Assembly: GCF_964355755.1 (NCBI RefSeq)
Contig: NC_092670.1
Span: 16,615,201-16,679,200, forward strand
Reading direction: 5' to 3'
Source: Antedon mediterranea
Taxonomy: Eukaryota; Echinodermata; Crinoidea; Comatulida; Antedonidae
DNA length: 64,000 nucleotides
Shown: positions 1 through 64,000 of the stretch, in pieces
Position numbering within the stretch: position 1 is the first letter of the stretch
Layout: each line of letters opens with the position of its first letter
Notes under the pieces: model-generated
The model's database searches: none
What the model was told of the DNA's origin: nothing
The model's input: only the letters and a program-made list of their open reading frames with translations
Program-made: the position numbers and the translations under genes

Positions 1-84
1 TTCAAAACGACCCACTTTTTTTTTTAAATATTAAAAAAAAAAAAAAATTTTGGAATTAGTCAAAGGGACAATGTATCTTTAAGC
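1..84. mobile_element. Right end of a TTAA-type MITE, cut by the window edge
   Basis: The sequence around 55-80 (gtcaaagggacaatgtatct followed by TTAA) matches the right terminus of the roughly 555 bp elements at 7619-8174 and 62562-63114. The start of the element lies outside the window. There is no coding capacity. Confidence 0.7.
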
Positions 85-150
85 ATATCACTACCATATC
101 TGGCCAAATTTTTTGTCAAACTAATTTGATAGTGTAGACAGAGCTTTAAA
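84..150. mobile_element. Foldback MITE family A, right-half fragment
   Basis: This is the right part of a dispersed foldback repeat, ending in gtttgatagtgtagacagag followed by cttta. The left arm is missing. It abuts the TTAA-type MITE on its left. Confidence 0.75.
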
Positions 151-1743
151 GTATAGAATAAAAATGATATGTGCATTCTAACTCAATCAAATTTGCAGGA
201 GATTCAAGAGAGAATGCTGTTACAGTTTGGTTGTAAACCATTCTACCCAACACTCTATACTTTGCCATATGCGAACACAAAACCTTGTCAAAATAATTTA
301 TTCTCTACATTTTTATATCCGTTTTAAAGTAATTAAGGCAGTGTGGCAGATCTAGGATTGTCAAAATAGATTTTAAAAAGTAGTTAATAATTATCATTTT
401 AGCCACCCTGGTACTCCTAAATCTAAGTGTTAATATTTTGATGGTGAAAGGTAGTCGATAATAATTTCTGTGCAATTTATCTATCAACACAAGATCATTG
501 AACAATAAATTAACATACACACACTTATTTCCGCTGTCTGTAAAAATGAAACCATATTTTGAATTATTTCTATATACAGTAATTTATTAAATTCAAACTA
601 AACATATATTAGTTGTAAAAAACTATACCACTATCTAAATAAAGACCACTTTGGGACCAGAGGCTTCGTAGATCTTTAAGTAGAATAATTTTTAATAAAA
701 CACAGTATAGGACCTACATTTTACTTATACTGTAGTACTTCAAGGCAGGGATCAAAGGTTGACCTGCCTTAAATATACCTCCAACATGATCTTATAACCA
801 AGGCTACAATAATGCTAGGCCTAGAAAACATGAATACTGAATGGAAAATACACAAAAAACAACACAATTACATATTAACACAAACAGTTTCATAAAAACG
901 TAAAATCAGAGTACGTAAAATGTAGATCCTACTGAAACGGTGCTTAATATTTTAACAATGTGATTGCTCTTTAATTAGATGATTAGTGTTGGTAATTTAA
1001 AATATACAACTATATTGCTACCATTAAATTTTATTTTTAAATCATTTTTTTCTGATATAGTATACTAAGTGGAAATACTTTAATAAAATAGAACTTGGCA
1101 CCATGTTTATTTATTTATTTTTAAAAAAGCTCACCACTCACCAAATTTAATCGTTACACAGTACTGTACTACATTCTGTATATTACCTGCTGTGTACTTT
1201 TTTTAATTTTTTTTTTTTATTATTAAAAAAAAATGTATTCTAAAATATGTACAGTTATCCCTGAGCATGTTGCATAGAATCATTTTACAGTTACTGCAGT
1301 AATTTCAGCAATAGCAACCATAATGTAGTTGCTGATGGATTGTAGAATAAAATTTAATTAAAAAAATTGAAAATACAATTCGTAACACTAGGTAGGCTGA
1401 ATTGCTGTACTGTTCTAAAACATCTTGACACAGAATTGAACACTACATTATCAAACATTAAGTGACAACAAAAATGTGATGTGCCCATATATGAACATAT
1501 ATTTGTCAAACTAGTTTGATAGTGTAGGCAGAGCTTAATTCTTGTGAATGTAGGGCATGCAACCAAGCTACTGAGAGCCACTGCTGGTGTAGAACCAATC
1601 CTTTGGGACACCCCCATTAAAGGGACACTTTCCCCATGAAAGGGAAAATATGTTTTGACACTATTATTCAACCCTATATTCAGTGGAGATACCCCTATTA
1701 AGGGGACACTTAGGGTTTAAAGGTGTTCTGCATCTCATACAAC
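151..1743. other. Gene-free stretch downstream of TK1
   Basis: AT-rich sequence with homopolymer runs and no conserved exon that I can recognise. Part of it is probably the TK1 3' UTR, since TK1 is transcribed leftward and stops at 1744. It holds a family A MITE at 1440-1537. At 1610-1715 there are words of the type ccctattaaggggacac that recur at 26.2 kb, 43.3 kb and 59.7-60.1 kb. Confidence 0.5.
1440..1537. mobile_element. Foldback MITE family A, shortened copy
   Basis: It carries the family landmarks: a left arm like cactacattatcaaac, the core atgtgatgtgcccatatatg, and the right arm ctagtttgatagtgtaggca. The middle is deleted relative to the longest copies. Confidence 0.75.
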
Positions 1744-4700
1744 TTAGTGCTCTATTAAATTTCCTTGACTATCCATATCATCATTCCTTTGTGCGAATAG
1801 CTTCCTCCCATTTACTTTTGCTTTCTTTTCATTCTCATCGCCTACAGGTGTACATATGTTTTCTTTGTTATGTTCGGACAGTGGCAAATTAAAACAATCT
1901 CGACACACGGCCATGTATTTATCGGCGCCACCAATGACTTCAACCTGTTTAGAAAAACGCATGTTTTAGTTGATTTGAAATAGCAGAGGCTGAGGGCCTA
2001 TAATTATGCTAAACATAGAGTAACCTAATAATATTATTAATATTACTTACTGTTGTTTCTAATCCAATCCTTTTAGTATAAGAACCTTCTTGATAACAAT
2101 TCATACATACAGCATTTAACTTTATCACATTCTCGGCTAATGGTACCAAATTCAAGATCTCTCCAAAACCCTGCAAAATAATAATTGTATCTTTAAAATG
2201 CTTTGAATGATGGAGGTATATTACTCGGGCTAGTTCATAATGAATATATACAATAGAGGCTAGTCCATACGGAATACTCTATACATTAGGCCTAAAAAAA
2301 AAAATTGTTTGTTTGCTGTCAATTTTTTTTTTTTGGTAGGGGGGGCAGGTGGAAAAAAGTTAATTAATTATTTAGTTAATTTCTCTGTTAATTGCTCGCG
2401 AATTTGAGAGTAACAAAACACACTGAATAAAACAACGAGCTCAAACATCTATTCATAATTTGTTTCACACTTTAATTCTGTTTTGGGCGCATTAGGCCCC
2501 GTGTCTAAACTAGCCTAGGCTAGGCCTACTACTACACAGTAGGTCGTTGTTAGCAGGCCTAATTAAATATTTTAATTTTTAGAAGTTAGTGTACCGTATA
2601 TTTCGGTGTATAAGTCGCACCTGTGTATAATAAGACGCACCCGACCCCTAACTGAGAGTAAAATATCGGTATTTTGTATATCGTCGATGTATAAGACGGC
2701 CGCGCCCAGCCTCAACAAGAAGGGAAGTCCCCCATATTCCGTCAGTTCTTTCTAACTTGTTATGAATGAGTTTCGCACCCGCAACATCGAGTGCATGACA
2801 CGTGTGTGTGGGCTAGCCTCGCTCGATCCTTTTATCGAGAGGCGCACGTTTTCACGGACAATCGTATTCGATTAGTATCTATGTATCCTAGAAGTGTGTA
2901 CGCTAGGTCTATGCTATAATCAACTGGAGAATATACTAGTCGAATACTGTGTACACAATGTGGTTGCCAAGAAGGGCTCGCTCGCGCTGGGGGTACGACG
3001 GTCGTGCGTATAACTATAATACTATTCCAATCGTAAACGTCGTTTTAAAATGAAATTTTATCGGAGCGCCTAAAACAGCTCCATAATGAACAAATCTTTT
3101 CATCATATTTAGTACAAAATCACGCTAAAATGCCTTGAAAACTAGCAGGTTGCTGTTACGCTAGTACACGTAGCTAGGCTAGGCCTACTCTTTAGACTTA
3201 ATAGTAATACTAATAGGCCTAGGCCTTACCTTAAAAAGCCCAGGCCTAGCCAACGAGGTTGCAATATCTGTGTGTTGAGGCATTTATGTTCGGTGTATAA
3301 GACGCACCCTTAATTTAGAGGTTAAATTTGCGTGTCAAAAGTGCGATTATACACCGAAATATACGCTACGTTATTATTTTATTGTTTCATCCTCGCACAC
3401 TCGATTTTTACACCTTTTCGGCCAAAAAAAATCATTAAAAAAACTTTTTTTTTAAAGCGCCCTCAACGTAAAAAAAAAACTTTTTCTTATTTCCGCCCCA
3501 AATTTTTGGCGAAATTAGGGGCGGCGGATGACAGCAAACAAACTATTTTTTTTTTTTGGCCTTATAGAATATGCTTGGTTAATATACAAATAAATGAGTG
3601 GAATGTATCAAATATTTTTCAATGAATAAAAATATTCTAAATCTATTTGCCTAATAACATTCATTATTTGTTCTATACTGAATGTTAGGCCGTAGACCCA
3701 TCCAAATACGGTGCCCAGAATTTGGCTGCGGAGTATAGTTAAGTGCACTAGAAGCCACCAGCCTCGCATTGTACAACAATTCTTCTAATCGTGCAAACAA
3801 ACCTGAATATGAGGATGGATCCAAATAATGCATGACACATATTCAAATGGCAAGGTTACACTTGTGTGTATAATGTGTGTTATAATACTAAATTGAAGAC
3901 GCCTTTATCTTATTATCTTTGTAATGTATTATACCATATGGACAATTGTCTGAAATAAAAGTTGAATTGAATTGAAAATTATGTACCTTCCGTTGAAATG
4001 TTCCATCTAGTGCAGCAACTATTACAATTTTACCAAGATTTGCCATTTCTTCACAAAATTTTACACAATCTGTGAACTAATAAAAAATATTGATTGATTG
4101 ACAATATGAATTTTACAATGATTTATATGATAAGGATGATGTTTATGGAATAAAGGTGGCCATAAAGTATGGAACACCCAAAACTAAGCCAGGATAAATA
4201 TGATATTGATAAAAAGATGATAATTTTTTGAAATGTTATGCAACAGGATTTTCATAAAAACTTACAAATTGTCCTTCGTCAATTCCTATGACATCAAAAC
4301 TTGCAGCTTGAGCTAATAACGAATACAGCCTGTCTGCTGCCACAGCTGGACAAGTATGCCTGAAATCAAAAGATTAACCAGAGATTATACACATGTCATA
4401 ATTTCACATTCTGCATACAATTTTCATAATACAAAAATTGTTTTTGGAGCTTTGTTTTAATCCGGTGACTATTCATAGTTGATGGCCGCCAATGAAATCG
4501 GGAACATTATTTTTATTGAGTGGAAGAGCTACAATCAGTGTATTTATAAGTTAGGTTGATTATTTATAGGGTTACTGTACATCAATTATTTAGGGGTTAG
4601 GTCAAATATTTAGGGGTTACATCAATTATTTAGGGGTTAGGTCAAATATTTAGGGGTTACATCAATTATTTAGGGGTTAGGTCAAATATTTAGGGGTTAC

Positions 4701-5818
4701 ATCAATTATTTAGGGGTTAGGTCAAATATTTAGGGGTTACATCAATTATTTAGGGGTTAGGTCAAATATTTAGGGGTTACATCAATTATTTAGGGGTTAG
4801 GTCAAATATTTAGGGGTTACATCAATTATTTAGGGGTTAGTTCAAATATTTAGGGGTTAGATCAATTATTTAGGGGTACGGTTACATCGATTATATAGGA
4901 GTTTTAAGCTGATTATTTAGTGATTAGGTAGATATATTGGCTTCTAAAATTACATGGCCGATTTTGAGTATGTATGTAATCCATTTAGTGTGGTACTTGC
5001 CTGTCGTGAGTTGATATATTTTCTGAGCTGTATCTATCATCTTTGATATATTTAATGAGAAGGCAACTATGATTTGCTATTTGATATCTTTTGATTCTTC
5101 TTACTAATTCAGTTCTATAAAAAAAATGTAAATTATTATAAAGGAATGTTGCCAATATGAATAGTAGTAGGAAAGATACATTACGCATACATTCTGACAT
5201 TTAAAAATTAGTAACTTGTTTAATAGTAACATTTCTACTATTACAGTATGAGTATGACATCATCATTGACAATGACATGCATGGACATTTTTTAAATTTA
5301 TCAAATATAATTATGTACTTACGTTTTACCAGAAAACATCGGTCCAAATATTACCTACAAAAAAATAAAAGCTTTTGTCTTTATTTTGAAAATTAAATAT
5401 AAAATTCAGGCCTAAAATAAAAGTAAAACTCTGGACTGGAGGCCCAAGTTTAGTGTGATGCAGTTTTCCGGCTTTATTGGAGTATAATGACTATAATGAT
5501 CCAGATAATAAAATTGGTCAAGTTAGCTAAGCCTACCTAGCCTAGGCTAGAACCTTGCTAGATAGGCCTAGGCTATTCATTGGGAGGGATTTCTGGGCCC
5601 TCGCCAGGCTAACCTAAAGCCTCCTGCCTATGCCTAGTTAGGCCTACTTTTTTAGGTCCGGCCGTATCCTATTCATTACTAGGCCAGGCCGTCTGTGACT
5701 GACACCACTAGACAGCAGTTTGACTCACCTGTATTTGTCCTCTTTTCCTAGGCTTACTACTATGTGATTGGGATAATGTAATATTCATTGGAGTAGACAC
5801 TGATCCGGTGAAATCCAT
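1744..5818 (-). CDS. TK1: Thymidine kinase 1 (cytosolic), seven exons, complete
   Basis: Phosphorylates thymidine to dTMP in the cytosolic salvage pathway. CDS exons: 5729-5818, 5323-5354, 5001-5114, 4266-4359, 3987-4076, 2051-2170, 1744-1944; phase is kept throughout, giving 246 aa (human about 234). Visible motifs are the P-loop [11 protein letters not shown] (residues 34-44), IDEGQF with the catalytic Glu107, ALDGTFQRK (about 132-140), the zinc cysteines C162/C165 and C194/C197 in the lasso region, and [10 protein letters not shown]. The C-terminal tail has a KEN box (207-209), the APC/C degradation signal known from vertebrate TK1, so mitotic turnover is probably conserved. Intron 3 is GC-AG: only the donor AG|gcaagt keeps the frame. 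The start is the first Met of exon 1, and the only in-frame choice before the conserved core. The upstream region has an E2F-like site. The cellular gene structure rules out a viral kinase. Confidence 0.97.
2592..3368. mobile_element. Non-autonomous TIR element in TK1 intron 6
   Basis: The ends are inverted: TA-ccgtatatttcggtgtataa on the left, and the complement of ttatacaccgaaatatacg-c-TA on the right. The terminal motif (cggtgtataa..gcacc) recurs inside both ends. A TA target duplication fits the Tc1/mariner/pogo superfamily. I see no transposase reading frame, so it is a MITE-like derivative about 0.78 kb long. Confidence 0.65.
3640..3975 (+). repeat. Possible LINE 3' end with short TTGAA repeats
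   Basis: The stretch ends in a tail of the form ggacaattgtctgaaataaa followed by gttgaattgaattgaa. That resembles the 3' terminus of CR1/L2-type LINEs in marine invertebrates. I see no reverse transcriptase, so at most the 3' tail is present. The assignment rests on the tail only. Confidence 0.4.
4581..4877. repeat. 40-bp tandem array in TK1 intron 3
   Basis: About 7.4 copies of a 40 bp unit made of two related 20-mers, atcaattatttaggggttag and gtcaaatatttaggggttac. The copies are almost identical, so the array is young. It lies inside the GC-AG intron. The TTAGGGG words look telomere-like, but the unit is not a telomeric repeat. Confidence 0.95.
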
Positions 5819-6100
5819 AATTTAATGCAAAAAAACACAATTAGGAACAGCAAAAACCACCTAGATGTAGCTTAGGCCTAGGCTATATATGTACAACAAC
5901 AAAGATAATCAGTCAGTTCCCACCAATTTGATCGGCGCTAAATTGTTCAATTTGGCGCGACTATACCGCCAATAAGGGGACCAATGAATGCAAAGACAGT
6001 CACTGTGTTTTGCATTCATTGGAGGGTTTTAGTAAAGTGGGAGGGTCACACTGCCGCAAGTCATTCAACCGTAAATGGTGGAGCCAATCAAAATGTGCTA
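5819..6100 (-). promoter_or_regulatory. TK1 promoter region with E2F-like and CCAAT sites
   Basis: A perfect TTTGGCGC (E2F consensus TTTSSCGC) lies at 5951-5958, about 135 bp upstream of the TK1 start codon. CCAAT pentamers on the plus strand (inverted relative to the gene) occur at 5922-5926, 5969-5973, 5981-5985 and 6084-6088. Vertebrate TK1 promoters are known to use E2F and inverted CCAAT (NF-Y) sites. The binding itself is inferred. Confidence 0.55.
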
Positions 6101-6776
6101 AATAAGCTAGTACACATACAATACCCAAAACCCCACTCACTGTTCACACTCTTATCATCATCATTTATATTATAGCAAATGTACATTTAAAACAAATATT
6201 CATCATTCACATCCAAAATTGCTTACATAATGGTGTACATTATTATGCACTAAATGACTAACAATTACAAAATGTAACAATAATACGAGGTATTTTCAGC
6301 GGTTACCCAACACATTTAATAGTGTGCTTGTTACTTGTTTGGATATTGATGTATTTTATGATAGTTTAAATGTATTTAAGGGTAAAATTGTTAAATCTCT
6401 ATAATGTTCCAATCTTTGTTTATGTTATTGTTGCTTATTTGAATTTATTGTTATAGTTTATTATGTTTAGATTCAACCTGTTAGTGGCGGTTTCATCGCT
6501 GTTGGTTGTGAAATAAATAAAATAAATAATTATTTTGAAAAGAACATTTTGGTTGTTTTTTTTTTCGGACATTTTATTCAATAATCTAGTACATTTCAAC
6601 TTATAATAAATTGAACAGAATATCATTACTCCATCACCATCATCACAAATTACATAATCATTTAAATAATATTAATATCATTATGGCAATTGCAAAAACA
6701 TTATATATTAAAAAATAATAGAGAATACAGGTTATACATAAGATGTGGTGAAAACACATTCCTCAAGACCACCATT

Positions 6777-6881
6777 TAAGCTTGGTTCCCACTTGTAAGT
6801 AATTTGACCTATCATTTTGTGATTGGCCAATTCACTTAGTTCACATGTCATTGTGTTGCATCCACGTGGGAACCAAGCTTT
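6777..6881. mobile_element. Foldback MITE family C, short copy
   Basis: Inverted ends aagcttggttcccac and gtgggaaccaagctt enclose a core with gtgattggccaattcac. It is the same family as the cluster at 43.7-45.6 kb, but with a shortened GC-rich arm. Confidence 0.75.
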
Positions 6882-7122
6882 ACTTAAGACCACTTTTTAG
6901 TAGTTATATAGTTAATATGAAAGGACTGATCATAACATGATAACATAGGAAAACCATGTTGATAATTAGTTAATGACTTGATAAATGGGTTTATTTCTGT
7001 TGTAATTTACCATCATTCATTCAAAGGATATAGAATAGTGAGTTTACGAAACTGTATGGCATGAGGACAAAGATGGTGTTGAACATTTAAACTAGCACCT
7101 TCAAGTGTCAGTTACCTTTATT

Positions 7123-7252
7123 AAGCTCTGTCTACACTATCAAACTTTATGCAACAAAAAAAAGTGATTTCCCCATATATGGACATGATGATGTCATCAC
7201 ATCACTACCATATTTGGGCACATCACAGTTTGATAGTGTAGACAGAGCTTTA
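7123..7252. mobile_element. Foldback MITE family A, full copy
   Basis: Complete with both arms: aagctctgtctacactatca on the left and its inverted copy on the right. The core carries catatatggacatgatgatg and accatatttgggcacatcac. Confidence 0.9.
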
Positions 7253-7618
7253 CACATTCGTCATCAAGTCTGTAACTAGGATTTCATAGGGGCAAAGAGG
7301 AATTAGGGTCACAAATATGGGGATCAGGGATTTGAGGAGTCATCAAGAGCTAGATTAGTTAAGGCTTATTTTCTAGCAATTTTTATGCTGGTTTGAAAAG
7401 GGAAATTCAGGAACAAAGGGGAAGTTTTCGTTTCGTAAACTCATTAATATAACACCATAAAATAATATATCAGGTTTTATCCAAAAATATTCTATGCTTA
7501 TTCCACATTAGAAATCAATTTTCTCTATAAAAACAAATCAATAATTACCTTTTAAAGTATTACAACATTTCATGTCACATGATTTGTACATAATGTAGTC
7601 AAAATATTATTTTAATTG

Positions 7619-8174
7619 TTAAAGATGTATTGTCCCTTGAAACACAAAAAAATGAAGGTCAAAATATTCTAAATTTAAAGTGGCCATATCAAAGTAATAT
7701 TAAAGTTATTCACTTTAAGTCGAAAATTTGAGCCAAAAACAACAAGTTTACGTAATTAACAGGTAAATTAGTTTGATTACATTTCATCTGGAAAATCGTC
7801 ACGAGCGAAAGTAAACAAAGATTTCAAACCATGAGTATGCATTATGTATATGCTAAATTAGGATTGTTTAAAACTCGTCACGGTTAAGAAGGTATTTTCA
7901 CACAGATCATGAGGAAGTTTTATGATTATGCATACAGAGTAGCCAAACAAGCGCGTTTCATTATGGGATATGTTTTGATTGAAAACTTTGACTGGAAGTC
8001 AAAGTTATTTTTTAAACAAAAAAACGTCTGTATTTCAGTGAAATTTTTTTTTTTTATTCGAAAATTTTTTGGTGATAGTTAATAACTATTATGATACTTC
8101 AAAATGACCCACCTTTTTTCGAATTCTTTAATTTTTTATTTTTTTGGAATTAGTCAAAGGGACAATACATCTAT
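7619..8174. mobile_element. TTAA-flanked MITE, full copy 1
   Basis: It starts with TTAAAGATGTATTGTCCC and ends with the inverted form. Its interior is nearly identical to the copy at 62562-63114, 55 kb away, with only scattered substitutions and short indels, so the family moved recently. TTAA at the ends suggests piggyBac-type mobilisation. There is no transposase. Confidence 0.85.
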
Positions 8175-8701
8175 AACTTATATAAAGATTATTTTAAATA
8201 AAACAACTTTTAATATTTACATTTAAACACAAAGTCAAAGAAGGGTTGAACATTTAAAATAACACCTGGTTCTCTTTACTGTATTATATGGCATTATATG
8301 ACCAGTATCATAGGATAAATTCTGTAATACAGCATCACATGTGGCACCTGCGTGTTATGTTAATGTTAAGTAGGGCTTATAGCCTATAATACAGGGAACA
8401 CATGTGACATTATGTGACACCCTATTATAGAATTGTAAAAACCATTTTTAAATAAGATACTAAACAGGCAAATACCCACCCACACCCAACCCTGAATTAC
8501 ATTACTGGCACGTAACATAAATATTATAGGAATACTAATATGCTCTGATAACCTATAGATGGCTTATGATGAATACATACTCCTGTTTATTTGACTTTCA
8601 ATCACACACCTCTATTAATGAACCATGGAAACAATTCCTACTGCAGTTACTGCAGCACACTTATTAGTTTAAACAATACTTACATTGCCAGTAAGGGTTG
8701 T

Positions 8702-8865
8702 AAAGCTCTGTCTACACTACCAAACTAGTTTGACAAAAAAAAAGATGTGCCCAAATATGGAAGTGATATGCCCAGATATGGTAGTAATATGACATCATCA
8801 TGTCCATATATGGGCACATCATATTTTTTTGTCACATAAAGTTTGATAGTGTAGACAAAGCTTTA
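8702..8865. mobile_element. Foldback MITE family A, full copy
   Basis: Both arms are present (aaagctctgtctacactacc and gtttgatagtgtagacaaag). The core contains the alternating words atatggtagtaatatgacat and catcatgtccatatatgggc. Confidence 0.9.
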
Positions 8866-11249
8866 GCGTATACAAATATTATTTCACTTGCTTCCATGGT
8901 AATCAAATCAAAGTATGTTAATATTTATTTGAAAATATGACACAATAATTCCATACAACAAATTTGAATGGCATACATAACTAACAATGAGCGTCATGAA
9001 ATATCTAGATACAACAAATATAAGTTTAGTGAATATATATACAATCAACTAATTTAAATCTAGAAAATTACTAGTCAACTTTCTTGGAACCATAAAATTA
9101 GAAATTCCCCCAAAACCAACATTTTCCTACGGTCCAATATTCTTCCATATTTAACATGCATTCGGGGAAAGAAAACTCTTTTGGGCCAGCCCAATGGTGT
9201 CCGAGTTTGGGAGAGTTGACTGCATTACTTTTTACAACCATTGATATTACCTGTGTACTGAGATGTTTAAACCCATCCCCTATCCTAACACAATGTCACC
9301 AATACATACTTTTAGTGGGTAATCAAGGGATTGCCTAGGACGTTTTAGCAATTATTTGTTTCTCCTGGACAAACCTAATTTTTACAAATTGGCTTAAATT
9401 TCAAAATATACTATGGCAATTTTGTTCATAATTTGGAGAAATTTACATAGCATCTGCGACTTATATAACAAAATAGTTTTTCATCAAAGTCAGTAAATAG
9501 GTGTAAGGTTTTTATATAATGGGGGTATCATATCTTCACATTTATATTTCTACTAGTGCTAAGAACCACATGCTGTTTATAAAACCACTCTATCCACCAT
9601 GTAAATTGCTGCTTTAAAAATCGCCTTAACTATATTTTAATTATGAAGAACTGCTGAATTGAAAAGTACCATGTAAGAAATTCTATAAACGATATATACT
9701 GAAACAATCTATGGCACCATTGATATAGACAATCTCAAGGCATTTACTAGTCAACATTGAGTAAACTACAAATGGCACAACACACTGGAGGAAGTCACAA
9801 AACAAATGTGACAAAATTGAATTTACTGCACTGTGTAGTAACTTGTAGCTTTCTTGATGAATATCGTATGTACATTACTGTACTCATGGAGGTATACACC
9901 ATAATATACCTCCATGGTATACTGTACTGTAGTTACTAAACAGTTTACAATAACACATTGTTGGAGTTTTTTGTGTACAGTTTTGTACAGTTGTTTGACA
10001 AAAAAATTACTGCAGTATATATATTTGATGCAGAAATAACTGTGGACACGGGTAGGTACATACAGTACAAATCATAGACTTGTAGCCAAACAACGGCAGA
10101 GAGAAGTATTGAGTGCATTGAAGGACTAAAAGACCACATCACAGGATGAGTATGACAAAATACAATCCTCTACTCGGAAGAATTTAGTATCATCTAAACT
10201 TGACATGCTTACAATAGCAAGCTTTTGTTTTGGGAGAGTAGACAAAGGAGGAATCTTTTAAGCACAGTTCATTATCATCGGGACTATATAGTGGTTGATT
10301 TAACATTCGTCCAGTCCTTTATCTAAAGTCCTAAAATAAACGCTTGCTATCATTACAGTACAATACTAAAGTAGATTGTTTATTATATTTTCAACAAGAC
10401 AAACCCTCTTGAAGATATATTTCTTTACCTCTTCCCCTTCCCAAAACTGGCTACAGTCCAGATTAACATTTAATACCAATTTAGCAGATACAATATCAAA
10501 AGTCTATCAAATTCATAGGTTTCACGTTGTTTTTAAAGTGACTGTTTTTTATACATTACTAGTACAATGTTTACCAACAATCTTGCTTGTACAAAAACTA
10601 AACAAGAATCTATTACTCACAGGTCGCACACTTTGTTTTTTTACATAGAGATACACACACCTCAATGCTGACAATGAATATCTTAATGTTTTAATGCCTT
10701 GCTTACTGAGGATAAATTCAAATTCTGAAAACTCCAGGGCGAGAGTGTTAGGATGAGAGGAGATATATTTTTGTAGCATAGCTAAACTGAGAAACTTGAT
10801 ATACAGTAATAACTGTTTTATATCATTTCTGGAGTATAAAAAATTACATTGTTAATCCCATGTGATTTTGTTACGTATAAGGGTAAACCAAGAACACCTA
10901 ATTAAACAGCTCCATTTCTCATATCAAACACAAATTGTTTTATCAAATGAATTACAGAAAACTCAAATAGTCTTAAACGCACATGATCATGCCAAATAAT
11001 TCTACTGCAGTAATTATAATATAGTAATTGCAGTAATCAAACTACAACTACAACATTAAATATATTATTTGATTTACTTTGTAATTCAATTACTGCTAAA
11101 GATGTATAAATTAATCAAATTACTGCAGTAAAAAATGAATTTACTGATGTAGGACAATATTGACATGGGAAGCACACTTTTCAGTTTTCCATTCTAAATA
11201 TTCTTCTCATTAGATAAACTATGTACATACTTAATTAATGCCAGAAGTA

Positions 11250-14200
11250 TCATGAAATAATACAGCTCTTCCGTTGTGAATAAGGGGGATCTGAAGGGTT
11301 GAGAATCGTGCGCCGTTTCTTCGAGCGCAGGTCGGTTTGCGGTAGCATGTACCGGTGCATGTGGTTAGCATCTGCGAATGACTTAAGACGTGATCGCAGC
11401 GTTGGCGGTAAAGGTAATTTTTCCATAGCATAGGTACAAGTACAGTTCACTATTACTCGGCAACAGAAATCTTGCAGACTCAAAACTGAAAAAAAAAAGA
11501 CAAAAGCAATTTTCTTAAGAATCAAATTAATAACTTTATTGCTGTACTAACTGTAAGTAAATGTTTATGATTACTAATAAATAATATAATAGAGAAACTT
11601 GAGGATTAATGATAAACAACATTTGTGGAAGAGGCAAAATAATCAATTACCAAATGTACAAAAGAGAATAGATGGTCAGATTTAAAGCCTGTTTTCCACT
11701 AGAAGTTGAATGATAACAACATTGTGCAAAAGGCAATAAAATCTACAGTATTACCAATTCTATAAATGGTCAGATTTAAAGCATGTTTTCCACTAGAAGA
11801 TGAATGATGATAACATTGTGCAAAAGGCAAGATAATCTACAGTATTACCAAATCTACAGTATTACCAAATCTATATGGTCAGTTTTAAAGCATGTTTCCC
11901 ACTAGAAGACGAATGATAACAACATTGTGCAAAAGGCAAGATAATCTACAGTATTAACAAATCTATAAATAGTCAGTTTTAAAGCTTGTTTTCCACTAGG
12001 CCAATTTATTTACACAAATAAAAAGCATTAGCCTATGTGTGTGCATATTTGTATTATCATCTTCCAAATCCATTTCTGCAACAAATCTTAATCTATTATA
12101 GCTTTTTTTCCTCAATGAGTAGTTTGAAAAGTTACTTTTTGCGAAGCCAATTGCGCAACCAACATGTTCGTGGGCACTCATGAAAATTAAAGAGCTCAAC
12201 TGCATGATGAAAATAAAAATCATTGACAAATTTAATAAACAGGTAGCACTTAGGAATAGCACTTTAAAAATTGAACGATTGATTGATAGTGAGAATGGGC
12301 CTAAGAAGTGATGATGATGATGATGAATGAAGCACAATCAAAATATTAAACTTTATGTGACAAAAAAATGTGATGTGCCGATACAGTATATGAACATGAT
12401 GCTGTCTTATCACTACCATATTTGGACATATCAGTACCATACTGTACATGGGCACATCACACTTTTTTTTTCAAACTAGTTTGATAGTGTAGACAGAGCT
12501 TAACACTAATTAGACTTTTCTTTTACCTTTATTTGTTCTCCAGACCCGTTCCATTCCATTTCTTTTCAGAACAACTCTAGCTAACTCTGTCATCGATTCC
12601 AGAATGTTAAAATCGCACAGCGAACTCACTTCAAAAAATGCCATACCATTTTTTAAGGCGTACAGCTGAGCGTCAATCGTTGTAACTTGACGCTTGAACG
12701 CAAGGTGAAGACGGTTTCCTAATAGGATTTTCGGTACTCCAGGTGCATGCTTTAAAAATACATTAAACAAATTTTAAACACATACATAAATATTTTTGTT
12801 TTAATTTTTATTTTAATACATCCATTAGAAAGTAAGTCGTCAATTACATTTAAACTATATCATGTTTTATTTATAAGCTAAGTCTCATTTAGGGCTTAGG
12901 GAGTGGAATAGAACGAGTTGTATTAGTTCACGATTGGACCCTGGACCTTGGGATTGGAAGGTAATCATGTAACCCACCAAGATACTGCGCCATTAAATTA
13001 ACCACCAAGCTACAGCTTCACCAGGGAATAATTCTGCCAATATTGCATCACAATCTCTATGCAATCTTCGAAGTAAATTGCATGTGTTTGCAGTACAAAA
13101 TTGCTAATCAAAATTTGTGTACGAAATTATTCCCTGTCCACTTTATTCAAATTTCTGATATTGTCTAAGACTGCAATGAACAACAAATTACTGCAGTAAA
13201 TCAGACAATTACTGTACTGCAACATTAACCCTGATCGTCATGTCTATTTTACTTACTTCATCAATTTCTTTAAGCCACCTATCAATACCATCAAAGGACC
13301 ACCTGTTTGTGATGTCATACACCACTAGGATTCCTTGGACACCTCTTGAGTAAGTACGAAGAATTGTGCAGAACCGTCCTTGTCCAGACGTATCCCTACA
13401 AAGACAATCACAATATTATTTAAATGTTATTTGGATGACTACTGTATAATATACTTCATTTATAAATATCAGTGTAATATATGACAAATACTAATACTAT
13501 TATTAATCAAAAAAGTACTATACCAAAAAAACATGAAATATCACTTTAAATCAAAGTTTACCATTTTTTGGTAAAAAATCTACAAAAACAATAATTTCAC
13601 TTATAAAAATAAAATAAACAGTTTAACTGTTTTTACAGTTTTAATTTTTAAACCAAAAACACATCTGTTTTTTTAGTTCAATAATGTTGAAAGTTTTTAA
13701 GATCAAATATACAGTACATTACAATAACCTAACAAAATTTATTTTTAAATAGTTTATTCAGGGCAACAATATCTTAAATATTAAAAATACAGTATCATTT
13801 TACTATACTTTATTTACCTTTACAAACATATGGTTTACTGATATTTCTATATAAGGAATTTAATACATCCAGTTAAAGGCTTTAATAACTTCCTTTGAAT
13901 AAGGCGGATGTGTTGAACTTTGTTACTCATAATATTTAGTAGAAATACTTTGACCAACTAAGATGTCTTAATATGAATATAACCTTTTAATATTAAAATC
14001 AGCTGATGAGTTGCTTCAAAGCCTTCATAGATGAATATAATTTTAGGGATCATGTCAAAATTTATTCTACTCCAGTTTATTATTACAGTACCGTAACTAT
14101 ATTTTGTTACTCCAATATACCGTACTGACGCGGGTATAAGCCCACCCCCCTTGAACATGAAATCACGCCAAGTTTGGGGGGTGGGCTTATACCCGAGGAT

Positions 14201-17200
14201 CCAAAAATGCAGATCGTCAAAAACAGCACATGTACACTGTGTATTCCACCATGCGAGCGAGCGCCCTCACGTGTACGACGTTGCCTCTAAACACACGAGG
14301 TGTAGAGTGTCGCAAAATTAAGCTTATAGCCTATAGTTCATGTAATTTATCGTAGAATATCTTATTTTAAACATCAATTGAACAAGAATTTATCAAGCAG
14401 AAAAGCAAGTATACAATGTTCGTTAAATAGAAATCAGGGAAAATTTTCATTTAAACATTTTGTTTAGCAATATTGCTAATCAAACTGATTTTTAAGTCGA
14501 GAAACATAGTTTTGTATAGTATTTTTTGCTACACAATTTTCAAAATGTGTAGCAATAAGGTTGTTTTGTATAGCTTTTTGCTATGCTACACTGGCGAAAA
14601 TGTTCCCTGGAAATGTACCAAAGAAATTTAATAAGCTTGTTTATGGCAGCCGATACCAAATAGTGGTTTTCCGTTTTGCCGACTTATAGCGTCGTGTGTG
14701 AAGCGATCTTCGACCGCGATGGAGTGTAAACAAAACAGGACCGCTACTGTAGGCCTCATATGGCCTAGCGTATATTAGCCTAGCTTGGTTATGATCAAAG
14801 GTAGGTGTATTTTTGGTGTATGGACGTCGCCAAATACAAAATAATGTATTACGACACACACTGTAGATCTTCGAATTAATGGGTGGGCTTATACCCGAGT
14901 GCCTCATTTTTCATGAAAATTAGTAAAGTCGGGGGTGGGCTTATACCCGAGTATGGGCTTATACCCGCGTCAGTACGGTATATGCATAATTATTATCAAT
15001 ATGACAGAAAATTACAGTTTGAATTGTTTGAATATAAGTTTAATGATTTTATTTGTTACATAAAAAACTGAACAACTGAATAAAACTACTTACCAAAGTT
15101 GAAGACGAACTCGTTTTCCATCCAATAAGATAGTGGTTGTTTTATGTTCAACTCCTGTAAAATCAATTCATAAATGTACAATGACCATCTAGGAAAGAGC
15201 TAGAAATATGAATAATGTATGCTGCACAATAACATTTCACAAACAGTGGTGTTGGTAGTTTATGACTTATGAGTGCCGCTTACCAGGATAAACCAATACC
15301 AATAATAGCCTCTCTCTCGCCCCCCCCCCCCCCCCCAAAAAAAGAGGAATACATATGAAAATGTATCAATTGTATTTATTTTTTATTAATTTAAACAATT
15401 GTATTGCTGTTACCATTCTATGAGAACATTTTAAGTTTATGTTCATCTATTTTACATTTACTCTTATTTTATATTATACCTTTTTATTTAAAAATATTAA
15501 GTTTGTTTATTATAGATACTGTACAGTAGTACTGTACTACTAGTCTACTGTATCTATATAAAACAGGTATGTAAAACAGGTGCTCCATCTTATACCTGAT
15601 ATTATCCTGTAAAAAGAAAAAATATATGTTTTTTTTTAATTCAATATAGTATATGATACTTTTATAGAGGAAGTTTTTCTGCATATTTTTGTTTATATTT
15701 TAATTAAGAATTTGTTCTGTTAATTAGCTTTTGTTGAAAGTTTTTGCACCACCTTGCAGTTTTTGCACCATCAGTGGAAAGGAACCCATACCCTAAGTCA
15801 CATTTTAAACCGAGGATTTAAGGTAAGCACACACTTCCTCAATAGGGACTTAAGCACAGCTTTTTTGCTATGACAATACACAGACATAATCTAGTTTGGA
15901 TGAATGACAACCTACAAAAATCTAGTAGTTTGTCATTGTTATTTTGGGATGCTATTGTGATGTAAACACAATGCCAGTGATGAGTACAATGATCACAGTG
16001 TCCTAATGGAAAACCCCCACTAATTTCCTACTACCAAATATTGTGAATACTGTATAATCTACACTGTATTTTCAATGGAGGTATAAACAATTCACTACAT
16101 TCATGTTAACAAATAATGCTACAGTATAGAAATGAATACAAGAGAAATATTTCACTTTTACCTCCATGTTTGTTTTTTTTTAAACATGCAACAGTGTTCT
16201 TCCAATTTAGAAATAAATTCTTGACAATTAAGCATTGTACCAAATCCTAGGTATATATAATATTATTAATAACTTAATTAATTTGCGTGAGATTGCCAGC
16301 AACAGAAATAAGTGGCTTTTGTTATTTTGAATCTTTATTTTTACATTATTTTATATTTTTTGTTGTTGTAGGAGGCATGCATATAAGAACGTATCAGATT
16401 TTGTAAATCCACAGTGCGTGGTTTTGTTACATTTTTTGGAATAAAGTTACCTATATATATATAATCAAATGTCATATACTGTAGTGTAATGTTAACTTCT
16501 GAATGCTCTTGTTTAATAGTTTAATAGCTTGACTTAGTACAGTACTTAGTCCATGAGATTTAGACATTTAATTAAATCAAAAAATTGCAAGAAAGGTTTT
16601 TTTTTGGTGAAATGTCTTCTTTAGACACTCCTGAACACTACATCTATCAACGTACATTTTTCGATAAGTGTATATTTCATATCTTTGTATAGATTGCACC
16701 ATTTTTACTACCGATCAGAGCAAAATTAATCTTGTAAATCTTCCTGGTAAAACCAGATTCCGGAGAACACTGGAATGTCTAACATGGAAGAAGCAGTAAC
16801 AAATCGCAATATATCAATGATAAACAGCAGCAATAAGTAGATGTATAGAATGTGATTGATGTCAAAGGAGGACTAATATGGTACACAAGATGATCTTATT
16901 ACAGACATAGACATTTCTTTTAGATCGAAATCTTAATTGAACGAAATACTATACAGATTGCGTAGGATAGAGTAACAGTTAAGATTAATCAGAAAATGTT
17001 TGTTTTACACAAGAATTAAAAATAAGACGATCGTCATATATTTTTTATAATGAAAATTAAGAAACTCATTATTGTTAGTAATTGAATTGAAATTTCGGAA
17101 AAATTTGTATAACAAAAAATTAATGTCTTTATACTGTATAGAGTACAATTGAAAAAAGTGTAAACAATTTAAGTTGAATTAAAATAACTACCAGACACAA

Positions 17201-20200
17201 CTATTGTAATCTCCTGTGTACAGTATGAAGAAGGATTTTGAAAATGTTCTACAGGTAGAAGTAAATATGACTAGTAAAAAAAAACTACAAGATGTACAGT
17301 ATTTTATAACTGTCTACAGTAAAGTGTGTTGTTCACAGGTACTGTACAGGTACAGCAGACTGAAGAAGGAATGTGGTATTATTAGCAGTCATTTTACAAG
17401 GACAAAGATCTACCACAAAGATACTAGTTAAGGTCAATAAACAGGAAAACACTGTAACAAACAAGTCATATAAGCTTCCTACATTAATAAGACTTTATTA
17501 TATAATAAATCTATATCAAGTTTCATACGCAAATCAGGTATTGCCTATTACAGTATACAGTACTAACATTACTGTATACTACTAAAAAAAAACTGTATAC
17601 TGTGATGGTTCTAGCACCACTAGACTACTCCCCATCCCGTGACAATTTTTCCTTGACAGTTCCTGGGAAAAGTACCCTCGGACAATTATACGCCAGCCGA
17701 GTCAACTAATGTACTGTATACCTCTAATGCCTAGAAGACAAACTAAAAAACTGTAGTGTTATAGGGGTACTATTCCAGCAGACAGTATAAAACATAAATA
17801 ATTACTGATTAAATATAGTAATAAAGAAATATATGATATTTTTATACTATACTACTGTATATTTCTTTAATTCTATAATGTAGTACTATAATACTGTAAA
17901 TAATTAAAGAGACATTTTTGTTTTTCGTCAAGTTCAACTTAAAAAAATAAAAGGTTTTGTTTTCTGATGACTGGCTACGCGTGCCACTACAAGTGGTCTT
18001 CTGGGAACAGATATTTCAAACACTTTGATTTTACCTCACAACATTTTATTTCTTTTTTTACACAGTTCCTTTAAGATACAGTTACGATATTGGATTAAAT
18101 GTTGTAGGAATTATCTTGCTGAATAAAGAAAATGAGTATGATGGCAGGCTGCATGTACAGAGCAAACAACAAAGGGCTCCAGGGATTACGATAAATGTTT
18201 AAACGATATTTGAGCAAGAAACGTGCTTCTTGATATTTCACAGTGATTTCAAATTAGTAATAACACGTACAGACATTTGGAATTAAAGAAAACAAAATGT
18301 CACATTGAGTAAAAGTAGAACTCTGCTGATTTTGTTCAAGTGAAGTTTTCATTCATTTCCATCTGAATATCAAGTTAAAGTATTTTGAAATTATTAAAGA
18401 TTATGATTTTCTGTATTTTAAGTAAATAAAAAAATAAATATTAGAAATTAAGTGTTGTTTATCATTTTGATTTAGGTTTTTGCTTGTTTTATTTTGTATC
18501 TCCACTGAGATTCAGCCACCGATATTTACAGCTTTGTCATTATTTCAGTAATTTGCCTTTGGATTTAAATATAAAACCATAAAATAAATTAATAATCATT
18601 TAATTTTGTTTCACTTTGATTCACAACAAATAAGTAATTACAATATTGTATATCAAGTAATGATGTACGATATTTTTAAATTTAATCTATCAAATCTAGT
18701 GTTATCTATAGTGAAATAATTCATTTGAACATTTTGATTAGTAAATTAACCGACAAAATAAATCTTAAATCCGAGTAGTAGGAAAGATAAATGGATTATT
18801 GTCTAAACTACAGTATTCATGGATATAATAATCTGTATAGCAATACAAGGTACAGTTACTAGTGTTATAGCTACTGTACTGTATTTCATTTTAATTGTTA
18901 CATGTTTATGTCTTGTCATATTGAATTTTTGCAATGGTCCCTAATAATCAGCTTCGGCTGGATGGACGACCCTCGTAAAATATTGTTGTTGAAATAAATA
19001 AACTGCCGAAAATGTTCGTGGAATAAATGGAAAATATGAAAACCAGCAAAACATGATGATTCATTATTGTGTAATTTCCTTTGAATCTGTTGATCATGTG
19101 ACATTTCTATGCAATTTAAAGTTTTTTTTTATAAACAAACATGTTTGCTTACTGTAAATATCTACTAAAAAACTATAGTTTAATTGTATCATTTTTATTA
19201 TTTGTTATTTTATTTTATGTCTTTAGGCAATGCGGCCAAGGATTACCAATAGTGAATTAATCACTGTCCTATCAGACAGGTGGTAATCCCCCTGATACAG
19301 GGGCTATTTTGTGAACCAGTTCACCGGGGTAACACCCTACTCTTTTCGTATAATGAACTGGGTTCTTTAAAGTGCACACAGGTTATAACTGTTTACACTG
19401 GACCTACGGTTTATAGTCCTTATCCAAGAAGACTTGTTCCACCACCAGAACTAAGAGCGAATCGGCCTCGAACCCTTGCCGATGTTGTTGGCTCTTTAGG
19501 TACGGTAAACGGTGCCCCTGCCTTAACCGCTCGGCCATTTGACCTGACATTGACCATGTGTAATTATTAGTACTCCATACATTGACAAAGGAATTATTTT
19601 TTTCTGAAGCCAGGCCCTTCTTTTAACTATGATTTTGATATTAGCTTTTTGCTTATTTTTAACAGTATCTCCATTGAGATCCAGACACTGATTTGTTTTG
19701 GTTATTTACCTTTGGATTAAATTATGATATTGATAGATTTTCAGAAATTTTAAACATTTTAGCCTAAACAGGTACCAGCAAAACCACCATTTCATAGAAT
19801 AGTCAGACCCTTTAAAAACAAAAGTTCTTTGGTATTTTACTGACAAAACTTACCAATATATTTTTTCCTGAATTTGAAAAAAAACCACTATATTATATTA
19901 TATAATGATCACATAGGTAGCTATATATACCAACACAGTAACACATAACATTTACATTTGAATAAAAAGTTATGATAAACCTGTCGAAAAAAGATCTGAT
20001 GCTAAGTTACTGTAGAACAAGCAATTATTGGCAACTTTTACATTAAAATATTTATTGAGAACTTACCGTTACTCATATATAACGAAGAATCTGGTGTGCC
20101 ATCTTGAATTCTGTTTAGTATTTCTCCTTTTCCTACATCGCTATCCCCGACGAGAAGAAACTTAAGTTGATAATCATACGAACGAGGAGAATGTGGACGA

Positions 20201-20247
20201 ACGCTTTGATTTGATGTGTGCACAGTTACACTTCGTACACTAGCCAT
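11250..20247 (-). CDS. RAB40C: RAB40-type small GTPase with SOCS box, five exons, complete
   Basis: A Rab-like GTPase fused to a SOCS box. In this family it is the substrate-recognition subunit of Cullin-5 ubiquitin ligases at membranes. CDS exons: 20067-20247, 15094-15154, 13257-13395, 12527-12749, 11250-11485; all phases join, giving 279 aa (human RAB40C 281). Visible: P-loop GDSDVGKG (34-41), switch II WDTSGQGR (81-88), the family's modified G4 motif GNRLHLA, and the SOCS segment [11 protein letters not shown] (about 204-214) followed by the Cullin-box word LPLP. The C-terminus is CIIS, a CAAX prenylation signal. The N-terminus is some 12 residues longer than in human. The start is the first Met in the exon. 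It cannot be separated into RAB40A/B/C paralogues from the sequence; it is probably the single pre-duplication gene. Intron 1 (4.9 kb) holds most of the gene length. Confidence 0.96.
11680..12000. repeat. Roughly 90-105 bp tandem repeat, three copies plus a partial
   Basis: A unit built of gttttccactagaag, gataacaacattgtgcaaaa and a following run with tctacagtattaccaa recurs from about 11690, 11780, 11890 and 11985. The copies are diverged by indels. It lies in the last intron of the RAB40 gene. Confidence 0.8.
12345..12503. mobile_element. Foldback MITE family A, left-truncated copy
   Basis: It begins inside the left arm (aaactttatgtgac) and has a complete right arm (gtttgatagtgtagacagag). 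It lies in the last intron of RAB40, immediately next to exon 4, whose donor is at 12526. Confidence 0.85.
12880..13030 (-). mobile_element. tRNA-derived SINE, family 2 (diverged copy)
   Basis: On the minus strand it reads agctgtagcttggtggttaa (A-box region), then aaggtccagggtccaat (decayed B-box), then ccactccctaagccc and a block similar to aaatgagacttag. The same order is seen at 24295-24512. It lies in RAB40 intron 3. Confidence 0.65.
14115..14983. mobile_element. TIR element with perfect 29-bp ends in RAB40 intron 2
   Basis: The left end 14115-14143 is a perfect inverted copy of 14955-14983; the shared core is ccgtactgacgcgggtataa, flanked by TA. Extra copies of gggcttatacccga lie inside both ends (14185-14197, 14883-14897, 14936-14950). 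Its length is about 0.87 kb. It has no transposase frame, so it is a non-autonomous Tc1/mariner/pogo-like element. The terminal architecture resembles the element at 2592-3368. Confidence 0.8.
18476..19725 (+). repeat. Diverged direct-repeat pair
   Basis: Two segments of about 90 bp (18476-18570 and 19640-19725) share ttttgctt, a block of the form tatctccactgagattcag, and tttacctttggatt. They flank the SINE. They may be two fragments of one older dispersed repeat. Confidence 0.45.
19230..19550 (-). mobile_element. tRNA-Leu-headed SINE, family 1
   Basis: On the minus strand the head reads TGGCCGAGCGGTTAAGGC (A-box, 19520-19537) and, 63 bp on, GGTTCGAGGCC (B-box, 19464-19474). This is the internal RNA polymerase III promoter layout of tRNA-Leu/Ser. 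The body carries aaccgtaggtccagtgtaaa and gtgcactttaaagaaccca, shared with the copies at 30.3-30.5 kb and 45.7-45.9 kb. The loss of tRNA pairing and the long non-tRNA body show that it is a SINE, not a tRNA gene. Confidence 0.75.
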
Positions 20248-21062
20248 TGTGTTAAGTTGTACTTACAACTATTAAACCAATGTATCTTCCAAGATAATTT
20301 AGGCTAATCCGGCCTAGGCTAGGTACGTACAGTAGGTAGGCCTATTCCTACTTTGAATTAATTTGGTTCTTTTTTAGTAAAAAATGGCAACTCCCATTCT
20401 TTTGAATTCCACTTCTGATGGCCTAAAAGCACAGCCTTATTCTATTTATAATAAATTATACGTAATTCAACAATTACCACATACTGATAGTTAGATACTC
20501 TTGAAGTTGAAATAAAAAAGACTGATCTAATGTCTCGATTTTAATGTCTCGATTTCAATTCCCCCTACTATCCACACGACACACAGCTCAATGTATCCCG
20601 CGTACAGTTTTTCATTTCGCAAAACACAGAACGCCCAAAATATTTTGCCTAAATTTCTCGTTTTACGACGATCACAATACAAAATTATAAGTGATATTTA
20701 CTAATAAACAAATTATAAAAATGTGAAACACCTCATGTCAAATCTTAATGACTAAATACGTATAATAAAGTTGAAATACTTCAGGAGTTTATTCACAAAA
20801 CAGCAAAAACTTCTTTTCAATGGCCGACTGATTGACCTTTTAATTGACCCTTCTCAAGAAAAAAAAATAACAACAAATAAATCAACAAAAGAGGGCGCTA
20901 TCAAAAATAGTAAGAAGGATCAAAACAGTGTTGTATGTGTAGGATAGAAGGAGGAAAGAATTTGATTGATTGAGAGGTAGACTTACCCCTTTATTTTACA
21001 TAATATTGGTCTATTCATAATCTATTGTGATTAAAAATTAATTGTAATATTTGTTTTCAGAT
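20248..21062. promoter_or_regulatory. Head-to-head spacer between RAB40 and MLST8
   Basis: 815 bp separate the two start codons, which point away from each other. A splice acceptor (ttgttttcag) lies just before the MLST8 start, so MLST8 must have a 5' non-coding exon in this spacer, possibly around 20820-20930. TAGGCCTA-type words sit at 20300-20345 next to RAB40. A shared two-way promoter is an inference from the layout. Confidence 0.5.
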
Positions 21063-24000
21063 ATGGCGGCATCAAACTCAAGTGATAGCCATGATCCAGT
21101 TATTTTGGCAACAGCAGGCTACGACCACACGATTCGTTTCTGGCAGGCACACAGTGGCATCTGCCACCGAACAGTACAACACCCTGATTCTGTATCCTTT
21201 ATATTGTTTTTAGGTGTATTACTGTTAAATACGCAAATCTTTCAAATCGCGCACAAAAACAATATGTTGAAGTAGATACATATATGTATGAATGTTATAA
21301 TAACTTTGTTCGGTGACAACTGACTGTCCACTGTATATCGGTCACATTTTATTTCGGTTGTGATTAAAATCAACTTCTTCGGATATTTTGTATATGGGGT
21401 GCTGCTAGCTATGCTTTAAATTATATTAGTCACCGCCAAGTTGAGCTGCCATCTAAATAAATGTACTTACCCAAAACAAAACATCCCTCCTGTTTGTAGT
21501 ATGTACAGTACTCAATAAATATGAGTGCAGTCCATATAGCGACGCTCTATAAAAAATATTGGAAGGTAACACAACTGATTTCAAACACAATCAATTTCAT
21601 TTGTCACTATAGGAGGAATGGTTATAGGTTAAGGTGTATCGGCTGGCTCAGTAAACTCATCCTAAACCAACCAAAAAAACAAATCATTAAAAATTTAAAT
21701 TAAAAATTCCTATAATATGTACACAGCAAGTAAATAACCTTGAAATTACTCCAGACAGAACAATGCTGGCAGCGGCAGGTATGCTCACCATCAATGTTTT
21801 CATCAACATTGTCATTATAATCGTTATTCTCAAATAGTCTAATCAAAATGATAATAATTATTAACCATCTTAACATCATCCTCCTTAATTAGTTTACCAG
21901 TTACTATATCTATAAATCCAATTATCATCAGTATAATACATCTTCTCTTTTCTTCCATTAGTTCATCTAAAGCTCTGTCTACACTATAAAAATTGTATGT
22001 GAAAATAAAATGTGATGTGCCTGATGACATTTGACTACCATATTTGGGTACATAATTTGATAGTATGGACAGAACTTTACAGCACATTTCTAATTCAATC
22101 AAACAACCATCAATCGTCTGCATTGAATAACATATAATGTAATTTTTTCCCCCATAGGGTACCAGCACATCCGAATGTATGATATAAATTCCGCAGAAAC
22201 GAGTCCCGTGATCAACTATGAAGGAATTTCTAAAAATGTAACAGCAGTAGGTTTCCATGAAGATGGCAGGTGGATGTACACAGGTGGTGAGGACTGCACA
22301 GCCAAAATATGGGATATAAGGTCTCAATATAAATATACGTTTTAAGTCATATTTGACATGTTTAAAGCTCTCTATCTACACTATCAAACTTGTGACAAAA
22401 TAAATGTGATTTGCCCATATATGGACATGATGATGTCATATTCGGGTATATCACTACAATATTTTTACACATCACACTTTTTTTGTCAAACTAGTTTAAA
22501 AGTGTAGACAGAGCTTTATATAGGAAGGTTAATCAGGGATCCCTGAGTTAATCTTGCTCCAATCTTAAAGCATTGGCCATTTGATTCTTTACGCCCACAA
22601 TCATCATATATTTTTACAATATTTTTCATCAATTTCCTTTGGTTGCAAAATCACCTGCCAAAGATATGTTTTTGGAAAATAAGAAGAGCAGTACTATTTT
22701 GATTTTATACTTCTGCTCAATGTCAAGACATCCATCAATATTCTCTTTCTGATATTGTTTTTATTAATTGGTTGCAGATCAAGAAATTTGCAGTGTCAGC
22801 GTATATTTCAAGTAAATGCTGCAGTAAACTGTGTATGTCTTCATCCAAATCAGGTAACACTAGATATCAACTTTTATTTATTAGATTAGAAGAAGATAGG
22901 GTGATGTGCCCATATATGAACATGATGATGTCGTATCACTACCATATTTGGGCATAACACTACCATATTTGGGACATCAGTTTTTTTGGGAAAACTAGTT
23001 TGATAGTGTAGACAGAGTTTTAGATTAAAGGATGATAGTGTGGGGAAATAGTGGCAGATGGGTGATTAACACAATAAAGTACATTATTGAAATTATTTTT
23101 TGCAGGGAGACTTGTTTGTTGGTGATCAAAGTGGAGCAGTTCATATTTGGGATTTACGAACTGATCACAATGAGCAACTGGTAATTATGTCTTAAACTAG
23201 AATTCACTCACTGATTGATAAAATGGACGTAGAGGATTTCTACTCTCTGCCTTAAGCATGGAAAATAATTAGGCGTGCTATAAAAAAAAAAAAAGTGTTT
23301 TGCCCTACTCAGACGTAATTGTACTGGATGCTCAGTACATTGAGAATACTTTAAAAGAAATTTGAAGGTAGTTCTTGGGTGAGAAGAACCCACTACCCCA
23401 GATCAATAGTCTAGCGTTATACCTCTGCATAACAACATGATAATTTTCAATTCTCGGTGGGAACCCACAGCACTATTCCCAGCTCATTAGCCTGCCATTC
23501 ACACCTCTAAATCACAGAGCTTGTGCTAATGGCTTCAAGCACAAGGATGCAGCAGGTACTGCACCAACATGATCATTTTAAATTCTTGGTGTGAACCCAC
23601 AGCACTACTCACATTACTCATTAGCCTGCTATTTATACCTTTACAGTAGGTGATGATTTTTAGAGTTCAACCCCAAGGAAGTATTCTAACAGGTATAAGT
23701 TTCAAAACAGGTTTGTGTCAGAGAGCCCAGTCTTTATATAATAATTACATTTATTATTTAATACACACTATATCTACAGATTCCTGAAGCAGACGCATCA
23801 ATACAAAGCATCAGCATAGATGCAGAGGCTTCCTATATGGCTGCTGTTAATAATAGAGGAAACTGTTATGTTTGGGCTTTGAAAGGTGGACGAAGCACAG
23901 AAACATCACAGCTAAGACCAAAGACTAAACTTCAGGCACATAAGAAGTACGCACTTAAATGTAAATTTAGCCCAGACTCAACGTAAGTATAATTTGGATC

Positions 24001-24830
24001 AGGTATTTTCTCAAGCTACCTACCTAGAGCATCATTCTGTACGCTATTAGTCTGAAGATGATCTTAACATTGAATCTGCCCACTGTACTGTTGTATACTG
24101 AAATATTACATTCTAATTTTCTAGTTTGCTAGCAACAACATCGTCAGATCAAACAGTCAAGTTATGGAAGACAAGCGACTTTTCACTGATGACTACATTA
24201 AGTGATGCAAGTCAACGTTGGGTTTGGGATTGCGCTTTCTCATCGGATTCACAGTACTTGGTTTCAGGTTAGTTTATCTTTAAGCTAAAGCTCTGTAGTG
24301 GAGCTGTAGCTTGGTGGCTAACGTGGTTGCCTTCCAAGGTCCAGGGTTCAATCCTGACTTAGTGCCAGGGTTGTAACTGACGACTCTTTCAACTCCACTC
24401 CCTAAGCCTCAAATGAGACTTAGTTTATAAGCACAATAAATTATAAATAGTTTATCCATCCTGTTATTGGCGAGTTTGTGCTCGCTGTTGGATGCATATG
24501 AAACAAAACAAAATTGTTTAAATGAGAACACAGGTATCCTTACAATTACTGTTTTAGTGCTTACAATGTATCTAAGTACCAGCACTGTATGTGCACACAG
24601 CTTGGCTCCAAGAGCCATATATGAGCCATGAGCCATACCTACACAAATTACCTTTATAGAAAAGCATCATTCTTAATCGCATGGTAATCTATCAGTTTTA
24701 TTATTATCTAGTTTCATCTGATAACATGGCAAGATTATGGAGCATTGAACATGGCGAGGTCAAGAGAGAATACAATGGTCATCAAAAAGCGGTCACTGCC
24801 TTGGCATTTCACGATGGTATAGCAGCTTAG
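21063..24830 (+). CDS. MLST8: MLST8 (GbetaL/LST8), WD40 subunit of TOR complexes, eight exons
   Basis: An all-WD40 protein that stabilises the kinase domain of TOR in TORC1 and TORC2. CDS exons: 21063-21191, 21727-21778, 22158-22320, 22778-22853, 23106-23180, 23780-23982, 24125-24267, 24712-24830; phases match at every junction, giving 319 aa (human 326). It starts [19 protein letters not shown] and continues [15 protein letters not shown], almost the vertebrate sequence. Later WD signatures include [42 protein letters not shown] and [15 protein letters not shown], consistent with a seven-bladed propeller. The start is the ATG two bases after the acceptor of a 5' UTR intron. Three family A MITEs sit in its introns, two of them flanking exon 3 closely without disturbing the splice sites. 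It converges with SLC39A11 downstream. Confidence 0.98.
21968..22080. mobile_element. Foldback MITE family A, short copy in MLST8 intron 2
   Basis: Left arm aaagctctgtctacactata, shortened core, and a right arm with mutations (tagtatggacagaacttta). It ends 78 bp before exon 3. Confidence 0.85.
22362..22519. mobile_element. Foldback MITE family A, full copy in MLST8 intron 3
   Basis: Both arms are present and the core has cccatatatggacatgatga. It starts about 40 bp after the end of exon 3. Confidence 0.88.
22899..23023. mobile_element. Foldback MITE family A, left-truncated copy in MLST8 intron 4
   Basis: It starts at gtgatgtgcccatatatga and ends with a complete right arm (gtttgatagtgtagacagag). 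It lies between exons 4 and 5. Confidence 0.85.
23425..23650. repeat. Duplicated segment in MLST8 intron 5
   Basis: Two copies of about 85 bp (23432-23515 and 23567-23647) share caacatgat-attttcaatt, gaacccacagcacta and ctcattagcctgc. The complement carries a B-box-like gtgggttc, so it could be a decayed SINE dimer, but that is uncertain. Confidence 0.5.
24295..24512 (+). mobile_element. tRNA-derived SINE, family 2 (best copy)
   Basis: The head has tagcttggtggctaa (A-box-like) and, downstream, agggttcaatcctg (B-box GGTTCAATCC), then ctccactccctaagcctcaa and a 3' stem-loop tail with cctgttattggcgagtt and ctcgctgttggatg. Other copies lie on the minus strand at 12880-13030 and 55258-55375. It sits in MLST8 intron 7. 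Confidence 0.7.
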
Positions 24831-25506
24831 TAACAGTCATCAACATTTGGTTTTGTATTTCACAGTGGTACTGCCCATCAAATATTGTCATGTACAGTAC
24901 TACCCACGTTGGTAATGTAACTCTGCAAAAAGCAGTGGTCACTACCAAGCTCAGGTCATGGACACATACCAACCTGATTGTTTATATGGCGATAAAATAA
25001 TATAAAAAAATCATGTTAAAAAAAAACTAAATCCGAGTAATCCCACCCACTAGTTTTTACCAAATTTCATACACAGGCCCCATTCGGTAATATACAGCAG
25101 TACAGTATCATATACACGTATATTGTTTCCTGGTGCTTCAAGGGTGTGCTTAGAAAAACTGTGGGTAGTCAAATATTGCAGTTACTAGCCCAATTATCTA
25201 TTGTATTATTACCATTTGATTATGAATAAAACCCAGGTATTTTAACATTTAGAGATGTCGCATTCAAAGCCATGGTAGTCTTGGCCTTAATGAGTTGATG
25301 GTGTCAATATTAATTACTGTACATAATATATATAGACAATTATGATTTTGTTTTTTTTAATGTCATTTTGTGTTATATAAATAAATACAAGATCTAAATT
25401 GATAATGTAATTTTGTTTTTATTTGTACATTATAGAAAAGGTAAACATAGTATTCCCCTAAAAATTGTAATCAAAAGAATTAAATATTTAACTAGAAAGC
25501 CACTCC

Positions 25507-26173
25507 GAGAGTGCATACCTCCGCCTACTGTAAAATTCTCCTACATAAGATTTCGCGGGTAAAAAAATATATATATATATTTGTGTGTGTCTTAATGCTG
25601 TTTGTGATTTAAGCTAATTTCATTACAAGCATGTGTATGCGAGTTTGGTGTAATGGTTATGTAACCAGCCTTTCAATTAACAATAGCTTCAGTTGACTAA
25701 CAATAGAACAGCAACGCGAAAATCAAACGAGTGAATTTGAAAAGAAATAGGTTTTTTAAACTACTCGCATCAAAAAATGTGCACATTAAATCAAATTATG
25801 TTTTAAAATTACAAATCACAAATTATAACTCTTGCCTCTTGTTAAAAAATGAAGTTTTTTGGACAAGTAGTTCTCGAGAAAATGCAATTTCAGTTTACTT
25901 GTTACTTTAAGACTGCTCGCCAGCTTTTGAAAAATTCTGTCCTATCTTTTAACACTAGCAGGTCTGAAAAAGTATACTAAAAAGTGGTCCAGAATTGGGA
26001 CTGTGGTCCCAAATGGTCCCAAAATTTAATGGAATGGTCCTTGACCACATCTATCTGTCTATTCATTTTGGTAAAGATCTTGTAATTACTTTTTGAGTAA
26101 TCCTGCTAATAAACAAACAAACAAACAAACAAACACACGCTACCGATTACATATACCTCCTTGGCGGAGGTAA
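25507..26173. mobile_element. Dispersed TIR repeat with tacctccgcc ends
   Basis: The left end gcatacctccgcc (about 25516-25528) is inverted at the right end as ggcggaggta (26163-26172). Near the right end lies aaacaaacaaacaaac. Similar termini are common in marine invertebrate genomes, as far as I remember. No protein frame is visible. Confidence 0.5.
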
Positions 26174-26216
26174 ATACACAAAAAAGCATCAAAGTAGAAT
26201 ACAGTAGAACCCCTGC

Positions 26217-26749
26217 TTTAAGACACTCCTATTCAGGGGACATCCCTTTTAAGACACTCCTATTCAGGGGACATCCATTTTAAGACACTCCTATTCAGGG
26301 GACATCCATTTTAAGACACTCCTATTCAGGGGACATCCCTTTTAAGACACTCCTATTCAGGGGACATCCATTTTAAGACACTCCTATTCAGGGGACATCC
26401 ACTTTAAGACACTCCTATTCAGGGGACATCCCTTTTAAGACACTCCTATTCAGGGGACATCCCTTTTAAGACACTCCTATTCAGGGGACATCCATTTTAA
26501 GACACTCCTATTCAGGGGACATCCCTTTTAAGACACTCCTATTCAGGGGACATCCATTTTAAGACACTCCTATTCAGGGGACATCCATTTTAAGACACTC
26601 CTATTCAGGGGACATCCCTTTTAAGACACTCCTATTCAGGGGACATCTCTTTTAAGACACTCCTATTCAGGGGACATCCCTTTTAAGACACTCCTATTCA
26701 GGGGACATCCCTTTTAAGACACTCCTATTCAGGGGACATCCCTTTTAAG
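26217..26749 (+). repeat. 31-bp tandem array, about 17 copies
   Basis: The unit reads as ttttaagacactcc followed by tattcaggggacatccc, and is nearly invariant; most differences are c/a at the end of the unit. Flanking sequence (agtagaacccctgc on the left, aaggtgtcccctcaatag on the right) shows that the array grew inside an older dispersed repeat with inverted ggggaca/tgtcccc words. Confidence 0.95.
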
Positions 26750-27136
26750 AAAACGTTTTCCTGTAAAATGTCCAAGGGGAAACGTATGTTTCAGCACTAC
26801 GACCAACTTAAATAAACACTTAAATTTAGGTAACACTTTGTTGGTCAAAAAGGTGTCCCCTCAATAGAGTTTCTATTGTTTTACATAATTGTCTATCAGA
26901 CATGCATACACAACAATTGAAAATAAACTTTAAAATGCATTATTACCTGATTAAAAGTAAAATTTAAAAACAAAATGAAAGCACACTATTTTAAAGTTAT
27001 TGCCTTTGTTTTTAAGTATTAAACACGGTGTATTTGGTCTATACTTTGGTTCATAAACCGTAATAATATTTACATTAATAAAAAAACATTGATTGACAGT
27101 CATCAATTCAAGAGCTTTGATATTTTTAAAATGTTG

Positions 27137-27321
27137 TAAAGCTCTGTCTACACTATCACTTGTTTGACAAAAAAAGTGTGATGTGCCCAAATACGGCAGT
27201 TATATGCTTAAATATATATAAAATCTATAAATATATAAATTATATAAAATCATCATGTCCATATTATAGGCACATAATATTTTTTTGTCACATGAAGTTT
27301 GATAGTGTAGACAGAGCTTAA
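27137..27321. mobile_element. Foldback MITE family A, expanded copy
   Basis: Both arms are present. The core is lengthened by an AT-rich insertion (about 27207-27250). It lies downstream of SLC39A11. Confidence 0.85.
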
Positions 27322-27430
27322 GACACACATATCCATTTATTAACTCAGGTACATGCGATTAGCCCCCTTCAAAGTTTCTTGTAAGTGAAAAAATAATAAA
27401 TGCAAAATGCTTGTATGTATCTACATTTTT

Positions 27431-27612
27431 AATCTCTGTCTACAATATAAAACTGTATGTGACAAAAAAATGCTCATATATGGACATGATGATGTCATAT
27501 CACTACCATGTTTGGGCAATCTCACTACCATGTTTGGGCAATCTCACTACCATATTTGGGCACATCACACTTTTTTTGTTAGACTAGTTTGATAGTGTAG
27601 ACAGAGCTTTAT
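27431..27612. mobile_element. Foldback MITE family A, copy with internal triplication
   Basis: Both arms are present. The core word ctcactaccatgtttgggca is repeated, so three tandem copies of the actaccat-tttgggca block lie between 27498 and 27563. Confidence 0.88.
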
Positions 27613-28131
27613 ATAGGAAATCATTCTAAAAGCCTCAATACACTTAATTAGAGATTAAGAAAATACAATTTGAAACAATATTTATTAAACTTTATTCCTA
27701 AGGAAGACAGTCCCAAGAAAAGGAATGTGCAGCAGCAGTCATAGTTTTGAACTAATCTCTAGTAGAACATTATTCAATAGGTTATTAACAGTTATTAAAT
27801 ACAGTATTATCAATTATGTATCATTTTTTATTTAAATCTTTCTTTAAACTGGATTGCACTTTTACAAACTTTTAAAATTTGTGATTTTGGAAAAACATTT
27901 TAAAATCAAGTCATCATCATAACATTAAATCATAATCAAATTAAGTGATAATCATTAAACACATATACTTATATGTTTAATTTATTTTCTAAGGCACATT
28001 TTGTAAATAAAATTGTAAGATTTAATTTAAGACTAAATTATTTTATATTTATTTCATGGAAATATATAATATAAAATACTAGAATTGATTGAATAAATAA
28101 AGGAACAAAATAATCAAAATGTATTTGACCT

Positions 28132-31100
28132 TTAACCTAACCCAACATCTAAGGTCATCATAACAACAAACCCAAAAATAGAACCCCATGAGGCGAGACG
28201 TCCATTACCACTGAAAGAAAGAATTAAAAAAAATTAATCAAATATTTGTGAAAGGTAAAATTTGTCTGATGAAATCTCTTACATTCTATAACAAATTCTG
28301 GATTTGGTGTGGTTACAAATGCTATCACAACACTAATCTCAACTAATGGTTGTATACTTACGCTGAATGAGCCTCGGGCATTATATCATCCATGACAACA
28401 TACACCATGGCACCAGCAGCAAAGGACAGAGCATATGGAAGCACAGGTTCGGCAATGACTACGGCCAAAGCGCCCAGCACTCCAGCTATAGGTTCAACCA
28501 TTCCACTTAGCTGTCCATACCTACATATTATTACAGAAAATACAAAAGTACAGTGTAATACTCTGTGCTAGTAAATACATGACATTGTCATTCTAACGAA
28601 TGAGTGGAGTTATGTATTCTAAATACAATTAACAATTAAGATTATCATACAGTAAACTTTCCTAATACTGGATTTTAAAAAAAAATCCAATTTTAATGAC
28701 TATTTCAATCAAACTACATTATTATACTGTACAAAATATTGTACAATACTACACTGTACAAATACAGAATATTTTGTCATGTATTGTTACATGTAGAATT
28801 CATTTTTAGTATTAATGTCTGAAAAATAAGGCAAACAAAAACACATTTACCAAAAGCTCCTCCATATTGAAAATCCTGATGCTCGTAGTGGAAGACTAAC
28901 AGCAAGGCCTTCTGGGAAGTTTTGGATACCAATACCGATTGCTAAGTTCCTACGAACCAGAATAATAAAACAGGTAAGGTATAATTAATGATCAGCCAGC
29001 ATTTGGGTAAGATCTTCATACTCAATGTGTAAAAAAAAGACAGATTTTAATACCCCATGTGTAACAAATTGTCCGCTTAATAGAAGTTTCCCCTGAATAG
29101 TGGTTTCCCAAAGGAGAGGTTCTTAATAAACTTACCTTGCACTTTCAAAAGTTGCTGAGGGTGTTTTTCCTATGGCACCAAATCCAACACCTACTGCCAG
29201 ACCCTCTATCAAAACAAATTACATACACATTAATTCATTGTTATTAAGGAGTTACTGTACTAATAGTAAAGAATTACTATGAACAACTTTTTGTGGCATA
29301 AAAACCACTTTTAGTCGCATAAATATAATCATTATCACATTTTTGTTATTTTCTAATATTTTTTGTCATTACAATTTGATAAACTTCAACAGTGGCATAA
29401 CATTTTATCGTTTATGTCTGTGAATGCTCGACGACACATTCAAATCAAACTCAATATACACTTTTTAAAGAATTTTACCTGGAATATTATGAATAGTTAT
29501 TGCTAAAATCAAAAGTAGTATTCGTTTCCATTGATGACTTTTATTTTGTGTTGTGTTAACTTTAGTTGATGATTGGTCTATGGTATCATCTGCTGTCATC
29601 TTCTTTCTTCTTTGTGTTACAGACCCATTATCTGACATTCCTATCATTTTAACAAAACATAATAAATAAAAATAGAATAGAAGGGGGTACCTCTAGGACC
29701 TAATGAAATGTCTCCTTAATATGGGTGTATCTTGAATGGGAATGGTAGTAGTGTTAAAACATATATTTCCTCTTCTTATATAAATAAATAAATGTTCTCT
29801 GTTGAATAAGAGTGTCCAAAAAACGGGTGGGTGGGATTTTTTACTATATGATTGTCAAATACATTGTGTTCCTCTTCCATAATATTTTTAATCACCAACA
29901 TATATACTTTAAAATTTGGCACAGTTTTTAAGTAACATCAGAGATAAAGTATGGCCTACCTATTACAGTTGACGGTTGTTCTTCATCATATTGGTTATAT
30001 ATATCTTCATTTCTTGAATGTTCTTTTTGTTCACTGTTAAATACTACTGCTAAGTTTGACGAGGTAACACCCTAAAAATAGGTAAATTCATTTATGTTTA
30101 TTCTACACTTTTTTGACATCATTGGATCATTTTGTTTTAAACTATTATAATTTGGGATTGCATTTACATAACACTGTACTACCACAATACATGTTGTACG
30201 ACTGTACATTGCACTCACTAACTTACAGATGAAATAGAATTGAAATATATATATTACTGGGTAACATCTTCAGTCAAAGACTGGTCTTCCAGAGGGCCCA
30301 GTTGGTGATCAATGGCAGTGATGTACTAGTACACCGGGGTAACCCCCTACTCATCCCGAAAGATTTACTAGGTTCTTTAAAGTGCACACGAGCTAGATGG
30401 GTACACTGGACCTACGGTTTATAGTCCATATCCGAGAATACTCGTTCTACCACCAGAACCATGGAGTGAGTGAGCCTCGAACCCCTGCCGATGTTATGGC
30501 TACAAAATTACGGTTTCACTGCCTTAACCGCTCAACCACTCACTCGGTATAATAACTGACTAATGATTTCTGTTGTATAATCTATAATCAAATTGATTTT
30601 ATCAACATACAGTATGTGCATTAGGGTGGTGGGATGAGAGTAAACAAATTCATTCATATTGTGTAATTTATTAACAAAACCCAAATACTGTATACTGTAC
30701 AGACATGATTAATGAAATCTATAAAAAAGAAGAAAGAAAGAAAGAAAGAAAAGGAGAAGAAGAAAAGAAAAAGAAGAAGAAGGAGGAAAGAAAAAGGAGA
30801 AGGAAAGGAAAGGAAAAGAGGGAAATAAAAGGAGGAAAGGAAAAGAAAAGACAGAAAATGAGAAGGAAAGAAAAGAATAAGGAAAGAAAAGGAGGAAAGA
30901 AAAGGAGAAGACAGAAAAAAAATAAAATGAGAAGACAGAAAGAAAAGCAAAACAAGGAAATAGATTTCAACCTCAATTACAACAGTGGTGTGATTTAATA
31001 AAAATTATTACCAAATAAGGCATGAGTATATCAGCTGCATACACAAATGCAGCTCCAATTGTAAAGCCAACAGCAGCTGGAATAAACGACCATTCTCCTT

Positions 31101-33751
31101 CTTGTCCATATGTACCTGATAGTGTCGCTAGCTCAATGGCTGGGGCTAGCAGCGACCAATAAGAAGCAGCGAGCATAACCTTTAAAAAAACATAATATTT
31201 TAAATTGAGAAATTCAAAACTACATTATTATAACTTAAATCATAATGTATTGATGTGTATAGATCTTTATACATTTTATAATCATTCAGAATACATTTAA
31301 ACTTATAAACTACATTAAAGATGCACAGTCGGTGACATACTTGTTTATATTAAAGCATATTAATCCCTCTTTTTTTCTTTACCATGCCACCTAAATTGTT
31401 TTAGATCTATTTAACTAGGGCAGGAGGCGCCTGATGATTGACTGAGGTACAACTGGTGTTGACCGGGGTTCAATTAGACCGATCTCTGGTTAGCGACGAA
31501 GGCGTATCCCCTTACTGTATTTTGGTTTGGGGTTTTTTTTGGCATGGTTGGAATCCCTTTTATAGTATTAGTTTATGTACTTAGAGGTTTCACAACATTA
31601 GGCACTATATTATTAAAGATAGTGGGGTTGTGTTTCGAATAGCAACAATATACTGTATTTAAATATATAAAAACATACCCCAGCTGCAAATCCTAAACTG
31701 CCATCTAATACTTTTCTCTGTAAAATAAATTATATTATAAACAGTATAATATTGTCTTATTTTGATGATTTAAATAGAAATATTTCAACCTGTGTGCGCA
31801 ATTTCACTTGTTAGCTCAGAGCCATACAAAGTATATATAAATAGTTACGACATTGGGTTAAAGAGTCATGTGATACACAGATCAAATTAAAAAAAAATTG
31901 TCTCTATTTAAATGCATGTAAAGTATAGGAGCAACAAAATACTTTTATTTATTCGAATAAACAACCTGCTTTGAATTAAAGCCCAAATATATTTATTTAT
32001 TTACTTGAATAAACGCTCCGCAACATGCATTATCTATCATTTATATTGGCTCTGCTTGGTCCTCCAGAGCCATATATATAAAGAGTTACGACATTGAAAA
32101 TTAGAAGCCATTTTTGTGTCAAAAAATTCGCACGCTGAGGGCGCGCGCGTCTATTTTGTATAGCGTTTTCCTGTAGTTCATGCATTATTTTTAGATTTTT
32201 TTGTCTATGAAATAATGCTTATATTCCGTTTTTATTTTAGTAATTAATTTTATTAATGGTATTAATTTGGTAACATATATATATTGTGTCTATAATAACA
32301 AAAGAATAAATGCTAGGGCCTACATGCAAGTCAGGATACATCAAAGCATGAACCAATACAAATTCACCCCTCTTTTTATACAGTATATGCTCTCCGTGTG
32401 TTTTTGACACAAACTTTCAGAGACTCGTTCATTATTTCATTTGTAATAATTTGCCTTTATTATTTTAATATTGTTCATACCCTATTCAATATATTAACAA
32501 ATTATATCCACAACACTTTATTATCACGCTGCTGCTCTAGCCCGCTACGTCACACGAGATGACTCATTCATTAGATGAAATCAAGCAGCTTTATAGTACT
32601 ACACTTTGACATTTTTGTTAAAATGGAAACTCCACTATAATTTATTGGTACCACCTGTTGAATCCAAAAACGGCTGAGAAAAGAGTCTAACGACAAATCC
32701 CAAAACATTCTGGTATTTATGAGTCCCATGATATAATTCGCTGTCAGATAATCATTGAATTATTATCAAAACAGTCCATTGAAGTTTTTGTTTGTAATAG
32801 GATACTTGAAGTATCTAGGCGTGATGAAGTGACCCCCAGACTTGACCTTAGCAATAACAATAAGCGAGCAGCGTTTTTTGTAAGAAATATTCTTGTTTTT
32901 ATTTAGTCATCAAAGCATGCATTATGAATTGAAAATATTACATAATTGTTATTAATAGGACGTACTGTAGTTATGGGATGTTTCGTTACAAAATCAATTA
33001 ATCAAACTTTATAATATACTAGCGCACGCGCGCGCAATATTCTTTGCCGCAAGTACTTCTGTATGCTGTGCACATCGATATTTCACCGTAAAATGTGCAA
33101 TTACATTTTTTTAAATATAGTATTTTCTTGCTCCTATCTATACTTTACATGAATTAACGGAGACAAGTTTGACACAAATTGATCTGCATATCACGTGACT
33201 ATAATCCAATTGTCGTATTCGATTGGGAACTTTCGTTGTCAACGTAAAGATTCGTTGAGTACTTTTTGTATTCGAATTGTAAATTTGTGCTCAACAGAAA
33301 GTCATTCGAATAGAAAACGTTGACAATGAAAGCTTTTTCGTTAAGAACAATCTCAACGCTCAAAATACTCCGTTAAAGAAGTACTCAACGGAAAAACTGT
33401 ACTCAACGGTGAAAGTCTAAATCGAATACGACAAATGTCGTAACTCTTTATATATATGGCTCTGGGTCCTCTTACCTACACCGCCCTCTATATATTACTA
33501 GTGTAGGCCCATATAGGCTAGCTAGAGTGTATTGTTATCCTGACAAAATATCTAGACTAGCCTACTACTCTAGGCCTACTACTAGCCTACTAACTTAGGC
33601 CTTAGGGCCTAGATTTTATATATTTAACCTTATTAATACTTGCCTTCCCACTTGCGAATACAAAAACTAATGCAGAGCCTAATGCTGTTAGACCCCATGT
33701 AAACAGAGTACCAAACAGGGCTTGGTAAACTGGATCATATCCTTCTATCAT
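28132..33751 (-). CDS. SLC39A11: Zinc transporter ZIP11 (SLC39A11), nine exons, complete
   Basis: A multi-pass ZIP transporter that moves zinc into the cytosol; the family member is known from Golgi and nuclear membranes. CDS exons: 33644-33751, 31679-31717, 31012-31179, 29960-30071, 29479-29640, 29136-29205, 28851-28949, 28362-28520, 28132-28210; total 331 aa (human about 335-342). It starts [40 protein letters not shown] spans the exon 2-3 junction. The metal-site motifs are HNIPEGLAVG (193-202) and [10 protein letters not shown] (229-238), with [11 protein letters not shown] and [11 protein letters not shown] further on. A hydrophilic loop (106-180) corresponds to the poorly conserved loop of the family. 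Intron 1 has a GC donor (AAG|gcaagt), needed to keep the frame. The start codon is 447 bp from that of LUC7L, pointing the other way. Large TIR and polypurine repeats fill introns 1 and 3. Confidence 0.97.
30275..30545 (-). mobile_element. tRNA-Leu-headed SINE, family 1, second copy
   Basis: The minus-strand A-box region (TGGTTGAGCGGTTAAGGC, 30521-30538) and B-box (GGGGTTCGAGGC, about 30474-30485) lie in the same order as in the copy at 19.3-19.55 kb. The body again shows aaccgtaggtccagtgta and cgtgtgcactttaaagaacc. It lies in SLC39A11 intron 3. Confidence 0.75.
30721..30960. repeat. 240-bp polypurine (GAAA/GGAA) tract
   Basis: The plus strand is almost pure A/G, a degenerate mixture of gaaa, ggaa and gaag words with only a few T and C, in SLC39A11 intron 3. 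Reading frames across it on either strand are low-complexity artefacts. Confidence 0.9.
31818..31935 (-). mobile_element. Partial copy of the agagccat TIR element
   Basis: gagccata (31820), then gttacgacattg and ctttacatg-type words, match the complement of the right end of the element at 32064-33465. It is a truncated second copy lying just outside it. Confidence 0.6.
32064..33465. mobile_element. 1.4-kb element with perfect 32-bp TIRs
   Basis: The left end 32064-32095 (starting ccagagccatatatataaag) is a perfect inverted copy of 33434-33465. A gtcct direct repeat flanks both sides and may be the target-site duplication. There is no coding frame of note. It occupies much of SLC39A11 intron 1. 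Confidence 0.85.
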
Positions 33752-34198
33752 GATTTTGTTTTGGAGGCGATCTGTACACAAATCATCTGATTGAACGTGT
33801 GAACAAAAAGATCCACGTTTTGCGAATTGTCATGCTTCAATGCGTCGCACGTACACGTAACGTGCGACGATGACGTTACTTATTAAATTTCATTTAGTAA
33901 ATAGATAGCACATCATGTATCTTTATTTTAATTTATTTAAACATTTATTTACCTACTTTATATTTGGTTTTTGTGGAAAACGTAATTTATTTTTCCTGTA
34001 AAAGGCAACTTAATTGGGTTAAAAATACTTCTTATTTCTGGCAAAATATTTCCCACAATGCATTTTAGCTGGCCATTTTTTTTAAGGTTTCGTCTTTCGC
34101 GTGAAAAACGTTTTCATCCAGTCCTAGATTTTAACTTATTTAAATGTATGGTTTTTAAAGTTTATAATTATAATTTTGTATAAACATACATTGTAAAG
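33752..34198. promoter_or_regulatory. Head-to-head promoter between SLC39A11 and LUC7L
   Basis: 447 bp separate the divergent start codons. They contain a perfect 10-bp inverted repeat CGTCGCACGT/ACGTGCGACG (33843-33869, 7-bp spacer), an adjacent CRE-like TGACGTTA (33871-33878), ttcccacaatgca (34050-34062), which resembles a ZNF143/Staf site, and GCCATTTT (YY1-like, near 34072). Transcription-factor assignments are inferences from consensus words. Confidence 0.6.
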
Positions 34199-37100
34199 AT
34201 GTCTGCGCAAGAGCAGATGCGGAAAATGCTGGATGAGCTTATGGGAACGTCGAGAAACGGTGAGTATTTGTAGCCTACTTTTTTTGGTCGGAAAAACCTG
34301 AAACAAAAGATAACATGGCCTAGGCCCTAGGCTTGCTAGCTATGCCAAGGCTAGCATGTCGGGGACGTGGTCTTGGCTGAAGTAGGCCTAGCCTAGCCCA
34401 TATCTAGGCCTAAGTTTTTAACAGTAATATTTTTATATTTTTTCACCCATTTTCAGGTGAGGTTGGTAGAGACAGAGTAAGATTTGAAGATTCAAAAGTA
34501 TGTCGTTCCTTTTTACTGAACTGTTGCCCGCACGATATATTGTCAAGTACAGTAAGTATTCATCTGTTATGCACGATTTGCGCAATTTCAAATTGCGCAA
34601 AGAATTCTTGCGCAATTTCAAATTGCGCAAGGATTTTTTTGCGCAATTTCAAATTGCGCAATCAACTTGCGCAATTTCAAATTGCGCCCTCAGTCGACAA
34701 TTGTATGAACCACACCGTTTTTCGCTAAAATAATTACATATAATTACGTTTTATAGTAATTTATTTTATATATCAACATTGGAAATATCAATAAAATATA
34801 TTATTAAATGTTTACAAAATATATAAAGTTGTTTATTTAACGGAATTCGTACAAATTCATTGCTCTAAATTTGTGTAGTAACATCAGTACAGACAGACCA
34901 TGTGACTTCGCGGTACACGCGAGAGAAAACATTCCGCTGTGGGTGATTCGCGTCCACCAATCAAATAGCCAGAATCCAAAATCATTCAACCGTGAGCTCT
35001 GCCGATCGCGGGAAATCTCAGCTTTGATTGGATTACGATGACATCATATCACAAAATGGTGGTTTTGTAGTTGAGCCTCACGTAATTTTCACAATTTTAT
35101 TTCAAAAATGAAATAAATAGACCTTCTTTATGGTATGTCTGATTTTTCTCTAAAAGATTTGAATAATAAAGGCTTCATATCGAGAAAAAACCGTTTTTTT
35201 GGCACTTATAATAAATATTTCTCAGAGAAAAAAGCACATGGCATGTAGAACTATATAGGAAGACAAACAAATCTCAGGTCATGAGAGGCTCAACTACAAA
35301 AACAAGGTTGAATAGGGTAAGGTCACTGGACCGTTTGAAGGTTTTTGAGTAAACAATCTACCGCGTATGGTCGTACGCGCTAGACAGTACGATATTTTAA
35401 CCACATTTTTTACATGTTTGGTTGAATGTAATGAAGATAAAAAATAGTTGATCTTATGGAATGATATGTAAATAAATAAATACTCAAAAGAATTATGTTT
35501 ACAGTTCAATTATTTTCAGAATAATACTACATAAAAATGTGTTAACCAATGGACAAATAATCGCGTCAATGACATAGCGCGCATGGTAACGTACGCGGAG
35601 TTGAATCGTGGCAATAACAATGGAGTCAACTCTCGGTAACCCTATTAATACTCACTTTTTAAGTTTTTAATATTAGTTTAAGCTAGGCCATGTAACCTAG
35701 TCAGTATCAGTAGTCCAGACCCTAGCTAGGCTAGAGTAGTATAGCCGGCCGCCCGCGCCGCGCCCGCCTGGTGGAACACCACCGCTTCGTTTTCCTTCGT
35801 CGGTTCTTCGACGGTATGCTAACTTATAACAATATTTGCACTACTAAAATAAGGAAATGCGATATTTATCTTTAAATTTGAATCATTCTTAGAAATTACT
35901 ATAAAAATATAGGTGTGCATGATTTCACAATCTGTCGAAAAACCTTGCGCAATTTGCAGATTACTTGCGCAATTTAATACGTTGCTTGCGCAATTTGAAA
36001 CACATGTTTCAATTCAAATTGCGCAAGGATTTTTTTTGCGCAATTTCAAATTGCGCAAATCGTTCAAATCGCGCATAACACATCTATTTATTATTAGGAT
36101 ACAATACAGTCCATTTATCTACTTCTTCTTTCATTTATTAAGCTTTGTTTCATTAATATTTATGGTATAGAATAGGCCTTTATTCTTGTTTAATTCAAGA
36201 ATCATATGTATTAATTAACTGAAAAATTCAATTTTAATTTGTTTTTTTAGAGAATGGATCTTGGAGATTGTGCAAAGGTTCATGACCTGGCGCTGAGAGC
36301 TGACTACGAGGCTGCTTCCAAAGACAAAGACTATGGTTATGACATTGATGTATGTAATTGAAATTACTGATTTCAATCGTACTGTAATTGGTTTCTCCTA
36401 TAGCAAACGAACACTACTGTAACTATAAGATTGTACCAGCTGCTACCATATGCCTGTACCTGTAAATTTTATTTTAAAACTTAATGAAATGTAACATAAA
36501 TTTCATTTATCTTAAAACATATGTATTTACTTTTTAGGCTATGGAGCATCTGTCCTCATTCATTGCTGATTGTGATCGCAGAACAGAACTTGCCAAAAAA
36601 CGATTGGCTGAAACTCAAGAAGAACTTGGTCAAGAAATTAACTCTAAGGTAGGTTGTTGTGGTTTGATTTGATCATATCCGTCCAAACATGCGGAAATTC
36701 TTCACAAACTAAGCATACACAAGAAACACTACACAAAAGAATAGAAAATATTCTCACAAAATCTGACCCAAATTTACTTAAATACTACAAAATTATTACA
36801 GATTGAAATTACAATTCACAGACATGAAATTTTGGATACTGTTCATAGGTTTATGTAAAATTGGTAATTTGCCCAAAAAATAACTACAAACAAACTAATG
36901 GTAAACCAAAGGAATGTGTTTACTGTATAGTATTTTACACATATAGTAATGATAATACAAAGATTTATAACCAATGTGCATGTTATGACTATTTAGTGTG
37001 TTTCATCAAATCCTATGTGTGAATACAAGCGAGTCAAATACACCAATGACAAAACTCTTAATTCTCCCATCATTCTTTCTCAGATAAGCCAACAGCCAAT

Positions 37101-40100
37101 GAGAGACCGCCGTTAAGTTTTAGTGGGAGGCAGATTTTGTAAGTCATATCATTCCCCAAAATGTCCAAATTATAAATGTCTTGTTAAGCCCACCAGGACT
37201 TAAATCCACGATAGCTTAAACAATATTGTTATTTGTATGTTATCACTTAAAATCACATGTTTCTAACAAACTATTTTTCCCTCAGGTTTTATGAAATTAC
37301 TATTATACTGTGAGAAGCTATTTATTTTTATTTTACTATATATACTTTAATTAACATAATATTATTATACAGACAAAATATATAAGACAAAATCGGCACG
37401 TTCACCAACATTTAATTTCCTATTAGTTATAAAATCAGAAATCATAGTATATTTAATAAATATTTGAACCAAGAAGTTTATACTATAACTTAATTCAATT
37501 AGTTTTGTTTTAATGAAAGAAAAATATATATTACTTATTGTCTCATCAATTACTGTAGGTAATTTGTGCTTCCAAATATCACAACATATTACCTATTTTT
37601 TAAATATAGTACTTAAAACTAAATTAAATTTGTGTTATGACAACACACACATTAGTTGCGAAAGATTGTGAGTATCTTGGCAACATAAATTGTTTACGTT
37701 TTACGATGTAAAAGAAGTCTCAAATCATCAAGCGTGATATTTGGGGTGTCTTGTGTGAGTTTATACAGATGTGATACATGTTTTGGTAAGTTATATCATC
37801 CGTGATGTTTCTGTAGACGAGTCTAAAAATCGATGGTTATGATGGGTTCATGTGTGAGTGTGTGAATATGTATGCTTGCTGCACAGCAAATCTGGAGAAT
37901 ATAGTCTGTAGTGAAATTGTTCCAAATGTGTTATCTAATGTGTAGAAAGCAAGACTTTAGCTAGTAGTCTTGGGGTTAGTGTCTATATGTATGCAATTTA
38001 TATTAAAGAAATGTATTGGTATGTATGCGAAATATATATGTTTCTGTTGGTATAATAAATATATTAACTGTAATCGATTGTTTTGTATTATCTTCTATAG
38101 GCTGATAAGGTACATGAACTTGCCGAGAGCATTGGTAAAAAAGTGACGGAGGCAGAGAAGTTAGGAGCGGAAGGAAAAGTAGAGGAATCAATGAAAGTAA
38201 TGCAAGAGATTGAAGAAATTAGAAAGAAGAAAGGTGAAGCTGAGGTTAGTAGAAGTAATTCTAAAGCTCTGTCTACACTATCAAACTTTATGTGACAAAA
38301 AAAATTGATGTGCCCAAATATGGTAGTGATATGTCATTGTGTTCACATTTTTTTTGTCACAGAGTTTGATAGTGTAGACAGAGCTTTAGTTAGTAATAAT
38401 ATCCCAGAGTTCCAAAATGCCTAGTGTTGTGAAACCTCTAAGCGATATACATACTGTATAGTATATTATAATTGTAATTAATAGGTAATAGGTGGATACC
38501 GTATCTGTCAGGAATCGTATGTCCAAATTTGCACATGTTTAAATGCTTTAGCCCGAAGTTATTTGTGATTTTGTTGAACGCTTCGCATTGTAGTGATAGG
38601 CTTCGAGGTTAGATTGCAGAGGCCTAACACATTAATATCTATAGATATTGTGTCGCATTATGCTGGTAACGGAGAATAATACTTAAAAAGTGCGACTGCG
38701 TCATCTGCCGTTAAGTTGGTTGAATATAACTTTATTTCATCCATCATTCCATAAAAATAACCATCATCGCTGTCAAGATGCCCAGTTCCAAAAGCTCCGA
38801 TTGTAACACCACTGCCCCTGCCAAGGCTATCCAAATCAGCACAACACATGCTATTGGCCAGTACCCCATTTATATAGACAGTTGATGTTTTTCCACCAAA
38901 TGTGAAAACAACATGGATCCATTCATTAAAGCGAAAATCGTCAATGGTTAATTCAGGTGGAGGTCCAAAAACAGAAATTCGAAACCCATTTTTGCTTCTT
39001 CTTTTCATCTCCCAAGTGCCGGAATCCTGGAATCCATTACTAATAAATCCAATCCTTTCAGTGGTAGATGGGACACAATTTAAAAGTAAACTGAATGAAA
39101 ATTCAGACCCAAAGTTGTATGTTTCAAACTTTTCCATGTACAGTCTTGAGTTTCCGTTAAATTGTACTGCTTTTCCCTGTAGTCCTTGAGTGTATGTTAC
39201 TGCTGAACCAACGACAGCGCCATCATAACCATTACCAGATACATCATTTAAATTGTCTTCAAATGAATAATGTGCCAATAGATTCGAATTCAGTGCATCA
39301 AGGGTGGTCAGTGGCTGTGTGGTGGTCAGTGGCTGTGTGGTGGTCACTTGCTGGGTGGTGGTCACTTGCTGTGTGGTGGTCACTTGCTGGGTGGTGGTCA
39401 CTTGCTGTGTGGTGGTCACTTGCTGGGTCGTAGACAAAGAAATAGTTTTAATGTCAAGGGTGGTCATTTTTTTTTGGTGGGTCACTTGCTGGGTTGTAAA
39501 CAAAGAAGTAGTTTTAACATCAAGAGTGGTCACTTGCTCTGAGGTGGTCAACAAATGAGTGGTTTCAATATCAAGGGTGGTCACTTGCTGTGGGGTGGTC
39601 ACTCGCTGTGGGGTGGTCACTCGCTGTGGGGTGGTCACTCGGTGGCTAACATGATGTAACTTTAAGCTATTCATCTTGTCATCTTTTCCTGTGTCGTTGG
39701 CTGAAACTGCTGAATATCTGAAACATTTCTTTTGAATTATAGAAACACAGCTATATCTTCCAAATATATTTACTAATTTTGTATTTTCGTTGCAATTGTG
39801 CCCACATGCGAACAATATCATTGCTGACATCACAACAGTGAATAGTTCATATTCTATGACAAAGATAAAAATAAATTTACAATTTGAAATATTAACAAAT
39901 AAAGTAATAAAAATTATATTTGTTAATGTAATTATAATTCTAACTGTAAAACACAAGATTTGAAGAGCCCTGACTAATTTTGCAAACTTATCTACAGTAA
40001 GCCTGTACTTACCATGCATCATATCAAATGTTGTTAATGTATCTTACTCAGTAGTAATAACATAGCCAATGTTTCTCTAGTCTGCTCTTAGAACCAAACT

Positions 40101-42919
40101 GTTTGTACTGTATATAATGTTGTTATTTAAAACCTACAGTGACCAGTCATTACAGTCATTAGTTACCATCTTTTGTTGCCAAATTTATCATTTGAATATA
40201 ATTATTAACAATAGCTCTGCCTTAATTCATGACTCTGAGTATCTCTGACAGAATCAGAACAATAGTGCTTTTAAGTTTCAGCTTGAATCAGTTGCTGTTT
40301 ACTCTCTCAATATCCTCAAATTTAATTACAGTATTGAAATATATTTTGCTTTTTGTATTAAAAAAAAATTAACTTCATTAAACAAATATATAATTAAATG
40401 TAATTTGTATTTTGTAGTTATTTCTCATTAGTGTGTTTCAATTGTTGATATTTTCATAAGAAATATTTGATTATTCATCATCAATCCAAAAGCAAATTAC
40501 TGAAAAAATGGCATCAGTGCCTGGATCTCAACGGAAATACAAATAAAATAAGCAAAGCGAAAAAGTAAAACAGCTAAAAGGATGTACCAAGCTACAATAG
40601 CGCTGTACACAATACGTAGGGTGATTTAATGTGTAAATAGATGTAACTACAGTAATATGTACTGTACTATTAATCTACGCTATAAATTTGACTTAATTAA
40701 ATAGACGATTCCTTGCTACCACCAACTTCAAATTGAATTGGAATACAGTCGGATTCCTATGTAAGAGCCATGCTTTTTCTATTTCTTCTTCTCATTTGTG
40801 TTTGATCAGTTTAATACTAGAGTCTTATAATTGTTGTATATGTAATGCACCTACAGTACCCCTTCATCTATGAGGCATTTTATTGGATACGGGTGTTACT
40901 ACAGTATAAATATAAATTTATATTAGACATTACATTAGAAAAACCATCTAAAAACATCTAAATTAAATTATTTCTCATACATATATTTCCTATCCTGAAT
41001 CTACATTTTAAATACATAACATAATGCGATTACATTAAAGAGTAATACAATTCCCTGTAAGTTTTTCTATAACAATTTAAACACAAACATTCAGATTTTG
41101 TTTAAACGTGATGAGTAATTTGTGCTGGATGGAGCATTGCTTATTATATAACACCTATATAAATTCCTGTCATTTGATTGGACGAATGTGGGTCACATGG
41201 CGTGCAATAGTACGCACTATTCAACGATCGTTAAATAGTACTTTTTGAAACATTTTTGTGTACGAAAAAAAAACGTCTAGATGTTATATAAAACAAATAA
41301 TGAATGTTTTGTATTCGTGTAATGGTACAAATAATGGCACTTGGTGAATGATGAAAGGTTATATCAACTCGGCTTTGCCTCGTTGATATAACCTTTCATC
41401 ATTCACCTCGTGCCATTATTTGTACCATTGCACTCATAAACATTCATTATTTGTATAATAGTATACAAAGCATTGTATCCCCTAGAGATACACTGAATAT
41501 TAATCTAATGTATCTTAAATTAAAACTACACTAATATGAACTACTGTACAATCATGCTGTGCTCCAGATATTGGAGTTTTTTGTCGCGCTGTATTTAAAT
41601 TTCATTTTAAACAGCATAGTCTTACCATAGAATTACTTACTAAAATCAAGTACTGTATGATGTGCTGCAGATATTGTGTTTGGTTGTTTTTTGTCACACT
41701 GTATTTAAATTTCATTTTAAACAGCATAGTCTTACCATAGAATTACTTACTAAAATCACGTACTGTATGATGTGCTGCATATATTGTGTTCGGTTGTTTT
41801 TTGTCATACTGTATTTAAATTTTAAACATACTGCCATAATGCAGCTTGTAATCCACACAAATTTACACCTAAATTGTTTGGAAAGAAGCATTTGATTCAA
41901 TCTTACGATCAAAATGTCCAGCACACTGCGCCCATATGCAAGATTTTACTCATTTATCCTGTTAATTATTAAAATAAAGTAACATTGTATACTGTTATTG
42001 TTAACAGGAAGAGTACCGTCAGTCGATGCCAGCCTCTACGTACCAGCAGCAGAAGCTTAGAGTGTGTGAAGTATGTTCAGCCTACTTAGGCCTACAAGAT
42101 AATGATAGACGTCTTGCAGACCACTTTGGTGGCAAGCTACATCTGGGCTTTATTGAGATCCGTGAAAAACTTGCAGCTTTAAAAGTAAGTTAAAACAATT
42201 GCAATCATAAGAAATATAAACATTCTACTGTAATGCTTGTTAACATTTGAGAATATTATGTCATTTTTTAACAATATTTTTGTGTTTTATCTAGAAACTT
42301 GTTGCTGCAAAGAAAGAATCGCGAGAAGCCGAAAGAGCCAAACGACGAGAAGAGCGTGAAAAGGAGAGAGAAAAAGACTTACAACGTAGGAAGAGAAGGT
42401 ATGTATGAAGTGAAGGGTTTACTTTTTAGCAATTTAAAAAAAACAGAAAGAAAATATATATATTAGGGAATAGAAAGTAGTAAAGAATTTAAATAGTTTG
42501 GCAATGTCCACATGACTTTTATTCACCAATAAGAAATTTTAAGTAAGATCTCCTAGACTTAGTGCAATGTACATATTTTTATTTTCAGGACAAGATCTCG
42601 TTCCCGTGAACGTAGAAGATCACGCTCAAGAGAAGACAGCAGGCAAAAGTCTCGCGATCGCCGCCGATCTCGTTCCCGGGAACGTCGTCGCCGGTCTCGT
42701 TCCCGTGATCGGGAAAGGCGTAGACGCTCCAGATCACGAGATAGATCTAGCCGCAGACGATCACGATCAAGAAGTTCTGAAAAAAGAAAGTCAAGGTCTC
42801 GTGATAGAAGTTCCCGTGATCGCAGTTCTCGCGACCGTAAATCTAATGAGAAAAGTAGCCGGCAGTCACATGATAGTGATGATAGAAATGGAGACAGAAG
42901 GAGTGCAAGTGTAGATTGA
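34199..42919 (+). CDS. LUC7L: LUC7-like U1 snRNP splicing factor, eight exons, complete
   Basis: A nuclear protein that binds U1 snRNP and helps select 5' splice sites. CDS exons: 34199-34259, 34457-34551, 36251-36349, 36538-36648, 38101-38244, 42008-42184, 42295-42398, 42589-42919; total 373 aa (human LUC7L 371). Starts MSAQEQMRKMLDELMGT. The first zinc-finger region uses C36, C44, C59 and H63; coiled-coil helices follow (86-170). The second finger has C190-x2-C193 and H209/H215 within LRVCEVCSAYLGLQD and RRLADHFGGKLHLGF. The C-terminus (264-373) is an Arg/Ser-rich (RS) domain. It fits LUC7L/LUC7L2 rather than LUC7L3. Intron 2 is mostly one palindrome-rich element, and intron 5 (3.8 kb) contains an antisense gene. 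The other frames of the RS exon are shadows. A globin gene follows on the same strand. Confidence 0.97.
34561..36088. mobile_element. Element with clustered TTGCGCAA palindromes filling LUC7L intron 2
   Basis: Starting 9 bp after the exon 2 end, four copies of the palindrome arm TTGCGCAATTT / AAATTGCGCAA follow each other (34578-34687). A similar cluster in inverted order lies at 35945-36075. The outermost words tgttatgcacgattt and its complement (aatcgcgcataaca) are inverted at the two ends, as expected of a TIR element of about 1.5 kb. It has no transposase-like frame. A GC-rich patch lies at 35740-35775. Confidence 0.65.
38262..38389. mobile_element. Foldback MITE family A, full copy in LUC7L intron 5
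   Basis: Complete arms taaagctctgtctacactat and gatagtgtagacagagcttta enclose a shortened core. It lies 17 bp downstream of exon 5. Confidence 0.9.
38658..40022 (-). CDS. Nested gene: secreted Thr-rich LamG-like protein, antisense in LUC7L intron 5
   Basis: I do not recognise a named orthologue. The genomic frame is open for 454 codons, but a strong donor (CATG|gtaagt at 40012) and an acceptor (tcatag|AATATG at 39853) suggest exons 40013-40022 and 38658-39853, which give 401 aa. The spliced product starts MMHEYELFTVVMSAMILFAC, a plausible signal peptide. A Thr/Gln/Pro-rich stretch follows (about 75-190), with repeated TTTQQV and TTPQRV units, typical of O-glycosylated linkers. The C-terminal 207 residues (195-401) look like a LamG/concanavalin-type jellyroll: LLAHYSFEDNLNDVSGNGYD, WIHVVFTFGG, VYINGVLANS and MMDEIKLYSTNLTADDAVAL. 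It is likely secreted and carbohydrate- or matrix-binding. The reading frame is intact and the domain is at the proper end, so a gene is likely. The first exon is the least certain part. Confidence 0.78.
   Translation of the reverse strand: MMHGKYRLTVDKFAKLVRALQILCFTVRIIITLTNIIFITLFVNISNCKFIFIFVIEYELFTVVMSAMILFACGHNCNENTKLVNIFGRYSCVSIIQKKCFRYSAVSANDTGKDDKMNSLKLHHVSHRVTTPQRVTTPQRVTTPQQVTTLDIETTHLLTTSEQVTTLDVKTTSLFTTQQVTHQKKMTTLDIKTISLSTTQQVTTTQQVTTTQQVTTTQQVTTTQQVTTTQPLTTTQPLTTLDALNSNLLAHYSFEDNLNDVSGNGYDGAVVGSAVTYTQGLQGKAVQFNGNSRLYMEKFETYNFGSEFSFSLLLNCVPSTTERIGFISNGFQDSGTWEMKRRSKNGFRISVFGPPPELTIDDFRFNEWIHVVFTFGGKTSTVYINGVLANSMCCADLDSLGRGSGVTIGAFGTGHLDSDDGYFYGMMDEIKLYSTNLTADDAVALFKYYSPLPA
39302..39440 (-). 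repeat. 18-bp coding minisatellite (TTTQQV)
   Basis: On the plus strand the unit is gtggtggtcacttgctgt. It encodes TTTQQV-type repeats in the LamG gene. A related TTPQRV array lies at 39580-39645. Length variation between individuals is likely. Confidence 0.85.
41292..41455. repeat. Long imperfect hairpin in LUC7L intron 5
   Basis: Two arms of about 75 bp are inverted around tcggctttgcctc (centre about 41375). The inner 29 bp, including gatgaaaggttatatcaac, are nearly perfect. Outer parts share acaaataatgaatg and tggtacaaataatggcac. It may be a foldback MITE. Confidence 0.8.
41555..41830 (+). repeat. 119-bp tandem repeat, about 2.3 copies
   Basis: The block catagtcttaccatagaatt, followed by acttactaaaatca-gtactgtatgatgtgctgca and ttgttttttgtca-actgtatt, occurs twice in full with a partial third. 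It lies in LUC7L intron 5, ahead of exon 6. Confidence 0.85.
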
Positions 42920-43668
42920 TATTTGTAATATTTTAATCATAATTTTTAATTCATATGAAGTCTTTATACATGTTTTTTTGCAGCGTTAAATTATAAATGT
43001 AATGCATTTATATTCATTTCATTGATTAAATCAATGAACAGAACAAAATAAGAATTAATTGGGAATATGTTGTTAAAATTTAAACTGTAGAATTTTATGT
43101 GAATAATGGTAAATTAAACTACTGGAAATTAATTTTCATGCTTAAAATCTTTGGCCACACACAGTTCCCAGTTCTTAATATTATTTTTTATTGAATTTAA
43201 AAATACTGTATTTGTATGGAAATACTGTATGTAATTAAAAGTGACGCATCAGATAATGCTCAAATATCTGGGATTTTGTTATGGTTGTTCCTGTATAGTG
43301 GTTAACTGATGACGGTGTTAAACATATTTTCCCCCACATCCCTTTTAGGAAGGTGGCCCCTGTGAATGGGGTGGCCCCTCTGAATAGGTGGCCCAAGGGA
43401 GAAGACTGCCTCAAATTGCATTTTCGAATCCTGGTGACGACCATCAGTAATACATTTGAATTACATTGTTGAATATAGTAATAGTCTAAGTAAATCATTT
43501 TAAACTTGTCATATACACAGAAATTACGTTGCAAGCAAGTACAATAGTACACACAGGGCTTGCACAGGAGTTAAATACAGTAGTCTTGGTGTATTTAATT
43601 GTTATCGATTAATGAATTTCTGTTTTTCACATTAAATATTAAGTTAATGTATTGTATGTGTTTGTTTA

Positions 43669-43804
43669 TCGGTTCCCACTATGACACAACGCAAGGACGT
43701 AGACGCAACGCAAGCGAGTTGACCAATAACACGCGACAGTTCGAATAATCCATCGCTTGTGATTGGTCAAATCGCGTTGCGTCCTAGTGAAAAACCAAGC
43801 TTTA
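43669..43804. mobile_element. Foldback MITE family C copy
   Basis: Arms ggttcccactatgacacaac and gcgtcctagtgaaaaacc enclose gaccaataacacgcgacag and catcgcttgtgattggtcaa. The arms are diverged. Confidence 0.8.
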
Positions 43805-43921
43805 ACGATAATTGATACAGACTTCATATCCTATCATATACATATCTAAATGCGGCATTTATTCGCTGTATTGCAAGATAACATCATCAAGTATCTTTTC
43901 CTCCGTGGTATTATCTTCACA

Positions 43922-44100
43922 TAAGCGTGGTTCCCACTAGCGACACAACGCAAGGACGTAACGCAACGCAAGTGAATTGACCAATCACAAGCAAAGTTAT
44001 AGACAGTTAGTAATCACAAGCGAATAAGCCATCGCTTGTGATTGGTCAATTGCGTTGCGTTACGTCCTTGCGTTGCGTCGCTAATGGGAACCACGCTTAA
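43922..44100. mobile_element. Foldback MITE family C, best copy
   Basis: It starts taagcgtggttcccactagc and ends with the near-perfect inverted copy. The arms continue through acgcaaggacgtaacgcaac to gaattgaccaatcacaagc. Arm length is about 70 bp with a short centre. Confidence 0.88.
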
Positions 44101-44149
44101 CTACATGAACTTCAATTAAATACAAGGGATTGTGACGACACAGGTGGTT

Positions 44150-44424
44150 TTCCGTTAAACGCGTGATTCTTGGACGCGACGCAACTCAACGGCGTGCTGG
44201 CGAAAGTTTGGATGACCTATCGCGTCGTGATTGGGGGTCAAATTGCTAAAGCTTGATTCTAACTTTTTGGACGCAACGACGTGGGCGCAACGAAAGTTGA
44301 GTTGTCCAATCACAAGCACAGTTCGAATGGTCCATCGCGTACTAGTGTTGATTGGTCAAATGTAAGCTTTTGGCGCGTTTACGTCCTTGTGTTGCGTTCT
44401 CCACCAAGTGAAGACCAGGCTTAT
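44150..44424. mobile_element. Two diverged family C foldback MITEs, overlapping
   Basis: One partial copy (44150-44247, gacgcgacgcaactcaac) runs into a second (44247-44424) bounded by aaagcttgattctaac and gaagaccaggcttata. The usual core of opposed gtccaatcacaagc and tgattggtcaaat is kept. Confidence 0.65.
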
Positions 44425-45265
44425 AAACGCGACCTATATATTAATGAAAGCCATAGACCTCCACAAATAAATTGGAATATATTAATCAGAATTTATTATA
44501 TGGATTCTTCATTAACGTTTAGAATTATCTCATGTAATATACAACTTCTTCGTTTACATTATCATGTTTCAATTCTCATATCACACGCCCCCTATTCAAT
44601 TACATAAGTATTCTGCAGAAAAAAAACTGGCGTACCGTTTTACGGTGAGGTGAGGACCTGCACTTTGCTCCCAAACATTTCAAACATCGTTCGTTTAAAG
44701 GTTGTCGACAAAAATATCGTGGCGGTGGCTATAAACAAAGAGTAAATAAAGATTAGAAATCACTTTGTTGGCATCTTCTGAGGTATGCATAGTAATACTT
44801 GAGCTATCATCCAGTGTACATAACTCAACTATATTTCAGCAGGTTGTTAATTTTTGTTGCAACTTATATTTTGCATAATTGCTTTGGAATATTTGCGTAC
44901 AAAAGTACAAGTAAGTATATTTTAATATCATATTATAATTAATTAGATTATATTTATCAAAACAAAGTTAGTCTATACTATGTGTTATACTGAATTGTTA
45001 CTATATATTATAAATTCTTGTTAATATTTTATCCGACTGTACAAGCATGGTCATTTAGTATAGGTGGGGGTGGGGGTGTACGGGGTTGGTCCCATCCCCT
45101 CAACTGTTTGAATAAATTTTAAATACAATTGATGCCTCTCAATTAATATAGATACTGTAGCGGATTTGTCCACCTTTTATTTCAAGGCTGATAAATACAA
45201 AGTTATCACACTTATCCTATATAAGACTAATTAAATTAGTATTATTTTCTGTATGACCATATTGC

Positions 45266-45380
45266 TTTGTTTCCATTAGGACGCAACCAATCACAAGCGA
45301 TGGATTATCCGAAATTTTCGCTTGTCATTTAGTGGGTCAGTTAGCTTGCGTTTGCGCTTTCGACCTTGCGTTGCGTCCTA
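45266..45380. mobile_element. Foldback MITE family C, shortened copy
   Basis: The arms ttccattaggacgcaacc and ttgcgttgcgtcctaaagc are inverted. It directly abuts the next copy. Confidence 0.7.
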
Positions 45381-45565
45381 AAGCGTGGTTCCCACTAGCG
45401 ACGCAACACAATGACGTAACGCAACGCAAGTGAATTGACCAATCACACGCGATGGCTTATTCGCTTGTGATTGCTAACTGTCTATAACTTCGCTTGTCAT
45501 TGGTTAAAACGCTTGCGTTGCGTTTACGTCCTTGCATTACGTTCTAGTGGAAACCAAGCTTTAAT
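45379..45565. mobile_element. Foldback MITE family C, full copy
   Basis: aaagcgtggttcccactagc on the left and ttctagtggaaaccaagctt on the right. The centre contains opposed gaccaatcacacgcgatgg and tcgcttgtcattggttaaa. Confidence 0.82.
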
Positions 45566-45688
45566 GAGAACCAAGATTAAATATACACACAGGTGGCTAA
45601 CGCGCATTTCCGAAAAAGAAAAATATGTAGGGCCTCTATTATGTTTTATCAGAGTTTGTATGTGCGTGAAAAGTATCGTAACTCATTA

Positions 45689-45957
45689 TGAGGGCCCCTT
45701 GACTGTTAGCATACGCTGTTTAGGGTCACCATCTATAAGGGTTCAAGCCTCACTCGCTCCTCAGTGGCTCTGGTGGTAGAATTAGTCTTCTTGGAAAAGG
45801 ACTATAAACCGTAGGTCCAGTTCTGACTCATGTGCACCTAGTACATCTTCCGAGACGAGTAGGGGGTTATCCCGGCGTACTAGTATACACACTGTCACTC
45901 ATCATGAGGGCCCATTGATTGTCAGCATGCGCTATTTAAGGTCACCCTCTATAAATA
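45689..45957 (+). mobile_element. SINE family 1, head-truncated, flanked by a 45-bp duplication
   Basis: The plus strand has the B-box gggttcaagcc (45739-45749), then the family body actataaaccgtaggtccag, gtgcacctagtacatcttcc and gagtagggggttatcccgg. The A-box head is gone. About 50 bp (atgagggcccc-ttga-tgt, ggtcacc-tctataa) occur on both sides (45689-45737 and 45906-45957), so the insert sits in a duplicated older repeat. Confidence 0.65.
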
Positions 45958-46749
45958 AGGTGTAATACAAAATAAAATAAGATTAAATAAATAAAGAAAC
46001 TAAAAATGGTCAAAAACTGTCACTGAGGGATTTCCATAATTGTGAAGCTATATAGACAATTAGTAAGTTCATGTAATGCACATAATTTGTTAATGACAAT
46101 AACAATTATGGGGTCACTATTAGTGGCTGTGACATTTGTGGCATTTGTTTGTTCAAATTTGGTTTGTCATAATAAGGTTAACTGTTGAAATATTAAATCA
46201 CATTGCGTCAACATTTAAAAACCATATGCATTATCATTGTTTTTAATTAGTGGTATTACTATAAGTATCATCGTATATAGGTCGGTATTGTTTGAAATGT
46301 GTGTCTGATCTGCTTAACAAAAAGATGATTAGTGTTGAGTAGATATTGCAAGTGTATTGCCTCGAAGCTCAACATAATGCAATTATAGGTCTACTGAATT
46401 GTAGGCCTACAATGACTATATATTTCTATAAAAGACATGCGGCCTACTCAACAAATCATTTAAGCTATATATCTGTCTGTATAGATGTAGTATCCTGTAG
46501 TAATTGTATAAAATCATACACGTGCCAGACTAAAACCAGAAGAAAAAAAACAAAGTGATCTTTGACCAATTTGGAAATCTATCCTGATACGTGAATAGTG
46601 TTATACTGTACCATTATTGTTCTTACAGAATACTACAAAGTTATCTCCGTTCAATTTGGCACGTACGGTGAAATTTTATTATTTATTATTGACATAAAGT
46701 TGATTACGCGGTTTTATTGAAGTCTATAATTGTTTTGTTTAATATTAGG

Positions 46750-49246
46750 ATGGGAGGTGAACAATCGTACTTAGGTAAACTGTGGTCTGCTATTCGTTGG
46801 TTTACCGGATGGGAAGGTGAGTACGTACCTGGATGTGCTATCGTACCTTTTTATTTATTTATTGTTTGCAGGAATAATACATGTTCGACAATCGCTTTTA
46901 TTTGATAGATTAACTCGATGAGGGTGCTGGAAATATAATACGATTTTAATTATAAAGTAGAACCTACTCTTATTAACAGACAGATTCTGGACCCAATAAG
47001 TGTCGCTTTAATAGAAGTGACCCGGCTGAATAATTGTTAGCCTTCGTTAACATATGATCTGTATTGCCTCTTGGTACGGTCATTTCACGAAAACGTGTTT
47101 CTGTCCCAATAAATAACGTCCAATAATGTCCAAAGGGATGGGTTCAACCCACTATATGAATATGTACACGTTCACACTCGCTTTTAGAGGAGTTCAGAGG
47201 CGTTGGTTGAACATGTTTCTTTCATAACTTAAAATGCTATTATAATGCAATTGCTCTTTAAACAGATCACGTCGGATTGAGCATGCCAACTTGTAACGTA
47301 CAGCAACGTATACTAATATAGGTTCCGAGACTTGCCAACATTCACAAAATTGAAAACTAAATTTCTTCACATTTTATCACCAATTTATTTGTAACAGATG
47401 ACCAGGAAAGGGACGTGATTGGCTTGACATCCCGGCAACGAAAATCAATTCGACAAATGTGGACGGAAATTAACAAGGATAAAATTAACGTCGGAATTGG
47501 AATTTTTGTGAAGTATGCTCAACTTATTTATTCAATCACTTTAGTCTACTGGGACTCGACATAACGATAGTATATTCGTTATTAATGTTTTCGAACAATT
47601 TATTTTCTAGTTTATTTAATATTCTCAACATGTGAGTTCAACGTCGGTAATTATGTGCAGTCTGCTCACAGGCAATGTCTGTTGTCTATTAATCGACATT
47701 ATAAGTCCCTATGTATATGAATTCCACTTTGATATTTAAAATCAGTTATGTTACACAATCGCAAATAAAAAGGCCATACGGTGAAATTGGTAAAAACATG
47801 ACAAATAAAAATAAATACTGTTATAGTTAGAAAGATTTTAACTTGTTAATGCTCTTGGTCAAGGACCAGGATTAAACGCATCTTTGTCAACCACAAACAC
47901 AGAGAGACTGCTATACATGAATAATTGGCATCTTGACTTGCGATCACAATCGCAATAAATAATTTTATTAATTTTAGAATAACATTAAACTTTGTTCACT
48001 TAATATTAAAAACATTCATATTCTCAGCTTGTTCTTCAAATCTTTAGAACAAGGTAAGCAAAGTCTACATTCAATAGACCTCAAGATTATCTTAAGAAGT
48101 TCTTAAATTTTGGCTTTTTTGGTTCTATAGGTTATTTACCGAATACCCGGAAGCACGGCAACTATTTCCAGCCCTTCGCAAACTAACATTTGATGAAAAC
48201 TTTGGAAAAAGTCCAAAACTGAAAGCACATTCAGGTCGATTTATGGGGTTATTATCAACTTGTGTGGAAAATATTGAAGATCCTGAAGTATTCGAACAGC
48301 TATTAGTAGGCTTAGCAGCATCACACTTCAAACTTAAAGTTGAAACAAGTCATTTTAAGGTAAAATATACATTTTGGGGATCGTGCAGGTGAGCGAGGGG
48401 GCGGGGCATCTTTGTTGTTAACTATCGCTGACATTAATTCATTAGAATGTTGCTATATCATCATCATTATACGTCATCAACATCCTGTTCGCTATCGCAG
48501 TTTTTTATGGCTCTCTTTGGTGATGTTCCTAAAAAAACAATAACTATCGGATGTATTGCACATAGTGCTACCATGTCTCTAGATATTTGAAATACTTTTT
48601 GGAGAGTAAATCATTCTTATAATAAAGTACAAAAAAAAATGTGTTGTGGCCATATCACATTTGGGCATTTCACTACCATATTTGGGCACATCACACTTTT
48701 TTTTTCAAACTAGTTTGATAGTGTAGACAGAGCTTTAGCTTATACGAATTAGAGTGACGTGTTATCCAATAAGGCTAGGCCTATGCTGTAGGTTTGAAGA
48801 GAACTCTCTCTTTCATGACCGTACAACGGAAGATGACATCCTAGAAGAGAATGATACCCGTCTGACTTACCTTGAAGATAAACATGTGGAGGCTAATGGA
48901 CAAGACAAACGAAAGATGTATCTTGTGGCACCTGTGAATCAGGTGTGAAATGCCCTTAACTCATGGTCATTGTGTATAGGCCTACAGAATGTTCCTCAGT
49001 GTGAACGCAGTTCATTATTCCTCTTTCCTGATATAGGTCTACTTTATATTTTCTGAATATTGTATTTCTAAATGTATTTTCTTTCAGGCTTTAGGTCCCA
49101 TTATGATCGAAACATTTTCAACACACCTTGGACGAGAATTTACATCAGAAAGAGGCGCAAGTTGGGATATATTTCAAGGATACATGTTTAAGATCATCAC
49201 TACAGAACTCCAATCAATTGGGGAGGAGCAGCACCACAGCGAGTGA
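46750..49246 (+). CDS. Globin, cytoglobin/globin-X-like, four exons, complete
   Basis: Haem-binding globin of 189 aa. CDS exons: 46750-46816, 47398-47512, 48131-48359, 49088-49246. Key residues: CD1 Phe73 (RQLFPAL), distal E7 His94 (LKAHSGRF) and proximal F8 His126 (LAASHFKLKV). E7-F8 spacing of 32 residues equals that of cytoglobin. Introns fall at the ancient globin positions B12.2 (within Lys61) and G7.0 (after Lys137); a third splits the N-terminal extension. The first residues MGGEQS fit the N-myristoylation pattern MGxxxS, so it may be membrane-bound, as known for some globin X proteins. It has a 22-residue extension before the A helix. Possible roles (oxygen sensing, NO or redox chemistry) cannot be told from sequence. 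The start is the first Met after an acceptor, which implies a 5' UTR exon. It lies 3.8 kb downstream of LUC7L on the same strand. Confidence 0.95.
48625..48737. mobile_element. Foldback MITE family A, left-truncated, in globin intron 3
   Basis: It contains cactaccatatttgggcac and the complete right arm gatagtgtagacagagcttt. It ends about 55 bp before a coding-like segment (48792-48942). Confidence 0.8.
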
Positions 49247-50507
49247 TGTACGCGTTTACGTTGAGCGCAGCGAATTTAAATAACGTACCATCAGTGACAA
49301 TAAATTCACGCATATTGCGTTGAATGTATTGCGTTAAATGGCTTACTAAATCCAATCACGGACTACGGTTCGTAAGTTTACAAAGCCGTAATATTTTATA
49401 CACTAAAGGCCCACTATATTGTTTAAGTTTTATACTTGTTATAACGGTGGTGGTCATTTAAAATAAGACTATGTGAAAAGTGCATGGATGTATATAGAAT
49501 CTAATCTCTTTAATTAATAAAAATTAGTGTAAAATTATTATATTACTGTATTGAATATCTACGTTCGTTATTAATCGATTTATTCGTTCCATTTTCAAAG
49601 GTTAGGCCTACAAAAATGGCCATCGAATGCTTTAATAAGGGCCTATGTCAGGTAAGCGTCGTACCTATCAGATTTCCTTCTTAGAGAAATCCTATATTGA
49701 GAAGTTTGAAAGTTTACACAATAGTCTATTGTAACATTAGAGGATAGACGTGACACCTCTTTATTCCGATTATTGTTCGCAGACTATTTAAATATACTTT
49801 GTATAACAGATATAACATTGTACCATGGACGTCTATGCTTGTACTAGGAATAAGTTTCGAATATTATGTAGTGTTGTGTTTCTTTAAAGTAGGGTTTGTT
49901 GTTTATTTTGTCCTTGTTCAATCACGTTTTAGATCAACATTTATTACTCGCCATGGCAATCTAAATTTATCTCAGCATTGTCCACAGCATAATCGAGGTT
50001 GATATAGGTCTTTAGGTCTTTTCAGGGGATTCACCAGAGACTGTATCTAGTTTTCCCCAGGTATAATAGGAAAATTGCGTGATAGTATCGTTTCTCACAT
50101 GTAGGTAGGGCCTATAGGCCATCTAACGCTTAATATAGCCTTACATACAGGCACCACTTTTACGGAATTTTTTCTCCGATAATGAGGATTGTGTATTATA
50201 TTTATAGTTTAGAACAATGGTTTATGTATTAAGGTAACAGTACAGACAACCCTGATATCTTTAATTTAAGTGGAGGGGGGCCTATCTGTGTATATGGCAA
50301 TGAATATATACAAGTGGTTATATATAGAGTGAAATTCACTGAATGGGCTATTTACGATTCGCCCCGTTGGTACTTATCAACGTTTTATTATCAATTGGGT
50401 TCAAATGCATACCAAGAATTAATTCATACATTAAATGGTATCATTATGGCACCGTAAATTACCTCATTAAACGATCGGGTCTGTCATTCACCACCTGTGG
50501 CCTAAGT

Positions 50508-50626
50508 GAGGCCGACAAATTGAGGTAGGCCCTACAAACAGCGCGTAAAAGGTGATGACAATTTTAGTATGTAGGAGGCCGACAAATTGAGGTAGGCCCT
50601 ACAAACAGCGCGTAAAAGGTGATGAC
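50508..50626 (+). repeat. 68-bp direct duplication
   Basis: gaggccgacaaattgaggta, gcgcgtaaaaggtgatga and the sequence between them occur twice (50508-50558, 50576-50626) with no visible difference, so the duplication is recent. Confidence 0.85.
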
Positions 50627-50683
50627 TATTTTATTTGTAGTATGTATATCTGTATTTCTATGTGTCATGCCACTTTCTTTTTG

Positions 50684-51160
50684 TGACGTCACTAAAAATG
50701 GCGAGACTGGTAAATCACTCACGATAGATATAGAAGAAAATAAATACTTAAAATAAAAGGTGATAAATAAGTGTTTTTTTATGTTTAAAATTCATAACGA
50801 CCTGTACGAATATAACATTTTACTATTTAACCAAATTAAAGACTGGTAGACATTCTGTAATGTATTATGACTATATAGTCATACATAATAATTTATATGA
50901 TTTATACAATTCCAACGCAGAAAATATAGTGAAAAACTCAACATCAACTAAAATTATTATACTAGGTCAAGCTTACAAAATAAATAACAAAACTATTTTG
51001 AAAAACTTGTCAAGTAGTAAAAACGTCAGTCGATTCAAATTTACAAGTTAATTTGCTGTCGTAGGGGATGTTGGGAGTTGTAAAGCACAATTTGTTTCAT
51101 TTACTTTGGACCAATCGGATGCTCCCACGAGAAAGGTGAACGCAACAATACTACGTCATC
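50684..51160. promoter_or_regulatory. Promoter-like site cluster without an assigned gene
   Basis: A perfect CRE palindrome TGACGTCA (50684-50691) lies 6 bp before AATGGCGAG (YY1-like). Further on are ggatgttgggagttgtaa (51065-51082, ZNF143/Staf-like), CCAAT (51111-51115) and TACGTCA (51152-51158). No open coding exon with homology follows on either strand. It is either a non-coding promoter, an enhancer, or chance. Confidence 0.35.
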
Positions 51161-54100
51161 ATCGACAACTATCGAAATATGTGCATCTGCTAGTAATTGG
51201 TGGTCGAATTGTTTAGCTTCCAATGATCAGCTTCGGCTGGATCGTTCACCCTCGTAAAATATTAAATATAAATAAAAGTATTGAGAAAAAGTATTGAGAT
51301 GTGTGAAAGATGATAATGAAAAAACATGGACAAAAAAGATGAATTGAATCAGAGCAAATGTGTCATCTTATGATCTGGAGTTAGTTATGTGTATACGGAT
51401 ACCAATAAAATTAAATTTCAGTAGAACATTTGAAATTATTCCCTTCATCGGAAAAAACCAAATTATTTCGCTTATTTTATAAGAGAATTCTTTTTTAAAA
51501 TGTTTAATTTAGTACTGTATTAAGTTAACCACGGACTATATTATAACAATAAAATTGTTTAACATAATTTTTAGAGGGGAAACTCTATCGTTATAACAGA
51601 GATCCGCTGTATTGTCAAAATGATGTTCTATTTGTCTTTCTATACTGCTTTTATTACTGTACACTGCGAAGTATACACAATAATTGGATTGGATCTAAGC
51701 TAATCAACGCACTACAAAATCCATAGATGTATTTTTTAATCAAACTCTTAATAGAAATTCCTTAATACTAAGAATAACACATTACTGATGCTGTATTTAT
51801 TGGAATGCACACACAATTAAGTTTAATCAAAACATATCGACTTTAATTTCATAGTCAATTTAATACATGCCAGTTTCTATATTTATACAAATTATTTATT
51901 TAAATTTAACGAAAATTAACTTGTAATGTTAGCACTTATAAAATAGACTCATTGGCAATTATTTGAAAGCGAGTGTGGTTGGCATCGACTCGACCAACCC
52001 TCTTTATACAATACCCGTTATAGGATACCCTAGTTTAAATACCATTACTAAAGGAAAATAATAAATACAGTAATACCATTATACCAAAACTGTGTATATA
52101 AAGCCAACATAATTTTACCGTCTTTGACGCGTAAGAAATTTGATGCGTACATTGATACCGACGCGTACTAAATACAGTAGTACGCGCGCGTCGACTTTCT
52201 GTCTCTCCGGATGCAAGTAATGGCGGTCAATCAACAACAAAGGTTTGTTTTATCAACACTTGAACTCATAATGATACCATTTATTTACTTTCTGAAATAT
52301 TTAGGTTAATAGCGTAAGAAACCATAATGTCCACACATATAGATAAAATAATGAATATCGTCGCCAATGAAAATGGATTAAAAAAACATCGTTTGTAATG
52401 CGTTCGCATATTAAAAAAAGTACAAAGTTGAACTTGGTTAGTAAATGAAAAACAAATAAATGAAATACATATCATTGAAATAAAATAATATCAAACTTAA
52501 ATTAATATTCACATTCAATTCATATTCGAACAAATATTATAATAATGTGATCGTATAATAATTATAAAGACACGAATTCAGAATCATAGTCATAATTTAA
52601 AATGAAATATTTACAATAACTCTTGCAACACACAGGACTTAACACCACATTCATAAGCTGGGAACCATAAAAATATAAAATAAATAGAAAACAAAATAAT
52701 AAAAATTCTTTGCAGGATGAAGAAGAAATAATCACAATAAAATTGAAATATAGTATAAATATTTACATCTATTTTATATAAAATATGTATTAATTGTCAA
52801 TGATTTAATCAACAATCCCCAAAATCATCAAACAGAGAATTCTAGGAGGTATGGGGTTTTTTTTTTGGGAGTGTGTAAATTATAATCTGGTGTTATAGAA
52901 ATAGTAAAACATCCCTGACATCATGCACATAGCTTTGTCAACAATATAGCTAGATTATTACAGTACACTTCACTAATTATGATGAAAAGGTTTCTGCACA
53001 ACCATGAACCTATAATAACTACAAAACAATACTGGTTACTCTATTCATATGGACTGCTGTCTATACCTTCATTGACAGATCAAACAAATAAAACCCTATG
53101 GAATGTGTTGTTCTTCTTTGTCAGGAGTGTGTAAATTGATACTGTAAAAAAAGGTAAAAACATCACTGATATTTTGCACGTAGCTCTGTCACAATATAGC
53201 TAGATTATATAATAACTATTAACTGTTATTATCAATACAAAACAATACTGACTATTCTATTCAAATGGACTTCTGCCTATTGTAAGATGTTTTATTGAAA
53301 GATCAAAAAAAAAACTAATGTAATCCTTGGACGGAGTGTATTAAAATAATAGACCTACACAAATGGAAGTATATGTGTAATCCACAGTATTTTTTATTGT
53401 ATTTAAGATATAGGTCAATGTAAACTGTGTAAGCCTACAATAAAAGAATAAAGATAAAATTGTAAGAAACAGATCAGAAAATATTTTGTGCGTACTTTGT
53501 TTTTCCTTGACGAAATCAATGAAATGAAAATGAAGAACTTGTAAATAATTATATTAACAACATGGTACAGCAGGTAGTACCCTGTTTATAGTAACAATAC
53601 AGCATGATTCATAAGAATACTGTCATATTTTAGATGATAATTGAAACTATTTCAAGTTTTTCCTAAATATTAACATACTTTACTATTAATTTATAACTAT
53701 GTTAAACCCTGTCTAGATAATATTATGAAAATGGTATATGCTAAACTACTACTACTGTACTGTGGAATAAGTTATTGGAAATGGACGGACACACAATACC
53801 AAATACTTTCTTAAGAGTGGACGGATTAAATAGAAGATTAGTTAGAAAAGAGAGAGAGCGAGCACTATTTACAAAAGGATTGAATATCAAGGTGATGAAG
53901 TTTCAAAAGAGTTTTCAAAAGAGTAGTTAGCACTGTCTTTGTTAAATGTCATGGATGATAAAAGAACACCTACTAAGGTAGGCTACAGTATGTATTTCTC
54001 TGTCAGGCATATGGTTCTCAGTTATTTTAGGTTAAAAGAACACGTCCATCTCTGCCAAATACTTTTATTAAGTTAATAAAAATTAAACATTTGTTTGTTT

Positions 54101-54489
54101 TCATGATTTTAAATAAATGTAAAAAAAATCCCTTCAAAAAGACAAACACTTTCATGTTGACAAAAAAATACCAGAATATCGGATATTAGATAATTGATTA
54201 GACCAAATGCCCCAGCCATGTCAAGTAAAGCACGTTTAATCTATGATGGATGGGCCGGAAGTGATAAAGTTATAGTGACTCTTAATATTTAACTTGGGCT
54301 AATACTCTATTGCATTTCACATTCTCTCTCTTAAGCACATTGTTATATTATTTATACAGGAACAATTTTGGGGAGTGTGATAAAAACATAATGGGAACAT
54401 TTTAATGTTTATTTTCATGGACCATACACATGAGTGATTATGTTTCAAGTGATACATTCATAAGGAATCACAATTTTTCAGGTCAAAGT

Positions 54490-57400
54490 TCATTGGTGTT
54501 TTCCACTGCTGTTATCAATGTGAGCTTTCTGTAAGAAAAAGTAAAATAAGACATTTTTAATAAATCAAAAGAACAATCGTTATGTGCATATTTTTTGAAT
54601 TTTTGGTATATTTAATCTTTATTTTACTTTAAATGAAATAGAAAACAAAACTCACAGCAAATTTTGTGGTAAATGATGCGAAAATACCAAAGAATTGGTC
54701 CGTGTCTGTTGCACTGGGATCTTCTCCAAAGTACTGAGATGTTTTATGGAACTCCTCCGATGCTTTGTTAAATGTAGCAGAGAGTTGCTTCAGGGTGTCA
54801 GAGGCTTCACTGCTAAATTGCTGTATTATTATTAAGGATTATATTAAACTATACTTATACAAATTATTTCAGCTGAAAAGTATATTTACAATACTGTACA
54901 AATAAACACTAGTAAAGTATAAAGCCCTGTCTACACTATCAAACTATCAAAAAAAGTGTGATGTGCACAAATGGTATTGACATGCCCAACTTTGGTAGTG
55001 ATATGACATATATGGGCACATGTTTTTGTCACATAAAAGTTGATAGTGTAGACAGAGCTTTAGGTCTTCATTTCCTTCAAAAATGAAATGAAAGTAGAAT
55101 GTAGGAAGTCAGTTGTAGCCTAAAAGGTCCAGATATCCACAGCTGTACTTTATATCTTTCTTGGAAACACATGGTGCACTGCAACCTTACTTTTATTTTC
55201 ACGCCATCCAACTGAAAATACACTACGTGACAGTTACAGGATGGGAGCCCTTGATTTTGAACTTAAGTCTCACTTGAGGTTTAGTGGTGGCATCAGAAAA
55301 ATCCTGGAACTATATTGGGATTTAAACCACAGACCTTTGGATTGGAAAACAGGCACGTCAACCACCAAGTCAATGCCAGTACAAGTTATTTATTATCAAT
55401 TTGTATATGCAGTAATAATAGTAATAAATCATAGACATTCTCAAAGTGATAAAGCAAAAAAATACAACACAAGAAGACAAAAAAAAAGCGCAATTGTCCC
55501 CAAACTTTTTCCAGGCGACATATAGTACATTTTTTTAAATAACAGCAATTCAATAAAGGAGACAAATAAGGAAAACATAAATAAGACCAGATGGTAATGT
55601 CACAAAATATATAAGTGACAAAACAGTCGTATCTATTCAAAAGTAGTTGATGTAATAAATCTTTGCACGCATATCTAACAAAGTATCTAAGATAGTGAAT
55701 GTTCTATTTACATGGTCTACCAAAGGTTACCGTCCCATATGGGATAAATTCGCATTTTAAAACAGGTGTTTAAACACCTCAAATTCTATGTTTGAGGTTG
55801 GGTTATCCAAATATGTATTTAACATTTTTTTCATTGTATAAACAATCAATCAAAAAGTAAACATACGTGAGTAAACTTCAAATTGAAAAGACTGTTTGTA
55901 TTATGTACACATTATATTTGAAAAAAGGGCTATAAAATTATTACAATATCTATAAATTGTGATAATATTATAGCTATAATGATGATAATCATACATCATA
56001 ATGATAATAGCATGCTAATAATGCTGAAAATAATACATCAATATAGATATTTTTAAAAAAATCTAAATCGATAGATTATGATCAAATTTTTTAGAATATG
56101 TAGTTTGTATAACATCAGCATAAATTGTATCTAGCATTTTAAAAATAGAACCTTGTTGGAACTGAATGCACTCCTCCCATTGACCAATAAAGTAAAGTTA
56201 TTTTTCGACAGGCTATTAATATAATATGTTAGCGCCTCTTCATTAAAAAATCCCGGATTTGCCCCAATTGCGTCCCACACCTTTCAGGATAATTAATATA
56301 TCCTCACTAAGAATAAATATGTCTCTTTTTTAATTGTTAATTTATTATGATAGTAGTGAAAGGATACGCTCATCACTTCTTTGAATTTATCTTGAGAATT
56401 GCTGTCATCCACCGAATCGTCCAAATTCTCAGAAATCTCCTGAAGGGACAATAATAACACATATAAGGCACTATTACAAAATGAGTACCTCATGAGAATA
56501 ATGGAATCAATAATGACGGTGTATAAAGTATACCAACAGTTAAACAAATGTTATCAAAACTATCAAAGATTAAACATTTGGAGAGCCCTTAGGGGCTAGT
56601 TACATATTTAATGTTATAATAGTGCTCTTCAAAGTTTATGTTCTTTGAATATTATTATTATTATTGGAGTTTTCAGTCTGTGACTTCCTAGGAACTAGGT
56701 TTACTTCATGTATTGTCCCCCTGAAATGTTTGTTGTTGATGAATATGCTATTTTAATGTTACATAATAGTTATCCACTTTGAACAAAAATTGAATCGAAA
56801 AAAATGTAATTTAAAGCACAAAATAGTCAAATTGGCTGGCAGCCAATGGGTTTTTGGTTGAATTTGTCATTTTATATGAGAAAACATTATTTTTTTTAAC
56901 GAATAGATTAAATTTATTAAAACTACAAAATAACCTACTTAAAGTCTGATTTAATTAATCTTTATTTTTCATGTTTTTGGGGGACAATACATCTTTAATT
57001 TATTGTGCGCATACGGGGAAGTTGGGATGTGCTTCCTCACTCAATTGCTCTGTGCAGTTTGGTGGATTGTAGATTCATATGAAAACCGATACAATATGAG
57101 TAGATCTTATAGTTACCCTTTTCACATTTGCATAAATTGTTACAACTTATCTGTGTGCTTTTCTCCTTTGGTCCCTTGTGAAATCCCGGGGAGATATTTC
57201 ACAAAATTGTCTTCACATTATGCAAACCAGGTGTGAAAAGGGTATTAGGTCATAATCGTAAACTGTCTAGTATCACATCCTGAAATGACTTTACAGTATT
57301 ATCAATTTAAAACCAGAAGTAAAAAATACATTTTGTTTTTTACCTGTAATTTAGTTTTTATCTCATTAAGTTCATCTCCTAAATTTGTCAAACTTATTTT

Positions 57401-60400
57401 AGCTGCTTTTGGCGTGTGCGGAATCTCTTCTCCAAAAGTTACCATTCGTGGTACGTTAGTTTCTACTGCTTTTGCGAGAATGTGTAAAAATGTTGATTTG
57501 TTATCGCTTGTTTTTGTCGTATCAAGCTGTAAAATTAAAGAAATATCAAAGGTTAATAACAAATTATAATCTGTTAAAAACACTGCTCTTTCTTGGAACT
57601 CTAGACCAATAAAATACTATACATCTTAATACAAAGTATAAATAGCTTTCTGTAATGTCAATATAATACTGTAAATGCGATAATTAACTAAACAACAGCT
57701 ATGAGCGCTCACTGGCTAAACTCAGGGGCCCCTGAGCAGTGCCCAGTGGGAAAAAAAAACAGACATTAAAACATGTAGAAAAAGGTTAAAAACACTTGAG
57801 GCCTCTAGAGTTGAAGGGCCACTTAGGGCTCCTAAACCAGGGGCCTCAGGCTTTTGCGTTATGCAACTAAAAGTACACATAGCCTTTGGTTTTATCAGTA
57901 GAATGAAGATTGAGTTGTACAAGGTTTTCATGTTAAATAACTTGGTTAAATAACTGTATTTGATGTATAACAACGCTGACCTTGCCCTTAATATCCACTA
58001 ATGTACTTCACAGGTTCTTAATAACTACTGCCTACCTTCGCAGATCCTTAACCCTGCTCTATTATTCTATTTTCATGTTTATCTTTGACCTTGGTATTAC
58101 CAAGTACTAATGTACATTGCAGCTTCTAAATAATTTATTCAAGTATCCTCACAGACCTGAATTCTAGACTGTTTTATTTTTATCTTTATCGCCATCTTGT
58201 ATGTGCTAAGTTTCTCACTATTAGGTGCAAAATTCTATCTATAATTAAATCTAGTAGGTACTTATTTTGCCTATAGCAGGATTTGAGTACCAAAGTCAAG
58301 GATTTTGAGAAAGTGCAAGTAATTATTAGCAAAAACAAAAGGTTCTTGTACATGCAAATTTAACAGCATATATCATGAAGATTTTGTGTGGGTGTTGAAG
58401 CAAATTGCTTAAAAAGGTGATTTACCTCGGATAAAAACTTTATACGGAATCCTGTTGCTCCAGCAACTCGTTGGTTGCCCTGATTCATGTAGTTGCCCAT
58501 AGCAAGCGTTAACTGAAGTAAATGAAAATTCAATTCAAATAACAATAACAAATGAATTTCATTAAAACAATAATGTATATAAGTTATTTCATATTTTCAT
58601 CACATAATACTATTGGGTATATTACCTCTAAAACTTTGGCTAGTTTTCGACTTGATCTCAGCTCGTTGGATGCGGTAAGGATGAGCTGTAAACAATCACG
58701 AAGCTCATCCGTTCTCTCAGCAAAATTTGCTTTAAAAAGCATACCATCTAACCGATTTTCAATGCCACCAATACGACTCATCTAAAATGGAAAATTATAA
58801 ATCATCTCAGTATCAGTAATGTATGAAAGTACCAATACCACAGCACCATACTTGTTTTTTTTTTTTAGTTTTCCACAAATAATACATATATTTTCTTTTA
58901 AAAATTCTTAAATATTTCTAAATGTGGATGGTGGCCACAATAAGTCTAGACATACTCTAGTAACAGTTCTTAATACACAGTATGAAACATTATCAGAGTA
59001 CTGCAGTAACTGTACTGCAGTAATGGATTATCTTCAAATTCATACCTCAAGTGCAAACTTATCAGGTGTGCTGAGTAAGGACATCTTCCCAATATATCCT
59101 TTAAGTTGATTTATCTATAAAAAAATAATCAAATATCATACTATAAAACAATAAACAAACAAAAATAGAAAATCAACTGTTTATTGTTGTTTATTTTCCA
59201 TAAACACATTCATATGTAGTAAAGAATATAATTAATATAATATCAGTTGCCAATTGGTGCAGCTGGTTTTACACACCCTTCTTGCTTGTTATATATATTT
59301 CTTGTGTCCTAAAAGATACTGTGTTTCTCACAGTTATATAAAAGGGAAATTGGAGCCTTTGGAAGATTCACTTAATAAGGCCTATACATCCCACTCTCTC
59401 AGTCAGCTAAAAGTTTCAGACATACAAACCTCTGATTCATCAGGAGCATACAGTTTCATTTGTTGCAAATGAGCAACTGAGAACTTGCTGGTATCTGTGG
59501 CAATAAGTGCTTGTTTGATATCATTTACAGGCATTCGGAGATGACCAAGCAAGATGGCTGAAAAGAAACAATTGACTTATTAACGGTGGTGCTACCACTT
59601 TTTGCATATAACTTTATGTACTAGTTGAAAGCTGCAGCTGGTACTGTGTTAGAAGCTCTCATTTGGAAAACCCCTATTTATGGAATACCTCTATTAAGGG
59701 GACACTTTGTTGGGTCCAGAATGTGTCCACCAATTTGGTTCTACTGACTTATTAATGGTAGTGCTACCACTTTTGATGCATCATTTTCCTATACATATCA
59801 CTTTATGTACTATTTAGGAGCTGCAGCTCTTTGTACTGTAGTAAAATCTTATAGTAAAGCCCTATCCATGGGACACCTCTATTAAGTGGACACTTTGTTG
59901 GGTCAAGAATGTGTCCCCCAATTTGGTTCTACTGTAACAGACTTATTAATGGTAGTGCTACCACTTTTACTGCATAATTTTCCTATACATATCACTTTAT
60001 GTACTATTTAGGAGCTGCAGCTCTTGGTACTGGAGTAAAATCTCATCTTAGTAAACCCCTATCCATGGGACACCTCTATTAAGGGGACACTTTGTTGGGT
60101 CCCAAATATGTCCCCCAATTAGGTTCTACTGTAACAGAAATCCAAACTAACCTAAGTTATGAGCTTTCTTGTGATTGATAACTGTTTCCACTTTACTTCC
60201 TGTCCTCCTTGGAGCTGCTAATGTGGAAATTAACAGATAGTATGTAGTTAATCACAATTACGATGTAATTACAAAAAAACAACAATAATAACCATACTAT
60301 AATTATTTCACATACATAAAAGCCTAATAATGATGATTTTCAGCCACTTATAATTATACCAAGAAGCAATGTTTGTGAATAATGTATTTTGATGCATTAT

Positions 60401-63400
60401 ATAATTACAGAAATGAATGACAAACACATTAAATGAATATAATTTTAAATAAGAAAGGTTTTTACGTGATGACAATAATATTACAAAGATACTCGACTAC
60501 AAATGACCAGTGGTTAAATTGGTGGTATGAAGTACGTATGACATTTATGGAAAATACTGACCATGAACTAAGAGAACTTATCTGTAGGCCTAAGTGGAAA
60601 CACTGATGGAGAAAGGAGGTAATCTTTGACCCCAACCATATAATTTAAGCCACCCTGTTGTATAAGATTATAACCAGTGATGTTGCAGAATGAGCCTTTT
60701 AGTCCCTGGGTACAAGCTTTGCTACAATTGTAGGGGAATGTGGCCCTCTATAAAGCAAACGCTCCCACTGGAGTGAATACTACTATAATAATACACAAGC
60801 ATATAGATGAAATGATTGCAAAACATTAATTAATGACAATAAAATATTTGTTTTTCTCTTATTTATTACTGGCCACCCACATTGAATACAAATTTGCATT
60901 AGGAATCTGGGGACAAAAAAGGAATCCATAGCTTGGTAGTTAAGATGCTTGCTAAGCTTGTTTCCCAAGGACGTAAGCGCACCGCAAGTAAATTGACCAA
61001 TCACAAGCAATGGATTATTGAAACTGTCACTTTTCATTGGTCAACTCATCTGCACTGCACTTATATCTTGTATCCTAGTGGGACCAAATCCAATATATTT
61101 CATGGGCAATAATAGTTATTATATTAAATTATAACTAAATTAGAACGTGTTGGTTTATTTTGTCTCATGTTTTGGATGGATTTGTTGAAATGCTTGTGGG
61201 TTTATAGACATTAGTACGTACTATTAACAACTATACAAAGATTCCAGCACCCACAATTAAAAAATGTACAAGTGGTGAAAAAAAATGAAATTTAGATGAA
61301 ATATATAAAGACAATGTGCAAGAAATTACAGATAAGTCACTTACATTTATCAGATGGTTTAACTGAAGGGAAATAGTGAAAATAAAATGGGTGTTCAATA
61401 AATTTATAAAGTTCATGCAACATTATTTAATAACATACAAGTGTCGCCAGAGGTGGGTCATGGTATGCAAATAATCTTTTTTTTTTCTCAACTGAAAAAT
61501 TTGTTGCGTGATTGTACACAATGAAGTCTGTACCAAGTAAGATGCTGTACTGCAACTGACACAGATTAAATTTGACAATTTTTACCACCTTATCAAACTT
61601 TCTGGCGACTCCCATAATATACAATCCATGCAATGAATTAAACATCTGTATGTTGACACATGAGGAATTAGCTTACAGACGCAAGACCAAGCTGTTTGGA
61701 GAATTTTTGCATCCATTTTTTGAGCAAAGATCTCTTGTAATCAACTTTACTAAAATCACAATATATTACTAATCAATTAGAATACTATTTAAATAACAAA
61801 CAATTGTAATGAAGAAATATAGTTTTAATGATTATTTAAAAAATGTTAGTAAGTAAACAAATAAAGATAGACATTACACAACAACACAGTAATTTACTAT
61901 AATTTAAACTGACAATAAATATAGCATTTACTTCGATGAACAATAAATATTTTTAAAAAACATTAAAATTAATTAATAAGTCAACTCTATTCTAAATCAG
62001 ACACCATGTTTCCAGATTTATCAAACTTGCTTAGTCAATGATAATGATAGTATAAAACTTAAAAATAAAAATGAATAATAAGATGAAAGTCAAAGATTTA
62101 TACATTTTTCTTTCTTGAATCTTATATGATTATTCCATAAAATCAAACTTTATGTGGGCATATCACCACCATATTTGGGCACATTTACACTTTTTTTGTC
62201 AAACTAGTTTGATTGTGTAAAAGAACGTATTTGATTAATAAAGCTTCAGATTTTCACTAAGCACTTCACATCCAGCCCTGTATTCAAATACGTAACTTTA
62301 GTAGTTTACAATTGAGAATTTGTATGTGTCGGTTTTAATAGAGTTGACTATTATTTTTACATAGGTTACAATGAGCTTTATTTATTTACCTCTTGCTTTG
62401 CTGATGGTGCTAAATTTCTCATCTAATTCTAAATGTTTGATGACATCTTTCAAATATGATTCATCTTCCCCTTCTCTCATCTGAAAGAAAATGGTTATGG
62501 TTTGATTTCAACCTTACTTGGGAAAAAAATCATCTAAACTGTTTTAAGTAAATAATTTTGCTTAAAGATGTATTGTCCCTTGAAACACAAAAAAATGAAG
62601 GTCAAAATATTCTAAATTTAAAGTGGCCATATCAAAGTAATATTAAAGTTATTCACTTTAAGTCGAAAATTTGAGCCAAAAACAACAAGTTTACGTAATT
62701 AACAGGTAAATTAGTTTGATTACATTTCATCTGGAAAATCGTCACGAGCGAAAGTAAACAAAGATTTCAAACCATGAGTACGCATTATGCATATGCTAAA
62801 TTAGGATTGTTTACAACTCGTCATGGTTAAGAAGGTATTTTCACACAGATCATGAGGAAGTTTTTTGATTATGCATACAGAGTAGCCAAACAAGCGCGTT
62901 TCATTATGGGATATGTTTCGATTGAAAACTTTGACTGGAAGTCAAAGTTATTTTTTTAACAAAAAAGTCTGTATTTCAGTTAAATTTTTGTTTTCCCGAA
63001 AAATTTTTGGTGATAGTTAATAACTATTATGATACTTCAAAATGACCCACCTTTTTTCGAAATCTATTATTTTTCATTTTTTTGGAATTAGTCAAAGGGA
63101 CAATACATCTTTAAGTAATCTATTCTATAACTCAATTCTTATATCTTTTTTTTCTTAAATCTTTTGTTCATTAAATAAAATTAAAGCAAAAAGAAAAAGA
63201 AGTTTTCAGAATAAAATACAAGAATTTATTTAACTGAACCATTACTTTACCTGACTCCAAACTGTGTTTTCTGTATGGTTCAGTTTTTCCCAATTCATAC
63301 GTTTTACAGACATACCAGGTACTGTAAGTGTCGAAACACCATTTGTAATAGTTGGGGGAGGAGGAGGGGGAACTGGTGGGGGTGGCGGAATGAAGGGTGG

Positions 63401-63822
63401 TGGTGGTGGTACAGGTATCGGAGCTTTCACAGGAGCTTTCACTGGAGCTTTTTTCCGAACGTATACATCATCATCATCCTGATTATTGTTAAATGTTTCA
63501 ACAAAGTTTGTTTGTATGTCCCCATTTTGATGGTTGGTGGCAGCATTCATCATAGCTGCTGCCATAGCCGGGTTGACTGAGTATTCTCCGTTGATTGTCG
63601 TTCTTGGCGGACTTGTGGTATCCGGTTTTATCAAACTATCCAGCCGTTCGTCCACACTTTGTGGCGATGTGTTGTATTTACGATACTTGGAGAAATCGGT
63701 TTCTGTCCGGTTTCTTTTGTTACGCGACACAGAGTTGTTTGAGTTTGTGTTGTGGCTGCGGAATTGTTGAAAATCTCTGCTATGGTTCAGTGAATATGAC
63801 CCTTCGTTATCAGAATTTGCAT
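54490..63822 (-). CDS. GRID2IP: Delphilin-like formin (FH1-FH2 part), 11 exons, 5' end outside the window
   Basis: Nucleates and elongates actin filaments. Exons seen: 63251-63822, 62390-62480, 60152-60217, 59430-59557, 59046-59114, 58626-58781, 58426-58512, 57344-57526, 56368-56439, 54656-54820, 54490-54528; phases all join (542 codons with stop). The first exon begins mid-codon after an acceptor, so upstream exons are missing. Domains: a low-complexity Asn/Ser-rich stretch, KAPVKAPVKAP repeats, FH1 with PPPPP/PPPPPP blocks, then FH2 from VKRMNWEKLNHTENTVWSQ, through HKKAHNLAILLGHLRM, SSRKLAKVLELTLAMGNYMN, TGFRIKFLSELDTTKTSDNK, STFLHILAKAVE, to YFGEDPSATDTDQFFGIFAS. The FH2 wording fits delphilin better than DAAM or FMNL. 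It ends shortly after FH2 (KAHIDNSSGKHQ), with no DAD region. PDZ domains, if present, would lie upstream. Confidence 0.9.
54920..55062. mobile_element. Foldback MITE family A, full copy in a formin intron
   Basis: Arms taaagccctgtctacactat and gatagtgtagacagagcttta enclose a shortened core. It is close to the second-last coding exon. Confidence 0.88.
55258..55375 (-). mobile_element. tRNA-derived SINE, family 2 (partial)
   Basis: The minus strand reads gacttggtggttgacgtgcc, then ccaatccaaaggtctgtgg, ttaaatccc and cctcaagtgagactta, in the order of the family 2 copy at 24.3 kb. The A- and B-boxes are decayed. Confidence 0.6.
56709..56999. mobile_element. TTAA-type MITE, divergent short member
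   Basis: The ends atgtattgtccccc and gggggacaatacatctttaa are inverted and match the termini of the elements at 7619 and 62562. The interior (290 bp) is different. Confidence 0.7.
59577..60130. repeat. 170-190-bp tandem repeat, three copies, in a formin intron
   Basis: Each unit has gtagtgctaccactttt, catatcactttatgtacta, ggagctgcagctctt, then cctctattaaggggacac, ctttgttgggtc and ttggttctactg. Units begin near 59577, 59750 and 59942. The last half belongs to the same dispersed repeat as at 1.6 kb and 26.2 kb. Confidence 0.85.
60952..61087. mobile_element. Foldback MITE family C, diverged copy
   Basis: taagcttgtttcccaaggac on the left and cttgtatcctagtgggacc on the right, with gaccaatcacaagcaatgg and ttttcattggtcaa in the centre. 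It lies in a formin intron. Confidence 0.7.
62142..62219. mobile_element. Foldback MITE family A, decayed copy
   Basis: It retains aaactttatgtgggcatatc, atatttgggcaca and caaactagtttgattgtgt, but both outer ends are lost. Confidence 0.6.
62562..63114. mobile_element. TTAA-flanked MITE, full copy 2
   Basis: It starts ttaaagatgtattgtccctt and ends ggacaatacatctttaa. It aligns along its whole length with 7619-8174 with few differences. It lies in the formin intron between the FH1 exon and the next exon. Confidence 0.88.
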
Positions 63823-64000
63823 CTGCAACAGTAATAAGTATTATTAATTACTCAGTCAAGTGAATATATAATTTTCTTGTCTATTTTTCTATATTAACCT
63901 TGATATATATAACTTCTCTATATAATACTATATACACTCTCGTTTATAGGACAAATACAAACCATTAATTTACAATCTTAGAAAAAAAATTACAATAATG
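63823..64000. other. Formin intron at the window edge
   Basis: AT-rich sequence upstream of the FH1 exon acceptor (gttgcag at 63823-63829 on the minus strand). I see no exon; earlier formin exons lie beyond the window. Confidence 0.6.

Follow-up and report, generated by a model that had tools for sequence, protein, structure and literature searches.

A cytoglobin-lineage globin gene beside LUC7L in a crinoid suggests that the position of the vertebrate globin locus is older than vertebrates

The origin of the vertebrate globin clusters is an open question. In jawed vertebrates, the alpha-globin region has the gene order MPG-C16orf35-globins-LUC7L, and work on the platypus traced the LUC7L-globin arrangement back to jawed vertebrates (PMC2529266). 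In cartilaginous fishes the Hb cluster is flanked by Luc7l and Mb by Luc7l2 (PMC13023373), and turtle, chicken and coelacanth all retain the order LUC7L-GbE (PMC4524481). In amphioxus, the Hb/Mb/Cygb lineage was not seen at any conserved position, which led to the proposal that chromosomes had fused late (PMC2975663, PMC3087553); LUC7L is mentioned in neither of these papers. A literature search found the LUC7L-globin pair reported in no invertebrate. Does the vertebrate arrangement have an older source?

The DNA analyzed here (the window) is a stretch of 64,000 nucleotides on contig C1 of the crinoid Antedon mediterranea, and the 354-Mb genome (18 contigs) was examined with it. An earlier note on the window had described LUC7L and a globin gene as direct neighbors with only repeats between them, and had suggested that this linkage is older than vertebrates and that the globin may sit at the ancestral locus. 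The two genes and the stretch between them are as follows.

34199..42919, + strand: LUC7L/LUC7L2-type gene (splice model; Pfam LUC7, E=2.1e-82; LUC7L-type, not LUC7L3-type)
34199-34259, 34457-34551, 36251-36349, 36538-36648, + strand: LUC7L exons 1-4
38101-38244, 42008-42184, 42295-42398, 42589-42919, + strand: LUC7L exons 5-8
42920..46749, no strand: LUC7L-globin intergenic stretch, repeat-rich, no recognised gene
46750..46816, + strand: predicted globin exon 1, MGGEQSYLGKLWSAIRWFTGWE, N-myristoylation-like start, phase-1 junction
47398..47512, + strand: globin exon 2, helices A to B, ending at intron B12.2
48131..48359, + strand: globin exon 3, helices B to G, with Phe CD1, His E7 and His F8, ending at intron G7.0
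49088..49246, + strand: globin exon 4, helices G to H, stop

Both gene models are intact, and the genes are arranged in tandem on the + strand, 3,830 bp apart, which confirms that they are direct neighbors. The gap is rich in direct and inverted repeats, and the seven ORFs tested in it gave no Pfam match. There is no N in the window or in the 60 kb on either side, and the adjacency is therefore not a gap artefact. The chance that a globin on the same chromosome is the direct neighbor of LUC7L is about 2 in 2,000, estimated from gene density, and about 1% once roughly ten other notable vertebrate flanking genes are allowed for (also an estimate).

The splice model of LUC7L has eight exons with GT-AG at every junction and a coding sequence of 1,122 nt (373 aa). 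The protein matches Pfam LUC7 with 277 bits and is 70% identical to human LUC7L over 243 aa, as compared to 34% for LUC7L3. Its relative among solved structures is yeast LUC7. This is the only LUC7L/L2-type gene in the genome; the other LUC7 gene, at C1:20.98 Mb, belongs to the LUC7L3 type. LUC7L proteins are U1 snRNP splicing factors with housekeeping functions. Intron 2 carries repeated palindromic TTGCGCAATTTCAAATTGCGCAA units (34560-36070), and intron 5 contains an antisense stop-to-stop frame of 461 codons (38661-40043, − strand) that encodes a Laminin_G_3 domain and a repetitive segment rich in Thr.

The globin gene is complete (46750-49246), with four exons and an intact frame of 189 residues. 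Its Pfam Globin match has an E value of 2.7e-22, while a search of NCBIfam gave no match. Exon 2 lacks an in-frame ATG ahead of helix A, and an upstream exon is therefore required. Exon 1, which we infer from the sequence, is the sole ATG frame of at least 12 residues with a strong donor in the right phase across the 4.5 kb that separate LUC7L from exon 2. Mononucleotide shuffles of this stretch give a mean of 0.21 exon-1-like candidates, and in none of 300 shuffles does a candidate also fit the N-myristoylation pattern MGxxxS/T. The N-terminus encoded by exon 1, MGGEQS, is a predicted N-myristoylation signal. Intron B12.2 is in phase 2, at the residue aligned to the Arg of ILVR in CYGB, and intron G7.0 is in phase 0, after HFK. 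In the alignment, the protein has Phe CD1, His E7 and His F8, residue CD4 is Leu (numbering of sperm-whale Mb), and Lys and Ser are found at the columns of Cys B2 and Cys E9 of cytoglobin.

A search of the genome with PF00042 finds five globins, one on C1 (that in the window) and four on C10. The window globin is the only one of the five that is Cygb-type. In a search of the Protein Data Bank, its first match is human CYGB (85 bits, NGB 48), while two of the C10 globins prefer NGB over CYGB (70 versus 46 and 58 versus 35 bits); one of these two starts with MGC. The earlier note had proposed a globin tree. In a tree of 11 sequences, the window globin joins CYGB, Hb, Mb and lamprey Hb with a support of 100/99, apart from neuroglobin and the C10 globins. 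With long-branched sequences added (15 rows), the support for this clade is 86/91 and the fly globin falls inside it; placement of the window globin with NGB and the C10 globins is rejected (p = 0.004). These trees drew on vertebrate, soybean, Glycera and fly sequences and on a bacterial row copied from the Protein Data Bank search output. The CYGB domain used agrees with the CYGB alignment from that search, and GbX is represented by the MGC globin of C10 as a stand-in.

The tree and the search scores support assignment of the window globin, at the level of sequence, to the Cygb/Hb/Mb lineage. The earlier note had also raised the possibility that it is a recent lineage-specific duplicate, and this does not hold. 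Its closest relative in the genome has about 30% identity (E = 0.05), both canonical introns are retained, and it groups with Cygb/Hb/Mb. The genome contains no close paralogue of it, so that both recent duplication and retrocopying are ruled out as its source.

Two of the C10 genes have features of their own. The GbX/Ngb-like globin at C10:5.590 Mb has a long N-terminal extension beginning MGCLES, and it matches bacterial haemoglobin-like flavoprotein domains in the Protein Data Bank (79 bits) better than neuroglobin (70 bits). In the divergent globin at C10:13.0 Mb, the distal His E7 is replaced by Gln.

The window globin shares with cytoglobin, its best sequence match, the introns B12.2 and G7.0, the His E7/F8 pair and Phe CD1. 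There are differences, however, in the predicted N-myristoylation signal and the extra N-terminal exon of the crinoid protein. Moreover, the two disulfide cysteines of cytoglobin (B2 and E9) are absent, and for this reason the protein is filed under the cytoglobin lineage and not as cytoglobin. Predicted N-terminal acylation is common to the window globin and Globin X, which belongs to another lineage and in vertebrates has different introns and neighbors. The introns of vertebrate GbX are at E10.2 and H10.0 (PMC4524481). Both are absent here, as neither helix E in exon 3 nor helix H in exon 4 is interrupted, and the MGGEQS start has no Cys at position 3, unlike the MGC globin of C10. An N-terminal acylation motif alone is insufficient to define GbX. 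The Cygb lineage has been reported in echinoderms, a likeness drawn here by description only, and the genomic positions of those Cygb-like globins were not given (PMC4527676).

The other genes of the window are as follows.

11234..20262, − strand: RAB40-type GTPase (Pfam Ras, E=1.9e-26; RAB40 by reading)
20041-20262, 13212-13415, 12513-12773, 11253-11546, − strand: examples of RAB40-type exons, from ORFs
21048..23983, + strand: MLST8 (LST8), extent approximate (WD40; mLST8 by phmmer against the Protein Data Bank, 112.6 bits for one exon)
28361..33829, − strand: SLC39A11-type ZIP zinc transporter (Pfam Zip; SLC39A11 by reading)
54632..64000 and beyond the window, − strand: delphilin/GRID2IP-like formin (FH2, PDZ; delphilin by reading)

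The exons encoding the PDZ domain of the delphilin-like gene lie past the window, at about C1:16.692 Mb. Altogether, a region of about 140 kb holds SOCS (SH2 and SOCS box), threonine aldolase, RAB40, MLST8, SLC39A11, LUC7L, the globin and the delphilin-like formin. We take the human counterparts to be SOCS1, RAB40C, MLST8, LUC7L and HBA at 16p13, SOCS3, THA1P, RAB40B, SLC39A11 and CYGB at 17q24-25, and GRID2IP at 7p22. The prevailing view is that these three human regions descend by duplication from a single ancestral chromosome.

Three further 16p13.3 genes with a match in the genome are all on C1: PIGQ at 18.54 Mb (1.9 Mb from the globin), MPG at 22.12 Mb (5.5 Mb) and AXIN at 0.35 Mb (16 Mb). 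C1 makes up 11.7% of the genome, and the chance of this is 0.0016. The 16p13.3 gene order in general is not kept on C1, as these three genes are scattered. Searches of the genome for the NPRL3, RHBDF (iRhom) and RBFOX families gave no match, and such searches miss divergent exons. As a control, SRP14, which adjoins GbX in vertebrates and acorn worm, is located on C10 together with the GbX/Ngb-like globins, and the two globin chromosomes sort as expected. Both the gene block and the chromosome correspond to the vertebrate globin paralogon.

Compared to the vertebrate alpha-globin locus, the window has the same LUC7L directly beside a globin of the Cygb/Hb/Mb lineage, with the globin 3′ of it and with RAB40 and MLST8 nearby. 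On the other hand, the crinoid has a single globin and no alpha/beta cluster, MPG is not adjacent, and NPRL3 was not found in an insensitive search. The MARE-type enhancer motif YGCTGASTCAY does not occur in the window (0.11 expected), and no claim on globin regulation is made for this reason. The human globins are 3′ of LUC7L but point toward it, whereas the crinoid globin is in tandem with LUC7L and not convergent. The window resembles the vertebrate Mb/GbE locus in having one tissue-type globin beside a LUC7L-family gene; the vertebrate locus, however, is a post-duplication paralogue and its other flanking genes differ.

The window probably represents the ancestral locus of the Hb/Mb/Cygb/GbE/GbY globin lineage, kept in an invertebrate deuterostome. 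This reading builds on what is observed in the window and the genome (adjacency, gene structures, globin lineage, block content and same-chromosome linkage). Before vertebrates, one Cygb-type globin would have been located 3′ of a single LUC7L/L2 gene, in an ancestral chromosome block with RAB40, MLST8, SOCS, SLC39A11, MPG, PIGQ and AXIN. The vertebrate whole-genome duplications would then have copied this block to give Hb-LUC7L, Mb/GbE-LUC7L2 and Cygb, and the Cygb copy would later have lost LUC7L. Two duplicated vertebrate regions each pair a globin with a LUC7L-family gene, which implies that the pair is older than the duplications. The adjacency should thus predate the vertebrate genome duplications, with the crinoid window as outgroup evidence. 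The suggestions of age and of ancestral position made in the earlier note gain support from the paralogon gene content, the two vertebrate LUC7L-globin regions and the grouping of the globin with vertebrate Cygb/Hb/Mb. The adjacency was probably inherited and not formed anew, and in the simplest reading passive retention would suffice to keep the pair. The analysis found no regulatory tie between LUC7L and the globin, and the pair can be explained without one.

The globin and LUC7L could instead have met independently here and in vertebrates, by shuffling of gene order on the same ancestral chromosome. The scattering of MPG, PIGQ and AXIN over C1 indicates a fluid order, mobile repeats lie between the two genes, and their relative orientation is unlike that in human. 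We nevertheless consider such a meeting unlikely, since its chance is about 2 in 2,000 for each globin that shares the chromosome (an estimate), the globin lies 3′ of LUC7L just as the human globins do, and the two vertebrate paralogons already imply a pair before the duplications. Still less probable, and by a wide margin, is a GbX/Ngb-type or lineage-specific globin moved beside LUC7L by chance. It could account for the MG acylation motif at the N-terminus, which GbX is described as having, and the tree branches are long; however, the GbX/Ngb-like globins sit on C10 (one of them starting with MGC), the tree and the Protein Data Bank scores point to the Cygb lineage, and the gene has no close paralogue and has kept its introns.

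No globin was found in the amphioxus RHBDF1-MPG block (Wetten et al. PMC2975663; Ebner et al. PMC3087553), and Wetten et al. (2010) put forward chromosome fusions as the route by which globins reached it (PMC2975663), the chordate linkage groups joining after the amphioxus split. Consistent with this, the draft amphioxus genome has no globin placed on CLG15. That draft assembly is fragmentary, however, and Ebner et al. likewise found no support for fusion (PMC3087553). Here, a Cygb-type globin shares one chromosome with MPG, PIGQ, AXIN and LUC7L, which makes a late fusion highly improbable and argues that the globin was already on the MPG chromosome, with the amphioxus draft being fragmentary or the gene having moved in amphioxus.

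With inheritance of the pair as the preferred reading, an invertebrate Cygb-type globin beside LUC7L, on the chromosome of MPG, PIGQ and AXIN, gives the question of globin origin a concrete address, and the adjacency offers a position-based test of orthology for a family with weak sequence trees. Judging from the motif and the lineage, the gene probably encodes a haem globin that retains both residues of the His pair, is tethered to a membrane via N-myristoylation and carries out Cygb-like chemistry (NO, oxygen or redox). More tentatively, and with somewhat less than even confidence, the window globin could correspond one to one with a single globin older than all vertebrate Hb, Mb and Cygb. 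That globin would itself have been N-myristoylated and membrane-anchored beside LUC7L, with the respiratory globins having lost the anchor and kept the address.

The G+C content is about 33% (30-36% per 4-kb stretch), which does not fit amphioxus (about 41%), and a COX1 search for mitochondrial copies in the nuclear genome gave no match. In a cephalochordate, the adjacency would be no older than early chordates. Further along C1, at about 16.7235-16.7297 Mb, open frames of 1,343 and 394 codons consist of a tandem 33-residue unit, EHLEPTVPEQLMLAAAAGQVLPAAKQQNDACSS, which is probably a 99-bp satellite. Across many contigs of the genome, GT29 sialyltransferases form a very large set (150 exon-level matches above the cut-off), and arrays of them occur on C5, C7, C9 and C11. 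Such an expansion indirectly supports a deuterostome host, as this family is expanded in deuterostomes and absent or few in protostomes (PMC5000683).
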